From: Polyangium sp. 15x6
Lineage (GTDB): Bacteria; Myxococcota_A; Polyangia; Polyangiales; Polyangiaceae
Length of the DNA stretch: 64,000 nucleotides
Direction: 5' to 3'
NCBI RefSeq assembly: GCF_029960785.1
Contig: NZ_JASBQE010000007.1
Span: 124,001 to 188,000, forward strand
Part shown: one piece after another, positions 1 to 64,000 of the stretch
How the letters are laid out: each line of letters starts with the position of its first letter
Numbering within the stretch: position 1 is the stretch's first letter
Program-made: the position numbers and the translations under genes
Notes under the pieces: model-generated
Seen by the model: only the letters and a program-made list of their open reading frames with translations
What the model was told of the DNA's origin: nothing
Database searches by the model: none

Positions 1-163
1 CGAGGCGACGCTCTCCCGCGCGCGCGAGGGCTGCGTGATCCTGCGCAAGCTGCTCGACGAGGACGCGTCGAGCAGCGACCTGAAAGGCGCGTACGGCAAG
101 CTCGAGGCCGCGGCCTATCTCCTCTCGGAGGCGATCTACGGCGGCAGCGCCGGCAGCGCGTGA
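1..163 (+). CDS. C-terminal end of an unidentified protein (5' truncated by window edge)
   Basis: An open frame runs in from the window edge and stops with TGA at 161-163. About 53 residues are visible. They are helical and charged, with a run Y-G-K-L-E-A-A-A-Y-L-L-S-E-A-I-Y just before a Gly/Ser tail. Amphipathic helices ending in a Gly/Ser tail are reminiscent of the C-terminus of Hsp70/DnaK-type chaperones, but this is only an impression from a short fragment. Codon use matches the neighbours. The next gene begins 87 bp downstream on the same strand. Confidence 0.6.
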   Translation, partial: EATLSRAREGCVILRKLLDEDASSSDLKGAYGKLEAAAYLLSEAIYGGSAGSA

Positions 164-250
164 GCTCGGATTTCGGCTTGGTTTGGGGTCCCCGGATACG
201 AGCGAGGTGGTAGGATTCGGTTCCGCCGCGGGCATGCTCGGGGGACGAAC

Positions 251-3200
251 TTGGAGAGACAGTTCGGGCGTTATGTGCTCCTCGAGCGACTTGGCGCCGG
301 GGGGATGGCCGAAGTCTGGAAGGCGAAGAGCTTCGGCGCCTTGGGCTTCGAAAAGACGCTGGCGCTGAAGCGCATCTTGCCGGAGCTCGCGCGCGAGCCC
401 GAGCTGCTCGAGATGTTCGTGCACGAGGCGAAGCTCTCGGTACGGCTCTCGCACGCGAACATCGTGCAGGTCTTCGACCTCGGCCGCGTCGAGCAGGAGG
501 GCGAGCCGCCGGGCTACTACATCGCGATGGAGTACGTCGCGGGGCTCGATCTCGCGACGCTTCTCGCGCGATGTCGACGGACGAAGACGCGGCTGCCATT
601 CGGGCTGGCGGTGTTCGTCGCGGCCGAGGTGGCGAAGGCGCTCGACCACGCGCACCGCAGGCGCGATGAGCAAGGAAAACCGCTCGGCATCGTGCATCGC
701 GACGTCTCGCCGCAGAACATCCTCGTCTCGTGGGAAGGCGAGGTGAAGGTCACGGACTTCGGCATCGCGAAGGCCATGGGGTTGGGGGCGCAGCTCGGCT
801 TGTCCGAGCGTAGCCCCCAAGCGTCGAACGACCTGATGCGCGAGGACGAGCCGGCAGGCGGGTCGGTGCTGCGCGTCCGCGGAAAACTCTCGTACATGAG
901 CCCCGAGCAGTCGCTCGCGCAGCCGCTCGACGGGCGCAGTGATCTGTTCTCACTCGGCACGGTGCTCTACGAGCTCGTCGCGGGGACGAACCCGTTCGCC
1001 GGCGCGGGGGACGCCGAGACGCTGCGGCGTGTGCGCGCGGCCGAAGCGCCGCCGCTCGAGATCGCCCGGCCCGAGGTGCCGCGGGAGCTCGCCGCGATCG
1101 TGCGACGCCTGCTCACGCGTCGGCCCGAGGATCGCGTGCACGACGCAGGTCGTCTGCACGAGCTGCTCCTCGGGTACTTCTATGCGACCGGGGATCGTTT
1201 TGGCTCAAACGATCTCGCGGAGCTCGTCGCGCCGTTCCAGGACGAGGCGAGGAAGGCGCCGGAGATCGAGGCAGGCTCGGTGCTCGGGGACCCGCAAGGC
1301 ACGGAGCAGGAGCGCACGCCGGTCGAGGTGCCGACGACGTCGGCGTCGCTGAGGGTCGCGGCGGAGAACGTCGCGACCGCGAATTTCGTGGAGCCCGTGG
1401 GCGAGCGGCGCGAGGGGACGGTGCTCGTCGTCGCGGCGACGTGCCGCATCCCAGCGCTGCCGTTCGAAGTGGAGGGCGCGCGCGAGGTGATCACGCGGTA
1501 CGGCGGGGTGATCCTGGAGCAGGAGGCCTCGCAGGTCGTGGCGCTGTTCGGGCTCGAAGACGCGGACGGGCGCGACACGGAGGCGGCTGTCCGTGCGGCG
1601 CTCGTGATCCTTCGTGCTCAAAAGGGTCGTGGCGCGTCGGCGGGCGTGCACGTGGGCCGTGTGCTCGTGGATGCGCGCGGCGTGCCGATCGTCGACGCGC
1701 GGCTCGGGACGCTGGTCACGCAGGCGCAGGGGCTCGCGCGCGCGGTCACGGAGCAGGTCGCGGTGTCGCACCCGGCGGCGCGGATCGTGCGCGCGGCGTT
1801 CGCGTTCGACGAGCTGCCGGGCGGACCAGGCTCGGTACCGGAAGGCGGACGCGTGATCACCTCGGCGCGGCCGCCGATCGGCGCGAGCGGCAAGTTCGTC
1901 GGTCGTCAGGAGGAGCTGCGCCGCATCGGCGAGCTCCTCGCGGCCGCGACCCGCAAACGCGCGCAGGTGATCACGGTCCTCGGCGAGAAGGGCATCGGCA
2001 AGTCGCGGCTCTGCGCCGAGATCGAGCGGCGGCTCGGGCGCGGCAACTGGTCCGTGGGGTTTTACGCGGCGAGCTGCCCGCCGAGCGGAGCGGAGCTTCC
2101 GTGGAGCGGTCTGCAGGCGATGCTGCAGGTGCTCTGCGGTGTGCAGGAGGGCGACGGCGAGCAGGCGATCCTCGCGACCTTGCCGCGGCTTCGCGCGCTC
2201 GGTCTGCAAGAGGAGGAGTCGTCGGCGGTGCTGCGCCAGCTCGGCGCGCGGCTCGGCGATCGTCCGTCGCGCCCGGTGGGCGGGATGGGGACGGCGCTGC
2301 GCGCGGCGTTCACGCGCATGGTGCACAAGCTCTGCGAGGATCGGATTCACTGCTTCGCGTGGGACGACGCGCAGGCGATGGACGCGGCGACGGCGGAGGC
2401 GATCGCGAGCGTGGCGAGCCGCAACGAGGGCGCGGCGTCGAACATCCGCGCGGTGTTCATGCTGGCGACACGCACGGCGCCGCCGAGCGTGCTCTTGCCC
2501 CTCGCGCGTCATCACGTGGTCGCGCTCGGTCCGCTCGGCGCCGAGGAGAGCGAGCGGCTCGTGGCGGAGCGGATCGGCGTGCGCGCGGCGCCCCGCGAGC
2601 TCACCGCGTTCTGTCGCGAGCGCGCCGCGGGGCATCCGCTCTTCATCGAGGAGCTGTTGAAGGAGCTCGTCGACGCGCGCGCCGTGGAGGTCGAGGACGG
2701 CCGCGTTCGTCTGCGGCTCGACGGCGCGCGCGCCGTGCCACGAGCGCTGCGCGCGCTCATGGAGGCGCGCGTGAGCCGCCTCCCGCAGCACGAGCGTGGA
2801 GCGCTGAACGCCGCGGCGATCCTCGGCGATCCGGTGCACACGCAGGTGCTCGCGGCGCTGCTCGGCGAGAGTTTTTCCGTCGTCGATCGAGGGATCGGCG
2901 AGCTCGTCGCGCGCGGCTTCTTGCGCGCGGCCGGCGCCGCGGAGGTGAGCTTCCCGTCGCCGATGCACGGTGAGATCGTCCTCGACACGATCCCGCACGA
3001 GGCGCGGCGTGATCTGCACGGCAAGGCGGCCGAGGCGTACCGCGCCGTCTTCGGCCACGAGGTCGCGGAGCCGCACGGCGAGCGCGTCGGCAACCACCTC
3101 TACCACGCGGGCGATCGCGATCGCGCCGCCACGTTTTACGCGCGTGCGGCCTCGCGTCGCGTGCGCCTTTACCAGCTCGAACCCGGCATCCGCCTCTTGC

Positions 3201-4219
3201 TCCGCGCGATCGATCTCGCCGACCTCGACCGGCGCCCCGCGACCGAGATCGCGGCATGGCTGCGTGAGCTCTGCGTCGCGGTCCTGCCCGTCCGCGCGGC
3301 GCCCTCGCTGGAGGATCTTTCCGCGCGGGCGCTGCGTCGCATCGATGCCGCGGGCACGCTCGAACAGCGTGTCGCGGCGCGGGTCGACGTCGCGCGCGCG
3401 CTCGGCGCCGTGAACCGCTTCGATCGGGCGTACGCGGAGATCGACGTCGCGTTCAAGCTCGCCGCGGAGAACGACGAGCTTCAGCGTCGCGCGCTCGTCG
3501 CGGAGATCGATCTCGGCGCGCGGAGCGGAGATTTCGCCCGCGCGGCGCGCGCCGCCGATCGGCTCGAAGCCATGGGGCCAGCCGAGGATCCGCGCATACT
3601 CCTCGCCATCGCCCACGTGCGCGCCGCGACCGGCGTCGCCGCGGCGGCGCTGCTCGCCATCGATCGCGCCGAGGCTAAGAGCCCGATCGGCGACCTCACG
3701 CTCGCGAGCGAGCGCGAGAAGGAGCGCGTGCTCGTGTACGCATTCATGCGTGATTTCCGCGCCGCGGCGGAGGCCTCCGCGCGCGCCGTCGAGCTCGCTC
3801 GTGCCGCGGGGCTGCGCGCCGAGATGGCGGCGTCCTTGCACAACCTCGGCGACACGACGCGGCGCCTCGGCGACTTTCCACGCGCGTACGCCACGCTCAC
3901 CGAGTCCCTCCAGATCGCCGAGGAGGCAGGCTACGAGCGCATCGCATCGCTCAACCGCGTCCACCTCGCGTACCTCGACGGGCGGAGCGGCAAGCCTGGC
4001 GCCGAGACGCGGATCCGCGAGCTCGTGAAGTACGCGGAAGCGCGCGGCTACCACGCCGATGCGCTCGAAGGCCGCTCGCTCCTCGCCTCGCTGCTCACCG
4101 AAGGGGGCGCGCGTGACGAGGCGCGGCACGAGCTCGAGCTCGTGCTCCGCATGGCCGAAGCCTATGGCAACGGCTTCATCGCCGACGACGCGCGCGAGGC
4201 GCTCGCGAAGCTCGGCTAG
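251..4219 (+). CDS. Large Ser/Thr protein kinase with degenerate cyclase-like, AAA/STAND ATPase and TPR regions
   Basis: This 1322-residue protein begins with a complete Hanks-type kinase domain (about residues 7-310). It has the Gly-loop LGAGGMAEV at 14-22, the ATP lysine K40, an HRDVSPQN catalytic loop near 148 and a DFG near 168, with an unusually long activation-loop insert before the SPEQ segment. Residues about 392-520 resemble a class III nucleotide cyclase, but both metal-binding Asp positions are lost (VVAATCR and EASQVVALFG). A P-loop ATPase follows (FVGRQEEL, then GEKGIGKSR near 578). The C-terminal 330 residues are helical TPR-like repeats. This order is typical of large myxobacterial sensor kinases; the input signal is unknown. 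The start used is TTG, preceded by GGGGGA. No in-frame ATG lies nearby, so the start is less certain than the gene. Confidence 0.93.
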   Translation: MERQFGRYVLLERLGAGGMAEVWKAKSFGALGFEKTLALKRILPELAREPELLEMFVHEAKLSVRLSHANIVQVFDLGRVEQEGEPPGYYIAMEYVAGLDLATLLARCRRTKTRLPFGLAVFVAAEVAKALDHAHRRRDEQGKPLGIVHRDVSPQNILVSWEGEVKVTDFGIAKAMGLGAQLGLSERSPQASNDLMREDEPAGGSVLRVRGKLSYMSPEQSLAQPLDGRSDLFSLGTVLYELVAGTNPFAGAGDAETLRRVRAAEAPPLEIARPEVPRELAAIVRRLLTRRPEDRVHDAGRLHELLLGYFYATGDRFGSNDLAELVAPFQDEARKAPEIEAGSVLGDPQGTEQERTPVEVPTTSASLRVAAENVATANFVEPVGERREGTVLVVAATCRIPALPFEVEGAREVITRYGGVILEQEASQVVALFGLEDADGRDTEAAVRAALVILRAQKGRGASAGVHVGRVLVDARGVPIVDARLGTLVTQAQGLARAVTEQVAVSHPAARIVRAAFAFDELPGGPGSVPEGGRVITSARPPIGASGKFVGRQEELRRIGELLAAATRKRAQVITVLGEKGIGKSRLCAEIERRLGRGNWSVGFYAASCPPSGAELPWSGLQAMLQVLCGVQEGDGEQAILATLPRLRALGLQEEESSAVLRQLGARLGDRPSRPVGGMGTALRAAFTRMVHKLCEDRIHCFAWDDAQAMDAATAEAIASVASRNEGAASNIRAVFMLATRTAPPSVLLPLARHHVVALGPLGAEESERLVAERIGVRAAPRELTAFCRERAAGHPLFIEELLKELVDARAVEVEDGRVRLRLDGARAVPRALRALMEARVSRLPQHERGALNAAAILGDPVHTQVLAALLGESFSVVDRGIGELVARGFLRAAGAAEVSFPSPMHGEIVLDTIPHEARRDLHGKAAEAYRAVFGHEVAEPHGERVGNHLYHAGDRDRAATFYARAASRRVRLYQLEPGIRLLLRAIDLADLDRRPATEIAAWLRELCVAVLPVRAAPSLEDLSARALRRIDAAGTLEQRVAARVDVARALGAVNRFDRAYAEIDVAFKLAAENDELQRRALVAEIDLGARSGDFARAARAADRLEAMGPAEDPRILLAIAHVRAATGVAAAALLAIDRAEAKSPIGDLTLASEREKERVLVYAFMRDFRAAAEASARAVELARAAGLRAEMAASLHNLGDTTRRLGDFPRAYATLTESLQIAEEAGYERIASLNRVHLAYLDGRSGKPGAETRIRELVKYAEARGYHADALEGRSLLASLLTEGGARDEARHELELVLRMAEAYGNGFIADDAREALAKLG

Positions 4220-4235
4220 CTCGGTCGGTTCACGT

Positions 4236-5849
4236 TCACGGCGCCCTGGGAGGCGTGAGTCCCGTGAGGGCGACGGGCGCGGCCTCGCCGCTGCCGGTGA
4301 TCGCGCGCCGGACGATGCGGCTCTTGTTCGTGTCGGCGATGACGAGGTCCTTGCCGGAGACCGTGATCCCCGCCGGCTCGGCGAGGCCCGTGAGCACCGT
4401 GCGTGTCGTGCCTTTGACCGGGTCCACGCGCTTGACCTTGCCGTTGTACGAGTCGGCGACCCAGAGCGCGCCTTGTCCGTACGTCATGCCGATCGGGTGC
4501 TGCAGCCGCGCCTTCGCGGCCTCGCCGTCGACGTCGCCGAACACGAAGAGGTCGACGCCGATCACGGTGCGCACGTTGGCCGTCGCGAAGTCGATCGCGC
4601 GCACGCTCGACGTCTCGCTGTCGAGCACGAACAAGCTCTTCTCGTCCGTGGCGAGCGCGCTCGGCTGGGCGAACGCGGCGCTCGGGGCCGGCCCGTCCTC
4701 GCGCGCCTCCCGTCCGCTGCCCGCGTAAAGGCGCACCGTGCGCATCTTCGGATCGAAGACCGCGATCTGATGCGAGCCGGCGAGCGCGACGTAGATCGAT
4801 CCTTTGTAGTGCAACAGATCCCACGGAGAACGCAGCGGGGCCGTTCGCGCGGTGTGCTCCTGCGGCACGAGCGGCTCCGTGCCGATCACGCCCGTGCCGG
4901 CGACGGTCGTGACCTCTCGCGTGCGCCGGTCGATCTTGCGGATCAGGTGGTTGCCCGTATCGGCGACGTAGAGATCCGAGCCGACCTCCGTGAGTCCCTG
5001 CGGCCGCTGAAACGTCGCGCTCTCCGCGACCCCGTCCTTCGCGCCCGCCTCGCCCGCGCCGAACACGGCCTCCACCGCGCCCGCGGCGTTCGTCAGCACG
5101 ATGCGGTGATGACCCGTATCGGCGATGGCGAGGCCGCCGTCCTGCAGCGCGAGCACCTTGCCCGGGTATCGCAAGACGCCTGCGGGCCCGCGATCGGGCC
5201 GCAGCCCTTCGATGGGCGCCTTCGCGAGCACGCTCGCGGCCCGCCCTTCGGCGAGCGCTTCTTCGACCGCGCCGTTGAGCTCGCCTGGATCCGGCTCGCC
5301 CGATCCGACCCACGCGAGCCTGCCTTCCGCGTCGATCACCGCGACCGTGGGCCACGCGCGCACGCCCCACGCGTCCCAGATCGTCATGTTCGCGTCGACG
5401 GCGACGGGGTGGACGATCTCCAGATCACGCAGCGTGTCGCGCAGGCGCGCCGCGTTCTTCTCCTCGTCGAACTTGGGCGAGTGCACGCCCACGACGAGCA
5501 CCGGATCCTTCGCGAAACGGCGCTCGATCGCGGCCAGCGTGGGCAGCGTTTGCAGGCAGTTGATGCAGCAGCTCGTCCAGAAGTCGACCACCACCACGTG
5601 CCCGCGCAGCGCGTCGCGTCGCAGCGGCCGATCCACGTTGAGCCACGCCGTCGCGCCGTTCCACTCGGGGATCGAAGGCCGATCGCCCGGCGGCAAGAGC
5701 AAGCTCTCCTTGGGCCCGCTCGCCTCCTTCGGCATCGCCTCGACGACGGGCAGCTCGACCTTCGGGGCAGGCTTCGTGGCGGGCGCGGAGGGAGGGGACG
5801 TGCACGCGTTCGTGGCGACGAGCAGCGCAAAGGGTGGGATCCAGCGCAT
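4236..5849 (-). CDS. NHLRC2-like exported thioredoxin/NHL-repeat protein
   Basis: The 537-residue product starts with a signal peptide ending ATNAC, possibly a lipoprotein site although the lipobox is imperfect. A Pro/Lys-rich linker and a thioredoxin-fold domain (about 60-190) follow. The redox motif is C-C-I-N-C at residues 94-98 (CxxC = C95-C98), the same unusual double-cysteine form I recall from the NHLRC2 family. The C-terminal 330 residues contain repeated blocks such as ADTGHHRIV, ADTGNHLIRKI and ADSYNGKVKRV, which are NHL beta-propeller blades. A cell-envelope thiol-disulfide role is inferred. The gene converges on the upstream kinase with a 16-bp gap and lies downstream of dnaA on the same strand, 53 bp away. 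Confidence 0.9.
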   Translation of the reverse strand: MRWIPPFALLVATNACTSPPSAPATKPAPKVELPVVEAMPKEASGPKESLLLPPGDRPSIPEWNGATAWLNVDRPLRRDALRGHVVVVDFWTSCCINCLQTLPTLAAIERRFAKDPVLVVGVHSPKFDEEKNAARLRDTLRDLEIVHPVAVDANMTIWDAWGVRAWPTVAVIDAEGRLAWVGSGEPDPGELNGAVEEALAEGRAASVLAKAPIEGLRPDRGPAGVLRYPGKVLALQDGGLAIADTGHHRIVLTNAAGAVEAVFGAGEAGAKDGVAESATFQRPQGLTEVGSDLYVADTGNHLIRKIDRRTREVTTVAGTGVIGTEPLVPQEHTARTAPLRSPWDLLHYKGSIYVALAGSHQIAVFDPKMRTVRLYAGSGREAREDGPAPSAAFAQPSALATDEKSLFVLDSETSSVRAIDFATANVRTVIGVDLFVFGDVDGEAAKARLQHPIGMTYGQGALWVADSYNGKVKRVDPVKGTTRTVLTGLAEPAGITVSGKDLVIADTNKSRIVRRAITGSGEAAPVALTGLTPPRAP

Positions 5850-5902
5850 GACCCCAGTCTACGCGCGGCGGGCCTTTGGGGATGCCGCGCCCTCTTGGGC
5901 GC

Positions 5903-7363
5903 TCAGGAATCGCCGGCGAGCTTGCGCTCCAGGGCTTCGAGGTGGGCACGGACCTGGGGGTCGGTGTCGCGCTGGGCCTCGATCTTCCGGACGGCGCTCA
6001 TCACGGTCGTATGGTCGCGATTGCCGAAGGCGCGGCCGATTTCGGGGAACGAGACCTTGAGCCGCTGCTTGCACAGGTACATCGCCACGTGCCGCGCGAA
6101 GGCGATGCTCTTGTGGCGATCCTTGGACGTCAAATCGATCGAGCGAAGGTGGAAATGGTGGCAGACCGCGCGCTGAATGTCCTCGACGCTCATGATCGAG
6201 GCGCGCGGCGTGGCGGCCGTGATCTCGGCGCGGGCGAAGGCGAGATCCACGGGGCGGCCGGTGAGGGAGGACTTGGCGGCGAGGCGGATCAGCGTGCCTT
6301 CGAGTTCGCGCACGTTCGAGCGGATCACCTGGGCGAGGTAGAGCGCGACGTCGTCGGGAAGGACGATGCCTTCGAGCGCGGCTTTGTTGCGCACGATGGC
6401 CACGCGCGTCTCGAGCTCCGGGGCCTGGATGTCGGCGACGAGGCCCCACGAGAAGCGCGAGACGAGCCGCTCTTCCATGCGCTCGAGGTTCTGCGGGTAC
6501 TTGTCACTCGTCACGACGATCTGCCGATCGAGGCCGTGGAGCGCGTTGAACGTGTGAAAGAACTCTTCCTGCGTCTGCTCGCGGCCGGCGAGGAACTGGA
6601 TGTCGTCGACGAGGAGCAGGTCGCAGTGGACGCGGTACTTCGCGCGGAAGTCGTCCATTCGGTGGTGCTGGATCGCCGTGATGAAGTCGTTCGTGAAGCG
6701 CTCGGCGGAGACGTAGATGATGCGGGCGCCGGGGCGCTCGTCGAGGACGCGGTGCGCGATCGCGTGGACGAGGTGGGTCTTGCCGAGGCCGGTGCCGCCG
6801 CAGATGAAGAGGGGGTTGTACCGCCTGCCGCCGCCGCCCGCGGCCGCGATCGCGGCGGCGTGGGCGAGCTGGTTCGAGGGGCCGACGACGAACGTCGCGA
6901 AGGTGTGCTTCGGGTTCAGGTCATCGGGCAGGGCAGGCCTGCGCTGCGGCGCGGGCGCGGGCGCCGGGGCGCGCGGCTCGGCAGAGGCGGGCGCGCTCGG
7001 GGACGCGGGCGCGGGCGCGCTCGGCGGATTCGTCGAGGGGCGCACGACGAGGGAGCGGGGGCGCACGGGCGGCATTTGCGGGACGTTCGCGATGGGCGCC
7101 TCGAGGTGCTGGTCGATGGTCCAGGCGACCTGAACGCTCCAGCCGGTGAGCTCACGGATCTTGTCGGTGATCGTGGGCAGGAAATTGGTCTTCACCCACT
7201 CGAGGACGAACTCGTTCTGCACCCTGAGCGAGAGGACCCCGTCGGTGAGGTCGTCGAACTGCACGCCGCCGAACCACTGATCGAACGTCGCAGGGGAAAG
7301 CCCGCGCGTATGCTCGATCGCCCGTTCGAAAATCGCTCGCGATTCGTCTCTCGAAGTGGTCAT
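5903..7363 (-). CDS. dnaA: Chromosomal replication initiator DnaA
   Basis: The product is 486 residues, a normal DnaA length. Domain I (about 1-85) is followed by a Pro/Ala-rich linker (about 95-160). The AAA+ domain has Walker A GGTGLGKTH near 188-196 and Walker B LLLVDDIQFL near 248-257. The C-terminal helix-turn-helix carries the DnaA signature with GNRDHTTVMSA near 450. It binds DnaA boxes and opens the origin. The ATG at 7363 opens directly into the typical domain I sequence. Upstream on its own strand lies the box-bearing non-coding region, which suggests autoregulation. No dnaN or recF is adjacent in this window. Confidence 0.98.
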   Translation of the reverse strand: MTTSRDESRAIFERAIEHTRGLSPATFDQWFGGVQFDDLTDGVLSLRVQNEFVLEWVKTNFLPTITDKIRELTGWSVQVAWTIDQHLEAPIANVPQMPPVRPRSLVVRPSTNPPSAPAPASPSAPASAEPRAPAPAPAPQRRPALPDDLNPKHTFATFVVGPSNQLAHAAAIAAAGGGGRRYNPLFICGGTGLGKTHLVHAIAHRVLDERPGARIIYVSAERFTNDFITAIQHHRMDDFRAKYRVHCDLLLVDDIQFLAGREQTQEEFFHTFNALHGLDRQIVVTSDKYPQNLERMEERLVSRFSWGLVADIQAPELETRVAIVRNKAALEGIVLPDDVALYLAQVIRSNVRELEGTLIRLAAKSSLTGRPVDLAFARAEITAATPRASIMSVEDIQRAVCHHFHLRSIDLTSKDRHKSIAFARHVAMYLCKQRLKVSFPEIGRAFGNRDHTTVMSAVRKIEAQRDTDPQVRAHLEALERKLAGDS

Positions 7364-7426
7364 TCCAGCCCAGAAATCGCTGCGAATACAGTGCCGCGGC
7401 GATCCTCGTGCAGGACCGCCCCCAAG

Positions 7427-7435
7427 TTTTCCACA
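7427..7435 (+). promoter_or_regulatory. Putative DnaA box 1
   Basis: The sequence TTTTCCACA differs from the consensus TTATCCACA at one position. It lies about 65 bp upstream of the dnaA start and has the same orientation as the other two boxes. Confidence 0.6.
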
Positions 7436-7471
7436 ACCCGCATCCGCGATTCGTCTCGCTATCGTGCGGAA

Positions 7472-7501
7472 TCAATACGGGAAGTTTACTTCCCGTATTG
7501 A
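7472..7501. repeat. Perfect 14-bp inverted repeat with 2-bp spacer beside the DnaA boxes
   Basis: The arm TCAATACGGGAAGT (7472-7485) and its exact reverse complement (7488-7501) flank TT. The element ends 10 bp before DnaA box 2. The symmetry and A/T-containing centre suggest a dimeric protein-binding site, such as a regulator of initiation or of dnaA, or a cruciform. No known protein is assigned. Confidence 0.85.
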
Positions 7502-7511
7502 ATTCCCCGCG

Positions 7512-7531
7512 TTGTCCACAGGATATCCACA
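7512..7531 (+). promoter_or_regulatory. Putative tandem DnaA boxes 2 and 3
   Basis: TTGTCCACA (7512-7520) and ATATCCACA (7523-7531) lie in tandem, two bases apart. Each has one mismatch to TTATCCACA. The tight tandem spacing is typical of cooperative DnaA binding in origins or the dnaA promoter. Confidence 0.65.
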
Positions 7532-7982
7532 GAATGCCGAGGGGAACGCATGCTGTGGGCGCGAAGGGCACGATCAGGGGCCTGCGGCCCGGCGACGTCT
7601 CGGGGCTCGCCCGGCTCGGGGATGGGGGTCGACCCGCGTGGGTGACCCGCCCATTTCCAGGGGGGCTGTTCGAGCTTCGCGCAAGGGTTCATCACGGAAC
7701 GCGAAAACGCACAATACAGGATCAAGCCTCCCCTGCGTAAGCCCTTGGGAGGTTTCCTTCACGATCGTCAGGAAAAATCCTAGTCCCGACGGGCCCCGCC
7801 AGAGGCCGCGGCGAAGACGAACCGGAGGTAGCACCGGGGACGGGCGGGCGTCCATCCCCATCGAAAACAAATGCGCCAACTACCTGATTTTACGACGGTT
7901 TTTCCGGGTTCGACGGTTCGACGCGTAACGCCGTTCGCGCTCTCCTGGGCGTCACGTTGCGGCGAGGGCCGAATCCATAGCC

Positions 7983-8006
7983 TCCGGAGGGAGCGCCCCC
8001 TCCGGA
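7983..8006. repeat. G+C-rich hairpin, 9-bp perfect stem
   Basis: TCCGGAGGG (7983-7991) pairs with CCCTCCGGA (7998-8006) around a 6-nt loop. No T-run follows on either strand, so it is not a typical intrinsic terminator. It lies within the candidate origin region. Confidence 0.6.
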
Positions 8007-8169
8007 CCCCCGAGAGAGGCGGGCTTTGGCAGACGCGTCCGTCCGTCAAGAGGGAAGATTGTCCATGATTTCCGGCGTTTGCCCGCGACGGCCGTGTCCT
8101 GTCCCGAAGCCGTTTTACGCCTGGCCCGAGAAGTTGCCCTGGGCCTCGACATGTGGCTAAGGCCCCTCC

Positions 8170-9243
8170 ATGCGTCTGGTGAGCAGTAGAGCCACCACCC
8201 CCGCGGTCCTGTCCGCGCTCGTGGTCGGATCGTGGTCAACGCTTGCGAGTGCGCAGGAAACCGCCCTCGCCCCGCAGCTCGGCTACTCCTACGGAGAGCA
8301 CGAGACGGCGCGTAGCCTCGCCATGGGCGGCGCGACGCGCGCCGTCGGCAACGGCACGACGGCGATCTTCGCGAACCCGGCGAACATGGCGCTCACGCGC
8401 CTCTATCACATCGAGGCGCTGGGGGAGTTCACGCCCGAGGTGACACGCGCCATCGGCGGCGGTGCCATCGTCGACTCGATCACGTCGTCGACCCGCATCG
8501 CCGGCGGCCTCGCGTTCTCGGGCGGCATCATCGATCCCGAAGGCGTCGATCGTGGCTTCATCGACGCGCGCGCGGCCGTCGCATACCCCATCGGCGATCG
8601 TGTCTTCCTCGGCGTCGGCGGCCGCTACCTGCGGATGATCCAGGACGGCTTCGGGCCGCTCGATGACGCGACAGCGTCGCGTTACAGCTCCGTGTCAGGC
8701 GGCCTCGTCGACGCCGCGGGCAAGCGCATGCCGTCGGTCGACGCGCTGACCTTCGACGCGGGGCTCACCATCAAGATCACGCAGTCGGTGTACCTCGGCG
8801 TCGCAGGGCAGAACCTCACGCACCCGGGTCACGGCCTCTTGCCCACCACGATCGGCGCCGCGCTCGGGTACGGATCAAAAGACATCACGCTCGAGGTCGA
8901 CGGCGTCGCCGATCTCGATTCGTGGAACAAGGCGACGGCGCGCGTCATGGCCGGCGGCGAGTACCTCGCGGCCAATCACTACCCGATCCGCCTCGGCTAC
9001 CGCTTCGATCAAGGCGCGGGCGTCCACCAGCTCTCCGGCGGCTTCGGCTACATCGGCCAGGAGATCGCCGCCGAGGTCTCCGTCCGCCGGACGCTCTCGG
9101 CCGAGATCAACAGCACGATGATCGCCATCGGCCTGACGTATCACCTCGAGTCGAGCGGCCTCACGCGGAACCGCGTGAGCGGCGAAGGGTCGAGCGGCGA
9201 AGGCACGAGCAGCGAAGACACGGGCGGCGGCGCGGAGAAGTGA
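8170..9243 (+). CDS. Outer-membrane beta-barrel protein, PorV/FadL-like
   Basis: The 357-residue product has a cleavable signal peptide (cleavage likely after LASAQ near residue 30). The start of the mature protein reads ARSLAMGGATRAVGNG, then FANPANMAL. This is the hallmark N-terminal block of the PorV/OmpP1-FadL-like family of predicted outer-membrane barrels. The rest alternates short beta-strand-like segments and glycine-rich turns. A Ser/Gly/Glu-rich low-complexity tail (about 335-357) closes the protein. The transported substrate is not evident. It is transcribed away from the candidate origin; the ATG at 8170 directly precedes the signal peptide. Confidence 0.8.
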   Translation: MRLVSSRATTPAVLSALVVGSWSTLASAQETALAPQLGYSYGEHETARSLAMGGATRAVGNGTTAIFANPANMALTRLYHIEALGEFTPEVTRAIGGGAIVDSITSSTRIAGGLAFSGGIIDPEGVDRGFIDARAAVAYPIGDRVFLGVGGRYLRMIQDGFGPLDDATASRYSSVSGGLVDAAGKRMPSVDALTFDAGLTIKITQSVYLGVAGQNLTHPGHGLLPTTIGAALGYGSKDITLEVDGVADLDSWNKATARVMAGGEYLAANHYPIRLGYRFDQGAGVHQLSGGFGYIGQEIAAEVSVRRTLSAEINSTMIAIGLTYHLESSGLTRNRVSGEGSSGEGTSSEDTGGGAEK

Positions 9244-9298
9244 CGCGCAGCGGTAGGCCGCGCGGGCGCATCCAGGACGGAAGGACACGCCACGCGTC

Positions 9299-9937
9299 TT
9301 GCGCCCGGAAACGTCGTGCCATAGTTCGGGCGTCGTGCTCTGCCTGACCCGACCGACCGATCCCACCTGGGCTGCCGTGGCCCTCTCGGACCTCGCCACC
9401 TTGCTCCGGGATCACGCGCACTGCGAGATGAAGGCGGCGTCGAACGCTCTGTCGCTCGCGGCGCGGTGGCCGGAGCGGACGGAGGTTGCGCGCGCGCTCG
9501 TCGAGCTCGCCGAAGAGGAGCTGCGTCATTTCCGGGGCGTGCTCGACGAGCTCACCCGGCGTGGTCTCACGCTCGGCAAGCCCGAGGTCGACGTCTACGC
9601 GCATGAGCTGCGCAAGGCGATCGGCGTCGGTCGCAAGGGCGCGCCGGAGGATCCGCTCGTCGATCGGCTGCTCGTCGGCGCGGTGATCGAGGCGCGCTCG
9701 TGCGAGCGGTTTCGCCTGCTCTGCGAGGCCTTGCGGGCGCGCGGCGACGAGCCCGAGCTGCTCGCGTTCTACGAGGAGCTCTTCGCTTGCGAGGCGCGGC
9801 ACTACCGCACGTTCGTCGACCTCGCGACGAGCGTGAAGGCGGACGCGGCCGCCGTGCGCGCGCGCCTCGAAGAGATCGCGCGGGCCGAGGGGAGGCTCGT
9901 GGAGGTGCTCGGCAAAGAACCCACCGTTCACGGGTGA
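9299..9937 (+). CDS. miaE: tRNA-(ms2io6A)-hydroxylase-like protein (MiaE family)
   Basis: The protein is ferritin-like and carries diiron ligand motifs in the expected order: HAHCEMKAAS, AEEELRHF, EARSCERF and FACEARHYRTF. MiaE hydroxylates the isopentenyl side chain of modified A37 in tRNA. The frame is open from TTG at 9299 (AAGGAC lies 12 bp upstream), giving 212 residues. Comparison with the family start, a few residues before L-x-x-P-T-D-x-x-W, makes GTG at 9335 equally plausible (200 residues). It is followed 5 bp later by an unknown gene on the same strand, so the two are probably co-transcribed. Confidence 0.88.
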   Translation: MRPETSCHSSGVVLCLTRPTDPTWAAVALSDLATLLRDHAHCEMKAASNALSLAARWPERTEVARALVELAEEELRHFRGVLDELTRRGLTLGKPEVDVYAHELRKAIGVGRKGAPEDPLVDRLLVGAVIEARSCERFRLLCEALRARGDEPELLAFYEELFACEARHYRTFVDLATSVKADAAAVRARLEEIARAEGRLVEVLGKEPTVHG

Positions 9938-9942
9938 CGTAC

Positions 9943-11280
9943 ATGGATCTGCCTCCGCACGAGATCGATCGTCTGATCGCGCGAGCCACGGACGAGCTCC
10001 GCCAGAAGGAGCGCGCCTTCCGCGTCGAGGGACCCGCTCCGCGTGGCAACGTGCTCGAAGCCTTCCGCGCGGTGAGCACGCGCTCGATGTGGATCGAGCT
10101 CGGCGAGCGCGGCGCGAAGGATCCGATCCTCGCGGCCGCGCGCGCGCACGTCGCAGCGCTCACGATCACGCGCGTCACCTGGGCCGAGCGCGTGCGCCTC
10201 GCCGAGGCATGGCACGCGCCCACGATCGAGATCGAAGGTCCCGTGCCCGAGCGCGTGAGCCCGCGCGTGACGCTCGAACGTCTGCTCGACGAGACCGTCC
10301 CCGCGCGCCGCCACGTCCTCGCCGATGCGCTCACGCGTGGCGCGGGTGATCTCTCGGATGCCGCGCTCGTCCACGAGGAGCGCCGCGCCGAGGCGTTTCG
10401 CCGCCTCGGGATCGAGGACGTCGATACCCTCGAGATCCCCGTACAGCCTGCGGCCTCGCTCGCGCGCATCGCCGAGCGCCTGCTCGACGTGACGGCCGAG
10501 CTCATGCCGAAGCGCGCGCTGCGCTGGGACGACGCGCTCGCCGCGATGCTCGCGCGTGACGCCGGCGAGGGCTGGCCCGCGCGCCTCTCGCCGCGCTGGT
10601 TCCAGGAGCTCTTCGGCAAGACGGGCCTCTTCGAAGGCCTCTCGATCCCGCCGTTCCCGCTCCCGCGCCTCCTCGGCGCTGCCTCCTTCTCGCGCGCGCT
10701 CGCTCGCTTCGGCGAAGCCTTCGCCGAGGCCGACGTCCCGCGCGCCGCGCCCTTCGTGCTCGCGCGACCGCCCTTCGATCTTCGTCGCGCTCGCAGGGCC
10801 GCGCTCTTCGGCGCCTTGCCCACCGACCCCACGTTCGGCGTGCGGTCGCTCGGCCTCGGCCGATCGCGCGCGCGATCGCAAGCACAAGACGTCGCCCGCG
10901 CGCTCCTCTTCTCGCTCCGCCTCGACGCGGCGCGTGTCCTCCTTCGTGGCACGGTCACCCTCCCGCACCGCGCGCGGCGCGAGCGCTTCGAGGAGCTCAC
11001 CGATCGTGCCCTCGGCGCTTCGCTCCCCGGCGTGCTCGCGTTTGTCCTTCCCGCCTCCGATCCTCAGGATCCGACGCGCCTCGCGGGCGCGCTCCTCGCC
11101 CTCACGGATCGACGTGCGCTCCTCGAGCGCTTCGACGAAGACTGGTTCCAGAACCCGCGCGCGGCTCTCGCCTTGCGTGAGGAGCACACCGTCCTGCCGC
11201 GGGATCCGACGAGCCCCGAGGCCGCGATCGAGGCGGGCCTCGTCGAGCTCTCGCGCTCGCTCGCCGAGCTCTTCCGCTGA
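9943..11280 (+). CDS. Protein of unknown function, 445 residues
   Basis: I do not recognise this protein. It has no signal peptide or membrane segment. It is Arg/Ala/Glu-rich and largely helical, with a central proline-containing block near residues 225-240. The frame is open far upstream, but ATG at 9943 is chosen because it lies 5 bp after miaE rather than inside it and is followed by a plausible N-terminus (MDLPPHEIDRL). Codon use is like its neighbours. The tight spacing suggests co-transcription with miaE, and the VapBC-like pair follows within 45 bp. Confidence 0.75.
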   Translation: MDLPPHEIDRLIARATDELRQKERAFRVEGPAPRGNVLEAFRAVSTRSMWIELGERGAKDPILAAARAHVAALTITRVTWAERVRLAEAWHAPTIEIEGPVPERVSPRVTLERLLDETVPARRHVLADALTRGAGDLSDAALVHEERRAEAFRRLGIEDVDTLEIPVQPAASLARIAERLLDVTAELMPKRALRWDDALAAMLARDAGEGWPARLSPRWFQELFGKTGLFEGLSIPPFPLPRLLGAASFSRALARFGEAFAEADVPRAAPFVLARPPFDLRRARRAALFGALPTDPTFGVRSLGLGRSRARSQAQDVARALLFSLRLDAARVLLRGTVTLPHRARRERFEELTDRALGASLPGVLAFVLPASDPQDPTRLAGALLALTDRRALLERFDEDWFQNPRAALALREEHTVLPRDPTSPEAAIEAGLVELSRSLAELFR

Positions 11281-11325
11281 TGCGCGCTCGTGACTCCGGC
11301 CGCCCGATCCGGTAGGTATCGTGCC

Positions 11326-11607
11326 GTGGTGCAGAAGTACGGGATCCCCATCACCGACCTGCCGGGTCATTGCCTCGACGCCGTCGATGCGGCCGAACGC
11401 GTCCGCGCGCGCACGCTCGTCACGCGCGAGGGGCATCCGATCGCGGCCATCGTCCCGATGAGCGACCTCGACAAGATCGACCCGCCCGATCCTGCGGTCG
11501 ACGGCGTCGACCCGCTGCTCTCCTTGTGCGGCACGTGCCGCCACGACGAGTTCGTCGACTCGCTCCTCACCGACATCTCGCAGACCGGACTCTGGCGTCG
11601 GGGCTAG
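11326..11607 (+). CDS. Putative VapB/Phd-type antitoxin
   Basis: This small protein (93 residues from GTG 11326; an upstream GTG at 11290 would give 105) has the segment TREGHPIAAIVPMSDLDKI. That resembles the Phd/YefM-type N-terminal half, in which a residue strip contacts DNA and is followed by an acidic toxin-binding tail. GGTAGG lies about 8 bp before 11326. The stop is 5 bp before the PIN-domain gene, the normal antitoxin-toxin order. An antitoxin role is inferred from this layout; repeat operators were not found upstream. Confidence 0.65.
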   Translation: MVQKYGIPITDLPGHCLDAVDAAERVRARTLVTREGHPIAAIVPMSDLDKIDPPDPAVDGVDPLLSLCGTCRHDEFVDSLLTDISQTGLWRRG

Positions 11608-11612
11608 CGCGC

Positions 11613-12005
11613 GTGGGTTACCTCTTCGATACGGCCACGCTGGCCGAGGTCCTCCGCACGGTCCCTTCGCGGCTGCTCGTCAAGCGCCTCTCCGGCGTGC
11701 CCACCTCGGAGCGCTGGACGACGTCGATCACCGTCAGCCAGATCCTGATCGCCGCGCGCCGCACGAGGCACCCGAAGCTCATGCAGGACGTCATTCGTCT
11801 CGTCGCGGCGGTGAAGGTCGCGCCCTTCGACACGCTCGCGGCGCAGTCCTTCGCCAAGCTCCGCACGACCGTCGCGCCCGACGTCGACACCGACGACGTC
11901 ATGATCGCGGCCATCGCCGTCACGCACGACTTCACGCTCGTGACGCGCAGGCCCGCGGCGTTCCGCATCTATCCGCACCTGCGCGTCGAGGACTGGACGC
12001 TCTAG
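11613..12005 (+). CDS. PIN-domain protein (VapC-like) with degenerate active site
   Basis: The 130-residue protein has the PIN fold signature order: an FDTAT strand with D6, a TSITVSQIL segment, DDVMIAAIAV with D95, and LVTRRPAAF. VapC RNases normally use four acidic residues. Here the second is Gln (Q43 where Glu is expected) and the last (the Asp of the usual TRNxxDF) is Ala. RNase activity may therefore be lost or altered. GTG at 11613 lies 5 bp after the antitoxin stop. Confidence 0.75.
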   Translation: MGYLFDTATLAEVLRTVPSRLLVKRLSGVPTSERWTTSITVSQILIAARRTRHPKLMQDVIRLVAAVKVAPFDTLAAQSFAKLRTTVAPDVDTDDVMIAAIAVTHDFTLVTRRPAAFRIYPHLRVEDWTL

Positions 12006-12362
12006 CGACGGACAGGCGGGTTCGTCCGCGCGACCCCTTCCGTTCGTGGGTGTTCCGTCGGGGCCGACCTCGGACGGGACGCACTTTTTTCGGAAAACGG
12101 CAGGGCTCGGACCCGGCTCCTTTGCCCCCTTTCTGCCGCGCGCGGGTGGGCCTGCTTCCGGCGAACAAAAGGGCCCTTCCCGTTCCCTTCGTCACGTGCT
12201 AGTTGCCCCCGCGCCCATCGAGAGGGTGTCTTTTTGCCTCTCGCGCGGCCCGTGACGTTCGGAGGCTCTCTCCTCGGGATCAACCGAGGGTCATGACCCC
12301 TGGCCTCCCCGCCTCATCGAGCCGATCGAGACATCGAGGCCCTCCGGAGACCGCCGGATCCC
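12006..12362. other. 357-bp non-coding leader of the ATP synthase segment
   Basis: No credible coding frame is seen. It contains short homopolymer runs (a T-run near 12087 and another near 12231) and presumably the promoter for the downstream atp genes. I could not identify a clear -35/-10 pair. Confidence 0.5.
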
Positions 12363-12836
12363 GTGAACCACCTCGCCTCAGCCAAGCTCTTCGCCTCGGC
12401 GATCAACGTCGATTTCGACCCGACGTTCATCGCCCAGTTCATCCTCTTCACGACGTTCGTCGTCGTGCTGCGGCCCTTGCTCTTCGATCCGCTCCTGCGC
12501 GTGTTCGAGGAACGCGAGAAGCGCACCGAAGGCGCCAAGGTCGAGGCCCGCACGATGGACGCGAAGGCCGGCGACCTTCTCACGAGGTACGAGGCGGAGC
12601 TCGAGAAGATCCGGCGCGAGGCGAACGTCGAGCGCGAGAAGCTGCGCCGCGAGGCCAAGGAGCTCGAGACGAAGATCATGACCGAGGCGCGCGACGAGGC
12701 GGCGCGCATCCTCGAGACGGGCAAGGCGCGGATCGCCGCGGAGGTCGAGCAGATGAGGAAGGAACTGAAGGACGCGCAGCCGGCGCTCGCCGCCGAGATT
12801 GCGTCCCGGGTCCTCGGTCGGGAGGTCGGTCGATGA
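12363..12836 (+). CDS. atpF: ATP synthase F0 subunit b
   Basis: The product is 157 residues, the normal b-subunit length. One membrane segment (about 22-42, ending RPLLFDPLL) is followed by a long, highly charged coiled coil ([20 protein letters not shown] and onward) that forms the peripheral stalk. The start is GTG at 12363. Its stop overlaps the start of the second b-type gene (ATGA, 12833-12836), implying translational coupling. Confidence 0.93.
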
Positions 12837-13801
12837 TGTCGCGAAGGCTTGCGAAAGTCTTCTTCCCGCTCGCGGTGGGTCTCGCGGGCGCCTCGGCGTT
12901 CGCGCAGACGAACCCGAACCAGGGTTTGCCCGCGGGGCACCCGCCGCTCGACATCCCGCCCGGCCAGGCGCGGCCGGCGCCGGGGCAGATGCCCCGTCCG
13001 ATGCCGGGTGGCCAGCCGGGGCAGGCGATGCCGGGGCGCCCTGGTTTCCCGCCGGGAATGCAGCGGCAGCCGCAGCGCGCGCCTGCGCCGGCGCACGCCG
13101 AGGCGGGCGATCATGGCGGTGGGCACGGCGGGCATTGCCCCGGCCATGGCCCGCACGACGCCCCGCATTTCGACCAGATCAACTGGTGGCACGGCATGAT
13201 CGCCGTGAACAACGAGAAGGCGGTCCAGCCGGGCTTCGTGAACAAGCTCCTCTGGCGCTACGAGAACCACTCGGATCCCTGCGATCCGAAGAACGAGCCG
13301 CCGCCGTTCCTCGCGTCGATCCTGAACCTCGGCGTGCTCGGGTTCCTCCTCTACCGCTTCGGCAAGAAGCCGATCGGCGAGGCGCTCGTGAAGCGCAAGC
13401 AGTCGATCATGTCGGAGATCGACAACGCGGCGCGCCTGAAGAACGAGGCGCAGAAGCGGCTCGACGAGTACGAGAGCAAGTTCGAGCGGTTGGCCGAGAC
13501 GCTCGCCGTGGTGAAGGCCGAGTACGCGGCCCAGGCCGAGCTCGAGAAGAAGCACATCGTCGCCGAGGCCGAGGAGCGACGGGGGCGCATGCGCCGCGAC
13601 GCCGAGTTCCGCATCGAGCAAGAGCTCCGGACGGCGCGGATCGAGCTCATGCGCGAGGCGGTGCAGGGCGCGACGGCGGCGGCCGAGGACATCATCCGCA
13701 GCCGAACGGCGCAGGCCGATCTGGATCGGATGAGCGAGGACTACCTGACCTCGGTGCGTGAGGCGCTCGCTTCGAGCGGGCCTGCGGGAGGAGCGCGATG
13801 A
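12833..13801 (+). CDS. Second ATP synthase b-type subunit with signal peptide and Pro/His-rich extension
   Basis: This protein has 322 residues. Its C-terminal 165 residues are a normal b-type stalk: a membrane segment near 161-177 ([15 protein letters not shown]), then [13 protein letters not shown] and a coiled coil. The first 24 residues look like a cleavable signal peptide (ASAFAQ). They are followed by about 60 Pro/Gly/Met-rich residues and a His-rich block near 87-113 ([16 protein letters not shown]). A roughly 150-residue exported N-terminal extension on a b subunit is unusual. Four-base overlaps with both neighbours place it firmly in the operon. Confidence 0.9.
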
Positions 13802-14340
13802 GCAGCGAGACGATCGCCAGGCGGTATGCGCGCGCGGTCTTCGAGCTCGGCAAGGAGCTCAAGAATCTGCCCGTGATCGCGCGGGACCTCGCGGATTTCT
13901 CGGCGAGCTTCGAGAAGTCGGACGAGCTCCGGATGGTCCTTTCGAGCCCGCTCATCGCGGAGGAACAGCGTGAGGCGCTCCTCAAGGAGGTCGGCCAGCG
14001 CATGAGCCTCTCCGAGACCGCGCTCTCGACGCTCCGCTTGCTCGCCAAGCGCAGGCGCCTCTCGGCGCTGCCGGACATGGTCCGTCAGCTTGAGAAGCTC
14101 GTGGACGAGGACGCGGGCACGCTCCGCGCGACGGTCACGAGCGCCGGTCCGCTCGGCGAGAGCTACCTTGCGAAACTCCGCGCCGAGCTCGAGAAATCGA
14201 CCGGCCGCAAGGTCGTCATCACGCACGTGCAGGATCCCTCGCTCATCGCAGGCATCGTCACCCGCATCGGCGACCGGGTGATCGACGGGAGCGTCAAAGC
14301 CCGCCTCGAGAGCTTCCGCGAGTCGCTGCTCCGCACCTAG
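13798..14340 (+). CDS. atpH: ATP synthase F1 subunit delta
   Basis: The 180-residue product has the delta/OSCP features: an N-terminal helical domain beginning [15 protein letters not shown], and a C-terminal strand-rich segment around [17 protein letters not shown] ending [14 protein letters not shown]. It links the b stalks to the alpha/beta head. The ATG overlaps the previous stop by four bases. Confidence 0.95.
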
Positions 14341-14347
14341 TCGATAG

Positions 14348-16207
<1,860 letters not shown>

Positions 16208-16210
16208 GCC

Positions 16211-17146
16211 GTGCCTTCGCTCAAAGCGATCCGCAAGCGCATCACCAGCGTCCGCTCGACGCAGAAGATCACGCGCGCGATGAAGATGGTTGCTGGCGCG
16301 CGGCTCAACCGCGCCCAGCAGCGCATCACCGAGCTGCGCCCCTACGCCATCAAGACGCAGGAGGTGCTCGCGGCGATCACGGCCTCTGCGCGCGCGGCGA
16401 GTGCGCAGGATGGCGGGCAAGACGTCCCTGCGGAGGCCGACGTCGTCCTCGAGCGTCCGCTCCACCCGCTGCTCGTCGAGCGTCCGGAGCGCCGCGTGAT
16501 GCTCCTGATCCTCACGAGTGATCGTGGCCTCTGCGGCGCGTTCAACACGAACATCAACAAGCGCGCCGAGCGCGAGTGGAAGAGCCGCGTCGAGCAGGGG
16601 CAGGAGGTGATCATGAAGGTCATCGGCCGCAAAGGCCGTGACTACATGAGCCGCCGCAACGCTCCGAACCTCGGCTACCTCCCGGGCGTCTGGGAGAAGC
16701 TCGCCCTCGAGACGGCGCAGCGCGTGGGCAAGGAGATCCTCGATCCCTTCCTCAAGGGCGAGGTCGACAGCATTTACGTCATCTACAACGAGTTCAAGAG
16801 CGCGGTCACGCAGCAGGTCGTGGTCGAGCGCCTCTTGCCCGTTCGTCCGCTCGCGGAGGGCGAGCAGGCCGAGGGGACGTCGGCGACCGAGTTCATCTTC
16901 GAGCCGAGCCGCGAGGCGCTGCTCGACGTGCTCGCGCCGATGTACGTCGACATCTCGCTCCTGCGCGCGCTCTACGAGTCGATGGCGAGCGAGTTCGGCG
17001 CGAAGCTCACGGCGATGGACGCGGCCACGAAGAACGCGAAGGAAATGGTCGAGCGCTTGACGCTCGAATACAACCGCGCGCGTCAGGCTGCGATCACCAA
17101 GGAGCTCATGGAGATCATCGGTGGCAGCGAGGCGCTGAAGGACTAG
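16211..17146 (+). CDS. atpG: ATP synthase F1 subunit gamma
   Basis: The 311-residue product begins with the classic gamma N-terminus (LKAIRKRITSVRSTQKI, then AMKMVAGARLNRAQ), carries LTSDRGLCGAFN in the middle and ends with the conserved helix KEMVERLTLEYNRARQA. It forms the rotor shaft. GTG at 16211 follows the atpA stop by 3 bp. The genes expected next (beta, epsilon) are absent; a YciO-type gene follows instead. Confidence 0.96.
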   Translation: MPSLKAIRKRITSVRSTQKITRAMKMVAGARLNRAQQRITELRPYAIKTQEVLAAITASARAASAQDGGQDVPAEADVVLERPLHPLLVERPERRVMLLILTSDRGLCGAFNTNINKRAEREWKSRVEQGQEVIMKVIGRKGRDYMSRRNAPNLGYLPGVWEKLALETAQRVGKEILDPFLKGEVDSIYVIYNEFKSAVTQQVVVERLLPVRPLAEGEQAEGTSATEFIFEPSREALLDVLAPMYVDISLLRALYESMASEFGAKLTAMDAATKNAKEMVERLTLEYNRARQAAITKELMEIIGGSEALKD

Positions 17147-17241
17147 GTCCTTCCTCGCCCCGCTCCGCACGTGGGGCGCGTCGCTCGGACGCGCCGAGCC
17201 GCGCCCCACGGCCCGCAGTCCTCACCTCTCGAGCCGCACCC

Positions 17242-17853
17242 GTGGCCATCCTCCTGCCCATCAACCCTGAGCACCCCGAGCCTCGCAAGATCCGACGCGC
17301 CGTCGAGATCCTGGAGAAGGGCGGCGTCATCGCTTACCCGACGGACACCGTCTACGGGCTCGGCTGCGACCTCTTCAACAAGCAGGCGATCGAGACGCTC
17401 TACCAGATCAAGGGGATGCAGCGAGACAAGAACCTCGCCTTCATCTGCCCGGATCTCGGGGACATCGCGCGATATGCGATCGTCGAGAACGCGGCCTACC
17501 GCGTGCTCAAGCGCTTCTTGCCCGGCCCGTATTGCTTTGTGCTCCAAGCAACGCGGGAGGTGCCGAAGATCGTGCAGATGAACAAGAAGACCGTGGGCAT
17601 CCGCGTGCCTTCGCACCCCGTCACGCTCGCGATCGTGCGTGAGCTCGGTCGTCCGATCATCAGCACGACCGCGGCGCCCCCCGGCGAGGATCCCATGGTC
17701 GATCCCTGGGAGATCAAGGAGCGCTTCCCCGGCCTCGAGCTCGTCCTCGACGCCGGCGCCGGCGGCACCCTGCCCACGACCGTCGTCGATCTCAGCGAAG
17801 GCGACGTGCACATCCTGCGCGAGGGCGCAGGGCCCATCGACGAGCTCGTTTGA
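17242..17853 (+). CDS. YciO/YrdC/Sua5-domain protein (threonylcarbamoyl-AMP synthase-like)
   Basis: The 203-residue protein has the YrdC fold signature: GGVIAYPTDTVYGLGCD near 26-42, YQIKGMQRDKNLAFIC, LPGPYCFVL, VGIRVPSHP and PIISTTAAPP. YrdC/Sua5 makes threonylcarbamoyl-AMP for the t6A37 modification of tRNA. The DKNLAF segment is more like the YciO branch, whose exact role is less clear. The start is GTG at 17242. It converges on the penicillin-binding protein gene. Confidence 0.88.
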   Translation: MAILLPINPEHPEPRKIRRAVEILEKGGVIAYPTDTVYGLGCDLFNKQAIETLYQIKGMQRDKNLAFICPDLGDIARYAIVENAAYRVLKRFLPGPYCFVLQATREVPKIVQMNKKTVGIRVPSHPVTLAIVRELGRPIISTTAAPPGEDPMVDPWEIKERFPGLELVLDAGAGGTLPTTVVDLSEGDVHILREGAGPIDELV

Positions 17854-17868
17854 GCTCGAACGAACGCC

Positions 17869-17884
17869 GGAGCCTCAAGGCTCC
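17869..17884. terminator. Short hairpin between convergent genes
   Basis: GGAGCC-TCAA-GGCTCC forms a 6-bp perfect stem with a tetraloop. It begins 16 bp after the YciO-type stop and overlaps the stop codon of the convergent PBP gene. There is no T-run, so it is a weak bidirectional terminator candidate. Confidence 0.4.
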
Positions 17885-20496
17885 TTGGCGTGCTCTCCTT
17901 CGCCCTCGCCGGGCGGACCCTCCTGCTTCAGCGTCGGCACCGGGATGACCGGGAGCGGCTCCTCCGCGCCCGCCTCCGCGCCCTCTTCGGCGGCGCCCGT
18001 CTCCGCGTCCGCCTCGCCGTCCGGCGCTGCGTCGACGCCCGCGTCGGGCGAGGTGTCCTTCAAGAACACCTCGTCGACCGCGTTCTCCTGCCCCTCGTAC
18101 GCGAGCAGGCCCGTCTCCGGATCGATCTGCTTGTGCTCGAGGCCCGCGGGCTCGGTTGGCGTGCGCTTCGGTTTGCCCGCGTGCGCCTCGCGCATGAAGT
18201 CCACGAACGCGGGCAGCGACGCGACCGCGCCCGTCTCGCCCGCGCCGAGCGGCGCTGCGTCGTCGAAGCCCGTCCACACCGCGCACGCGATGTCCATCGA
18301 GTACCCGACGAACCACGCGTCCTTCGACTGGTTGCTCGTCCCGGTCTTGCCGGCGATCCATCGATCGAGCGCCTTCGCGCGTGTCGCCGTGCCTCGCTCC
18401 ACCACGGACCGGAGCAGGCTGTTCACCAGGAACGCCTCTTCCTCGGTGAGCACGCGCTTCGGCTCCGGCTCCGCGTCGAGCTGGATGTCGACCCCGTTCG
18501 GCCCGGTGATCCGCGTGATGAGCCGCGGCTTCTTGTACTCGCCGCCTGCGGCGAACGCAGCGTATGCCGCGGCCATCTCGCGCGGCGTCACCTCGTAGGC
18601 GCCGAGCGCGAGCGACAGATCGGCGCCGAGCTTCGACTCGATCCCGAGGTCCTGCGCGAACGTCATCACGTTCGCCGGACCGAGCTCCTGGATCGACCAC
18701 ACCGCGGCCACGTTCACGCTGTGCGAGAGCGCCTCGCGCAGACGCGCCGGCGTCTTCCCTTCGCTCTCGTCGTAGTTGTTCGGCTGGTAGCCCTTCAGCG
18801 CTGCGGGGTTCGTCTCCAGCAACGTGGCCGGCGTGAGCTTGCGCGTGTGGATCCCGTACGCGTAGACGAACGGCTTGAACGTCGAGCCCGGCTGCCTCCT
18901 CGAAAGCGTCCGATCGAGCCCGGCGCGCACGCCCTCGTAGCCTCCGACGAGCGCCACGATGTCGCGCGTCGCGACGTCGATCGCCACGAGCGCCGATTGC
19001 GGACCGAGCTCGAGCCGCAGCCCCGCGGGCTGCGCCTTCTCCTTCGGCGTTTGCTCCGGCGGCGGCTCCTCGTGCGGCTCGGGCGCGCCTTGACGCGGAT
19101 CCGCGGCCGACGCGGCGGCCTCCTTCGGATCCACGAGGCTCACGCGCAGCACCTTGCCGACCTTCGCGAACTGGCTCGGCAGGAGATCCTTCGGGTTGTA
19201 CCGACTCTTCCCACGCAGATCGACCGCGCCCGAGAGCGCGCCGATCCGCACGAACAAGAGCCCCTTGGCGTCGTCGTGTCCCGTCACCACGCCCGCGTAC
19301 ACGCGATGACCACTCGGCTTCGGCGCGCCTTCGAACGCGGGCGGCTCGCGTTTGCCCGGCGCGAGCGGCGCGACCATGTTGTGCCGCTTCAGGTACGCGT
19401 CGAGGCTCGACCGCACCGCGCCGCGCGCCTTCGACTGCAGCGTCGGATCGATCGTCGTCGTGATCGTGTAGCCGCCGCGATCCGCGTCCGACCCCACGAG
19501 CGCGCGCAGCGTACGCTTCGCCTCCTCGACGACCTCGGGCGCCAGCTCGCGCATCTCTTCCTGCGCGGGCGCGAGGTTCACCTCTTCCGCGCGAGCGGCC
19601 TCCACCTCTTCCGCCGTCGCGAAACCCTTCGCGAGCATCTGCCCGAGCACGTACTCGCGTCGCTTCTTCGCGCGCTCGAGGCTCACGCGCGGCGAGTAGA
19701 TGCCCGGCCCCTTCACGATGCCCGCGAGGAGCGCGGCCTGCGCGAGCGTCGCCTCGCGGATCGACTTGCCGAAGTAGTACCGACAAGCCTCCTCGATCCC
19801 GTAGCGCCCGTGCCCGAAGTAGATGTGGTTCAGGTAGAGCCCGAGGATCTCGTTCTTCGTGAGCTCCTGCTCGATGCGGCGCGCGAGGATGACCTCCTTC
19901 ATCTTCCGGTCGAACGTGCGCTCGGACGTGAGCAGCACGTTCTTCACGACCTGCTGCGTGATCGTGCTCGCGCCCTGCTTCGCGCTCGCGCCGCGCAGGT
20001 TCTTGTAGAGCGCGCGAAGCATCCCCGGATAGTCGAGCCCCTTGTGCTCGTAGAAGGCCGCGTCCTCCGCGGCGAGCGCCGCGTAGCGCACGTGCGCTGG
20101 CAAGGACTCGACGTCGACGATCGTGCGCCGCTCGACGAACAGCTCGCCGAGCACCACCTGACCGCCACGCGCGAGCACGCGCGTCACCTGCGGCGGCCTG
20201 TAGCTCTTGAGCTCCTCCGTCGACGGCAGGTCCGCCTCGTAGTGCCGGATCGTCAGCGCGACGCCGAGCATCGCCGCCGCCGCGAGCAGCACGATCGCGA
20301 TCCCCCCGCGCCGGGCCCAGCGCTGGATCGCTCGCTTGCGCCTCCGCGCGGCGCGCCGCTTCTCGCGCTCCTCGTCGGTGGTGCTGTTCGCCTCGCTCGG
20401 CGCTCCGGGCGTGCTGTTCGCCTCGTTCGGCGCCGCGGGCGAGCTCTTCCTCGCGTCGCTACCGTTCTGCTCTTCGGAGGGGCGATCGGCCGGCAT
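17875..20496 (-). CDS. Bifunctional class A penicillin-binding protein (PBP1A type)
   Basis: The 873-residue product has a charged, Asn/Ser/Glu-rich cytoplasmic tail, a single membrane anchor (about 65-82) and a GT51 glycosyltransferase domain with AAEDAAFYEHKGLDYPG and KQGASTITQQVVKN. A linker/OB-like region leads to a transpeptidase with STFK near 535 (catalytic Ser), SHSVN near 590 and KTGTSN near 715. It polymerises and cross-links peptidoglycan. The C-terminus is acidic and Pro/Ala/Glu-rich. The N-terminal tail contains a duplicated EANST segment encoded by a near-perfect direct repeat around 20383-20430. Confidence 0.95.
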   Translation of the reverse strand: MPADRPSEEQNGSDARKSSPAAPNEANSTPGAPSEANSTTDEEREKRRAARRRKRAIQRWARRGGIAIVLLAAAAMLGVALTIRHYEADLPSTEELKSYRPPQVTRVLARGGQVVLGELFVERRTIVDVESLPAHVRYAALAAEDAAFYEHKGLDYPGMLRALYKNLRGASAKQGASTITQQVVKNVLLTSERTFDRKMKEVILARRIEQELTKNEILGLYLNHIYFGHGRYGIEEACRYYFGKSIREATLAQAALLAGIVKGPGIYSPRVSLERAKKRREYVLGQMLAKGFATAEEVEAARAEEVNLAPAQEEMRELAPEVVEEAKRTLRALVGSDADRGGYTITTTIDPTLQSKARGAVRSSLDAYLKRHNMVAPLAPGKREPPAFEGAPKPSGHRVYAGVVTGHDDAKGLLFVRIGALSGAVDLRGKSRYNPKDLLPSQFAKVGKVLRVSLVDPKEAAASAADPRQGAPEPHEEPPPEQTPKEKAQPAGLRLELGPQSALVAIDVATRDIVALVGGYEGVRAGLDRTLSRRQPGSTFKPFVYAYGIHTRKLTPATLLETNPAALKGYQPNNYDESEGKTPARLREALSHSVNVAAVWSIQELGPANVMTFAQDLGIESKLGADLSLALGAYEVTPREMAAAYAAFAAGGEYKKPRLITRITGPNGVDIQLDAEPEPKRVLTEEEAFLVNSLLRSVVERGTATRAKALDRWIAGKTGTSNQSKDAWFVGYSMDIACAVWTGFDDAAPLGAGETGAVASLPAFVDFMREAHAGKPKRTPTEPAGLEHKQIDPETGLLAYEGQENAVDEVFLKDTSPDAGVDAAPDGEADAETGAAEEGAEAGAEEPLPVIPVPTLKQEGPPGEGEGEHAKEP

Positions 20497-20538
20497 GGTG
20501 GGTGTCTCGGAAACGCCGAGCGCGCTTCGGATCGTCCG

Positions 20539-21954
20539 CTAGCGAAGCAGCTTGAGGACGATGACTGCGAGGAGCACGCCCACGATCAAGAAGCCCACCG
20601 CCACGCCGACGAGCATCAGCGTCGACGGCGTGCCCTTCACGACGACGGGCGCGGGCGTGGGCGCGGGCGTGGGCCCCGGCTGCGACCTCGACGTGGGTGG
20701 CGCGATGCGCAGCGACGACGGGCCGTCGGTGATGCCCGACTTGAGCTTCGGGCTCACCGCGTGCGGCGACGGCATCGGCCGCGGCGACGACACGGGATTG
20801 CCCGTGCTCGTCATGGGCGACGGGGGCCGCGGCGCGGACGCCGGATTGCCCGTGCTCGTCATCGGGTTGGCGCCGTTCGGCTTGCGGTTCGAGGGCGCGC
20901 CGTCCATCGCGGCGGGCGCGGCCGCGCCTCCTTGCCGTGAGGAACCGGGCGCGGGTGGCTGCCGCTGCGACTCCGGCTTCGCCTCCGGCATGTTCGCGAC
21001 CTCGGCGTGCGAGCGCGACGCCTTCTCGAGCACCTCCATGCTGCTCGCGGGGAAGAGCCCGGAAAAACCCTTGCCACCGCCCGGCGCGTACGGCTTCAGC
21101 GCGTCGGCGAAGTCCGCGGCCGTCGTGTATCGATCCTCCGGTCGCTTCTCGAGCGCCTTCGCGAGCACCGCGCCGAGGCCTTGCGGGAAGGTCTTTCCCG
21201 GCACGCGCGTCTCCAGCGCGAGCGGCGGCTTCGTCACGTGGTGCTGGATGAACTCCATCGGCGTGCGCGCGTCGAACGGCAGCTTGCCGGTCAGCATCTC
21301 GTAGAGGATCACCGCGAGCGAGTAGATGTCGCTTCGCGCGTCGAGCGGTTTGCCCTGGGCTTGCTCGGGCGACATGAACTCCGGCGTCCCGAAGACCATG
21401 CCCTCCTGCGTGAGCATCACGGAGCCGGGACGCAGCTCGCGCTCGGTGACCTTCGCGAGGCCGAAGTCGAGCACCTTCGGGAAGTCGCGCAGACCTCCGT
21501 TGGTGGACAAAAAGATGTTCTCGGGCTTCAGGTCGCGATGGACGATCCCCTGCGAGTGCGCCTCTTGCAGCGCGCCGCAGACCTGGATGAGCACCGGGAT
21601 CGCGCGGTCGAGGCCCATCGGCCCCTCCTTGCGGACGATCTGGTTGAGGTTTTTCCCCTCCAGGTACTCCATCACGATGTAGAGCGAGCCGTCTTCGAGC
21701 TCGCCGTAGAGCAGCACCTTCACCGTGTTCGGGTGCGTCAGGTGGCTCATCGCGCGCGCCTCGCGGCGGAACCTCGAGACGAGGTCTTTGCGGTTCGCGA
21801 GCTTCGGATGGAGGATCTTCACGGCCACCATCCGGTTCATCGCCGGTTGCGCGGCCTTGTAGACGGATCCCATCCCGCCCGAGCCGATCTTCTGCAGGAT
21901 CTGGAACTGACCGCCCAGAATGTCTCGGCCGATGTTCGGGTCTTGCGGGCGCAT
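20539..21954 (-). CDS. Membrane-anchored Ser/Thr protein kinase
   Basis: The 471-residue protein has a complete kinase domain at about residues 17-290 (IGSGGMGSVYKA, VAVKIL, GIVHRDLKPENIF, KVLDFGLAKV, GTPEFMSPEQAQG). A Pro/Ser-rich linker with the repeated motif PMTSTGNP leads to one C-terminal membrane helix (about 447-468) and a very short basic end. The kinase is therefore cytoplasmic and tail-anchored, with no extracellular sensor. It lies 42 bp upstream of the PBP gene start on the same strand, so co-transcription and a link to cell-wall synthesis are possible but unproven. Confidence 0.94.
   Translation of the reverse strand: MRPQDPNIGRDILGGQFQILQKIGSGGMGSVYKAAQPAMNRMVAVKILHPKLANRKDLVSRFRREARAMSHLTHPNTVKVLLYGELEDGSLYIVMEYLEGKNLNQIVRKEGPMGLDRAIPVLIQVCGALQEAHSQGIVHRDLKPENIFLSTNGGLRDFPKVLDFGLAKVTERELRPGSVMLTQEGMVFGTPEFMSPEQAQGKPLDARSDIYSLAVILYEMLTGKLPFDARTPMEFIQHHVTKPPLALETRVPGKTFPQGLGAVLAKALEKRPEDRYTTAADFADALKPYAPGGGKGFSGLFPASSMEVLEKASRSHAEVANMPEAKPESQRQPPAPGSSRQGGAAAPAAMDGAPSNRKPNGANPMTSTGNPASAPRPPSPMTSTGNPVSSPRPMPSPHAVSPKLKSGITDGPSSLRIAPPTSRSQPGPTPAPTPAPVVVKGTPSTLMLVGVAVGFLIVGVLLAVIVLKLLR
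20795..20862. repeat. 20-bp direct repeat inside the kinase linker
   Basis: The same 20-bp word (beginning GGATTGCCCG) occurs at 20795-20814 and 20843-20862, exactly 16 codons apart. It encodes the duplicated MTSTGNP motif of the kinase's Pro/Ser linker. This looks like an in-frame tandem duplication. Confidence 0.85.
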
Positions 21955-22030
21955 CGGATCTTCAGCCGGAAAATATCACCTCGCCGGCCTCGCTCGTCCA
22001 TGACAGCCTCACGTCAGGCGAGGAAGATCC

Positions 22031-22912
22031 GTGAAAAGCCCGAATGGAGAGCAGGCGTCCCAACGCACCACGCCATCCCGGGATTCCGGAAGCCCGCCGG
22101 CCGAGGACCGTTCCGGCCCCCCTTCCGCCCCCCCCTCGGCGAGCGCGCTGAGCCCTGTTTTCTCGGCACTTCTCGACGCCGAGGGCTTCCGCCACGCGTT
22201 CTTCACGCGCGCTGGCGGGGTCAGCCGTCCCCCGTGGGACTCCCTCAACGTCGCCGCCGCCGCCACCGGGGACGACGCTTCGGCCGTGCAGGAGAACATT
22301 CGTCGTTGCGCCGAGGCCCTGGGTGTGCCCCTGCCGCGCCTCTACATCCTCAGCCAGGTTCACGGCACCGACGCGCACATCCTCGACGGCACCGAAGACC
22401 GCGAGGAGGTCGTGAAGCGCCTCGGAGACATCACCGCATCGCGCACGCCCGGCGTCGCGTGCGGCGTGCGCTCCGCCGACTGCGTGCCCGTCCTGCTCGC
22501 CGATCGACAGAGCGGCGCCGTCGTCGCCGTGCACAGCGGTTGGCGCGGCACCGTGGCGAACGCAGCCGCCGCCGGCGTCGCCGTTCTTCGCACGCTCGCG
22601 TCTTCGCCGAGCATCGTCGCGGCGATCGGCCCGCACATCGAGCCGTGTTGCTTCGAGGTCGGCGACGACGTCGCGGCCTCGCTCGCCTCCGCATCCGACG
22701 CAGGCGACGACGTCGTCGATCGCAGCCGCGAACGCGCGCACGTCGACCTTCGCCGCATCGTCCGCGCGCAGCTCATGGCCGCGGGCGTCGAGCCCACGCG
22801 GATCGACGACGTCCGCGGCTGCACCGTGTGCGATCGCGAGCGCTACTTCTCGTATCGGCGTGACGCCGCGAAGAGCGGACGGCTCCTCTCGGCGATCGTC
22901 GCGCGCGCTTGA
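22031..22912 (+). CDS. pgeF: Purine nucleoside phosphorylase/laccase-domain protein (PgeF/YfiH family)
   Basis: The 293-residue protein has the family motifs: HAFFTRAGGVS, LSQVHGTDAH, SADCVPVLL, VVAVHSGWRGT, IGPHIEPCCFEVG and a C-terminal C-T-V-C-D-R-ERYFSYRRD. The His and Cys residues of QVH, SADC and HSGWR form the zinc/nucleoside site. Family members act as purine nucleoside phosphorylase/adenosine deaminase and were formerly called polyphenol oxidases. The first 45 residues are low-complexity Pro/Ser-rich, so the true start may be downstream of GTG 22031. It is divergent from the kinase gene (76-bp gap) and its stop directly abuts the stop of the next convergent gene. Confidence 0.92.
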   Translation: MKSPNGEQASQRTTPSRDSGSPPAEDRSGPPSAPPSASALSPVFSALLDAEGFRHAFFTRAGGVSRPPWDSLNVAAAATGDDASAVQENIRRCAEALGVPLPRLYILSQVHGTDAHILDGTEDREEVVKRLGDITASRTPGVACGVRSADCVPVLLADRQSGAVVAVHSGWRGTVANAAAAGVAVLRTLASSPSIVAAIGPHIEPCCFEVGDDVAASLASASDAGDDVVDRSRERAHVDLRRIVRAQLMAAGVEPTRIDDVRGCTVCDRERYFSYRRDAAKSGRLLSAIVARA

Positions 22913-23902
22913 TCAGCGTCCCTGCGGAACGAGGACGATCTTGCCGCCGCGACCTTCACGCTCGGCGTGCGTCACGGCGTCCTTGATCCGATCGAGCGTG
23001 TACGTCGCCTCGACTGGCACGGCGACCGCGCTCGTCGCGACCAGGCCCGCGAGCCGCTTCCAGAGCTCGCAGAGCTCCTCCTTCGGGATCGTCGCGAGGT
23101 GCGAGGCGAGCCAGAAGCCACGCAGGTGGATGTCGCGGAACACGAGATCGTTCGTCGCGATGTGCCCCGGCTGTCCGCTGAGCATGCCGTAACTCACGAC
23201 CGTACCGCCGCGGCCGAGACAACCCGCGATGCGCGTCGTCGCGCCGCCCGCGACCGCGTCGAGCCCGAGCTTGATCGACGCGCCGCGCGTCGCGGCCGTG
23301 ATGCGCTTGCCGAGCTCGGCGCCGTCGACGAGCACCACGTTCGCGCCGAGCGCGCGCAGCGGATCTACCTGCGACGCGCGCCGCACCACGTTCACCGTCT
23401 TGATGCCGCGCTCCTTCGCGAGCGTGACGATCCACCGCCCGATCGCCGAGCTCGCTGCGTTCTGCACGAGGAAGTCGCCGGGCCCGAGGTTCACGAGCGC
23501 CGTCAGCAGGAAGTGCGCGGCGAGCGGGTTCAACGTCGCCATCGCGAGCTGCTCGGCCGGCACGCCTTCCGGCGCGGGGATCACGTCCTCGGCGTGGACC
23601 TTCAGCCGCTCGCGCCACGCGCCTGCGCCGATCGGCAAGAGCACGCGCATGCCTCGCTCGATTCCGGCCGCGCCGGGGCCCACGTCGATCACGCGGCCCA
23701 CGCCTTCTTTGCCGGGCACCGTCGGCAGACGCGGCAGCGCGCCGTAGATGCCCGACAGGATCAAGAGATCCGATGGGTTGATCGGGGTTGCCTCGACCGA
23801 GACCGTGATCTCGCCCTCGCGCGGGGGCTCCGGCTCGGGCACCTCGAGGTAACGGACCACCTCGGCCGGGGGTCCGAACGCATCGACTCGAATTGCCTTC
23901 AT
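22913..23902 (-). CDS. MDR-family oxidoreductase, 2-enoyl thioester reductase-like
   Basis: This 329-residue medium-chain dehydrogenase/reductase lacks the zinc-ligand cysteines. The blocks ATPINPSDLLILSGIYG, TLNPLAAHFLL and QNAASSAIGRWIVTLAKERG followed by KTVNVVRR are characteristic of mitochondrial/bacterial enoyl thioester reductases (MECR/ETR). These reduce trans-2-enoyl-CoA/ACP with NADPH; a quinone-oxidoreductase activity cannot be excluded. It lies 6 bp downstream of the next kinase gene on the same strand. Confidence 0.87.
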   Translation of the reverse strand: MKAIRVDAFGPPAEVVRYLEVPEPEPPREGEITVSVEATPINPSDLLILSGIYGALPRLPTVPGKEGVGRVIDVGPGAAGIERGMRVLLPIGAGAWRERLKVHAEDVIPAPEGVPAEQLAMATLNPLAAHFLLTALVNLGPGDFLVQNAASSAIGRWIVTLAKERGIKTVNVVRRASQVDPLRALGANVVLVDGAELGKRITAATRGASIKLGLDAVAGGATTRIAGCLGRGGTVVSYGMLSGQPGHIATNDLVFRDIHLRGFWLASHLATIPKEELCELWKRLAGLVATSAVAVPVEATYTLDRIKDAVTHAEREGRGGKIVLVPQGR

Positions 23903-23908
23903 GTCTCG

Positions 23909-26900
23909 CTAAAAGGGCCGCTTCTTCAGGTCTTTGACGTTGCCGAGCGGGTCGTCGGGGTTGTCCTTCATGAGCCCGCGCAGCACTTCCTTCACGTCTT
24001 TCTGAGGCGGCCGATGGGGTTCGTCCGAGGGCGAGGTCTTGTCGCTGCTCCGCGCTTGCGAAGGCGCTTTTCCGCTCGCGCCGGCCTCGCGGCTTTGCTT
24101 CGCGTCGCCGAGCTGCGAGGCCGCCATCGAGCGCTGCAGGAGCACCTGCGCGATCTTGCGATGGTAGGCCTGGCGCGTGTTGTGGAGCAGCGACTCGTAC
24201 GCCGTGTCCTGCACGAGCACGTACTTGAACGTGTACGTCGCGCGCGGGATGCGGCCGCGCTGGTAGAGCACGTCCGCCTCGACGAGACGATCGAGCTCGC
24301 GCTGCAGCGTCGTCGGATCGATCGGCGAGACGGCCTCCATGAGGTCGTAGGTGAACTCGCGCCCGAGGATCGCGCCGAGCTGCGCCACGCGTTTGGCGGA
24401 GCCGAGCCTGTCGAGCCGCGCCATCAGCGAGTCGCGCAGCGTCGCGGGGATCGCGAACGCGGGCAGCGGGCCCGTGAGCACGTAACGACCGCCGCGCTCT
24501 TCGAGCAGACCCGATTCGAGCAGCATCTTCGTCACTTCCTCGACGAAGAGCGGCACGCCGTCCGTCTTCTCGACAAGCTGATCGAAGACCTCCTGGGGCA
24601 GCTCTTTCCCCTTCGTGATCTCCTCGACCATCATCTTCACGCGCTTCGGCGTGAGGCGGCTCAGGGTCACGGTGCTGACGTGCGAGCGCGCGGGCCACGG
24701 CGGGACGAACCCGGGGCGCGCCGTGCCGAGCAGCATCGTGCTCACCGTCGGCAGGTCGTGCACGATGTCGCCGAGGATCGCGAGCGTCGCGGGATCGGCC
24801 CAGTGCAGATCCGCGAACATGATCACGACCGGCCTCTTCCGCGCGAGCGTCTCGATCGCCGTGAAGAGCACCTCTTGCAGCTTCGCGCGCTGATCGTCGG
24901 TGGCCATCGTGCTCGGCGGGTAGCGATGCCAGACCGGCAGGCCGAGCAGCGCCCCGAAGATCGGCATCACCTCGGGCAGCGGATAGCCGTAGTGCGTGAG
25001 CGCGCGCTCGAGCTTGCTGATCTTCTCCTCGGGGGTGTCGCGCGGGACCAGCACGAAGAGATGGTTCACGAGCCCCGCGATCGGGAAGAGCGGGCGGTCG
25101 CGCTGATCTTGCAGGCAGCGCGTCTCGAGCCACGTGTGCGGCGAGGTCTCGAGTCTGTCCCGGAACACGCGCGTCAGGCGCGACTTGCCGATGCCCGCCT
25201 CGCCCGAGATCAGGAGGAGCTGCCCCGATCCCTCTTCCACGCGGGCCCAGCGATCGAGCATCAGGCCGAGCTCGAGATCACGGCCGACCATGGGCGTGAG
25301 CCTGCCCGTGGTCATGCCCTCGATGCGGCTCTTCGCGCCGCTCTCGTCGCTCACCTGGTACGTCTCGACCGGCTGCGGGTAGCCCTTCAGCGTGCGCAGG
25401 CCGAGGCTCTGGGACTGGTAGTAGTTGCGCACGAGCCGGTACGTCGTGCCGCTGATGAGCACCGTGTTGCGCCGCGCGAGGTTCGCCAGGCGCCAGGCCA
25501 TCGTCGGCGTCGCGCCCGCGATCGCGGCGGGCCTGCTCGCCACCTCGTCGATGATCTCCCAGGTCAGCACGAGGCCCGTGTGCACGCCGACTCGCACGTC
25601 GAGCAGCGGTTTGTCGTGGCGGCTGTTCAGCTTCTGCGCCGTCTCCACGAGCTCGAGCGCCGCGCTCACGGCGCGCCGCGCGTCGTCCTCGCGCGCGATC
25701 GGGTAGCCGAAATACGCGATCTGCCCCTCGCCGAGCGGCTGCGCGGTCTGGCCCTTGTAGCCCCTCATCACCTGCGCGAACGCGTCCTCGTACTCCTTCA
25801 TCGACTCGCGCAGCTTCTGCGGATCGAGCTTCGAGGCGTTTTCCGTCGAGGGCAAAAGCTCGTACGAGACGATCGTGAGCTGCCGGCGTTCACCCTCGGG
25901 GACCAGCGTGTCGCTGCCGGCGCGCAGCACCGTCCCGATGCCCACGTGCATCGGCTCCGAGCCCTTTGGCGCGGGCATCGGCGTCACCGTCCCGGGCTGC
26001 GCCTTCGCCTCGGCTTCGGCCGCCTTCGCCTCGGCCTCGGCCGCCTTCTTCATGTTGTGCCGCGAGCGCGACGAGGGGCGCGTGTGCGTGCGCTCCCGCT
26101 CCGATCGCGGCAGCGCGCCCGAGGGCATCGTCGCTGGCGGCGGCGGGTTGCTCGGCGTGTTCGGCAGGTGCTGCGGGCGCAGCGTCTCGGCGTGCTCGAT
26201 CGTCTCGGGGGCCTGCGGCGCCTGGCCCGTGAGCATCGTCCGATGCGCCTCGTTCGGCTTCTCCGGCGGCCCGATCCCGAGGGCCTCCGCCAGCGCCTTG
26301 ACCTGATCCCACACGCTCGCGAACCGCTTCTTCGGATCGCGATCACACGAGCGCAAGAACCACGCGTCGAACGACGGCGGCAGGCTCGGATCGCGGACCG
26401 ACGGCGCCTCCATCGGGCGGGTCAGGATCTCGACGAGCAGCTCCGCCATCGTGTGGGCCTTCCAGTAGACCAGGCCCGTCAGCAGGCGGAACGCGATGAG
26501 CCCGAGCGCCCACATGTCCGCGGGCGGCCCGACGCGCGGCGTGTCGCCGGTGGCTTGCTCGGGCGGCATGTAGAGCGGCGTCCCGAGCACTGCGCCCGTG
26601 CGGGTCAGGCGCGCCTCCTCGATGTTGCCCTCGTCGCCGGCCATCTTCGAGATGCCGAAATCGAGCACCTTCACGATCACGCGGCCGTCGTAGTGCTCGT
26701 GCAGGAAGATGTTCTCGGGCTTGAGATCGCGATGGACGATCCCGAGCGCGTGCGCCTTGCTCAGCGCGTCCGCGACCTGCCAGTAGATGCCCACGACCTC
26801 GGCGGCGGGCACCTTTTGCATGCGCTGCACGTACGCTTCGAGATCGGAGCCGCGCAAGAGCTCCATCACGAGGAACGGCGCGTTGCCGAGCTCGGGCGCG

Positions 26901-27145
26901 ACGTCGGCGTCGATCACGCGCACCACGTGATCGCTGCGGATCCGCGCGGGCAGCCAGGCCTCGCGCTTGAAGCGCTTGACGAGCTTCGCATTGGTGCCGA
27001 CGTGCGCTTGCAGCACCTTCATCGCCAGCTCTTCGCCGGTGTACACGTGCTCGACGAGGTACACCGTCCCCATGTTCCCCTCACCAATGGGGTGAACGAC
27101 GCGATATCGCGATGCGATGAGCTCGGGGATCTTCTCCGGCAGCAT
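23909..27145 (-). CDS. Ser/Thr protein kinase with degenerate cyclase homology domain and AAA ATPase region
   Basis: Starting at ATG 27145 (MLPEKIPELIASRYRVV), the protein has 1078 residues. The frame is open 23 codons further upstream, but those residues do not resemble a kinase start. The kinase domain spans about 13-290 (IGEGNMGTVYLVE, HRDLKPENIFL, LDFGISKM). An Ala/Glu-rich linker leads to a class III cyclase homology domain at about 420-600, in which the two metal Asp positions are Glu (YELLPST near 428 and GEGQIAYFGYP near 473). A STAND-type ATPase follows (SGEAGIGKSRLTR near 648) and then helical C-terminal repeats. The last 70 residues are charged and low-complexity. It is probably co-transcribed with the reductase 6 bp downstream. 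Confidence 0.93.
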   Translation of the reverse strand: MLPEKIPELIASRYRVVHPIGEGNMGTVYLVEHVYTGEELAMKVLQAHVGTNAKLVKRFKREAWLPARIRSDHVVRVIDADVAPELGNAPFLVMELLRGSDLEAYVQRMQKVPAAEVVGIYWQVADALSKAHALGIVHRDLKPENIFLHEHYDGRVIVKVLDFGISKMAGDEGNIEEARLTRTGAVLGTPLYMPPEQATGDTPRVGPPADMWALGLIAFRLLTGLVYWKAHTMAELLVEILTRPMEAPSVRDPSLPPSFDAWFLRSCDRDPKKRFASVWDQVKALAEALGIGPPEKPNEAHRTMLTGQAPQAPETIEHAETLRPQHLPNTPSNPPPPATMPSGALPRSERERTHTRPSSRSRHNMKKAAEAEAKAAEAEAKAQPGTVTPMPAPKGSEPMHVGIGTVLRAGSDTLVPEGERRQLTIVSYELLPSTENASKLDPQKLRESMKEYEDAFAQVMRGYKGQTAQPLGEGQIAYFGYPIAREDDARRAVSAALELVETAQKLNSRHDKPLLDVRVGVHTGLVLTWEIIDEVASRPAAIAGATPTMAWRLANLARRNTVLISGTTYRLVRNYYQSQSLGLRTLKGYPQPVETYQVSDESGAKSRIEGMTTGRLTPMVGRDLELGLMLDRWARVEEGSGQLLLISGEAGIGKSRLTRVFRDRLETSPHTWLETRCLQDQRDRPLFPIAGLVNHLFVLVPRDTPEEKISKLERALTHYGYPLPEVMPIFGALLGLPVWHRYPPSTMATDDQRAKLQEVLFTAIETLARKRPVVIMFADLHWADPATLAILGDIVHDLPTVSTMLLGTARPGFVPPWPARSHVSTVTLSRLTPKRVKMMVEEITKGKELPQEVFDQLVEKTDGVPLFVEEVTKMLLESGLLEERGGRYVLTGPLPAFAIPATLRDSLMARLDRLGSAKRVAQLGAILGREFTYDLMEAVSPIDPTTLQRELDRLVEADVLYQRGRIPRATYTFKYVLVQDTAYESLLHNTRQAYHRKIAQVLLQRSMAASQLGDAKQSREAGASGKAPSQARSSDKTSPSDEPHRPPQKDVKEVLRGLMKDNPDDPLGNVKDLKKRPF

Positions 27146-27392
27146 AGTCAGCGACGCGCACCACACCGGGCCGCCGGCCGGGCATCTTCGTTCCCGGACG
27201 CGCGCGTGTGGCAACGGTGCCTCGGTGCGCGCGCGGCAGGGACGGGGAGGGGCATCCCGAGCATCGTATTCTGCCTCTTTGCGGCTTACCAGCCTTCTAC
27301 ATGTGGATCGTTCGCCCTTCCGCGCGCGCTCTGCTTACGAAACGTCGGCAATTCTTTCGCGTCTGGTCACCAAGCTGTCCACCGCCCGCCCA

Positions 27393-27414
27393 GGGAAGAC
27401 CCTTCCCGAGTTTT
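27393..27414 (+). terminator. Terminator-like hairpin in the leader of the 27522 gene
   Basis: GGGAAG-ACC-CTTCCC (27393-27407) is followed by GAG and a T4 run on the + strand. It ends 107 bp before the next start codon with no + strand gene upstream. It could end a short leader RNA or act as an attenuator. Confidence 0.4.
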
Positions 27415-27464
27415 GTACGCCTCCACCGGATCGCTCCCCACAGCCTCGATCGCTCCATTCTTGG

Positions 27465-27485
27465 CCTTGGGGGGCTCCTCCAAGG
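27465..27485 (+). repeat. Second leader hairpin upstream of the 27522 gene
   Basis: CCTTGG (27465-27470) pairs with CCAAGG (27480-27485) around a 9-nt G-rich loop. It lies 36 bp before the start codon of the roadblock-like gene. Confidence 0.4.
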
Positions 27486-27521
27486 TAGTGTCATGTCCTA
27501 CGCGACGGGAGGTTCTCCTAC

Positions 27522-27911
27522 ATGACGAACGAACGACGCAGGAAACGGAGCGAGCTGGTCCAGGTGGCGGCCAGCCTTTATCTCGAAGCCGTGCTCGAGC
27601 GGAGCCGGATCAAGGCCGTGGCGCTCGCGAGCGACGAGGGGCTGCTCGTGGCCGGGGCCGGGGCCGGGTACGACCACGAGTGGCTCGCGGCACTCGGCAT
27701 CGTTACGGGGGAGCCCCATTTCGACGACGTGATCACGGAGATCACGCGAGGCGAGGGGATGGTCTCGTTCGACGTCCCGGTCCATGGCCGCACGCTTCGG
27801 CTCTCGGCCGTGGGCAAGGTGCCTCCTTCGCTCGAAGACGCGAGCGCGGCGCTCTCGCGCATCTTCGCGCCGCTCTTCGGGGCGAGCCCGGCGGTCGTCG
27901 CGTCTTCCTGA
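27522..27911 (+). CDS. Small protein, possibly roadblock/LC7-type
   Basis: The 129-residue soluble protein has an N-terminal basic helix, then an alternating pattern IKAVALASDEGLLVAGAG and a strand-rich end (VSFDVPVHGRTLRLSAVG) before a final helix. This resembles the roadblock/LC7 fold of MglB-like GTPase partners, which are common in myxobacteria, but the match is by eye and weak. A good ribosome site (GGGAGG, 9-bp spacing) supports ATG 27522. No small GTPase gene is adjacent. The downstream lipoprotein gene starts 31 bp later and may be co-transcribed. Confidence 0.75.
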   Translation: MTNERRRKRSELVQVAASLYLEAVLERSRIKAVALASDEGLLVAGAGAGYDHEWLAALGIVTGEPHFDDVITEITRGEGMVSFDVPVHGRTLRLSAVGKVPPSLEDASAALSRIFAPLFGASPAVVASS

Positions 27912-27941
27912 GCTCGCTCCCTTCCTGATACGTTCGGGGTC

Positions 27942-28805
27942 GTGCTTGCCCTTCGCTCGACCTCCACGCTTATTTCCGTCCTCCTCACCTCCCTCATTGC
28001 CGCTGGCTGCGCGCCGGCGCTCTCCAGCATGCAGCCGGCGCACGTGGCACCCAAAGGCCACGTCCAGGCCGAGCTCGGCATGGATATCTCCATACCGACG
28101 GGCTCGATCTCCGATGTCGTCGACGTCGCCACCGTGCTCGTCGACGCCTCCGACGATCGTGATCTCACGCAGGCCGAGGTCGATCAAATCTACGCCGCGG
28201 CCGGTAGCCTCGCCCTGAATCCGCCTTCGGTGACGCCGCACGTCGGCGTCGGGTACACGCCGATCGACAACCTCGAAATCTCGCTGCGCTTCGCCACGAG
28301 CTCCCTTCGCCTGGGCGGTCGTTATCAATTCCTGAATGGGGAGAAGCACGGCGTCGACGCCTCCGTGGGGCTCGGGCTCGGTTATTACATCTTGCCGTTG
28401 CCGCTCGGCGACACGCTGCAGATCGTCGAGCTCGAGGATTTCACGCGTTTTCAAGTCGACGTCCCGCTCGTGTTCGGCAAGCACGGGAACTGGTATCGGA
28501 TCTGGGGCGGGCCGCGGTTCATGTACACGCATTTCGGCACATCGCTGAAGCTCGCGATCCCGGAGAACGTCGCGAAGCAGATCGTGGGCCGCGCCGAGCT
28601 CGCGTCATTCGGCGGAAATGCGTTTTACGTGGGCGGACAGGGCGGCGTGGCCGTCGGATACAAGCACGTCTTTTTCGGCTTCGAGCTCACCCTGGTGCAG
28701 CTCATCTCGAACGGCAACCTGCAGGTGCTCGACAAAACCTTGCGCGAGCTCGACCACAATAGCTTCATCGTGTATCCGGCGCTCGGCTTCATGGGCGAGT
28801 TTTGA
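27942..28805 (+). CDS. Predicted outer-membrane beta-barrel lipoprotein
   Basis: The 287-residue protein has a signal sequence ending in the lipobox LIAAGC. Glycine- and aromatic-rich alternating strands follow (VGVGYTPIDNLEISLRF, GGRYQF, GLGLGYYIL, GGQGGVAVGY), and it ends in a terminal Phe (GFMGEF). That ending is typical of barrels inserted by the BAM machinery. Function is unknown. The start is GTG at 27942. Confidence 0.8.
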   Translation: MLALRSTSTLISVLLTSLIAAGCAPALSSMQPAHVAPKGHVQAELGMDISIPTGSISDVVDVATVLVDASDDRDLTQAEVDQIYAAAGSLALNPPSVTPHVGVGYTPIDNLEISLRFATSSLRLGGRYQFLNGEKHGVDASVGLGLGYYILPLPLGDTLQIVELEDFTRFQVDVPLVFGKHGNWYRIWGGPRFMYTHFGTSLKLAIPENVAKQIVGRAELASFGGNAFYVGGQGGVAVGYKHVFFGFELTLVQLISNGNLQVLDKTLRELDHNSFIVYPALGFMGEF

Positions 28806-28888
28806 CGGGAAGACGGCGCGCTCCGTGCATCGTTCTCCGGCGGGGGTAAGATGTCCGCGCGCCGGCCCGCGGCGCCCGAGGAGGGACG

Positions 28889-29596
28889 ATGATCGATCTT
28901 CATTTTTGGCCCACGCCGAACGGTCGCAAAATCTCCATCATGCTCGAAGAGGTGGAGCTCCCGTACCGGGTCATCCCCGTGAACATCGGGCGCGGCGACC
29001 AGTTCAAGCCCGAGTTCCTGGCGATCAGCCCGAACAACCGCATGCCGGCCATCGTCGACCACGAGCCCGAGGGCGGCGGCGCGCCGATCAGCGTCTTCGA
29101 ATCCGGCGCCATTCTGGTCTACCTCGCCGAGAAGACCGGCCGCTTCCTGCCGAAAGACGCGCGCGGCCGGGCTGAAACGTTGCAATGGCTCTTCTGGCAA
29201 ATGGGCGGGCTCGGGCCCATGGCCGGCCAGGCTCACCATTTCCGCATCTATGCGCCCGAGAAGATCGAATACGCGATCGATCGATACACGAAGGAGGTGA
29301 ACCGCCTCTACGGCGTCATGGACAAACGCCTCTCGGACCGCGAATACCTCGCCGGCGATTACTCGATCGCGGACATGGCCGCCTGGCCGTGGGTCGTGCC
29401 GTGGAAGGCGCAGGGGCAGAACCTCGACGATTTCCCGCACTTGAAGCGCTGGTTCGAGGCGATCGAGGCCCGCCCGGCCGTCGAGCGCGGCCGCGCCGTC
29501 GGCCGGGATCTCGTGCAGACCCAGGGCCCGGCGATGGACGACGAGGCGAAGAAGGTTCTGTTCGGACAAACGGCCGCGACGGTGCGCGGGCGCTGA
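28889..29596 (+). CDS. Glutathione S-transferase family protein (YfcG/YghU-like)
   Basis: The 235-residue product has an N-terminal thioredoxin-fold domain (IDLHFWPTPNGRKISIMLEE, then LAISPNNRMPAIVDHE and VFESGAILVYLAEKTGRFLP) and a C-terminal helical domain with YLAGDYSIADMAAWPWV. The TPNGxKI and NNRMPAI motifs match the YfcG/YghU group, which has GSH-dependent disulfide-bond reductase activity. GAGGGA precedes ATG 28889. It converges on the CBS gene with a hairpin between them. Confidence 0.93.
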   Translation: MIDLHFWPTPNGRKISIMLEEVELPYRVIPVNIGRGDQFKPEFLAISPNNRMPAIVDHEPEGGGAPISVFESGAILVYLAEKTGRFLPKDARGRAETLQWLFWQMGGLGPMAGQAHHFRIYAPEKIEYAIDRYTKEVNRLYGVMDKRLSDREYLAGDYSIADMAAWPWVVPWKAQGQNLDDFPHLKRWFEAIEARPAVERGRAVGRDLVQTQGPAMDDEAKKVLFGQTAATVRGR

Positions 29597-29605
29597 AAGG
29601 GAAGG

Positions 29606-29636
29606 GGGGCGAGCTCGTTCGCGACGCGCTCGCCCC
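29606..29636. terminator. Hairpin between convergent GST and cystathionine beta-synthase-type genes
   Basis: GGGGCGAGC (29606-29614) and GCTCGCCCC (29628-29636) form a perfect 9-bp stem around a 13-nt loop in the 48-bp gap between two convergent stops. No T-run follows, so it probably serves as a bidirectional stop or mRNA-end structure. Confidence 0.55.
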
Positions 29637-29644
29637 GGCCTGGC

Positions 29645-31030
29645 TCAGACCGCGGGCTCGGCCGCGCGCTTCGCCAGGTAATCGATCAGATCGATCTTCG
29701 AGATGATGCCGACGACCCGCGTGCCGTCGGTGACGATGGCGACGCGCGCGTCGTTCAGCACGCCCTTCAAGAGCTCGACCTTCGTGTCGACGGTGACCGT
29801 CGCGTACTCGCTCTCGATGAGCTCCTGGATATGCGAGTCGAGGCTGCCCTTGCCGCCGACGAGGTGGCGGAGCAGGTCGACCTCGTGCACGAGACCGCAG
29901 AGCTTGCCCTCGTCGACGATGGGGATCTGGCTGATGCCGTGGGTCTTCAGCTTGCTGATGACCTCGCCGACCCGGTCCTGCGGCCGCGCCGACACGACCT
30001 CGCCGAGGGGTTTGCCCGCGAGCAGATCACGCACCGTGCCGAGGCTCTTCTCCTCTTCGAGGAAGCCGTTCGAGCGCATCCAGTTGTCGTTGAAGATCTT
30101 GCCGAGGTACTTCGAGGCCGCGTCGGGCAGGAGGATCAGGATGTTCTCCTTCCGGCCGCTCTGCCGCGCGTACTTGATGGCGCCTGCGACGGCCGCGCCC
30201 CCGGATCCGCCGACGAACAGGCCCTCCAGACGCACGAGATCACGCGTCATGAGGAAGCACTCCTTGTCGTCGACGCGGATGACCTCGTCGATGATCTGGA
30301 GGTTCATCGTGCTCGGGAAGAAGTCCTCGCCGATGCCCTCGACCTTGTAGCTGAAGGGCTTCGTGATGCGGCCCGTCTTCACGAAGTCGTAGTAGAGCGA
30401 GCCCACGGGATCGACGCCGACGAGCTTGATCGAGGGCTTCTTCTCGCGGAGGTACTTGCCCGTCCCGCTGATCGTGCCGCCCGTGCCCATGCCTGCGACG
30501 AACACGTCGAGGTCCTCACCGCACTGCTCCCAGATCTCGGGGCCCGTCGAGAGGTAGTGCGCGCCGGGGTTCGAGGGGTTGTGGTACTGGTTCGCGTAGA
30601 AGCAGTTCGGCGTCTCTTCCGCGATGCGCTTGGCGACCTGGTAGTAGCTGCGCGGGTCGTCGGGCTCGACGGCCGTGGGACAAACGACGACCTTCGCCCC
30701 GAACGCGCGCAGGGTGTCGACCTTCTCCTGCGACATCTTGTCGGGCATCACGAAGATGCATTTGTAGCCTCGGACGGCCGCGTTCATCGCGAGCGCCGCG
30801 CCGGTGTTGCCGCTCGTCGCCTCGACGATCGAGCCGCCCGGCTTGAGCCCGGCCGCCTCGGCGTCCCGGATCATGTTGATGGCGACCCTGTCCTTGTGGC
30901 TCCCGCCGGGATTCAGGTACTCGCACTTGACGTAGATGTCGCTCTCGATCCCCTCGGTCACCTTGTTCAGCTTGACGATGGGAGTCCGACCGACGGCCTT
31001 GGTGATGTCACTCAGGGCGCCTCGCATCAT
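29645..31030 (-). CDS. Cystathionine beta-synthase-type PLP enzyme with C-terminal CBS domain pair
   Basis: From ATG 31030 the protein has 461 residues. The PLP-binding Lys is K46 in NPGGSHKDR, and the family blocks EATSGNTGAAL and AGMGTGGTISGTG follow. Residues about 335-461 form two CBS motifs (SARPQDRVGEVISKLKTHGI and TVDTKVELLKGVLNDARV). The CBS pair is what separates cystathionine beta-synthase from ordinary cysteine synthase; no heme-binding N-terminus is present. It condenses homocysteine or O-acetylserine with serine/thiol donors. The frame is open 36 codons upstream, but those residues are not family-like. Confidence 0.92.
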   Translation of the reverse strand: MMRGALSDITKAVGRTPIVKLNKVTEGIESDIYVKCEYLNPGGSHKDRVAINMIRDAEAAGLKPGGSIVEATSGNTGAALAMNAAVRGYKCIFVMPDKMSQEKVDTLRAFGAKVVVCPTAVEPDDPRSYYQVAKRIAEETPNCFYANQYHNPSNPGAHYLSTGPEIWEQCGEDLDVFVAGMGTGGTISGTGKYLREKKPSIKLVGVDPVGSLYYDFVKTGRITKPFSYKVEGIGEDFFPSTMNLQIIDEVIRVDDKECFLMTRDLVRLEGLFVGGSGGAAVAGAIKYARQSGRKENILILLPDAASKYLGKIFNDNWMRSNGFLEEEKSLGTVRDLLAGKPLGEVVSARPQDRVGEVISKLKTHGISQIPIVDEGKLCGLVHEVDLLRHLVGGKGSLDSHIQELIESEYATVTVDTKVELLKGVLNDARVAIVTDGTRVVGIISKIDLIDYLAKRAAEPAV

Positions 31031-31213
31031 GGGGGTCGTTTCTAGTAGGCCACGGGAACCGACACAAGCTTTGTCGGGCAGACCCGCACGCAGCGGCGCG
31101 GTTCGGTGGGCGTGGGGACGGATGGGAAAAAGTGCCACGATCGCCGGCGATTGGCCTTACCCTCGAAGGGTGGCCGCGCGCGGCCGAGCGCGCGAGGTGG
31201 CCCATCCCTCACC

Positions 31214-33208
31214 ATGGCGGATCGAGAGATACGCGCGAGATACGAGCTCCTTGGCGCCGTCCACGACGCGCCGGTGAGCCTCTTCCGCGCGCTCGATCGC
31301 GTCACGGGCAAGGCCGTCGCGGTCAAGATTCTCCGAGGCGCTTCGAGCGATGACGCAGCGCGTTTCGCGCGTGAGACGAGCATCCTCGCGACCCTCGATC
31401 ATCAGGCGATCGTGCGGTACCTCGACCACGGCACGACCGAGGCGGGCGAGCCGTTCCTCGTGATGGAGTGGCTCGACGGCGTCACGCTCGCCGAGCGCCT
31501 CGCCGAGCCCGCGCCCCTCGCGTTCTCCGAGTCGATCATCATCGGCACGCGCGTCGCCGAGGCGCTCGAGGCCGTGCACGCGCTCGGGATCGTGCACCGC
31601 GATGTGAAGCCGGAGAACGTGCTGCTCGTCTCGCGCCGGCCCGACGATGCGCGCCTGCTCGACTTCGGCATCGCCCGCGCTTCGAGCCCCGCGCGCTCCT
31701 TGACGTGCGACGGGCTCGTGGTCGGCACGTTCGGGTACATGGCCCCCGAGCAGGCGCGCGGCGCGGGTGAGATCGACGCGCGTACGGACCTCTTCGCGCT
31801 CGGCTGCCTGCTCTTCGAATGCGTCGCGCGGCGCAGGCTCTTCGCGGGCGCGACCGAGGGCGAGGTCCTCTCCTCGATGCTCGACACGGCCGCGCCGCGC
31901 CTCTCCACGATCGTGCCGGGCGTGCCGCCTGCGCTCGACGATCTCGTCGCGCGCCTGCTCCACGAAGACCCCGCGTCGAGGCCGCAGAGCGCGGCCGCCG
32001 TGCTGCGCGCGCTCGCCGCGATCGACGTCGACGAGCCCATCTCGGAGAGGCCTCCGGGCGCGCCGCCCGCGCTCACCGAGCGCGAGGTGCGCATGCGCGA
32101 CGTCACGGCCGCGCGGCTGTTCGGCGAGGCGTCTGCCTTGCTCCTCGACGGGCCGTTCGTGGGCCGGGAGCGCGAGCTCGGCGCGCTGCTCTCGGCGCTC
32201 GAAGCGTGCCTCGAAGAGGTATCGCCGCGCGCGGTGCTCGTGACGGGCCCGCCGGGCATCGGCAAATCGCGGCTCGGGCGTGAGCTCGTGCGCGAGGTGC
32301 GCCGACGCGGGATCACGAACATAGCGATCACGCAGGCGGGTCGCGTGGCCGTCGACGCCTCGGTCGACTGCGCCGAGGCGCTCTCCATGGCCCGCACCGG
32401 CCGCCCGGCGATCCTCGTCGTCGACGACCTCCAGTGGTGTGACGCGCGCGCTGTCGCCGCGCTCGGCGACGTGCTCTGCGAGCTCCACGATTGCCCGCTC
32501 TTCGTGCTCGCCCTCGCGCGCCCCGAGCTCTTCGACGAGTTCGGCCACACGGCCGCCGTCACGTTCACGCAGGTCATGCCGCTCGCGCCGCTCCCGCGCA
32601 AAGCCGCGGTCGAGCTCGCGCGCGTCTGGATCGGCGATCGGGCCGAAGCCGCGCGCGTCGACCGCCTCGTCGAGCGTGCCGCGGGCCTGCCGCTCGTGCT
32701 CGAAGAGCTCGCGCGCGCCGAGCGCGAAGGGCGTGGCGACGAGCTGCCGACCTCGGCGCGCGCGCTCCTCGAAACGCAGATCGGCGCGCTCGACGCCGAG
32801 GCGCGACGCACCTTGCGTGCGGCCAGCATCTTCGGCGACGTCTTCTGGTCGGGCGGCCTCTCGGCGCTGCTCGGCCACACGCGCACGACGACCGAGAGCG
32901 GGAGGCTCCGCATGCTCGTCGATCGGGGCTTCGTCGTGCCGCACGCGGGCAGCCGTTTTCCCGGCGAGCAGGAGCTCGCGTTCCGCCACACGCTCATGCG
33001 GGAAGCGGCCTACGGCATGCTCACCGAGGCCGATCGCGCGCTCGGGCACGCGCTCGCGGCGGCGTGGCTCACGCAAAAGGGCGAGCGGGACCTCATCCTC
33101 ACCGAGCATTTCCACCGCGCCGGGGATCGCGCCCGCGCCTCGCTCCACGCCGAGCGGGCCCTGCGGGCCGGGGACGTCCACTTTCGTCGGGGCCCGATCC
33201 GCTGGTAG
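31214..33208 (+). CDS. Ser/Thr protein kinase fused to STAND/AAA ATPase, lacking the long TPR tail
   Basis: The 664-residue protein has a kinase domain (VAVKILRG near 35-42, GIVHRDVKPENVLL near 127, LLDFGIARA, GTFGYMAPEQARG) followed by an ATPase: FVGREREL, Walker A GPPGIGKSR near 347, Walker B AILVVDDLQW near 400. It ends soon after the winged-helix-like region and so lacks the several hundred residues of TPR seen in the kinase at 251-4219. Start ATG 31214 is chosen because the kinase domain begins directly after it. Only 11 bp separate it from the radical SAM gene, so it may regulate or be co-expressed with that island. Confidence 0.92.
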   Translation: MADREIRARYELLGAVHDAPVSLFRALDRVTGKAVAVKILRGASSDDAARFARETSILATLDHQAIVRYLDHGTTEAGEPFLVMEWLDGVTLAERLAEPAPLAFSESIIIGTRVAEALEAVHALGIVHRDVKPENVLLVSRRPDDARLLDFGIARASSPARSLTCDGLVVGTFGYMAPEQARGAGEIDARTDLFALGCLLFECVARRRLFAGATEGEVLSSMLDTAAPRLSTIVPGVPPALDDLVARLLHEDPASRPQSAAAVLRALAAIDVDEPISERPPGAPPALTEREVRMRDVTAARLFGEASALLLDGPFVGRERELGALLSALEACLEEVSPRAVLVTGPPGIGKSRLGRELVREVRRRGITNIAITQAGRVAVDASVDCAEALSMARTGRPAILVVDDLQWCDARAVAALGDVLCELHDCPLFVLALARPELFDEFGHTAAVTFTQVMPLAPLPRKAAVELARVWIGDRAEAARVDRLVERAAGLPLVLEELARAEREGRGDELPTSARALLETQIGALDAEARRTLRAASIFGDVFWSGGLSALLGHTRTTTESGRLRMLVDRGFVVPHAGSRFPGEQELAFRHTLMREAAYGMLTEADRALGHALAAAWLTQKGERDLILTEHFHRAGDRARASLHAERALRAGDVHFRRGPIRW

Positions 33209-33219
33209 CATCGATCGGG

Positions 33220-35847
33220 ATGACGGACGCGTACGGCAAGCGGCAAGCTCTCCTCGTCGCCGTCGCCGGGAAGCCGGAATCGGCGCCGCGCGTCGTCTCG
33301 CCCCTCTCGCGCCTCGCGCGCGCCGCGCGCATCGTGCCCACGACCGCGGCCGAAGCGCGGAGGCGCGCCCCCGATCTCGCGGCCAAGCTCGCGGGTGATG
33401 CCGGCTGCCTCGTGCTCGGCGACGACGTGCCGGAAGAGGCCGCGCGCGCGATCGTCGCGGCGGCGCCCGGCGTGCGGATCGTCGTCCCTGCGGCGCTCGC
33501 CGAGGCGCTCCGGGACACGACTTCTCCCGACGTGATCGACGCGGGCGCGCTCGTCCTCGAACCGATGTTCCTCGCGCTCGTCGAGGAGGCGCGGCGTGAA
33601 TCGATGGGCGCGCTCGTGGGTTTGTCCGTGCGCTCGCCGGCGGGCCGCCGCGTGCGGCGCGCGGCCTCGACGCGCACGCCGTTCGTCGCGGGCGCGCGCA
33701 TCGCGTTCGAGCTTCCGGCCGACATTGCGGCGCGGATCGCCCGCCTCGCCGCGGGCCCGTTCGCGCTCGCGGACGCGGTCGTCCCGGGCGCGGCGCGCGG
33801 CCTCGAAGTCACCGAGGTCGTCGCGCTCCCGGGCGCGGATCGGATCGTCTGCCATGCGCGTTTCGGCGACGTCGTGGTCGAGGTCGACCTCGACGAGGAA
33901 ATGCAGGGCGAGGGCCCGCTCGAAGTCGAGGCCGTCATGCGGCGCGGCGCGCTGGTTTGTCGCTGGAGCAAGCAGGGCGCATCGCTCACGCGAAAGGCGC
34001 TCCTCCGGGACGGCCCCGTGCGGCTCGACGTCGTCCCGAGCCCCTTCGAGATCGCGACGCGCCACGCCCTTTCGGCGCCCCGTAGGGCCGACGCGCCCTC
34101 GCCGGCCTCGCTCGCCGGCGCCGCCGCGTCCGTCGCAATCGCGCAGGCGAGCCTCGAACGGTATGCGACGCGCGCGGCGAAAAGGCCGATCGAAATGGTC
34201 CTCGTGCACGTCCCGCGGTATCGCAACAGCTACGACGAGCTCGAATTGCCCTCGCTCGCGGCGGCGCGGCTCGCGGCGTTCACCCGCGGCCACGGTTTCT
34301 CCACACATGTCCACGATCTGCAAATCACGCACGCCGAAGACCGGCTCGATTGCTTCACGGACGATGCCGCCGTCGACGGCTGGCTCGCGGGCGCCGAGAG
34401 CCCCGCGGTCGCGGCGGCGGCCGAGCACCTGTGGAATTCCTTCGGCCCGGAGCTCGTGCGCGCCGCCGAGGCCGGCCGCCGCGCGCTGGTCGGGTTTTCC
34501 ATCGTCGATTACTTTGGCCATTTTCAGATGAACATCGCGGCGTGCCTCGCGCGGCTCGTCAAGGAGCGGACGGGTTTTCCGACGGTCCTCGGCGGCGAGC
34601 GGGATCAGGTCGACGGCGACCGCGCGCTCGGCACCGAGAAGACCTTCGATTACGTGGTCGACGGCGACGGCGAGATCCCGCTCCTCGGCCTCTTGCACCT
34701 CGAAGCCTACCGGGATCGCCGCGCGGCCGACATTCCCGGCGTCTGGTCCCGCGAGGGCGCGAGCGTCACGAAAAACAAACTCGTCCGCTCGCACCTCAAC
34801 GCCATGCCGCGCCCCGATTTCGACGACGTCCCGTTCGAGTTGTACCGCGGCAAACCCACCGAGCGCCTCCTCGCCGCCCTCGCGCAGGATGGCCTCCATC
34901 ATGGCGAGCCGGTCGAACCCTTCGCGTATCTTCCTTATGGATTCGTGAAGGGTTGCACCGCGAAATGCGAGTTTTGCAGCGCGAAGGAATGGCTCGACGT
35001 CCAGTCGCCCGAGAAGACCGCGGACGAGCTCATGGAGCTCTCCGAGCGCTACGGGGTCCGGGACTTCATGTTCCTGAACAACCTCGTCAACGTGAGCCCG
35101 CGCCTGCTCGAGCGCCTCTGCCGGCGGCTCGTCGATTCGAAGGCCGGCCTGCAATGGACCGACTCCTGCCGCCCCACCGACATCTCCGCCGAGCTCGCCG
35201 CGCTCATGCGTGAATCCGGCTGCCTCCTGCTCAATTACGGCGCCGAGAGCGGCAGCGACAAGATCCTCGAATTGATGAAGAAGGGCCTGCTCTCGCGGGA
35301 CATCATCGACACGCTGCGGAACACCCACAGGGCCGGCATCATCAACCGCGTCAATTTCATCGCCGGTTATTTCCACGAGACCGAGGAGGACGTCGACGCG
35401 ACGGTCCGGCTCGTGGAGACGCTCGCCGAGGAGATCGACATCGTCGGCTGCTTCCAGGGGTTTTACCTGTTCCCCGGCATGGGCGTCGACCCCGAGGCGG
35501 CCGGCATCGTGCTGCGCCCCGACTTCGACCGATTGAAGACGGGGCAGGTGACGCTCGCGTACGACGAGATCGGCGGATTGAAATGGGAGGACAAACGCGA
35601 CGTGATCGATGCGTCGCGCAATCGAATCCTCGCCCGCATGGGCGACCTCGACATCCGCACGCTCGACAAGATCAACGAATACGATCTCTTCTGGATGTCG
35701 CGGCGCTACGACAAGGAGACCGTGACGAAGTATCTGCTCGAAATCCCGCCGCGGCCGGTGGGGCGACGCAACCAAGCGGCGATACCCCCGGGCGGCCAGC
35801 GCGGGCGCGTGGACGTAATGCCCGGCGGATCGGGGTATCTCGGCTGA
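33220..35847 (+). CDS. Radical SAM protein with B12-binding-like domain and novel N-terminal region
   Basis: This protein has 875 residues. A poorly conserved Ala/Arg-rich N-terminal region (about 1-320) precedes a B12-binding-like Rossmann segment at about 325-480 (EMVLVHVPRYRNSYDELE, VLGGERDQVDGD, VDGDGEIPLL). A radical SAM core follows, with the canonical CX3CX2C cluster motif C579/C583/C586 in GCTAKCEFCSAKEW. Family features after it include NYGAESGSDKILELMKKG and VNFIAGYFHETEEDV. I do not see the DxHxxG cobalamin motif, so cobalamin use is doubtful. The substrate is unknown. ATG 33220 follows the kinase gene by 11 bp, and its stop lies 3 bp from the end of the convergent DUF483-like gene. 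Confidence 0.9.
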   Translation: MTDAYGKRQALLVAVAGKPESAPRVVSPLSRLARAARIVPTTAAEARRRAPDLAAKLAGDAGCLVLGDDVPEEAARAIVAAAPGVRIVVPAALAEALRDTTSPDVIDAGALVLEPMFLALVEEARRESMGALVGLSVRSPAGRRVRRAASTRTPFVAGARIAFELPADIAARIARLAAGPFALADAVVPGAARGLEVTEVVALPGADRIVCHARFGDVVVEVDLDEEMQGEGPLEVEAVMRRGALVCRWSKQGASLTRKALLRDGPVRLDVVPSPFEIATRHALSAPRRADAPSPASLAGAAASVAIAQASLERYATRAAKRPIEMVLVHVPRYRNSYDELELPSLAAARLAAFTRGHGFSTHVHDLQITHAEDRLDCFTDDAAVDGWLAGAESPAVAAAAEHLWNSFGPELVRAAEAGRRALVGFSIVDYFGHFQMNIAACLARLVKERTGFPTVLGGERDQVDGDRALGTEKTFDYVVDGDGEIPLLGLLHLEAYRDRRAADIPGVWSREGASVTKNKLVRSHLNAMPRPDFDDVPFELYRGKPTERLLAALAQDGLHHGEPVEPFAYLPYGFVKGCTAKCEFCSAKEWLDVQSPEKTADELMELSERYGVRDFMFLNNLVNVSPRLLERLCRRLVDSKAGLQWTDSCRPTDISAELAALMRESGCLLLNYGAESGSDKILELMKKGLLSRDIIDTLRNTHRAGIINRVNFIAGYFHETEEDVDATVRLVETLAEEIDIVGCFQGFYLFPGMGVDPEAAGIVLRPDFDRLKTGQVTLAYDEIGGLKWEDKRDVIDASRNRILARMGDLDIRTLDKINEYDLFWMSRRYDKETVTKYLLEIPPRPVGRRNQAAIPPGGQRGRVDVMPGGSGYLG

Positions 35848-35850
35848 GGT

Positions 35851-37197
35851 TTACCCGGACGAACCACCGAACGGCAAGAGCACGCCGAGCCGCGGCGAGG
35901 TTCGTCCGAGGCGACGTGTGAAGGAAGCGCCGCGCACCTCGAATGCGTCGTCCGTGACCACGAGCGTGCCGCCGCCCTCGAAAAGCGCTCCGAAAAGCTT
36001 CCGTGCGAAAAACTCGCCTTCGGAATCGAGCGGGGCCGGGGCGGGGAGGAAACGCGCGGATTCGAAGGTGATCGCGGCGCCGTCGATCCGGGCGCCTTCG
36101 AACGCGACGGCGCGCGCCTCGTCGAGGTAGAGCACGGGCCGCGCGAGCGCGCGGGTGAGCGGCTCGGCCTGCGCGCGCGGGAGCGAGGCGACGACGCGCG
36201 CGGCAGCAGAAGCGGCGCGCGCACAGCCGAACGAGCACGGGGTGAAGGGGACGACGCGCCGCACGGCCACGTCGAGCAGCGGATGAAAGGACGCGCCGAG
36301 CGCGCGGGTGCGCGCGGCCGTGACGTACACGAGCGCCGCGTTGTTCCGGCGATCGGCGAGCGCCACGAACGCGGCCGTGCAGCAGGGCGGATACCCGAGC
36401 AGCTCGCCGATCGCGGCGGCGTTCCGGGACGAACCTTGCTCCCAGAGCGAGGCCGCGCGCGCGGCGAGATCCGGGTCCGTCGAGAAAAACACGTGCACGG
36501 TCGCCTCGCCGGAGGCGCCTTCGATACGCCGGCCCGTCGCGCCCTCGACCGCGAGCGGAAAAGCCTCCGCGCGCGCGAGGGCCATCGCCGCGCCCGGATG
36601 CCGCGCGCGCACGTCGTCGAGCGAGCGAGCGGGCACCACCAGATAAAGCACGGGTTTGTCCCCGTTCGTGAACGCGACCTCCTCCAGGTTCTCGGACAAA
36701 CCCGGGACGGGCGCATCCATCGGCAGCGGCTCCGCGGCCTCGGCGGCTTCTTCCCAGGCGACATCGACGTCGAGCCCGATCGTGGCTGCTCGCTTGCTTC
36801 GCCCTGCGGCTCGCACGGCCGCTTCCCACGCAGAGACCTCGGGCGCGCCCACCTGAACACGCTCGTTTCCTGCGCGCACGCGCTCGTATCCGCGCCTGTC
36901 GTCGTGCACGAAGAGCTCGCGCCCGAAGCTCCGCGCCCGCGTGGCGAGCTCTTTTTCGTGCGCCTCCGCGAACGCGCCGCGGCGCAGGACCACGGCCTTC
37001 ACATCCCGCTCGAGGCACAAGCTCGCGCGGAAAAACCCTTCCTCGCCGCCCGAGGTCACGACGGCGGCGCGTGGGCTCCGGGCAAGCAGCGCCTCGATGC
37101 CTTCGAGGCCGGAGCCTTCGGGCTCGACGAGCACGTCCCCGTCCGCCGCCGCGAGCGAGACTTCGCCTTTGCCGAGGAGGATGACGGGCTGCCGCAC
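35851..37197 (-). CDS. DUF483-like protein with paired-cysteine motif, radical SAM island
   Basis: This 448-residue protein has no membrane segment. The C-terminal half holds the conserved-looking block ELLGYPPCCTAAFVALADRR with C272/C273, followed about 45 residues later by FTPCSFGC. A GYPxCC element is what I recall from DUF483-type proteins, hence the name; this should be verified. The cysteines could bind a metal or Fe-S cluster, or carry an intermediate. The N-terminal half has a Rossmann-like start (VILLGKGEVSLAAADG). It lies between two radical SAM genes, converging on one (3-bp gap) and diverging from the other (30-bp gap). Confidence 0.82.
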   Translation of the reverse strand: MRQPVILLGKGEVSLAAADGDVLVEPEGSGLEGIEALLARSPRAAVVTSGGEEGFFRASLCLERDVKAVVLRRGAFAEAHEKELATRARSFGRELFVHDDRRGYERVRAGNERVQVGAPEVSAWEAAVRAAGRSKRAATIGLDVDVAWEEAAEAAEPLPMDAPVPGLSENLEEVAFTNGDKPVLYLVVPARSLDDVRARHPGAAMALARAEAFPLAVEGATGRRIEGASGEATVHVFFSTDPDLAARAASLWEQGSSRNAAAIGELLGYPPCCTAAFVALADRRNNAALVYVTAARTRALGASFHPLLDVAVRRVVPFTPCSFGCARAASAAARVVASLPRAQAEPLTRALARPVLYLDEARAVAFEGARIDGAAITFESARFLPAPAPLDSEGEFFARKLFGALFEGGGTLVVTDDAFEVRGASFTRRLGRTSPRLGVLLPFGGSSG

Positions 37198-37227
37198 CCG
37201 GTGTAGCCTACGGGCTTCCGGGCCCCG

Positions 37228-40065
37228 ATGCGATCCTTGCCGCTCGTTCGCGAGGCGGGTGTGCCGCCCCTTTCTATGCCTGCCTCAGACGCGCGTGGTG
37301 AAGGCGCGCTCCCGGCGGCCGTCCTCAGCTTGCACAGCCACCGCGATCGGTCGTTCCTCGACGACGTGGGCCTGCACCACATCGCGGGCGCCATGCGCGC
37401 CGCGGGGCTCCCCGGCGACCTCGTCGTGGCGCACCTCCCGCGTGGAGCCGAGACGGGACCCAGCGCAGCCTGGGACGCGCTCGTCCGCGCGCTCCGCCCC
37501 TATCCGACGATCCTTTACGAGCGGCTCTGGAGCGCGGCGATCGTCGCGCGGCTCGCCCGCGAATTGCCGGACGCCACGTTCGTCCGTCTCGTCGGCGAGC
37601 ACGACCTCTCGGACGCACCGGCGAACCATGTTTGTCCGGCCGAACCGAAGGCCGTGGTCGCGCTCCTCTCCGCGCTCGCGGGCCGCGTGCTTCCGACGGA
37701 GCCGCTGCCGGGGTATGCGCCGCTCCTCCGGCCCGTGTACGCGACCGAGGACGCGCGCCCGCGGTTTCTGTCGTTTCCGATCACGGGCAACACGGGCTGC
37801 CCGTACCAGGCCGACGCGCGGGAAAACCCGCTCTATGCGGGCACGACGATCCCCGAAGGCGCGGGCCGCGGCTGCGCGTTCTGCACGACGGGCAACCATT
37901 ACGAGCACAAGTCGCGCGACGAGGCGCTCGCCTGGGCCCTCGTCCAGCTCCGGTATCTGCGGGCGAACGCGCCGGAGATCCAGGCGCTCGTCCTGCGCGA
38001 CCAGAACCCGTTTTATTACCTCACGGAGCTCGTCGAGGCGGCCGAGGCCGAGAAGCTCGGGCCCTTCACGTTGCTCATCGAGTCGCGCGCCGACTGGTGG
38101 CTCCAGAATACGACCCGCTTCACGCGCGCGCTCGCGTCCGCGCGGCGCTCGTCGATCCGACTCGCGCCTTTCCTCGTCGGCGTGGAGAACTTCTCCCAGC
38201 CCGAGCTCGATCGCTTCAACAAAGGCGCGACGCAGGAGACGCTCGTCCGCTTCCTCGAAGCGCTCCGCCGCTGGAACACCGAATACGCGCCCGCGATGGA
38301 CCTCTCGCACGCGGCCTTCGGCTTCATCCTGTTCACGCCGTGGACCACGATGGAGGACCTCCGGACGAACCTCGCCTGCATGAGGCGAACCGGCATGCAC
38401 GAGCTGCGTGGGCACCTGCTCCTCTCGCGCGTGCGGCTTTATCCCGACACGGCGCTCTACTGGCTCGCCGAGCGGGACGGCCTGCTCGCCGACACCTACG
38501 AGAACCCCGAGGACGACGCGAGCGCGCGTTATGGGTATCTGCCCGCGCGGCCGTGGCGGTTCCAGGACAAACCTGTGCACCGCGTCGCCGACCTCGCCGC
38601 CGCGTCGATCCGCCGAAGTGGGGGGCGCGACGAGCTCACGCTCTTCGAGACGCTCCTCGCGCTCGTCTCGTCCGCGGCCGATCCGGCGCTCCTTTCGGTC
38701 GACGACATCGAGCGCGCCATGGCCGCGAAGGGCCACGCGCGCGGACGCGACGTGGCCGGGACGAACGGCGTCGTCTTTCGAGATCCGCCGAGCGTCGAGA
38801 ACGAGGCGGCCGAGAAGAAACGCGAGCTCGCGCGGGCGCTCGTGAACGCGCCGTCGCTGCCCGTGGACCTGCCCGCGTTCGGGCTCGCGCTGCTCGACGT
38901 GAATGCGGACAAACATCACGTGGAGCTCGTGCTCGGGAAACGTGACCCCGTCGCGCGCCTCAGGCTCGGCTGGGACAAGGGCGCGGGCAAAGCCACGGTG
39001 GAGGTTTGTCCAAGCACACCCGAAGCCGCGCGATGGTCGAAGGCGTTCGAGGCGATGGCGGCGCGGCTCGTCGTGGCGACGACGAAAGAGCGATGGGAGC
39101 GCGCCTCGGCGATCGCAAAGGAGCTCGCGCGGCTGCCCCTCGGCGTGCCGCTCGGCTTCTTCCGCCAGATCGTCGCCGGCGTCGAGCCGCTCGAAGGTAT
39201 CGTGCGGACGGGCTTCGGCTGCAACCAGGACTGCGGCATGTGCTGGCAGGGCCGCGATTGGGGGCGCTACGGGCCCGAGCAGGTCGTCCGATGGATCGAG
39301 GACCTATGGGCGGCCGGCGCGCGTTCGCTCATCGTCTCGGGCGGCGAGCCCATGCTCGACCCGGAGCTCATTCGTTACGTGGAGCGTGCGCGCGCGCTCG
39401 GTTTTACCGGGGTGACGCTCGAGACGAACGCCATCCAGGCGAGCAAGCCGGGGTATGCCACGCGCCTCGTGAACGCGGGCGTCACGCAGGCGTTCGTCTC
39501 GCTCCATAGCGGAGATGCGACGGTGTCGGACGCCATCACGCGAGCGCCCGGCACGCACGAGCGTACCGTGCGGGGCATCCATGCGCTGCTCGACGCGGGC
39601 ATCCCGGTCGCGCTGAATGCCGTGACCACGGCCGAGGGCATCGACGAGCTCGGCGCGCTGCCCGATTTCATCCACGACACGTTCGGCCGCCATCCGAGGC
39701 TCCTGCACCTCATGATCTCGTACCCGACGATGCCGTTCGATCGTGCGCTCGTCCGGACGATCGTGCCGGATCCCGCGCGCCTGCGCGCCGCGCTTCGCAA
39801 AGCGCTGGATCGCGCGTTTGTCCTGGGGATCGTGGTGCGCGGGCTCGAGGGGCCGTGCGGCCCGCCTCTCTGTGCTTTCGACGCCGACGAACGGTTCATC
39901 TCGGGCAAACCCATCCCCGGGCCGGTCGAGTTTCGCCGGAAGGTCCCCGCGTGCGATCGTTGCGTGGTGAAATCGGCGTGCTTCGGCGTCCGGCACATGG
40001 ACGTCGAGCGCTTCGGGGAAACGTGTGTCGCGCCGATCGAGATGCGTTCGTCGCGGTCGACCTAA
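37228..40065 (+). CDS. Dual radical SAM protein, first half with CX24CX2C motif, second half CX3CX2C plus C-terminal cysteine cluster
   Basis: This protein has 945 residues in two enzyme-like halves. The first (about 30-440) has a Rossmann-like N-terminus and a radical SAM-type core with cysteines C191 (TGCPYQ), C216 and C219 (RGCAFCTTGNHYEH), a CX24CX2C spacing instead of CX3CX2C. The second (about 655-945) has the canonical C665/C669/C672 (GCNQDCGMCWQGRDWG), the SAM motif VSGGEPMLDPEL, and a C-terminal set of cysteines (GPCGPPLC, ACDRCVVKSACF) like a SPASM/twitch auxiliary cluster. A 200-residue linker joins them. Substrate unknown; peptide or natural-product modification is a guess. A strong hairpin and an oppositely oriented XRE gene follow. 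Confidence 0.88.
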   Translation: MRSLPLVREAGVPPLSMPASDARGEGALPAAVLSLHSHRDRSFLDDVGLHHIAGAMRAAGLPGDLVVAHLPRGAETGPSAAWDALVRALRPYPTILYERLWSAAIVARLARELPDATFVRLVGEHDLSDAPANHVCPAEPKAVVALLSALAGRVLPTEPLPGYAPLLRPVYATEDARPRFLSFPITGNTGCPYQADARENPLYAGTTIPEGAGRGCAFCTTGNHYEHKSRDEALAWALVQLRYLRANAPEIQALVLRDQNPFYYLTELVEAAEAEKLGPFTLLIESRADWWLQNTTRFTRALASARRSSIRLAPFLVGVENFSQPELDRFNKGATQETLVRFLEALRRWNTEYAPAMDLSHAAFGFILFTPWTTMEDLRTNLACMRRTGMHELRGHLLLSRVRLYPDTALYWLAERDGLLADTYENPEDDASARYGYLPARPWRFQDKPVHRVADLAAASIRRSGGRDELTLFETLLALVSSAADPALLSVDDIERAMAAKGHARGRDVAGTNGVVFRDPPSVENEAAEKKRELARALVNAPSLPVDLPAFGLALLDVNADKHHVELVLGKRDPVARLRLGWDKGAGKATVEVCPSTPEAARWSKAFEAMAARLVVATTKERWERASAIAKELARLPLGVPLGFFRQIVAGVEPLEGIVRTGFGCNQDCGMCWQGRDWGRYGPEQVVRWIEDLWAAGARSLIVSGGEPMLDPELIRYVERARALGFTGVTLETNAIQASKPGYATRLVNAGVTQAFVSLHSGDATVSDAITRAPGTHERTVRGIHALLDAGIPVALNAVTTAEGIDELGALPDFIHDTFGRHPRLLHLMISYPTMPFDRALVRTIVPDPARLRAALRKALDRAFVLGIVVRGLEGPCGPPLCAFDADERFISGKPIPGPVEFRRKVPACDRCVVKSACFGVRHMDVERFGETCVAPIEMRSSRST

Positions 40066-40067
40066 AA

Positions 40068-40101
40068 AAATCGGGGCCACCTTTCAGGGCGGCCCCGATT
40101 T
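40068..40101 (-). terminator. Intrinsic terminator of the XRE gene (also between convergent genes)
   Basis: AAATCGGGGCC (40068-40078) and GGCCCCGATTT (40091-40101) form an 11-bp perfect stem with a 12-nt loop. On the minus strand the stem is followed by a run of seven T (the A-run 40064-40070 on +). This is a textbook intrinsic terminator for the XRE gene ending at 40131. On the + strand the same stem may terminate the radical SAM transcript, but without a good T-run. Confidence 0.85.
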
Positions 40102-40130
40102 CGGGATCGGTCGAGATATGTGCCTCGGGA

Positions 40131-40469
40131 TCAGCGTTTACGGAGACCGAGCTGCACCTGGAGCTGACGGCGAAGCTTGCGGACCTGATCGGTAGGCAGC
40201 TTGCGAACGAGCTCCGCGGCGTGCGCGCGCTCGTCCTCCGCGGGGAACGTCAGCAAGTAGAGCGGCGGTAGCGAGAGCCCCCGGGCGAGCCGGGAGATCG
40301 TCTGGATCGTGATGGCAGCGAGCCCGTGTTCGACGCTGGAAAGGTGTCCTTTCGACAGCTCGCTCGCGTCCGCGAGCTCGGCCAGGGACATGCCTCGTTC
40401 CAGACGAAGCTCACGGATGCGGCCACCCACCTGCGTTGCAAAAGGATCCGGTACGGTTCGTCGCGGCAT
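40131..40469 (-). CDS. XRE-family helix-turn-helix regulator
   Basis: The 112-residue protein contains a standard Cro/XRE HTH at about 15-70 (GGRIRELRLERGMSLAELAD, then ELSKGHLSSVEHGLAAITIQT). A basic C-terminal helix (LPTDQVRKLRRQLQVQLGLRK) may mediate dimerisation. It converges on the dual radical SAM gene and has its own terminator, so it is an independent unit. Control of the radical SAM island is possible but not shown. Confidence 0.92.
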   Translation of the reverse strand: MPRRTVPDPFATQVGGRIRELRLERGMSLAELADASELSKGHLSSVEHGLAAITIQTISRLARGLSLPPLYLLTFPAEDERAHAAELVRKLPTDQVRKLRRQLQVQLGLRKR

Positions 40470-41057
40470 GGCGTTTCTTTCGGGACGTCCTCACGGACGA
40501 CCCCGCCGGCCCTCCTCGTGCCGGATCAAGTAAGTGGTTGATTGCTGAGCCTGGAACCTGGTTTGTCGTCGGGCGGGCGCAGGCCCCACGTCCACCCTGT
40601 TATGCTTTTGGGCGAGCACGACCCTACTATGCACTGTTCCGACGAACCTGGGCACCGGAAAATGCGGTTTCATTGCGATGACCACCCCCGAGACACGTTT
40701 GTCATAGGAGCTCATCGTTGTGAGACGTGTTACGTGTCGATGCATGCGCGCACGCTCCCCTCCCGAGACGAACGGCTCGCCTCGGCAACCGGCAGACGCG
40801 GGCAAAACGCGAGCGAACACGCGCGTCTTCCCGGAGATCTCGATGATGCGGCGCGTGCACACGATGACGCGCCGGCGGCTGTGACGTGATCGTTATGATC
40901 GGTTCGGCCGAACCCTCGCCCCCCACGCGAAGCGAAGGACGCACCCAAAGCGACCCCCTCTCGGCTTCGAGGGTTTCGTTCGAGACGCGAGGGGTGCGAA
41001 AAGAACGTAGCAGTCGGACCGGCGCTCCCGCGTCGGGGGCCGTGAATGGCGAGCGGC
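40470..41057. other. 588-bp gap without a supported gene
   Basis: The open frames here do not look like proteins. Local G+C is lower than around it near 40590-40740. It holds a 14-bp palindrome (40901-40914) beside the word TATGAT (40894-40899) and presumably the XRE promoter. No terminator or tRNA was recognised. Confidence 0.5.
40901..40914. repeat. 14-bp perfect palindrome GGTTCGGCCGAACC
   Basis: This symmetrical site in the non-coding gap could be an operator. It lies 2 bp after TATGAT on the + strand. No + strand gene starts just downstream, so its target is unclear. Confidence 0.6.
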
Positions 41058-41594
41058 TCAGCCGGTAGGGCCCGCCGAGGGGCGCGGCAAGATGCGGCGG
41101 AGGCGGCTCGCAATCTCCATGACGGCCGCCTCGCCCTTGACCGAGCCCTCGATGCGTCGATCCGAGGCGGTGCCGTCCTCGTTTGGCGCGACAAATAAGG
41201 GGATGAGCCGCGAGGTGTAACCGGCGACGGCGAGCCGCTCGGCGTCACGATCGAGGTCGAACTCCAGGATCCGCAGGCGCGGAAAGATGTCGTCGAGCTC
41301 CCCCTTCTCGGCCGCGTGATGGAACCTTTGGCAGGGCTCGCACCACGTCGCGCCCACGTAGACGAGTAGATCTCGTCCGTCCTTGCGAGCGCGCTCGATC
41401 TCGCGCCGCACGGACGTCGCGACGTCCTCCCCCTCGGTCGCACGGACCCACTCGACACGTCCCTTCGACGCGGCCGATGCTGCCGGCTTGGCTTCGGGTG
41501 TGGGAGTTTGGTCGTTCGAACACCCCGCCGCGCCCAGGCTCGCGGCCACGGAGAACAACAGCGCCGAATATTTCCACTTCGATGCGGCCTTCAT
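41058..41594 (-). CDS. Thioredoxin-family lipoprotein
   Basis: From ATG 41594 the product has 178 residues: a lipoprotein signal with lipobox LGAAGC (C25), a Pro/Ala/Ser linker and a thioredoxin fold with the redox motif W-C85-E-P-C88 in VGATWCEPCQRFH. The cis-Pro region reads SRLIPLFVAP. An envelope-anchored thiol reductase or oxidase role is inferred. The same frame is open much further upstream but lacks protein character there. It lies 13 bp downstream of the next gene on the same strand. Confidence 0.88.
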   Translation of the reverse strand: MKAASKWKYSALLFSVAASLGAAGCSNDQTPTPEAKPAASAASKGRVEWVRATEGEDVATSVRREIERARKDGRDLLVYVGATWCEPCQRFHHAAEKGELDDIFPRLRILEFDLDRDAERLAVAGYTSRLIPLFVAPNEDGTASDRRIEGSVKGEAAVMEIASRLRRILPRPSAGPTG

Positions 41595-41607
41595 CAGGCG
41601 CAATGTA

Positions 41608-42543
41608 TCAGCGCAGCAGCGAGACGCGGACGGGGGCTTTTCGGATCCCGGCGAGCGCGAGGGTGGCGCTGCGGATGAGGCGCTCGTTCGGCTCGAAGCG
41701 GAAGTGGAGGACGGCGCGGCCGCCACGTACGTCGAGATCGGGGATGTCGAAGGCGGCGACGGCGAGCAGCGCCTTGCGCACGGCGGGGCCGAACAGGCTC
41801 TTTGCGACGTCGGGCTCGGCTTCGATGAGGAACAAATCATCGAAACGTTCGTCCCCGACCTCCGCCTCGCGCACGAGGCCGATCGCCTTGCCAAGGCCAT
41901 GCAAGAGCGTCTGGGGACGAATCCGTAATGGCGGTGTTCCAGCGGCGACGGAGGTCGCGATGAAGACGTGGACCTCGGCCGGGGTCTCGTTGGGGGAGTA
42001 GGCGATCTGGGTGAGGATCGAGAAGGGCGCGTCGTGCGCGTGGAAGCGGACGCGATAGGCGTACGCGGTCTGTTTCTCGACCTCGGCGTTCTTGTCGAGC
42101 GCGAGCGCGGCAAGGCGCAGCCCACGCTCGGCGGCGTCGCAAGTCTCGACGACGATGTCGGCCTTGAAGAGGTCGATGAAGGGGCGCAGCGAGCCCGAGA
42201 GCTGCGGGTCGGGCGCTTCTTGGGGGAGCGCGCGTTGCTCGTCTTCGAGGTCGGGCGCGAGCTCGATCGCGCGGTCGAGGGCGTCGCGATAAACGAGGAG
42301 CGTGGCCTCGGCGGCGAGGAGCTCGGCCTCGGTGTTCGCGGGCAAGCGCGCGCGGGCGCGGCCGTCGAGGAGGGTTTCGGCGAGCTTTCGAGGCAGGTGC
42401 TCGAAGAGCGCGTCGGTGAGCATGGCCTCGCGTTCGTCGACCTCGCGAGCGAGGTCCTGCACGCGGGTACGCAAGCCCTGCAGCGGATCCCGATAAGCAC
42501 CGTCGTTGCCGTGCACGTCGGCGTGCGAGCGTAGCCTTGCCAC
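41608..42543 (-). CDS. Protein of unknown function with N-terminal coiled-coil segment
   Basis: The start is uncertain: GTG at 42543 gives 311 residues and leaves a 30-bp gap to the divergent PLP gene. The N-terminus has a heptad-like helix (LRTRVQDLAREVDEREAML). The middle is charged and helical, and the C-terminal third alternates strands (SILTQIAYSPNETPAEVHVFI, GGRAVLHFRFEPNERL). No signal peptide, membrane segment or known motif is seen. It is probably co-transcribed with the thioredoxin lipoprotein downstream. Confidence 0.72.
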   Translation of the reverse strand: MARLRSHADVHGNDGAYRDPLQGLRTRVQDLAREVDEREAMLTDALFEHLPRKLAETLLDGRARARLPANTEAELLAAEATLLVYRDALDRAIELAPDLEDEQRALPQEAPDPQLSGSLRPFIDLFKADIVVETCDAAERGLRLAALALDKNAEVEKQTAYAYRVRFHAHDAPFSILTQIAYSPNETPAEVHVFIATSVAAGTPPLRIRPQTLLHGLGKAIGLVREAEVGDERFDDLFLIEAEPDVAKSLFGPAVRKALLAVAAFDIPDLDVRGGRAVLHFRFEPNERLIRSATLALAGIRKAPVRVSLLR

Positions 42544-42573
42544 GAGGCCTTGGGGAGGGGCATCCTCTCGGCC

Positions 42574-43812
42574 ATGGGTCGCGGCGACGACATCAAGTTC
42601 ACGGCAAATCTCGGCGATCGGGAGCATTTTCCGGATCTCGAGGCGCTCGTCTATTGCAACCACGCGGCCATCTCGCCGCCGTCCTGGCCCGTTCGCCGCG
42701 CGATGCAAAACACGATCGCGGACTGGGGAAGGCGCGGGTCGCAGGCCTTCGGGACCTACAGCGCGCAGAGGTCGCGGCTGCGCGAGAAGATCGCGCGGCT
42801 CGTGGGCGCGTCGGCCGAGGAGATCGCGTTCGTTCCGAACACGTCGTCGGGCGTGACGGCGATCGCGCTGTCGTTTCCGTGGAAGCGCGGCGATCGGGTG
42901 ATCCTGTTCGAAGGGGAGTTCCCGGCGAACGTGACGCCGTGGCAACGCGCGGGGGAGCTCTTCGGCGTCACGCCGGTGTTCCTGCCGCTTTCGGATTTCC
43001 AGGAGAGCGACGAGCGAGGCCTCGGGCGGCTCGCGGAGGAGCTCGCGAAGGGCGCGCGGCTCGTGGCGGTGAGCGCGGTGCAGTTCCGGACGGGGCTCCG
43101 GATGCCGCTCGGGGAGATGGCGCGGCTCTGCCACGCGCACGGGGCGGAGCTCTTCGTCGACGGGATCCAGGCGACGGGCGCGGCGCCGGTGGACGTGCGC
43201 GCGCTCGGCATCGATTACTGGGCCTCGGGCGGGCACAAGTGGCTGATGGGCCCCGAGGGGACGGGGATCTTGTACGTGCGGAAGGAGCGCGTGGAGGCGC
43301 TGCACCCGCACGTCGCCGGATGGCTGAGCCACGAGGACGCGGTGCGCTTCCTGCTCGAAGGGCCAGGGCACATGCGGTACGACCGGCCGCTCAAGAAGCG
43401 CGCGGACGTGTTCGAGGTCGGCTGCATCAACGCGATCGGGCTCGTGGGGCTCGAAGCGGCGGTGGATCTCGTGGCCGAGCTCGGGGTGGAGAAGATTCAC
43501 GCGCACGTGGTGCGCTGGGGCGACGCGGTGGAGCCGGGCCTCGTGGAGCGAGGTTTCACGAGCCTGCGTGCGCCCGAGGCGAACCGGCGGAGCGGGATCC
43601 TCGCGGTGCTGCCGCCGAAGGACATCGACGTGGTGGCGCTCCACCGCGCGCTGCTCGTCCGCGGGATCAGCACGGCGATCCCGGACGGGGTGCTGCGGTT
43701 CAGCCCGCACTGGCCGAACAACGTGGACGAGGCGGAGCAGGTGCTCCTGTCGATGGAGGATGCGCTCGCCGAGCTCAGGGGCGCGCCGCGGCCGCGCTCG
43801 AATGATTGGTAG
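42574..43812 (+). CDS. Class V aminotransferase-fold PLP enzyme (cysteine desulfurase-like)
   Basis: The 412-residue protein has the class V fold I pattern: YCNHAAISPPSWPVRRAM at the start, VPNTSSGVTAIALSF, LFVDGIQATGAAPVD, and the PLP Schiff-base lysine K222 in SGGHKWLMGPEGTG. Cysteine desulfurases/selenocysteine lyases and the kynureninase/isopenicillin-epimerase-like group share this pattern. I see no obvious catalytic-Cys loop, so the reaction is unassigned. ATG 42574 is used; TTG 42550 upstream is less likely. It ends 27 bp from a convergent gene. Confidence 0.88.
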   Translation: MGRGDDIKFTANLGDREHFPDLEALVYCNHAAISPPSWPVRRAMQNTIADWGRRGSQAFGTYSAQRSRLREKIARLVGASAEEIAFVPNTSSGVTAIALSFPWKRGDRVILFEGEFPANVTPWQRAGELFGVTPVFLPLSDFQESDERGLGRLAEELAKGARLVAVSAVQFRTGLRMPLGEMARLCHAHGAELFVDGIQATGAAPVDVRALGIDYWASGGHKWLMGPEGTGILYVRKERVEALHPHVAGWLSHEDAVRFLLEGPGHMRYDRPLKKRADVFEVGCINAIGLVGLEAAVDLVAELGVEKIHAHVVRWGDAVEPGLVERGFTSLRAPEANRRSGILAVLPPKDIDVVALHRALLVRGISTAIPDGVLRFSPHWPNNVDEAEQVLLSMEDALAELRGAPRPRSNDW

Positions 43813-43839
43813 TCAAAGGATCGAGGACCCGCCGGTCGT

Positions 43840-46554
43840 CTAGGGCCAGCCGATCGTCATGAACCGGACGCGGCCGGTGCCGCCGATGGCGTCGTCGCCG
43901 AAGAAGAGCGAGGTGCCCTCGCGGCCGGCGAACGAGGGGGAGACGTCCGCGTTGGCGCCGCCCGTGAGCGTCGCGAGGGCCTTGAGCGGTCCAGGAGGCG
44001 CGCCGGGCGAGAGCTCGAACGCGTCGAGGTTCATGCTGTCACGGAGCGCCGAGGTGAGGACGCCGCGGCACTTCGAGGGGCCGCACGCGAGGGCCACGGA
44101 CGTGACCGCGCTTTGCTCCTCGCCGCGCACGAGGCGAGAGCTGCCGGCGAGGGCGCCGCGCTCGTCGAGGATGGCGATGCGCACGCCCGCCTCGGTCTCT
44201 TCGGGCTTTGCGTCATGGGCGGCCTCCTCGATCCACGCGACGACCACGCGATCGCCGGCGAGCGCGATCGTGGGCGAGCGCGAGTGGCCGGGGGACGTGT
44301 AGAGGCGCGTCTCGGGGCCGGCCTTCTGCAGCGTGCGCGTGTCGAGGCGGACGACGTGGATGTCGCCGGCGCCCTCGTCGGGGTTTCCGCGCGCATCCGA
44401 CCACACGAGGAACGTCTCCTTGCCGCGCACCGCGATCTGCACCTCGGTGGAGTCGCCGGGGGCCTCGGTGATGCGTCGGTCCTGGACGACCTTGCGCAGC
44501 GTGCGATCGACGCGCGCGGCGTAGATCTCGGCGTTGCCGTCGCGCGTGTCGACCCACGCGACGATGAAGCCGTCGTCGGTGCTCTTGTCCGGATCCGAGG
44601 GAGGCGCGTAGGCGACGGCGACGTCCGAGACCTCGCTCGGGACGCCGTCCTTGCTCGGCTTGCGCGCGATCGTCGTGAGCGGTTTCTGCGCGAGTTTGTC
44701 GCCCTCGGGGCCGAGCTTGGCGATCTGGACCTGCGCTTCGGTCTTGTCGCGCGCGGCCCAGACGAGCGCGCTTTCTTCGGTTTTACCGCCGGGCGCGGCG
44801 GCGATCGCGACGCCGCCGATCGAGAGCGCGCGGCGGGAGAGGATCTGGGTTTTTCCGGGAACGCCGGCCGCGGAGACGGGCCGCACGCCGACCGTGGCGA
44901 GCGGGTCGTCTTTGCGGGCCGGTTTGCCGCCTGCGCCGTCGCCCGAGCCTTCGATGTAGTAGGTGACCCACGCGGCGAGCGAGCCGCCGGAGGGGCGTTC
45001 CGTCGCGGCCACGCGGGCGAGGTGCTCGCCGTCGTACAGGGCCGTGACGCTGAGCGGGCGCGGCGGGGTGTCGTCGGGATCCCGCGAGGCCGGCGCGCGC
45101 CACGGGCTCTGCCGCACGGGCAAGCCGACCACCGCGAGCGTCGCGGGGGAGCCCTCGTTCGCCGCGAGCGTGGTGCAAGCGCCTGCCTGGCAGGACAAAC
45201 CGCGCGTGAGGTAGGGGATGCCCTCGCTGCTCGCGAAGGCCTCGGCGCGCACGGGCTCGGCGGCGCGGATCTGGAGGTCGGGGCCGAAGCGCACGAACGT
45301 GGGCCAGATCGGCGCGTCCTTGGGCAGCGGGCCCGGTTCGCTCGAGGCGGGCGCGAGCGTGAGCGCGGCGAAGCCGTCGCCGTCGGCGGTGATGTCGGGC
45401 GGGCCGCTCGCGCTGAAGACGAGCGTGGAGCGCTCGGCGCCGAGCTTGCCGTCGGGGTCCATCGTGGCGAGGTGGATGAGGCGTCCTTCGCGCGGCGATC
45501 GCAGGAGATCCTCCCACGCGAGCAGCGCGCGTTTGCCCGGGCCTCCGCCCGAGACGAGCGAGACGAGCGCCTGCTCGCCGACGGGCGCGGTGGCGCGCTT
45601 CGGAGGCGTGACGACGTTGCCGCCGGGCGCGACGGCCGCGACGTACACGCTGGAGTCGATGTTGCGCACGTCGGTCCAGCCGATGAGCGTGCGGTCGCCC
45701 GCGCGGCCCACGAGGATGTCGTTCTGCGCCGTGGCCTCGGGGTTCACGACGACGGGCGCCGAGACCTTCCCGGTGAAATCGACGTCGGCGTAGATCACGC
45801 GGCCGACGCGGCCTTGCTCGGCCTGCTTCTGCGCGCTGCCCGCGCCGGCGACGACGCTCGCGATCGCGGCGCCGCGCTCGGTCGCGACGAGATCCCAGCC
45901 GAGGGCGTCGTGGGCGAGGACGACGGCGGGGGCGGGGTTTTTTCCGGGCGTCACGGGCGCCGCGAGCACGTCGAAGTGGTCCTCGCGAGGCACCTCCCAG
46001 ACGACGAGCGCCGATTTCGGGCCCGCGACGATCTGGACCCAGCTCACCTCGTCGGCGGACTGCGCGATGGTGATGGGCGCGCCGCGCGCGGCGCCCGTGG
46101 CGTCGAGCGAGAGCATCTTCACCCCGGCATTGCTCTTCATGCCCTCGACCCACGCGGCGAGGTAGCCATCGCCGACGGCCTCGACCGTCGCGACGGGTAT
46201 CTCGGCCGCGGCGGGTCCGACGTCGATGGGCTCGGCCGTCCTCGGCTTTCCATCCGGCCCGCAGAGGCGCGTGAGGAGCCGGCCGCGCGCGTCGTAGAAG
46301 ACGAGCATGTCCTCGCCGCGCCGCGCGACGTACGGCGCCGCGTTCTCGTCGTCGAGCCGCGCGATCACGTACGAGGGCAGGAGCGCCGGGCCCGAGATCG
46401 TGGCGGCGGGCTTCGGGTTCGCCGTGGGGCGGAGCATGGTCTTCGGGCGCGAGGTGCGGGACTGCTTCGCAGGCGCGCCGCCGCAGCCCAGCACGAGCGA
46501 CGAGAGAGCCACGAGCGAGAGGGCGAACCGAGCGCGTGCCGTCGAGCTTCGCAT
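43840..46554 (-). CDS. Large surface lipoprotein, predicted beta-propeller-like
   Basis: From ATG 46554 the protein has 904 residues and begins with a clean lipoprotein signal (LSSLVLGCGG). The remainder is a long series of strand-rich repeats with recurring motifs such as DGYLAAWVEG, TLIGWTDVRN, DGFIVAWVDTRDGNAEIYAAR, ETFLVWSDARGNPDE and DRVVVAWIEEA. These are sialidase/beta-propeller-like blades with a W-x-D-x-R pattern. No catalytic residues are assigned. It lies 83 bp downstream of a histidine kinase gene on the same strand. Confidence 0.85.
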   Translation of the reverse strand: MRSSTARARFALSLVALSSLVLGCGGAPAKQSRTSRPKTMLRPTANPKPAATISGPALLPSYVIARLDDENAAPYVARRGEDMLVFYDARGRLLTRLCGPDGKPRTAEPIDVGPAAAEIPVATVEAVGDGYLAAWVEGMKSNAGVKMLSLDATGAARGAPITIAQSADEVSWVQIVAGPKSALVVWEVPREDHFDVLAAPVTPGKNPAPAVVLAHDALGWDLVATERGAAIASVVAGAGSAQKQAEQGRVGRVIYADVDFTGKVSAPVVVNPEATAQNDILVGRAGDRTLIGWTDVRNIDSSVYVAAVAPGGNVVTPPKRATAPVGEQALVSLVSGGGPGKRALLAWEDLLRSPREGRLIHLATMDPDGKLGAERSTLVFSASGPPDITADGDGFAALTLAPASSEPGPLPKDAPIWPTFVRFGPDLQIRAAEPVRAEAFASSEGIPYLTRGLSCQAGACTTLAANEGSPATLAVVGLPVRQSPWRAPASRDPDDTPPRPLSVTALYDGEHLARVAATERPSGGSLAAWVTYYIEGSGDGAGGKPARKDDPLATVGVRPVSAAGVPGKTQILSRRALSIGGVAIAAAPGGKTEESALVWAARDKTEAQVQIAKLGPEGDKLAQKPLTTIARKPSKDGVPSEVSDVAVAYAPPSDPDKSTDDGFIVAWVDTRDGNAEIYAARVDRTLRKVVQDRRITEAPGDSTEVQIAVRGKETFLVWSDARGNPDEGAGDIHVVRLDTRTLQKAGPETRLYTSPGHSRSPTIALAGDRVVVAWIEEAAHDAKPEETEAGVRIAILDERGALAGSSRLVRGEEQSAVTSVALACGPSKCRGVLTSALRDSMNLDAFELSPGAPPGPLKALATLTGGANADVSPSFAGREGTSLFFGDDAIGGTGRVRFMTIGWP

Positions 46555-46637
46555 GGTCGGACCATGCCAGAGCCGATCGATGCAGGCCAGCGCCGAAGGC
46601 CCGCTTTTCGGACCTCGAGGGGAATGACTCGGAGGGG

Positions 46638-48374
46638 CTACGCGCTCTTGTCGGGGCCGCGAAGCGTGGTCTCGACGGCCGGCGGTTTGTCGAGCAGCGG
46701 AGGGCCGGACACCGGGAGCCACACCTCGAAGACCGCGCCGCCCTTCTTCGCCTCGCGGTACGTGATTTCTCCGCCGTGCTCGAACACGATGCGCTGGACG
46801 ATCGCGAGGCCGAGGCCGGTCCCCTTCTCCTTCGTCGTCGCGTACGCCTCGAAGAGCCGCGGCACCATCTCCGCAGGTACGCCCGGGCCGTTGTCGCGCA
46901 CGACGATGCGGACCTTGTTGTCCGGTTGCGGCCCGATCGTCACGAGCACACGCGGATCGGGACGCACGGCGCTCGCCGCGTCGAGGCCGTTCTGGATCAG
47001 GTTGGTCAAGACCTGCACCATCTGATCCCGATCGGCCATCACCTGCGGGATCGGCTCGGACGAAAGGTCGACCCGCCGCGTCCCCGTGCGCTCGACGCCT
47101 TCGCCCGCCGAGGCGTGCAGCGTGACCACGCCCTTCGCCACGGAGACGAGATCGATCGGCGCGGGGTTCGGCGGGGGCAGACGCGCGAAGCGGGTGAACT
47201 CGGTGACGATGTTCGCGATCCGGTGGACCTCTTGCAGGACCGTGACCGTCGCCTCCTCGAAGTACTCGTCGAAGGCGGGATCTTCACGAGCGCGGAGCCT
47301 GCGGAGCGTCTCGACGGCGGCGCGGATCGGGGCGAGCGGGTTCTTGATCTCGTGCGCGATTTGCCGCGCGACCTCGCGTTGCGCGGCGATGCGCTCCGTC
47401 GCGGCGAGGCGCCTGCGGATCGCCGCGAGCTCGGCGATCGTGCGGTTCCAGGCGTCGGCGAGGTCCGAGAGCTCGCGGCCCCCGCGCCCCTTCACCGTGC
47501 GCGGCGCGCCGGCCACGACCTCGCGCGTCTCGCGGGCGAGCTCGACGAGCGGGCGCGAGAGGCTTCGCGCGAGGACGAACGCGATCGCGAGGCCGAGGAC
47601 GAGCGCGACGGAGCCGGCGAAGAGCATCGCGCGATCGAGCTTCGCGAGCGCGCCGTGGAGTTTTTCGCGCGCGGCGATTGCCACGACGCGCAGGCCCGGG
47701 ACCTCGGCGACGTCGATCGGACGGACGACGGCATCGCCCGCCATCTTCGCGCGATCCGGCCCTTCGACGCGCAGCTCGACGCCGTGCGAGGCGCCGATGC
47801 GCTCGAGGATCTTGCCGACGCGGCGCGCGCCGACGAGCCCGACCTCGACGCCGCCGCCCGAGCGCGCGCAGTGCACTTCGAGCGAGGCCTCACCGCCCTT
47901 CGGATCGGGCCGGAGCCGCGGCGCGCCGCCCGCCGGCGATCGCAGGAGCTTCGCGAGCTCGGGGGCCTTCGTGCCCGTCAGCGAGACGTCCGAGGCGGCC
48001 AGGATCAGGCCCTTGTCCGTGACGAGCACGAGGTCGTCGAGCCCGAGCGCGCGCGCTTGATCCGGAACGAAATGCCGCATCGAGATGCGCGCATCCGACT
48101 CGAGCGCGGACGCGTCCCCGCGCGCGCGTTCGAGCAAGAGGTGCGCTTTGTCCACGAACGTATCGTGCGCGCAGAGCGGCCCGAGCAAGCCTTCGAGCGC
48201 GCGCGCCTCCCGCGCGAGCTCGCGACGAACGCCCAGCGCGGCGGCCTCGATCCGGTCCTCGAAATCGCTCTCGATGATCTGACGCGAGGCGTCGCGCAGC
48301 GACAGACCCACGAGCGCCGCGGCGAAGATGGCGACGAGGCCGAAGGCGAGGAGCAGCCGGGCAGCGAGGGTCAC
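46638..48374 (-). CDS. Sensor histidine kinase, NtrY-like
   Basis: The 578-residue protein has an N-terminal membrane helix (about 5-25), a roughly 220-residue extracytoplasmic sensor domain, a second membrane helix near 248-268, a HAMP-type linker and the H-box AHEIKNPLAPI with phospho-acceptor H341. The ATPase region follows, with NLIQNGLDA, VVRDNGPGVP and KGTGLGLAIV. The phosphorylated histidine kinase type and HEIKNPL sequence match the NtrY group. No response-regulator gene is adjacent, so its partner is elsewhere. The lipoprotein gene downstream may be co-transcribed. Confidence 0.93.
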   Translation of the reverse strand: MTLAARLLLAFGLVAIFAAALVGLSLRDASRQIIESDFEDRIEAAALGVRRELAREARALEGLLGPLCAHDTFVDKAHLLLERARGDASALESDARISMRHFVPDQARALGLDDLVLVTDKGLILAASDVSLTGTKAPELAKLLRSPAGGAPRLRPDPKGGEASLEVHCARSGGGVEVGLVGARRVGKILERIGASHGVELRVEGPDRAKMAGDAVVRPIDVAEVPGLRVVAIAAREKLHGALAKLDRAMLFAGSVALVLGLAIAFVLARSLSRPLVELARETREVVAGAPRTVKGRGGRELSDLADAWNRTIAELAAIRRRLAATERIAAQREVARQIAHEIKNPLAPIRAAVETLRRLRAREDPAFDEYFEEATVTVLQEVHRIANIVTEFTRFARLPPPNPAPIDLVSVAKGVVTLHASAGEGVERTGTRRVDLSSEPIPQVMADRDQMVQVLTNLIQNGLDAASAVRPDPRVLVTIGPQPDNKVRIVVRDNGPGVPAEMVPRLFEAYATTKEKGTGLGLAIVQRIVFEHGGEITYREAKKGGAVFEVWLPVSGPPLLDKPPAVETTLRGPDKSA

Positions 48375-48555
48375 GGGCGACGAGGCGTTGAAAGGGCCCG
48401 CATCATAGGCGCACGGGCGCCCTCGCGCCGCAACGTCCCTCGCGGGAGCGCCTTCGCGCGGCCGAAAAATTCTCCACCCACGCCGTAGGGTGCCCCGGCT
48501 CGCCGACGTTCACGGAGTTCGAGGTTCCGAACACCAGCGCATGGAGGGCTCTTCC

Positions 48556-48783
48556 ATGAGGAGATTCATCGGCTTGCTGCTTCTTTCCGGGATGCTTGTG
48601 GGTTGCGGCACGTTCATCGGCTCGAACGACAGTGCCCCGACACGCAGACCTCCGCATCGTCGCGGATACGACAAGCCCTTCGGGACGTCGCCGGACTACA
48701 GCACGCCGGCGAAAAACCGTGAGGGGGAGGGGGATTCTCGGCGGACGGGCGGCGAGGGGGCCGGGGGACGGGGCGGGTCCTAG
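48556..48783 (+). CDS. Small lipoprotein
   Basis: The 75-residue product begins MRRFIGLLLLSGMLVGCG, a typical lipoprotein signal. It is followed by a short, basic and glycine-rich low-complexity tail. ATG 48556 is preferred over ATG 48541 because GGAGGG (48543-48548) is ideally placed 7 bp before it. Function unknown. The C-terminal GGEGAGGRGGS is probably disordered. Confidence 0.75.
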   Translation: MRRFIGLLLLSGMLVGCGTFIGSNDSAPTRRPPHRRGYDKPFGTSPDYSTPAKNREGEGDSRRTGGEGAGGRGGS

Positions 48784-48927
48784 GCCTCGATCGCGAGGAA
48801 ATGATCCCTCTCCTTGCACCCGAGGCCCCGGCGCTCTTAACCTCGGCGAGCGTTCGCGTGTCGGCTCGCGCCTGCCCCTCGGCCGGAGCGTCGTCCGACC
48901 CGCGCCACCCGCACGCCGCGTCAGACC

Positions 48928-51282
48928 ATGAACTCAAGGCAGCTCGGCCCCCCCGCCGTCGTCCTCGTCGCCGCCGTCCTCTTCGGCATCGGAACCAAGT
49001 CCTTCCTCAAGGACTTCACGTCCGAGCTCTTCTACCTGATAGGCCTCTGCGCCGCGGTCGCGATGTTCGTCGCCAGCGCGTCCCAGGGCGCGAACGTCAA
49101 GCTCGGCGGGCTCGTCGACGCGCTGAAAGCCGCAGCCCGCGGCAAGAAGCCGGCGCTGCCCGAAGGCGTGACCGGAGAGCTCGCGGACGTCTACGAGGAG
49201 ATCCAGCGTCTCTCGAAGAAGACCGCGGAGCTCAACGAAGAGGTCGCGAAGCTCGAGCAGAACGCAGGCACGAGCAGCGTGAACGTCGACGAGGTGATCG
49301 AAGCCCTCGGTCGCGCCGCGTCCGGCGAGCGCGTGCGCGCTCCGGCCGGCGCGAAGCCCGACATGGCGCGCATCTACGCGGAGCTCTCGGGCGTCGCCGA
49401 GGTGGTCCGCGACGCGACGAAGGATGCGGACAAGAAGGTCCAGTTCGCCGAGGAGCGCGCGAACGCCGCGGAGCAACGCGCCGGCAGCGCCGAGCAGCGG
49501 CTCCAGTCGCTCGAGGCGCGGATCTCGGGCGCCGAGTCGCGCGCGATCGCCGCGGAGCAAGGGCTCGCCGCCGCCGAGCAGCGCGTGCAGACCGCCGAGC
49601 AGCGCGAGGTCCAGCGCCGCAGCGAGCTCACCGAGACGCTGGCGAACGTCGAGGCCGACGTCATCGACGCGGTCCAGCGCGTCGCCGAGGGCGAGCGTGT
49701 TCGTCCCCCGCCCGGCGCGAAGCCGGAGGTGGCCCGCATCTTCATGGAGCTCGCGTCGATCGGCGACCGCCTCACCCAGGCCGAGCAGCGCGAGCAGAAG
49801 CGCCGCGCCGAGCTCGCCGAGGCGATGCAGATCCTCGAGGGCGAGATCGTCAACGCCGTGCAGCGCGCCGGCGAGGGCGAGCGTGTCCGCGCGCCCGTGG
49901 GCGCGAAGCCCGAGGTCGCGCGGATCTACATGGAGCTCGCGTCGATCGGCGAGCGCCTCGCGGGCTCGGAGCAGCGCGAGCAGAAGCGGCGCGCGGAGCT
50001 CGGCGAGGCCCTCGGCGTCATCGACGAGTACCTGCCGCGGCTCGGCGACGGCCTCGGCACCGTCCTCTCCTCGGCCGAGCAGGCGACGGCGCACGCGCGC
50101 GACATCAACGCCTCGCTGTCGACCTTCTCGCAGTCGATCGAGATGCTCGCGACGAGCGCGGAGGAATCCTCGTCGAGCATCCTCGAGATGACGGCGACGA
50201 GCGACGAGGTCGCCGAGAACGTCGGTGAGCTCGCGGCGAGCGTGCGCGAGACGGTCTCCTCGATCGAGGAGATGGCCTACTCGATCCGCGAGGTCGCGAA
50301 GAACGTCGACGGCCTGTCGCTGACGGCGGAAGAGACGAGCTCCTCGATGAACCAGATGGACGTGTCCATCGACCAGGTTCAGTCGAACGCGAACGAGACG
50401 GCGCGTCTGTCCGAGGAGGTCGCCATGGACGCCGAGAAGGGCGCCGAGGCGATCCTGAAGACGATCAGCGAGATCTACCGCATCAAGGAGTCGAGCCAGG
50501 AGGCCGTGAGCGTCATCTCGAACCTCGGCTTCCGCATCGAGGCGATCGGCCAGATCCTCGCCGTCATCGACGACGTCGCCGAGCAGACGAACCTGCTCGC
50601 GCTGAACGCCGCCATCCTCTCGGCGCAGGCCGGCGAGCACGGCAAGGGTTTCGCCGTCGTCGCCGACGAGATCAAAGAGCTCGCCGATCGCGCGGGCGGC
50701 AGCACCAAGGAGATCGCGGACCTCATCAAGACGATCCAGGCCGAGTCGAAGAACGCGATCGCCGCCGTCGAGCGCGGCGCGCACAACGTCGACCGCGGCG
50801 TGGAGGTCTCGAACGAGGCCGAGCGCGCGCTGAAGAAGATCCTCGACAGCTCGCAGAAGAGCACGAACATGGTGCGCGCGATCGCGCGCGCCACGGTCGA
50901 GCAGGCCAAGGGCTCGAAGCAGGTCACCGACGCGATCGGCCGCATCGCCGAGACCGTGCAGCAGATCGCCGCGGCCACGGCCGAGCAGGCGCGCGGCTCG
51001 GAGCTCATCATGAAGAGCGCCGAGAAGATGCGCACGATCACACAGCACGTGGAGCGCTCGAGCCAGGAGCAGGCCCGCGGCGGTCGTCAGATGACGAGCT
51101 CGATCGAGCAGATCTCCGCGATGGTCAACAACCTGAACGCCTCGCAGCGCAACCAGAACCGCGGCTTCGAGCAGCTCCTCGACGCCTCCAAGAAGATCGA
51201 GGAGGCGGCGCGCATTCAGGAGCAGACGATGCGCCAGCTCGGCAACGCCGTGGAGCGCGTGCGCCGGAGCATCGGCGCCTAG
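48928..51282 (+). CDS. Methyl-accepting chemotaxis-like protein with repeated HAMP-like modules
   Basis: This 784-residue protein has two membrane helices near the N-terminus (about 8-23 and 33-50) with almost no periplasmic loop, so there is no external sensor. Residues about 60-370 carry repeated segments of the form GERVRxPxGAKPExARIxxELAS, alternating with long coiled coils rich in AEQR. The C-terminal half is an MCP signalling domain with the hairpin-tip sequence [20 protein letters not shown] and [15 protein letters not shown] (A-I-L-S in place of the usual A-I-E-A). Signals probably come from inside the cell or the membrane. A double-FHA gene follows 46 bp later. Confidence 0.92.
49318..49960. 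repeat. In-frame repeats encoding HAMP-like modules
   Basis: Three related blocks begin near 49318, 49687 and 49873. The last two are 186 bp (62 codons) apart and highly similar at DNA level (shared words GAGGGCGAGCGTGT and GGCGCGAAGCC). A weaker copy lies near residues 55-90. This is likely internal duplication within the chemoreceptor-like gene. Confidence 0.8.
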
Positions 51283-51328
51283 CGGCACGCGCGGCAGACC
51301 CTCCTGCCGCGCGTTCGCCCGAGGTTTC

Positions 51329-52297
51329 ATGGCAGTCACGATCACGGTGCGGACGGGGGAAACGAGCGAGGAACTCTCGCTCACCTTCGACATGCCGCGC
51401 GTGTTCATCGGCCGCGGCGAGGGCGCAGACCTCCGCCTCCCCGACCCCAGCGTCAGCCTCCGTCACGCCTCGATCCGGCAACGCGGCCACGAGTACGTCA
51501 TCGTCGACGAAGGCAGCACGAACGGCACGGCCCTCGGCTCCGTGCTCCTGCCGCCGCAATCGCCCCGCGTCCTCCGATCCGGAGAGCTCTTTCGCCTCGG
51601 CCGCGTGTGGCTCGAAGTGAAGATCGATCCGCTCGCGACCGCGCGCGCGACGCCCGCGACGACGAAGGCCTTGGCGCTCGATCTCGTCACGCGTGGGCTC
51701 GCCGCGCAGGGCGAGGACGCGGGCCCGAGGCTCGTCGTCGTCTCGGGGCCCGACGAAGGCAAGTCGCTCGCGCTCACGGACGCGGGCAGGCGCTACGTGC
51801 TCGGCCGCGCGCGCGAGGTCGACCTCCCGCTCGACGATCCGGAGACCGCGTTCCGGCACGTCGAGGTGGGCCTCAAGGGCGAACACCTGCTCGTGCGGGA
51901 CCTCGGCTCGAAGGCGGCGCTGCTCGAAGGCTCACCGCTCGGCGCGACGGACGTCGCTTGGCGTAGCGGACAAACCCTCGCGATGGGCCGCAACGTCGTC
52001 GTGTTCGTGTATCTCGCGGCCGAGGCGCTCGCGGAGCTGTCGCGGTGCGCGGACGAGCCGATGCGCCCCGAGGACGCGCCGCCGCCGCCCGTCGCGGAGG
52101 ACGAGACGCCTTCCGCGGCTGCCGCGCCCGAGCCCACGCCTTCCCCGGAGGACGCCTCGCGCCCGCTTCGGCCACAGGGAGCTGCCACGCCGGCGCCCGA
52201 GTCTGGCTGGAGCCTCACCGACGGTGTGGTGCTCGTCTTTGCCGCCTTCGTCCTCGTGCTGAGCGTCGTCGGGTTCTTCTGGTTGATCAGGCGTTAG
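51329..52297 (+). CDS. Double FHA-domain membrane protein
   Basis: The 322-residue protein has a first FHA domain at about 22-95 with the phosphothreonine-binding signature (VFIGRGEGADLRLPD, SLRHASIRQ, DEGSTNGT). A second, more divergent FHA-like domain lies at about 135-225 (YVLGRAREVDLPLDD, AFRHVEV). A Pro/Ala/Glu-rich linker leads to one C-terminal membrane helix near 298-318. It should read phospho-Thr marks set by the Ser/Thr kinases that are abundant here. It follows the chemoreceptor-like gene by 46 bp. Confidence 0.92.
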   Translation: MAVTITVRTGETSEELSLTFDMPRVFIGRGEGADLRLPDPSVSLRHASIRQRGHEYVIVDEGSTNGTALGSVLLPPQSPRVLRSGELFRLGRVWLEVKIDPLATARATPATTKALALDLVTRGLAAQGEDAGPRLVVVSGPDEGKSLALTDAGRRYVLGRAREVDLPLDDPETAFRHVEVGLKGEHLLVRDLGSKAALLEGSPLGATDVAWRSGQTLAMGRNVVVFVYLAAEALAELSRCADEPMRPEDAPPPPVAEDETPSAAAAPEPTPSPEDASRPLRPQGAATPAPESGWSLTDGVVLVFAAFVLVLSVVGFFWLIRR

Positions 52298-52328
52298 GCG
52301 CTTGACGCCGCGTCTCCGTCCGGGCCCG

Positions 52329-52820
52329 ATGAAATCGAGCGGCCGGACGGAGGTTTGGATGCGAGCGGTGTGGATGAGCCCGAGCGAGCGCGTATGCAGC
52401 CCCGAGGAGCTGCGGGCCGAGGGGATCCTCGCAGAGGCCTTCGATCCAGGGTCGATGCAGCCGCTCGTCGATCGCATCTGCGCCGAGCGTGGTTTCACCA
52501 AGCAGGATGACATCCGGCTCAGCGTGGCGAACCCGCGCGACGAGGCGACCATTGCGCGCGAGATCGACGAGCATCTCCACCTCATCGCCGAGGTGCGGCT
52601 CTTCCTCGAAGGCGAAGGCGTCTACGACGTCCGCGCGGCGGACGAGCGCTGGGTGCGGATCTGGGTCGGTCCGGGCGATGCGCTCGTGATCCCGGAGAAG
52701 CGTTATCACCGCTTCCTGCCGAGCGCGCAGATGTCGCTCCGCTACCTGCAGCCGTACGCGGAGCGCGGGGGCCTCTCGCCGCTTTATCGCGCGTCGAGCG
52801 AGGATACCCGCGCCGGCTAG
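52329..52820 (+). CDS. mtnD: Acireductone dioxygenase (methionine salvage)
   Basis: The cupin-fold product has the metal-ligand pattern H82-x-H84-x3-E88 (EHLHLIAEVRLF) and H127 (KRYHRFLP); the 39-residue spacing from Glu to the last His is as in known acireductone dioxygenases. It oxidises acireductone to the methionine precursor keto acid and formate (iron form). ATG 52329 gives 163 residues; TTG 52302 or ATG 52359 are alternatives. Its stop shares the tetranucleotide CTAG with the stop of the convergent rnr gene. No other mtn gene is nearby. Confidence 0.87.
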   Translation: MKSSGRTEVWMRAVWMSPSERVCSPEELRAEGILAEAFDPGSMQPLVDRICAERGFTKQDDIRLSVANPRDEATIAREIDEHLHLIAEVRLFLEGEGVYDVRAADERWVRIWVGPGDALVIPEKRYHRFLPSAQMSLRYLQPYAERGGLSPLYRASSEDTRAG

Positions 52821-55189
52821 TGCCGCGTCTTCTTCGTCTTCACGACTTTTTTCGTCTTCGTCTTCGCCTTCTTCGGCCCGTTCGTGCCGCCGCGCGTGAG
52901 TCGACCTTTCGCCTCGGCCTTCGTCACCTTGCCACGGGCGCGTTTTTCCGGGCCGTTCGTCGACGCCGTGCGGCGGATCTTGCGGGGCCTCGCCTCGGAC
53001 ACGCCCTCCTCGTCCACCGCGTTCACGCGCCTGCCATAGATCGAGCGGCGCAGCACGGCGACATCCTCGATCTGCACGAGCATCGTATCGCCGAGCTTGA
53101 TCTGCTCGCCGCTGCGCGTGCCCGTCACGTAGAGACCCGTCTCGTCGACCTCGTAGCCGTCGGGGCCGAGGGCGTCGAGGCGCACGAGCACGTCCACGAA
53201 CGGGTTGTCGATCGCGACGAACAGGCCCGTGCCCACGACGGCCGTCACCGTGCCTTCGTAGATCTCGCCGATGTGCGAGCGCATGAAGAGCGCGCGGTAG
53301 AGGTCGACGACCTCACGCTCGATGTCCATCCCGCGCCGCTCGCAGTCGGACGCGGTCGACGCGGCGAGGCGCAGTTTTTCCTCGGCCTCGGGGCTCGTGT
53401 CGATGCGCTCTCTCTGGAGCAGCGCGCGCATCATGCGGTGCACGACGAGGTCCGGGTAGCGGCGGATCGGCGAGGTGAAGTGCAGGTACGCCGTCGACGC
53501 GAGGCCGAAGTGCCCGCCGTTGTTCACGTCGTAGACGGCCTGCTTCATCGCGCGGAGCAGGAGCGAATGCAGCACCTGCTTCTGCGGGTGGCTCGCGATG
53601 CGCTTCAGGAACGTCGAGAGCTTCTTCGGATCCGAGGCGTCCTCGAGCTCGAAGCCCACGTCGAGCGTCTCGCACATCGTGATGAAGCGCTCGAGGCGCT
53701 CGGGGTTCGGCGGCGCGTGCACGCGGAAGATCCCGGGCACGTTTCGCGTCACGAGCTCGCGCGCGACCGTCTCGTTCGCGAGCAGCATCAGCTCCTCGAT
53801 GAGCTCGTACGCCTTCTTCACGCCCGGATCGTGGGCGCGCTTCTCCACGTCGAGCGGCGCGCCCGTCTCCACATCGAGCACGACCTTCGCCTCGGGCAGA
53901 TCGAAATCGAGCGCGCCGCGGCGCATGCGTCGCGCGCGGAGCAGCCGCGAGAGCTCCCACAGCACCGCGAGGTCCTCGCGCATCGCCTCCGCGTCGGGGT
54001 TCGCCACCGCGTGCTTGGCCAGCCCGAGCGCGCGCGCCACGGACGGGTACGTCAGGGCCGCGCGCGAGCGCATGAAGCCCTCGAAGATACGCGCGTGCGT
54101 CACGGTCCCGGTCGGGTCGAGGTCGACCTCCACGCACAAGCACAGGCGCGTGACGTTCGGCAGGAGCGAGCACAGGTTCGAGGACAGCGCGCGCGGCAGC
54201 ATCGGGATCGCTCGATCCGGCAGATAGATCGAGTTGCCGCGCGTCATCGCGCTCTCGTCGAGCGCGGTCCCGGGCCGCACGTAGTGCGACACGTCGGCGA
54301 TCGCGATCCACGTCCGGTACGAGCCGTCCTCGTTCCGCACGGCCCAGACCGCGTCGTCGTGATCTCGCGCGTCTTCCGGGTCGATCGTCGGCAGCGGCAG
54401 GTGCGTCAGATCCTCGCGGCCGGCGAGCGCCTCGTGCGGCACCTCGTCGCCGTACGCTTCCGCTTCCGCGATCGCCTCCGCGGGGTGCGCCTCCTCGATC
54501 GCCTCGCGCACGAGCACCTTGGCGACCTCGACGTTCGGATCGCCGGGCACGCCGAGCACGGCTTCGAGCACGCCCTCGGGGTTCTCGTCGGGCAGCTCCG
54601 GGAAACGCGTGATCGTGGCGACGGCGGCGAGCCCGTCTTCGAGCTTCGTGCGCGGCTCGGATTTCAGGACGATCGGGCCACGCAGACGCGAGTCGTCCGG
54701 CTCGATCCACACGCTGCGCCCGCGCTTGCGCAAGACGCCCGCGACGCGCGTCGTCTTGCGTTTCACGACGCGCACCACCTCGCCCTCGATGCCCCGGCGT
54801 GACGTCGTCACCACGCGGATCGCCACCGTGTCGCCGTGCAGCGCGCCGGCCATCGCCTCGGACGGCACGTACACGTCGTCGGGCAGATCGAGCACCGCGA
54901 CGAACCCGAAGCCGCGCGGGTTCACGTTCAGCGACCCCTCGTACTCCTTGGTGCGCCGCTCCTCGCGGGCGCGTGCGAGGCGGAAGCGCTGGCCTGGCAA
55001 GGCGACCACGCTTCCGTCCCAGCAGAGGTCGTCGAGCACGCGCCGCAGCGGCTCGTAGGCGCCTTCCGTGAGGCCGAGCCGACTGGCGATCTCGTGGATG
55101 TGCAGGGGGCGACTGTGCTCGGCGAGCACATCGGCGATGGTTACGCGGCCGATCGACGTCATGGATCGTGGAGCCCGGAGGCCGGACAT
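52817..55189 (-). CDS. rnr: Ribonuclease R (RNB family exoribonuclease)
   Basis: The 790-residue protein has an N-terminal helix-turn-helix-like segment, cold-shock-type OB domains (GSLNVNPRGFGFVAV), and the catalytic RNB domain with TIDPEDARDHDDAVWA providing the metal-binding Asp residues. An S1 domain follows (EIYEGTVTAVVGTGLFV), then a Lys-rich tail (KKAKTKTKKVVKTKK). It degrades structured RNA 3'-5'. ATG 55189 is preceded by AGGAGG at very short spacing; ATG 55162 is an alternative start. Confidence 0.95.
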   Translation of the reverse strand: MSGLRAPRSMTSIGRVTIADVLAEHSRPLHIHEIASRLGLTEGAYEPLRRVLDDLCWDGSVVALPGQRFRLARAREERRTKEYEGSLNVNPRGFGFVAVLDLPDDVYVPSEAMAGALHGDTVAIRVVTTSRRGIEGEVVRVVKRKTTRVAGVLRKRGRSVWIEPDDSRLRGPIVLKSEPRTKLEDGLAAVATITRFPELPDENPEGVLEAVLGVPGDPNVEVAKVLVREAIEEAHPAEAIAEAEAYGDEVPHEALAGREDLTHLPLPTIDPEDARDHDDAVWAVRNEDGSYRTWIAIADVSHYVRPGTALDESAMTRGNSIYLPDRAIPMLPRALSSNLCSLLPNVTRLCLCVEVDLDPTGTVTHARIFEGFMRSRAALTYPSVARALGLAKHAVANPDAEAMREDLAVLWELSRLLRARRMRRGALDFDLPEAKVVLDVETGAPLDVEKRAHDPGVKKAYELIEELMLLANETVARELVTRNVPGIFRVHAPPNPERLERFITMCETLDVGFELEDASDPKKLSTFLKRIASHPQKQVLHSLLLRAMKQAVYDVNNGGHFGLASTAYLHFTSPIRRYPDLVVHRMMRALLQRERIDTSPEAEEKLRLAASTASDCERRGMDIEREVVDLYRALFMRSHIGEIYEGTVTAVVGTGLFVAIDNPFVDVLVRLDALGPDGYEVDETGLYVTGTRSGEQIKLGDTMLVQIEDVAVLRRSIYGRRVNAVDEEGVSEARPRKIRRTASTNGPEKRARGKVTKAEAKGRLTRGGTNGPKKAKTKTKKVVKTKKTRH

Positions 55190-55291
55190 CCCCTCCTATT
55201 CGCGTTTTTGGGCACGCGCTGGGCGGTTTCCTAGCATGTCCCGAACCAAAGCCGGCTGCGAAAGGACGGCGCTTGTGCGAAACATGAGCCG

Positions 55292-56461
55292 ATGCGCACC
55301 TTGCCCGTCCTCTTGCTCCGTTTGCCCCTGCTCGTCGCGATCGCTGCGTCGTCCGCGCTCGTCGTCGAGTACACGAACGCGGGCGATCCCGCGTTCTGCG
55401 GCGTGACGTCGGGCTGCTTCGCGGTGCGCATGTCCCCCTGGTCGCGCCTGTTCGGCCTCGCCCCGCTGCCGAGCCTCGGACTTGCCGCCTACGCGCTCCT
55501 CTTCGGGCTGACGCTCGTCGCTCGTCGCAAATCGCAGCACGTCCTCGTCGCGTCCCTCGCCGTGCCGGGCGGCCTCTTCGCGGCCTTCCTCCTGTGGCTG
55601 CAGAAGACCGAGATCGGCGCGTTCTGCGCGTGGTGCGTCGCCGTCGACCTCTCCGCGATCGTCGCGGCTTCGGCCTCGGTGTGGGTCGCTCTCCGCGCGT
55701 GGAAGGACGAAGGCCGTGTCCTCCTACCGCAACGAAGGTCCGTCACGACGGCCTGGGTCGCGGCCGCGATGTTCGCGGTGCTCGTGCCCTTCGTCTGGGG
55801 CCGTTATCCCGTCGAGCCGCCGCTGCCCGCGGCCATCCAGACCGAGAGCACGCCCGGCAAGGTCACGATCGTCGGCTTCACCGACTTCGAGTGTCCCTTC
55901 TGCCGGCGCATGCACCCCGTGCTGCACGGCGTCGCCGAGAAGTACGGCGACCGCGTGAAGCTCGTGCGCAAGATGATGCCGCTCTCGGGCCACCCGGGCG
56001 CCGAGCCCGCGGCGCTCGCCTACCTCTGCACGCCCCTGCCGAAGCGCGAGACCGTCGCCGACGAGCTCTACGCGGCCGAGCCGGAAGCACTCACGCGCGA
56101 AAATATCCCGAAGCTCCTCGCGCAGAAGACGGGCCTCGACGCGGAGGGCCTCGCGAGCTGCATGAACGCGCCGGAGACGAGGGCCGAGCTGGAACGCGAC
56201 AAAAAACTCTTCGAGGACCTCGGCGGCCGCGGTTTGCCGTTCACGTTCGTCGGCAAGCGCGTGGTGCTCGGGTTCAACCCGGACCGCGTCGAGATGGCCA
56301 TGACGCAGGAGCTCGGGGGCCCGCGCTTGTCGCTGCCGCTCTGGGGCATGTTCGTCGTGCTCGGCGTGGCGTTCCTGCTCGCGGTGCTCGTCACGCTGAT
56401 GACGCCGGTGGGCGACCTGGACGGAGACGCGCCGCGCAAGGACCGCTCGCCCTCCGCGTGA
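55292..56461 (+). CDS. VKOR-DsbA/thioredoxin fusion protein
   Basis: The 389-residue protein starts with a vitamin K epoxide reductase-type domain of four to five membrane helices. The conserved loop cysteines are C36 and C42 (AFCGVTSGC) and the quinone-site motif is C112-A-W-C115. After one more helix (about 155-172) comes an exported DsbA/thioredoxin domain with C201-P-F-C204 (FECPFCRRM), and a last membrane helix near 350-370. The fusion makes disulfides in exported proteins and passes electrons to quinone. It is divergent from rnr across 102 bp. Confidence 0.93.
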   Translation: MRTLPVLLLRLPLLVAIAASSALVVEYTNAGDPAFCGVTSGCFAVRMSPWSRLFGLAPLPSLGLAAYALLFGLTLVARRKSQHVLVASLAVPGGLFAAFLLWLQKTEIGAFCAWCVAVDLSAIVAASASVWVALRAWKDEGRVLLPQRRSVTTAWVAAAMFAVLVPFVWGRYPVEPPLPAAIQTESTPGKVTIVGFTDFECPFCRRMHPVLHGVAEKYGDRVKLVRKMMPLSGHPGAEPAALAYLCTPLPKRETVADELYAAEPEALTRENIPKLLAQKTGLDAEGLASCMNAPETRAELERDKKLFEDLGGRGLPFTFVGKRVVLGFNPDRVEMAMTQELGGPRLSLPLWGMFVVLGVAFLLAVLVTLMTPVGDLDGDAPRKDRSPSA

Positions 56462-56520
56462 CCCTTGCTGGCAGGGCGGATCGGCCTCCCCTCGAAGCGC
56501 CGTCCGTGTAACACTTCACC

Positions 56521-57753
56521 ATGGATACAGATACAGCGTCGGGCAGCGTAAGTACGCTGCCGCTCGAGTTCTTCCAGCAGCTTCCGAAGACGGACCTTCA
56601 CGTCCATCTCGACGGCTCGCTGCGACTCGAGACGATCATCGACCTCGCGAAGAAACACGGCGTCGAGATGCCGTCGTACGACCCGGCCGAGCTCCGGCGC
56701 GCGATGCGGCTCGGCCAGAACACGGGTTCGCTCGTCGAGTACCTCAAGGCATTCGACGTCACGCTGCGCGTCCTGCAGACCGAAGACGCGCTCTTCCGTT
56801 GCGCTTACGAGCTCGCCGAGGACGCGGCGCGCGAGAACGTCCGCTACATGGAGGTTCGTTACGCGCCGATGCTGCACACGCGGCTCGGGCTCAAGCTCAC
56901 GAGCGTCGTCGAGGCGGTGCTCGCGGGCCTGCGCGCCGCGCACGACAACCTCGGCATCGAGAGCGCGGTCATCGTGTGCGGCATCCGCAACATCTCGCCG
57001 CACTCCTCGCTGGAGATGGCCGAGCTCGCGGTGGCGTACAAGAACCGCGGCGTCGTCGGCTTCGACCTCGCCGGCGCCGAGTACGACAACCCCGCCAAGC
57101 ACCACAAGGCCGCCTTCCAGCTCGTCCGCGACAACAACATCAACTGCACGATCCACGCGGGCGAGGCGTACGGGCCCGAGTCGATCGCGCAGGCGATCCA
57201 CGTCTGCGGCGCGCATCGCATCGGCCACGGCTGCCGCCTGCGCGAGAATGGCGACCTCCTGCATTACGTGAACGATCACCGCATCCCGCTCGAAGCCTGC
57301 CCGTCGTCGAACGTGCAGACCGGCGCGGTGCGAGACCTCGCGTCGCATCCGCTGAAGCTCTATTACAACCTGGGCCTCCGCGTGACGGTCAACACGGACA
57401 ACCGGCTCGTCACGGACACGACGGTGTCGAACGAGCTCTGGCTCTGCCACACGAAGATGGGCATGTCGCTGAAGGACATCAAGACGATCCTCGTCTCGGG
57501 GTTCAAGAGCGCGTTCATGCCGTTCCACATCAAGCAGTCGTATCTCCGGCGCGTGACCGAGGAGCTCGAGCGGTTCCAGCCGGATGGGCGCATCCTGCCG
57601 GCGCGCAAGCCCGAGTCCTCCCGGAGCGAGCAGGAGACGTGGCTGCCGCGCGGCGTGTTGCCGCCGGTGAGCTTCGACGTGCCGAACCCCGCGAGCGACG
57701 TTTCTCCGGTGCACGCCGCGGTCGAGCGCGCCATCGAGGACGGCGCGAACTGA
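56521..57753 (+). CDS. add: Adenosine deaminase
   Basis: The 410-residue protein has the metal motif H27-V-H29-L-D-G-S, the substrate motif HAGEA with H212/E215, HRIGHGC and NTDNR with D293. These are all zinc and catalytic residues of the adenosine/AMP deaminase family. It converts adenosine to inosine in purine salvage. The C-terminal 50 residues extend beyond most homologues and are Pro/Ser-rich. ATG 56521 is followed by a short Thr/Ser-rich lead-in before the family start (LPKTDLHVHLDG). A strong hairpin follows the stop. Confidence 0.93.
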   Translation: MDTDTASGSVSTLPLEFFQQLPKTDLHVHLDGSLRLETIIDLAKKHGVEMPSYDPAELRRAMRLGQNTGSLVEYLKAFDVTLRVLQTEDALFRCAYELAEDAARENVRYMEVRYAPMLHTRLGLKLTSVVEAVLAGLRAAHDNLGIESAVIVCGIRNISPHSSLEMAELAVAYKNRGVVGFDLAGAEYDNPAKHHKAAFQLVRDNNINCTIHAGEAYGPESIAQAIHVCGAHRIGHGCRLRENGDLLHYVNDHRIPLEACPSSNVQTGAVRDLASHPLKLYYNLGLRVTVNTDNRLVTDTTVSNELWLCHTKMGMSLKDIKTILVSGFKSAFMPFHIKQSYLRRVTEELERFQPDGRILPARKPESSRSEQETWLPRGVLPPVSFDVPNPASDVSPVHAAVERAIEDGAN

Positions 57754-57761
57754 CGCCCCCC

Positions 57762-57797
57762 ACGCCGCGCGGACCGTGCACACGGCCCGCGCGGCGT
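57762..57797 (+). terminator. Terminator-like hairpin after add
   Basis: ACGCCGCGCGGACCGTG (57762-57778) pairs with CACGGCCCGCGCGGCGT (57781-57797): 17 positions with one mismatch and a 2-nt centre, 8 bp after the add stop. It is followed by CTTTCGTCT, a partial U-run. A likely terminator or mRNA 3' end structure. Confidence 0.7.
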
Positions 57798-57853
57798 CTT
57801 TCGTCTGCTCTCCCCTCCAAACCATCCCCGCGTAGGGCGCTGTCGGAATCACG

Positions 57854-57891
57854 AACGCCCGAACATTCGCCGTTCGCGGCGGACGGGCGTT
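57854..57891. repeat. Nested hairpin with a UUCG tetraloop
   Basis: An outer stem AACGCCCG/CGGGCGTT (57854-57861 with 57884-57891) encloses a 4-nt bulge. The inner 7-bp stem is built on CGCCG-TTCG-CGGCG (57868-57881), i.e. a UUCG tetraloop, among the most stable RNA hairpins. It may terminate one of the two convergent transcripts or belong to a small RNA. Confidence 0.65.
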
Positions 57892-58304
57892 GTTCGGCCA
57901 TGGGACGAGCGGGTGAGCGATGGCGCGGGGAGGGTCTGCCGCCGGGACGACCGTGGGCCGCTGCACGCGGGCCCTCTGGGGAAGGAACAACGGTGGGTCG
58001 CTGACGCGGCCCCGGGTTGTTTCCGGGAAACAGGGCGCGGACGTCGCCTCGCCGAGGGTTGTTTCGGGCGGAGACGGTCGGTGGGCAGGGAGCACGGGAC
58101 CGGTCGGGCGGCCGAACAGGGGGCGGCGTCCCGTGACGGCATTGGCTTCGGGCGGCGACCGAGGACGAGCGGGCGGCTTGGAAAGCGGACACGCGGGACC
58201 GGTGAGGGTCGACGTGGACCCCGAGGTCGTTTGGGTGGCCGTACGGGGGCTGGCTTTTTCCGCGGCGCTCGTTTGGGCGATTCGAGCCGCAGGCAATCGG
58301 CGCG

Positions 58305-59180
58305 CTACGTCTTGGCCCTTGCCTTGAGCGCGGCGGCCTTTTCGAGCAGGGCTTTGGCCTGGGCTTCGAGCTCCTCGGCCGCCTGCACCTGGGCCAAGCG
58401 CTCCTCGGCGGCGCGGGCTTCGGTCGCGGCTTCCTCTTCGAGCTTCTGGAGGAGGGCCTTTCGTGCGGCGAGCTCGGCGGTGAGCTCCTCGATCGAGGTC
58501 TTCACCTCGTCGATGGTCTCCTCCTCTTCGCGCGGGGCTTCGGTGGAGAAAAAGCCGTCGCCGAAGTTCTGGGGGAGGGTGGGGTTCTGGTACGGCAGCT
58601 TCGCGAGCCCGCCGTAGGCCTCTTTGCGGGCGGCATTGACCTTGTCGATGAATTGCTTGCGCGTGCCGATGTCGCGGAAATCGCGATTGCGCGACAGCGC
58701 TTTTTTGCGCAGCTCCTCGGCGCCCTTGCCGGCGGCGACGAGGTCCTCTGCTTCGGGCGCCATGGCGACGAGCGCGGGCACGCCGCATTTCGCGAGCGTA
58801 TCGCGCCAATCGCTCATGGACGCGAGTTGACCGCCGAGGACGGGCCGCCGGAATTTCGCGAGCGCTTTGTTTTTGAAGAGGGCGGCGCGGAGCTGCTTGC
58901 GGGTATGGCCGTCCGTCTCGTTGTCGACGGCGCGCGAGACGCGGCCGGCAAAAGAATCGAGCCCGTCGTCGGCCTTGTCGACGCCGGCCTGCGTCCTCGA
59001 TAACGCGTCGAGGATATCGATTTCCTCGAGGAGCACGGACTTCCATTCCTCGCGGAGCGCCTGGAACGTCGGCACATAAGCCGCGGCGAGCGGCTCCTCG
59101 ACCATACGGGAGAGGGAATAGGCGAGCTCTCCACGGAGCGTGAAGATTCCAATGCGGTACGGGAGGGCGCGGGCGGCCAT
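58305..59180 (-). CDS. Protein of unknown function with C-terminal coiled coil
   Basis: The 291-residue protein has no signal peptide. The N-terminal part is helical with no known motif (KADDGLDSFAGRVSRAVDNE; RPVLGGQLASMSDW). Residues about 222-290 form a long coiled coil rich in Ala/Glu/Leu (EELTAELAARKALLQKLEEE). The ATG at 59180 looks sound. It could be a structural or partner protein, but the sequence gives no functional hint. Confidence 0.8.
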   Translation of the reverse strand: MAARALPYRIGIFTLRGELAYSLSRMVEEPLAAAYVPTFQALREEWKSVLLEEIDILDALSRTQAGVDKADDGLDSFAGRVSRAVDNETDGHTRKQLRAALFKNKALAKFRRPVLGGQLASMSDWRDTLAKCGVPALVAMAPEAEDLVAAGKGAEELRKKALSRNRDFRDIGTRKQFIDKVNAARKEAYGGLAKLPYQNPTLPQNFGDGFFSTEAPREEEETIDEVKTSIEELTAELAARKALLQKLEEEAATEARAAEERLAQVQAAEELEAQAKALLEKAAALKARAKT

Positions 59181-59342
59181 GGCGGGGACGGTAGCGCGGG
59201 TTACGGGGATGATGTCAAGAGAATTTGTACGGGGGGACCCGGTGGACGCGGGTCTGCAACGTCATGCCGTAGGCTCATGGCTCGGATGGCCGCCCGCCGA
59301 TGGGGGTGAGGGCTGGTCCATTCCGAGAGAAAGGAGCGGTCC

Positions 59343-59450
59343 ATGCGACGATCGACTCGATGGGCTCGCCTTTGGCATTCCCTCGTCACGGCGCTCGCGG
59401 TCTCGCGTTCGTCGATCCGAATCGCCTCCCCGATCATGTTGCGTCGTTGA
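59343..59450 (+). CDS. Possible 35-residue small protein or leader peptide
   Basis: AAGGAG (59331-59336) lies 6 bp before ATG 59343, the best ribosome site in this part of the window. The ORF encodes a short basic peptide with a hydrophobic middle (WHSLVTALAV) and stops before the hairpins. It may be a leader peptide or a decayed signal-peptide gene. Confidence 0.35.
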   Translation: MRRSTRWARLWHSLVTALAVSRSSIRIASPIMLRR

Positions 59451-59516
59451 GGGGTGAGATTCGGACCTCCGGCGGGCGCGTGCTGTCCGACCGAGGGCTC
59501 GACGCCTGCCTCTCCT

Positions 59517-59579
59517 GCCCGAGCCGAACACGGTCCTCCTGGCCTCGTAAACGAAAAGGCGCTGTGTTCGGCTTCGGGC
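59517..59579. repeat. Inverted repeat A (15-16-bp arms, one bulge)
   Basis: GCCCGAGCCGAACAC (59517-59531) pairs with GTGTTCGGCTTCGGGC (59564-59579) with one bulged base and a 32-nt loop. It lies just before inverted repeat B. Confidence 0.7.
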
Positions 59580-59598
59580 GGTTTCTTCACGAAATGAC

Positions 59599-59669
59599 CC
59601 GCAGGAGAGGGCGATGGGGGCGCGCGCATCTGGGCACGCACCGCTCGCCTCCATCGCCCTCTCCTGCGG
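59599..59669. repeat. Inverted repeat B (perfect 19-bp arms, extendable to about 28 positions)
   Basis: CCGCAGGAGAGGGCGATGG (59599-59617) has its exact reverse complement at 59651-59669. Pairing continues inward with one G-U and one mismatch to leave a loop of about 15 nt (59627-59641). Such a long perfect stem is unusual for chance. The element ends about 76 bp before the histidine kinase start. Confidence 0.85.
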
Positions 59670-59745
59670 CTCGGATCGGTGACTTCCCGGAGGGAAACGG
59701 TAGGACCTGTCGACGGATCCCCAGACACGCTCTACCATCGCGCTC

Positions 59746-61413
59746 GTGTCCGGCCCCCCGCACCCTCCTCGCCCCGCCCCCCTCATCAAGAGACGGAAGA
59801 TCGAGCGCCGCGTCGTCCTCGCGGTGCTCGTGACCGCCGTCATCCCGCTCGTCGCCGCGCTGCTCATGGCGCGGGCCATGGTCGCGCGCGTCAGCGCGAC
59901 CGCGTTTCAGCCGGAGTTCGGCGCGCACCTCGACCGCGCGCTCGGCGTGTATGCCGACCTCGCCAAGACGATCAAGCAAGGCATGCGGTACGAGGCCGAC
60001 GCCATTGCGATGCGGCCCGAGCTCTCGCGCGTGGTGAAGGACGGGGAGGGGGATCGGGTCTCGGCCGAGCTCGCGCGGGAATTCTCCGCGCATCCCTCGC
60101 TCGTCTCGCTGAAAATCGAGGACGCGTCGGGCGCGGTCCTCGGCAAACACGAGCGCGAGCGCCCCGTGGATCCCGCCGTGGAGCGCACGCTGCTCGTGCG
60201 CAGGCCGCTCGGCGAGGCCTCCGAGGACGACGGCCCCTTCCTCGTCGCCACGTTCGCCGCGCCAAACGCGCGGTTCGCCGAGATGGAGTCCGCGCAGGAG
60301 TTCGTCCAGGCATACCATCAGATCGAACGACATCATCGCGAGGAATACGTCGACCGGACGTACACGCGTGCGTTCGGCCTCCTGTTCGGGCTTTTGATCT
60401 TGCTCGCGGCCCTCGCGGGGATCGTGGTCGCGCGGCCGGTGACGCGGCGGATCGCCGAGCTCGCGGCGGCGACGCGTCCCGTGGCGGCGGGTGATTTGAC
60501 GGTGCGGGTCGCGGTGACCGGGGACGACGAGGTCGGCGACCTCGGCAGGGCGTTCAATCGAATGCTCGAGGAGCTCGACGAGAGCCGCGCCCGCGTCGAG
60601 TTCCTCCGCCGCATGAGCGAATGGCAGAAGATGGCCCGGCACCTCGCGCACGAAATCAAGAATCCGCTCACGCCGATCCAGCTCGCCGTGCAGGAGTGCC
60701 ATCGCCGGTATGCCGGCGACGATCCCGACTATCGGCGCATCGTGCAAACCACGCTGGAGGTCGTCGAGGAGGAGGTGGGCACGCTCCGCCGCCTCGTCGG
60801 CGAGTTCTCGAGCTTCGCGCGGCTGCCGCGGGCGGAGCTCGAATCGGTCGACCTCGGCGCCTTCTTGCGCGAGCAGCGGGACCATTTCTCGGCCCGGACG
60901 GAGGGCCGCACGAGCTCGGACGAAGAGGCGCTCCTCTCGCGGATCGATCTGCGCTTCGACGTGCCCGAGGGCGCGATGCCCGCGGTCCTCGATCGCGAAA
61001 TGCTTCATCGCGTCCTCACGAACGTCGTGCAGAATGCGGCCCAGGCGCTCCGGGACGCCCGCAAGCGCGCCGGCAAGAGCGAGGGGACCTGGGGGCGGGT
61101 CATGGTCTCGGCGCGGACCGTGGGCGGCTCCTACGTCGTCGACGTCGACGACGATGGCCCGGGCATCGCGGCCGAGGTGCGCGACGTGCTCTTCGATCCT
61201 TACGTGACGACGAAGCGCGACGGCACGGGGCTCGGGCTCACCATCGTGAAGAAAATCGTCGTCGATCACGGCGGCACCATCGAGGCCACGGCCTCGTCGC
61301 TCGGGGGCGCGCGGTTCAGGATCCGGCTGCCCCGCGCGGACAGCGCCGAGGCGCGCGCCGCCGTCGAGCGGTCCCTCGCGGCGGACGACGAGGAGGCGGC
61401 GCGCTCTTCCTGA
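59746..61413 (+). CDS. Sensor histidine kinase, NtrY-like
   Basis: The 555-residue protein has a basic Pro-rich start, membrane helices near 22-45 and 207-228, an extracytoplasmic domain between them and a HAMP domain (ARPVTRRIAELAAA to AFNRMLEELDE). The H-box is HLAHEIKNPLTPIQL with H302. ATP-binding motifs are NVVQNAAQAL, VDDDGPGIA and GTGLGLTIVKKIV. GTG 59746 is used. The extracytoplasmic domain may sense an envelope signal; no response-regulator gene is adjacent. It lies downstream of the structured leader region. Confidence 0.92.
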   Translation: MSGPPHPPRPAPLIKRRKIERRVVLAVLVTAVIPLVAALLMARAMVARVSATAFQPEFGAHLDRALGVYADLAKTIKQGMRYEADAIAMRPELSRVVKDGEGDRVSAELAREFSAHPSLVSLKIEDASGAVLGKHERERPVDPAVERTLLVRRPLGEASEDDGPFLVATFAAPNARFAEMESAQEFVQAYHQIERHHREEYVDRTYTRAFGLLFGLLILLAALAGIVVARPVTRRIAELAAATRPVAAGDLTVRVAVTGDDEVGDLGRAFNRMLEELDESRARVEFLRRMSEWQKMARHLAHEIKNPLTPIQLAVQECHRRYAGDDPDYRRIVQTTLEVVEEEVGTLRRLVGEFSSFARLPRAELESVDLGAFLREQRDHFSARTEGRTSSDEEALLSRIDLRFDVPEGAMPAVLDREMLHRVLTNVVQNAAQALRDARKRAGKSEGTWGRVMVSARTVGGSYVVDVDDDGPGIAAEVRDVLFDPYVTTKRDGTGLGLTIVKKIVVDHGGTIEATASSLGGARFRIRLPRADSAEARAAVERSLAADDEEAARSS

Positions 61414-61482
61414 GCCGGTGCGTAGCGTCGTGCACGACGGCGACACCCTGCGTGGCACGACCGCTGCAATGGTCACCCGTTC

Positions 61483-61638
61483 ATGGCGCCCTGGCTCCGT
61501 ATCGTTCTCTGGGTGGTGGCGATCGTGGCCCCGGGTGGATTCGCGCTCCTGCCCTTCCTTGCAGGTGAACACGTCAAGCGGAGGCGCGACGAGCGGTCGC
61601 GCGCCCTCGCCACCTCCTCGGTGAAGGCTGGACAGTAG
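61483..61638 (+). CDS. Small membrane protein, 51 residues
   Basis: ATG 61483 opens a 51-residue frame with one strong membrane helix (IVLWVVAIVAPGGFALLPFLAG, split here: IVLWVVAIVAPG then GFALLPFLAG) followed by a basic segment EHVKRRRDERSR. The positive-inside rule predicts an N-out, C-in topology. It begins 69 bp after the histidine kinase stop and could be a co-transcribed helper. The pattern (hydrophobic core, then basic tail) argues against chance. Confidence 0.6.
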   Translation: MAPWLRIVLWVVAIVAPGGFALLPFLAGEHVKRRRDERSRALATSSVKAGQ

Positions 61639-61768
61639 TGCGAAGTCCGCCTGGGACGGCCCCCGGGCGAGCTCGACTTTTTGCGTCATTTCTGCGGTCG
61701 GGTTTGGCGGGCCGAGCATCGAAGGAATGGGCGTCGGGCCATTGCTCCTAGCTTGACGAAGAGGACCG

Positions 61769-62410
61769 ATGAACAACGAGGCAGGAACGAAGATGCGTTC
61801 GCCGCTCCGCACGTTACGCCTGGGCACGGTGGCGGCGGGATCCGTCGAGACGGCGCAACCCGTGTCCGAACGGTACGGGCCTCGATCCGTGATGCGCCCG
61901 ATGGCGCCGGATTATTTCGCGATTCCGCCGGAGCCCTCGGGCGTGGTCCAGGCGCTCTCCGCGGAGCCGCGCTCGGGCCCCGGGAGCCGGAAGCTCCGGA
62001 CACCCCTCGACGAGGTGAGCGAGCTCATCCGAAAAATGGAGATTCGGGAGCTCGGGGATGTTCTTCTCTATGCGCAACGATTGCTCGCTGCGCGCGGCAA
62101 GGCGCCCGACCCGGACGTGATTTCCGCGCTCCTCGCGGCCATGGGCCGCCTGTACGCGGCCTATCGCAATGCACCCGGCGTGCCCTTACCGATTCTGCGC
62201 GGAGCGCTCCCGGACGTCCCGCGCAAGACGCTCGACGACGCGCTGCTCGAAGCGGAGGCGCGACGCATGCTCCGGCTCGTCGTGGTTTCGCCGCTCACGC
62301 CGTTCGTCGAGCGGGCGGCGGGCCTTCACGATCCGCGGCGCGGGCTCCTCTATTTCGTGTCGGCGCCGGATGGCACGCCGCGCGAGCCCGAGCCCATGCG
62401 GAAGCGCTGA
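61769..62410 (+). CDS. Protein of unknown function, 213 residues
   Basis: ATG 61769 begins a protein with a Pro/Ser-rich disordered N-terminus (about 1-80). A compact helical region follows (DEVSELIRKMEIRELGDVLL, then LLAAMGRLYAAYRNAPGVPL) and a C-terminal block DDALLEAEARRMLRLVVV. I recognise no domain. It converges on the amine oxidase gene with a 20-bp gap. Confidence 0.72.
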   Translation: MNNEAGTKMRSPLRTLRLGTVAAGSVETAQPVSERYGPRSVMRPMAPDYFAIPPEPSGVVQALSAEPRSGPGSRKLRTPLDEVSELIRKMEIRELGDVLLYAQRLLAARGKAPDPDVISALLAAMGRLYAAYRNAPGVPLPILRGALPDVPRKTLDDALLEAEARRMLRLVVVSPLTPFVERAAGLHDPRRGLLYFVSAPDGTPREPEPMRKR

Positions 62411-62430
62411 ATCGGCCCTTGTCCCGAGCC

Positions 62431-63807
62431 TCAGCCGAGGGCGGCGAGCACCTCGTCCGAGGCGCGCTCGCCGGCTTCGACGGCGCCTTCCATGTAACCG
62501 GTCCACACGCGCGCCGTCTCCGTCCCGGCCCAGTGCACGCGGCCCACGGGCGCGCGCAAGGCCGAAGCGTGCGCGGTGAGCACGCCCGGGCCGAGGACCA
62601 TCGAATAACAACCGCGTGACCAGCGCTCGGCGGGCCAGTCCTGATCGACGTAATCGATCGGCGCGGCCGCGCTCGGGCCGAAGAAACGCGTCAAAGAATC
62701 GACGGCGGCCTTTTTCCGCTCCTCGGGGCTTTTTCCGCTCATGGCGCGCGCGTCCTTGCCCATGAAGAATCCGACGAGCGCGCCGTGCGAGCCGTCCTCG
62801 GGAGAATCGTCGAACACGAGTTTCACCGACCCCACGTCGGAGAGCGCCTCTCCCGAATATCCGGCTTGCCGCCAGAATGGCGACGCGTATGTCGCGACGC
62901 ACTTGATCACGCTGCCCATCGGCGACCGCTGCGTGAGCTGGTCCCGCGACGCGGGCAGGCCCGGCTCGTAATCGATCCGCCCCGCGAGCGCGGGCGGCAC
63001 GGCCACGATCACCCGCTTGCACCGCCACGTCCCCGCGTCCGAGGTCACGGTCACGCCGGCCGCGTCCTGCGCGATGCGCCGCACCGGCGCGCCGAGGACC
63101 ACCCGCTCCTCGCCGAGCCCGCGCGCGATTCGCTTCGAGACCTCCTGAAAGCCCTCCGCGAGGCGCGTCTCCTGCGCGCCATTCTCGATCTCCGTCAGCC
63201 GTATGAGCCCGCCGCCCTGACGCAGATAATACAAGAAAAATAGGAGGGACAGCTCGGACGGCTCCGCCGCGAAGACGGCCCGCACCGCCGTGTCGAGCAT
63301 CGCTTTGGCGCCGCGGGTCTTCACGTTTTTCCGTTTCCACGCCTCGACCGTGGTCCCGTCCCATTCCGAGGCCTTCGCGGCCGAGAGCGGATCCTCGATC
63401 GGGACCTCCTTCACGAGCGCCTCGATGCGCTGGATCGTGATTCCGAGGTCGACGGCGCCGATCAAGGACAGGCTCGGGATCGACGTCTTGTACGTCGTCA
63501 GCGTCCCGCCGAGCGACAGCACCTTCTTGCCGTCGCGCCATTGCTTGAACGTCGACAAACCGAGCTCGGCGACGAGCTTCGTCATCCGGTCCTGCGTGGG
63601 GCCGATCCATTGCGCGCCGAGGTCCACGCGGTCGCCTCGGGCCGTCGTGTGGCTGAGCGTCCGGCCGCCGACCCGATCCCGCGCCTCCAGCACCACGACC
63701 GAGACGCCCGCGGCCGCGAGCCGCCGGGCCGCCACGAGGCCGCTGAGCCCCGCGCCGACGACCACCACGGATGCTTCGCGCGGCGCTCCTTGCCCAATTT
63801 CTTCCAT
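62431..63807 (-). CDS. Flavin-containing amine oxidase (monoamine oxidase-like)
   Basis: From ATG 63807 the protein has 458 residues. It begins with the FAD-binding motif VVVVGAGLSGLVAARRLA and GxG-type LEARDRVGGRT, has the substrate-domain blocks GAQWIGPTQDRM and WDGTTVEAWKRK, and ends with the FAD-contact block GRVHWAGTETARVWTGYMEGAVEAGERA. These are monoamine oxidase family features: oxidative deamination of amines. The frame is open 47 codons upstream, but those residues are not family-like. Confidence 0.93.
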   Translation of the reverse strand: MEEIGQGAPREASVVVVGAGLSGLVAARRLAAAGVSVVVLEARDRVGGRTLSHTTARGDRVDLGAQWIGPTQDRMTKLVAELGLSTFKQWRDGKKVLSLGGTLTTYKTSIPSLSLIGAVDLGITIQRIEALVKEVPIEDPLSAAKASEWDGTTVEAWKRKNVKTRGAKAMLDTAVRAVFAAEPSELSLLFFLYYLRQGGGLIRLTEIENGAQETRLAEGFQEVSKRIARGLGEERVVLGAPVRRIAQDAAGVTVTSDAGTWRCKRVIVAVPPALAGRIDYEPGLPASRDQLTQRSPMGSVIKCVATYASPFWRQAGYSGEALSDVGSVKLVFDDSPEDGSHGALVGFFMGKDARAMSGKSPEERKKAAVDSLTRFFGPSAAAPIDYVDQDWPAERWSRGCYSMVLGPGVLTAHASALRAPVGRVHWAGTETARVWTGYMEGAVEAGERASDEVLAALG

Positions 63808-63851
63808 CGCAGGGGCAGGATACCGCCGTTCGGGCCGGTCGTGTGCTCCGA

Positions 63852-64000
63852 TTACGTGCGGGGCGCGAGCAGGGCCCGCACCTTCGAAAGGATCGCGACG
63901 TCCGCCGGCGGGAAAAGCTCGTCCCTCAGGTCTTCGGTCGCGGCCCACTTCACGTCCGCGACGTCGAGCGGGCGCGGATCGGGCGATCCTGCCGCGCGCG
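63852..64000 (-). CDS. NUDIX hydrolase, C-terminal fragment (3' end only)
   Basis: On the minus strand the frame enters from the window edge and stops with TAA at 63852-63854. About 49 residues are visible, including DVKWAATEDLRDELFPPADVA followed by ILSKVRALLA. The W-x-x-x-E-D-L and FPPAD-x-x-I-L pattern is the usual end of MutT-type NUDIX proteins; the NUDIX box itself lies outside the window. It is 44 bp upstream of the amine oxidase start, probably the same operon. Confidence 0.8.
   Translation of the reverse strand, partial: RAAGSPDPRPLDVADVKWAATEDLRDELFPPADVAILSKVRALLAPRT

Follow-up and report, generated by a model that had tools for sequence, protein, structure and literature searches.

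A radical SAM cassette with a DUF483-like four-cysteine protein in Polyangium and its association with His-Xaa-Ser peptide-maturation genes

Genes of the cassette and their conservation

The window analyzed in the present study is a stretch of 64,000 nucleotides from Polyangium sp. 15x6, the genome of which comprises 13.4 Mb in 275 contigs. Genes at 12363-17146 of the window, which by eye we take to encode ATP synthase, presumably indicate housekeeping surroundings. Three closely spaced genes encode two radical SAM (rSAM) proteins and a four-cysteine protein, and are flanked by a kinase gene and a regulator gene. Genomes, fetched loci, and contigs are referred to by our G, L, and C numbers.

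31214..33208, plus strand: Ser/Thr kinase-AAA ATPase; genus-conserved neighbor, outside the system
33220..35847, plus strand: P0001, B12-type (class B-like) rSAM protein of 875 aa, assigned with Pfam and curated profiles
35851..37197, minus strand: P0002 (PPCC), DUF483-like four-cysteine protein of 448 aa with conserved C272, C273, C321, and C325
37228..40065, plus strand: P0003, dual rSAM protein of 945 aa, with a possible start at 37276
37315..38667, plus strand: dualN domain of P0003, an rSAM family with C191-x24-C216-x2-C219
39145..40065 (approximate limits), plus strand: dualC domain of P0003, HxsC/HxsC4-like rSAM with CxxxCxxC at residues 665-672 and more C-terminal cysteines
40131..40469, minus strand: XRE-type regulator; genus-conserved neighbor and possible regulator, outside the system

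An ORF check reproduced the open reading frames, their positions, and the gaps of the original prediction: 3 bp between P0001 and PPCC, 30 bp between PPCC and P0003, and 11 bp between the end of the kinase gene and P0001. A codon-usage gene caller written for this work called the same three genes, gave 37276 as an alternative start of P0003, and missed the XRE gene. The three genes had been described as a packed set, and the packing is correct. However, PPCC is encoded on the minus strand, and its gene converges with that of P0001 and diverges from that of P0003; therefore, the three genes do not form a single operon.

The cassette was retained in all six Polyangium genomes with the order and orientation of P0001, PPCC, and the dual rSAM gene found in the window, and PPCC was 82-90% identical in the other five. 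The same gene order was found in G089 and G090, in which dualN was not followed by a detectable dualC domain; in G103, the three genes were present but rearranged. With P0002 as the query (E<=0.001), 38 of the 183 genomes from the order contained PPCC, the six Polyangium genomes among them; a profile search of a phylum sample detected it in 70 of 377 genomes. Relatives of P0001 (E<=1e-60) occurred in 11 of the 183 genomes, and all 11 contained PPCC, dualN, and HxsA.

The kinase and the XRE regulator had also been counted as members of the island. Their positions are correct and both are conserved in the genus: the kinase adjoins the cassette in 6/6 Polyangium genomes, in each of the five other Polyangium genomes, 64-112 of the 112 XRE residues align at 98-100% identity, and Pfam confirmed the kinase and HTH_3 domains. 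However, the kinase is not beside the cassette in L053 or L055 (L054 ends at that point), and kinases belonging to the same broad cluster are some kb from the cassette in L059 and L060. The two genes are genus-conserved neighbors only.

Radical SAM domains and the four-cysteine protein

P0001 matched the Pfam Radical_SAM family above its gathering threshold (2.8e-18, 67.1 bits against 29.5), with a CxxxCxxC motif at residues 579-586. The B12-binding match was under the threshold (27.7 bits against 32.1), and no DxHxxG motif was present. The best curated matches, at residues ~411-738, were RiPP cobalamin rSAM families, namely ApyD (NF050148) and the TIGR03975 C-methyltransferases. P0001 differs from both: its scores of 94.7 and 82.6 bits are far under the cut-offs of 750 and 281.85, and it carries an additional N-terminal part of ~370 residues with no recognized fold. 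Against PDB sequences, P0001 gave weak matches to solved rSAM proteins (best 3.3e-05).

P0003 matched Radical_SAM over two stretches (2.2e-24, 86.9 bits against a gathering threshold of 29.5). Its best curated matches were HxsC4 and HxsC, both under the cut-off; the score against TIGR03977 was 61.7 bits (cut-off 267.9). DualN lacks CxxxCxxC and has CX24CX2C instead, the three cysteines of which were invariant in 23/23 aligned rows. The dualN profile was related to the B12-type rSAM protein of the cassette (E 1.4e-19), its curated relatives were weak (CUAEP, ArsL, and HpnJ), and a comparison with PDB sequences returned nothing at E<0.01. P0001 and dualN may be described as candidate radical enzymes of a class-B-like kind, and dualC as a putative HxsC-like rSAM domain. 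Three dualN-like ORFs with no PPCC within 8.5 kb were observed in L126, a contig titled Elusimicrobia. We also considered a domain common to dualM, the P0001 N terminus, PPCC, HxsD, and the N-terminal regions of two rSAM families from the islands; this candidate was dropped at an hhalign probability of <=1.0%.

P0002 matched DUF483 (PF04467) with 19.5 bits, under the Pfam gathering threshold of 25. Among the PPCC family rows, 27 of 29 matched DUF483 at E<=0.1 (best 2.1e-07), and two viral relatives exceeded the gathering threshold (26.2 and 27.0 bits). The family carries the motifs G-x3-G-x-P-x-C-C and P-C-x3-C, and the four cysteines were invariant in two alignments (29/29 rows of A2 and 28/28 of A3); one sequence in the first set of 45 lacked the second cysteine. 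Outside the cysteines, the family is divergent, with a mean column identity of 26%.

The AlphaFold models of PPCC were confident (mean pLDDT 87 for the whole protein and 85 for the domain; pTM 0.87). In VIA, residues ~165-282, the first part of the domain, may resemble 2guk (Z 9.7 and rmsd 3.0, with 98 of 111 residues aligned; the next rows had 6.2 and 4.0), the title of which gives an unknown function; by Foldseek, 2guk had an E of 0.033. We take 2guk to be DUF2023. In Bacteroidetes, DUF2023 is described as the partner of flavodoxin in an iron-limitation operon (PMC10434189), and this no more than hints at a redox role. Foldseek searches of the models against PDB and BFVD returned nothing at E<=0.001, and the PPCC profile found nothing among PDB sequences at E<0.01. 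Residues 18-108 of P0002 were placed by VIA among Rossmann-type dehydrogenases (Z up to 8.0), which may reflect a common arrangement. Pfam detected no methyltransferase in P0002, and a comparison with annotated phages gave no match. The four cysteines are predicted cluster ligands, and we tentatively suggest, at a strength short of an expectation, that PPCC holds an Fe-S or metal center.

The halves of P0003 frequently occur as separate proteins in relatives, where PPCC is joined to dualN or to dualC. We found dualN-PPCC fusions with or without dualC as well as dualC-PPCC fusions (L032, L047, L057, L058, L064, L066, L069, L070, and also G368), with other orders in L048 and L049. When one peptide pattern from dualN served as the sole query, 36 loci were obtained, 33 of which were titled myxobacteria or deltaproteobacteria. 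PPCC was also present in 25 of the 36, and 9 of the 11 without it were under 12 kb long. The three genes look like one system, as several relatives carry PPCC and the N-terminal rSAM domain of P0003 in a single protein. The original prediction of one biochemical system was borne out by these fusions, by the dualN-only loci, and by retention throughout the genus; in the neighborhood check, homologues were co-located in relatives. We are highly confident that the rSAM proteins and PPCC form a unit. PPCC would be a non-catalytic partner subunit with a metal or Fe-S center formed through its four conserved cysteines, and may work with dualN, to which it is fused in some species.

Co-occurrence and co-location with His-Xaa-Ser genes

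The His-Xaa-Ser (HXS) system owes its name to sequence data; it was reportedly described in 2011 by Haft and Basu with the components HxsA, HxsB, HxsC, and HxsD (TIGR03976, TIGR03977, and TIGR03978). The part of a later paper that deals with HXS names the system and calls its maturation putative (PMC9062424). In the order examined, the leader shared by HxsA precursors spans ~50-65 residues, includes an LPSF-like motif that is conserved, and is followed by QHCS(HGS)n; most precursors end in W directly after the repeat. A paper search for the repeat HGSHGSHGS gave no match. Repeat ORFs of the (HGS)n type were present in 6 of the 40 first-fetched 20-kb loci. In L088, an HxsA-type precursor with 53 His-x-Ser repeats was observed at 11077-11751.

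An HxsA-type precursor, HCS(HGS)nW, was found in 61 of the 183 genomes (profile, E<=1e-7), and its distribution followed that of PPCC: 37 of 38 PPCC genomes against 24 of 145 others (Fisher 2.5e-21, on raw counts that ignore kinship and genome size). The sole PPCC genome without it, G105, is 84% complete. HxsA was present in 35 of 37 dualN genomes, with G002 and G004 as the exceptions. HxsB behaved similarly, in 36/38 PPCC genomes against 31/145 others (2.8e-17, raw counts with kinship and genome size ignored), in 24/25 genera with PPCC against 18/58 without, and in 66/70 genomes with PPCC against 60/307 without in the phylum sample. For a control rSAM family, TIGR03942, the likewise uncorrected counts over the cut-off were 3/38 and 6/145 (p 0.28); at the looser E<=1e-40 they were 7/38 and 10/145 (p 0.04), a weak excess that counts against the association.

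Seven HxsB genomes had no HGS-type precursor, and all seven lacked PPCC (G003, G115, G123, G145, G146, G162, and G166); the fetched loci of six of them contained HRS-type repeats. Conversely, 24 of the 61 HxsA genomes lacked PPCC in the single-sequence search, of which the profile recovered it in G082, G086, and G174, and 19 had neither PPCC nor dualN at the thresholds used. Therefore, HxsA does not need the cassette. No HxS repeat was found in the fetched stretch around HxsB in 16 of 36 PPCC-positive genomes, and HxsD was absent there in several PPCC-positive genomes. Among PPCC-negative HxsB loci, 8 of 25 (fetched from 31) contained an HCS(HGS)nW ORF.

Several relatives place the genes together. 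PPCC and HxsA were 1.0-1.8 kb apart, start to start, in G173, G177, G178, and G179; the nearest pairs were at 4.4-4.5 kb in G181 and G050, and at 11-30 kb in G130, G180, G010, and G052. G001 and G050 had dualN and HxsA 1.0 and 1.6 kb apart, respectively. In G173 and G177, PPCC, hxsA, and a relative of P0001 (54% identical) lay within ~6 kb, with one in-frame TGA reported in the G173 copy of the P0001 relative. In contrast, the distance was 1.4 Mb in G149, a Polyangium genome of two contigs, in which the cassette is thus unlinked to the HXS core. In the remaining PPCC genomes, the two genes were on different contigs, and draft assemblies often leave linkage open.

We mapped seven regions, chosen because of a known PPCC; PPCC and HxsB were on one contig in five. 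The rSAM counts refer to stop-to-stop ORFs, with motifs in parentheses: 20 (25) in 68 kb in G181, 15 (19) in 74 kb in G180, 15 (18) in 55 kb in G050, 11 (16) in 51 kb in Minicystis rosea (G130), and 11 (16) in 39 kb in G253. Each of these five stretches contained one HxsA-like ORF, HxsB, HxsD, an HxsD-like gene, HxsC4, PPCC, and dualN. No HxsA was found in the fetched stretches of G264 and G368. In L037, HxsB, HxsC4, an HxsD-like protein, and an HExxH peptide beta-hydroxylase exceeded their curated cut-offs, and HxsD, at 49.7 of 50, fell just short. The M. rosea genome paper notes 70 over-represented radical SAM members, and its section on them names no such cluster (PMC8436480). ORFs with many CxxxCxxC motifs, often ~25 residues apart, were seen near the HxsB gene in L078 (12462-13517) and L079 (4642-7071).

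In the host genome, HxsB exceeded its cut-off of 370 at two loci, both off the contig of the window (L071, 547.6 bits; L072, 596.4 bits), and HxsD exceeded its own (60.5 of 50). Contig C211 (L071) carries the HXS core and a precursor of the form HCS(HGS)14 W. Another HXS locus, of the classical kind, lies on contig C19 (L072, 8110-11547) and comprises HxsB (596 bits), HxsC (396 bits), and an HRS-type repeat ORF. A ClpB-like ATPase gene borders the HXS cluster in 6/6 Polyangium genomes (L071:2018-4651 with matching genes in L073-L077; ~877 aa; 924 bits in L071, under the ClpB cut-off).

The original prediction recognized no precursor ORF nearby, and our scans of the window agree. Runs of at least three His-x-Ser units were absent from all of its frames, and the small ORFs at 30900-31300 and 40000-41200 included no clear precursor; those matching within the genus overlap known genes or sit at 40470-40860. 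This last stretch, upstream of XRE, is genus-conserved in frames of both strands and, thus, seems more like conserved DNA than a gene for a peptide. It could be regulatory DNA or an unrecognized small gene. However, a precursor exists in trans: the sole precursor-profile match of the host genome is on another contig.

The role of the cassette and alternative readings

It had been stated that no pathway was known to have this gene set. This was not borne out, since HXS peptide maturation, to which the set is tied, has already been described. The host and its relatives share with that system an HxsB over the cut-off and a His-Xaa-Ser repeat precursor. The differences are that the cassette adds a B12-type rSAM protein, a CX24CX2C rSAM domain, and the four-cysteine PPCC; that the myxobacterial precursor is HCS(HGS)nW rather than of the HRS type; that up to 20 rSAM ORFs surround it in relatives; and that the cassette is in trans in Polyangium. 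No HxsD match was found in P0001-P0005, and no HxsB match among the matches listed. Since no HxsB, HxsC, or HxsD equivalog was found in the cassette, we filed it as an associated module and not as part of the HXS core.

We consider it fairly probable that the rSAM-PPCC unit belongs to HXS peptide maturation, and, by a narrower preference, we favor the cassette as an accessory module of a myxobacterial HXS variant. A ribosomal HxsA-type precursor, encoded on another contig in the host, would be processed by HxsB, HxsD, and HxsC-like rSAM enzymes, and the cassette would add further rSAM steps on the HxsA peptide, acting in trans in the host. Both the peptide as the substrate and the type of reaction are what we infer from the genes present.

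An unlikely alternative is that the cassette matures a different, unseen peptide or a small molecule, the HXS islands being general rSAM natural-product clusters with HxsA as one of several products. The unlinked cassette in Polyangium, the number of rSAM ORFs per island, and the HxsA genomes with neither PPCC nor dualN are consistent with this. However, hxsA is closely grouped with PPCC and the P0001 relative in G173 and G177, and the small ORFs beside the cassette offered no clear precursor for another product.

The pairing of rSAM and DUF483 proteins is already known. Thermus phages Cumys and phiMa carry an rSAM + DUF483 module for which nucleic-acid modification was proposed, and the same source points to a deazapurine DNA-modification context in cyanobacteria (PMC11437467). 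As in the cassette, an rSAM gene is paired with a DUF483-domain protein there, and DUF483-rSAM fusions are noted; in contrast, the genes are those of phages, DNA modification is suggested, and the account of the module mentions neither HxsA nor dualN (PMC11437467). Viral loci with PPCC relatives point in a similar direction: an rSAM ORF was in the flank in 37 of 44 (L137-L180, several of which are near-identical), upstream of the DUF483 gene and on the same strand in each listed case. When two viral DUF483 proteins were scanned, the one in L138 had a methyltransferase domain over the Pfam gathering threshold and the other MetW under it; a helicase gene follows in L157.

In these viral neighborhoods, the pair apparently occurs with no HxsA. 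They indicate that PPCC is not specific to peptides, and modification of DNA (PMC11437467) stays a rival reading. Under this reading, PPCC/DUF483 and an rSAM enzyme act as a pair in nucleic-acid modification, the target of the myxobacterial cassette is DNA or RNA, and the cassette has genomes and neighborhoods in common with HXS only because the two accumulate where rSAM genes are abundant. We regard this as improbable for the cassette, given the HxsA precursor in all but one of the PPCC genomes, the distance of 1-2 kb between PPCC and hxsA in four, the HxsC-like half of P0003, and the absence of a methyltransferase match in P0002.

The original prediction listed the cysteine protein as a substrate, carrier, or partner, of which the partner is the best reading. 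PPCC as a substrate or covalent carrier rather than an accessory subunit would fit its conserved cysteines and its fusion to rSAM domains, but is very unlikely in view of its confidently folded model, its divergence outside the cysteines, its fusion to different rSAM domains, and the methyltransferase domain in one viral protein.

Returning to PPCC as a partner subunit, its viral relatives beside rSAM ORFs suggest that it is probably a general rSAM partner. A broader proposal is more speculative, and we advance it tentatively: PPCC/DUF483 may be a general Fe-S-bearing rSAM partner subunit of viruses and myxobacteria, which in Myxococcota is paired with a new CX24CX2C rSAM family in unusually rSAM-dense clusters in which a His-Gly-Ser repeat peptide may be heavily modified. 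Through the cassette, an rSAM family is defined whose motif cysteines are widely spaced, and the unknown domain DUF483 gains a testable role as an rSAM partner. Moreover, the stretches in which 11-20 rSAM ORFs surround a single repeat precursor, one of them in the complete genome of Minicystis rosea DSM 24000, may be expressed and analyzed.
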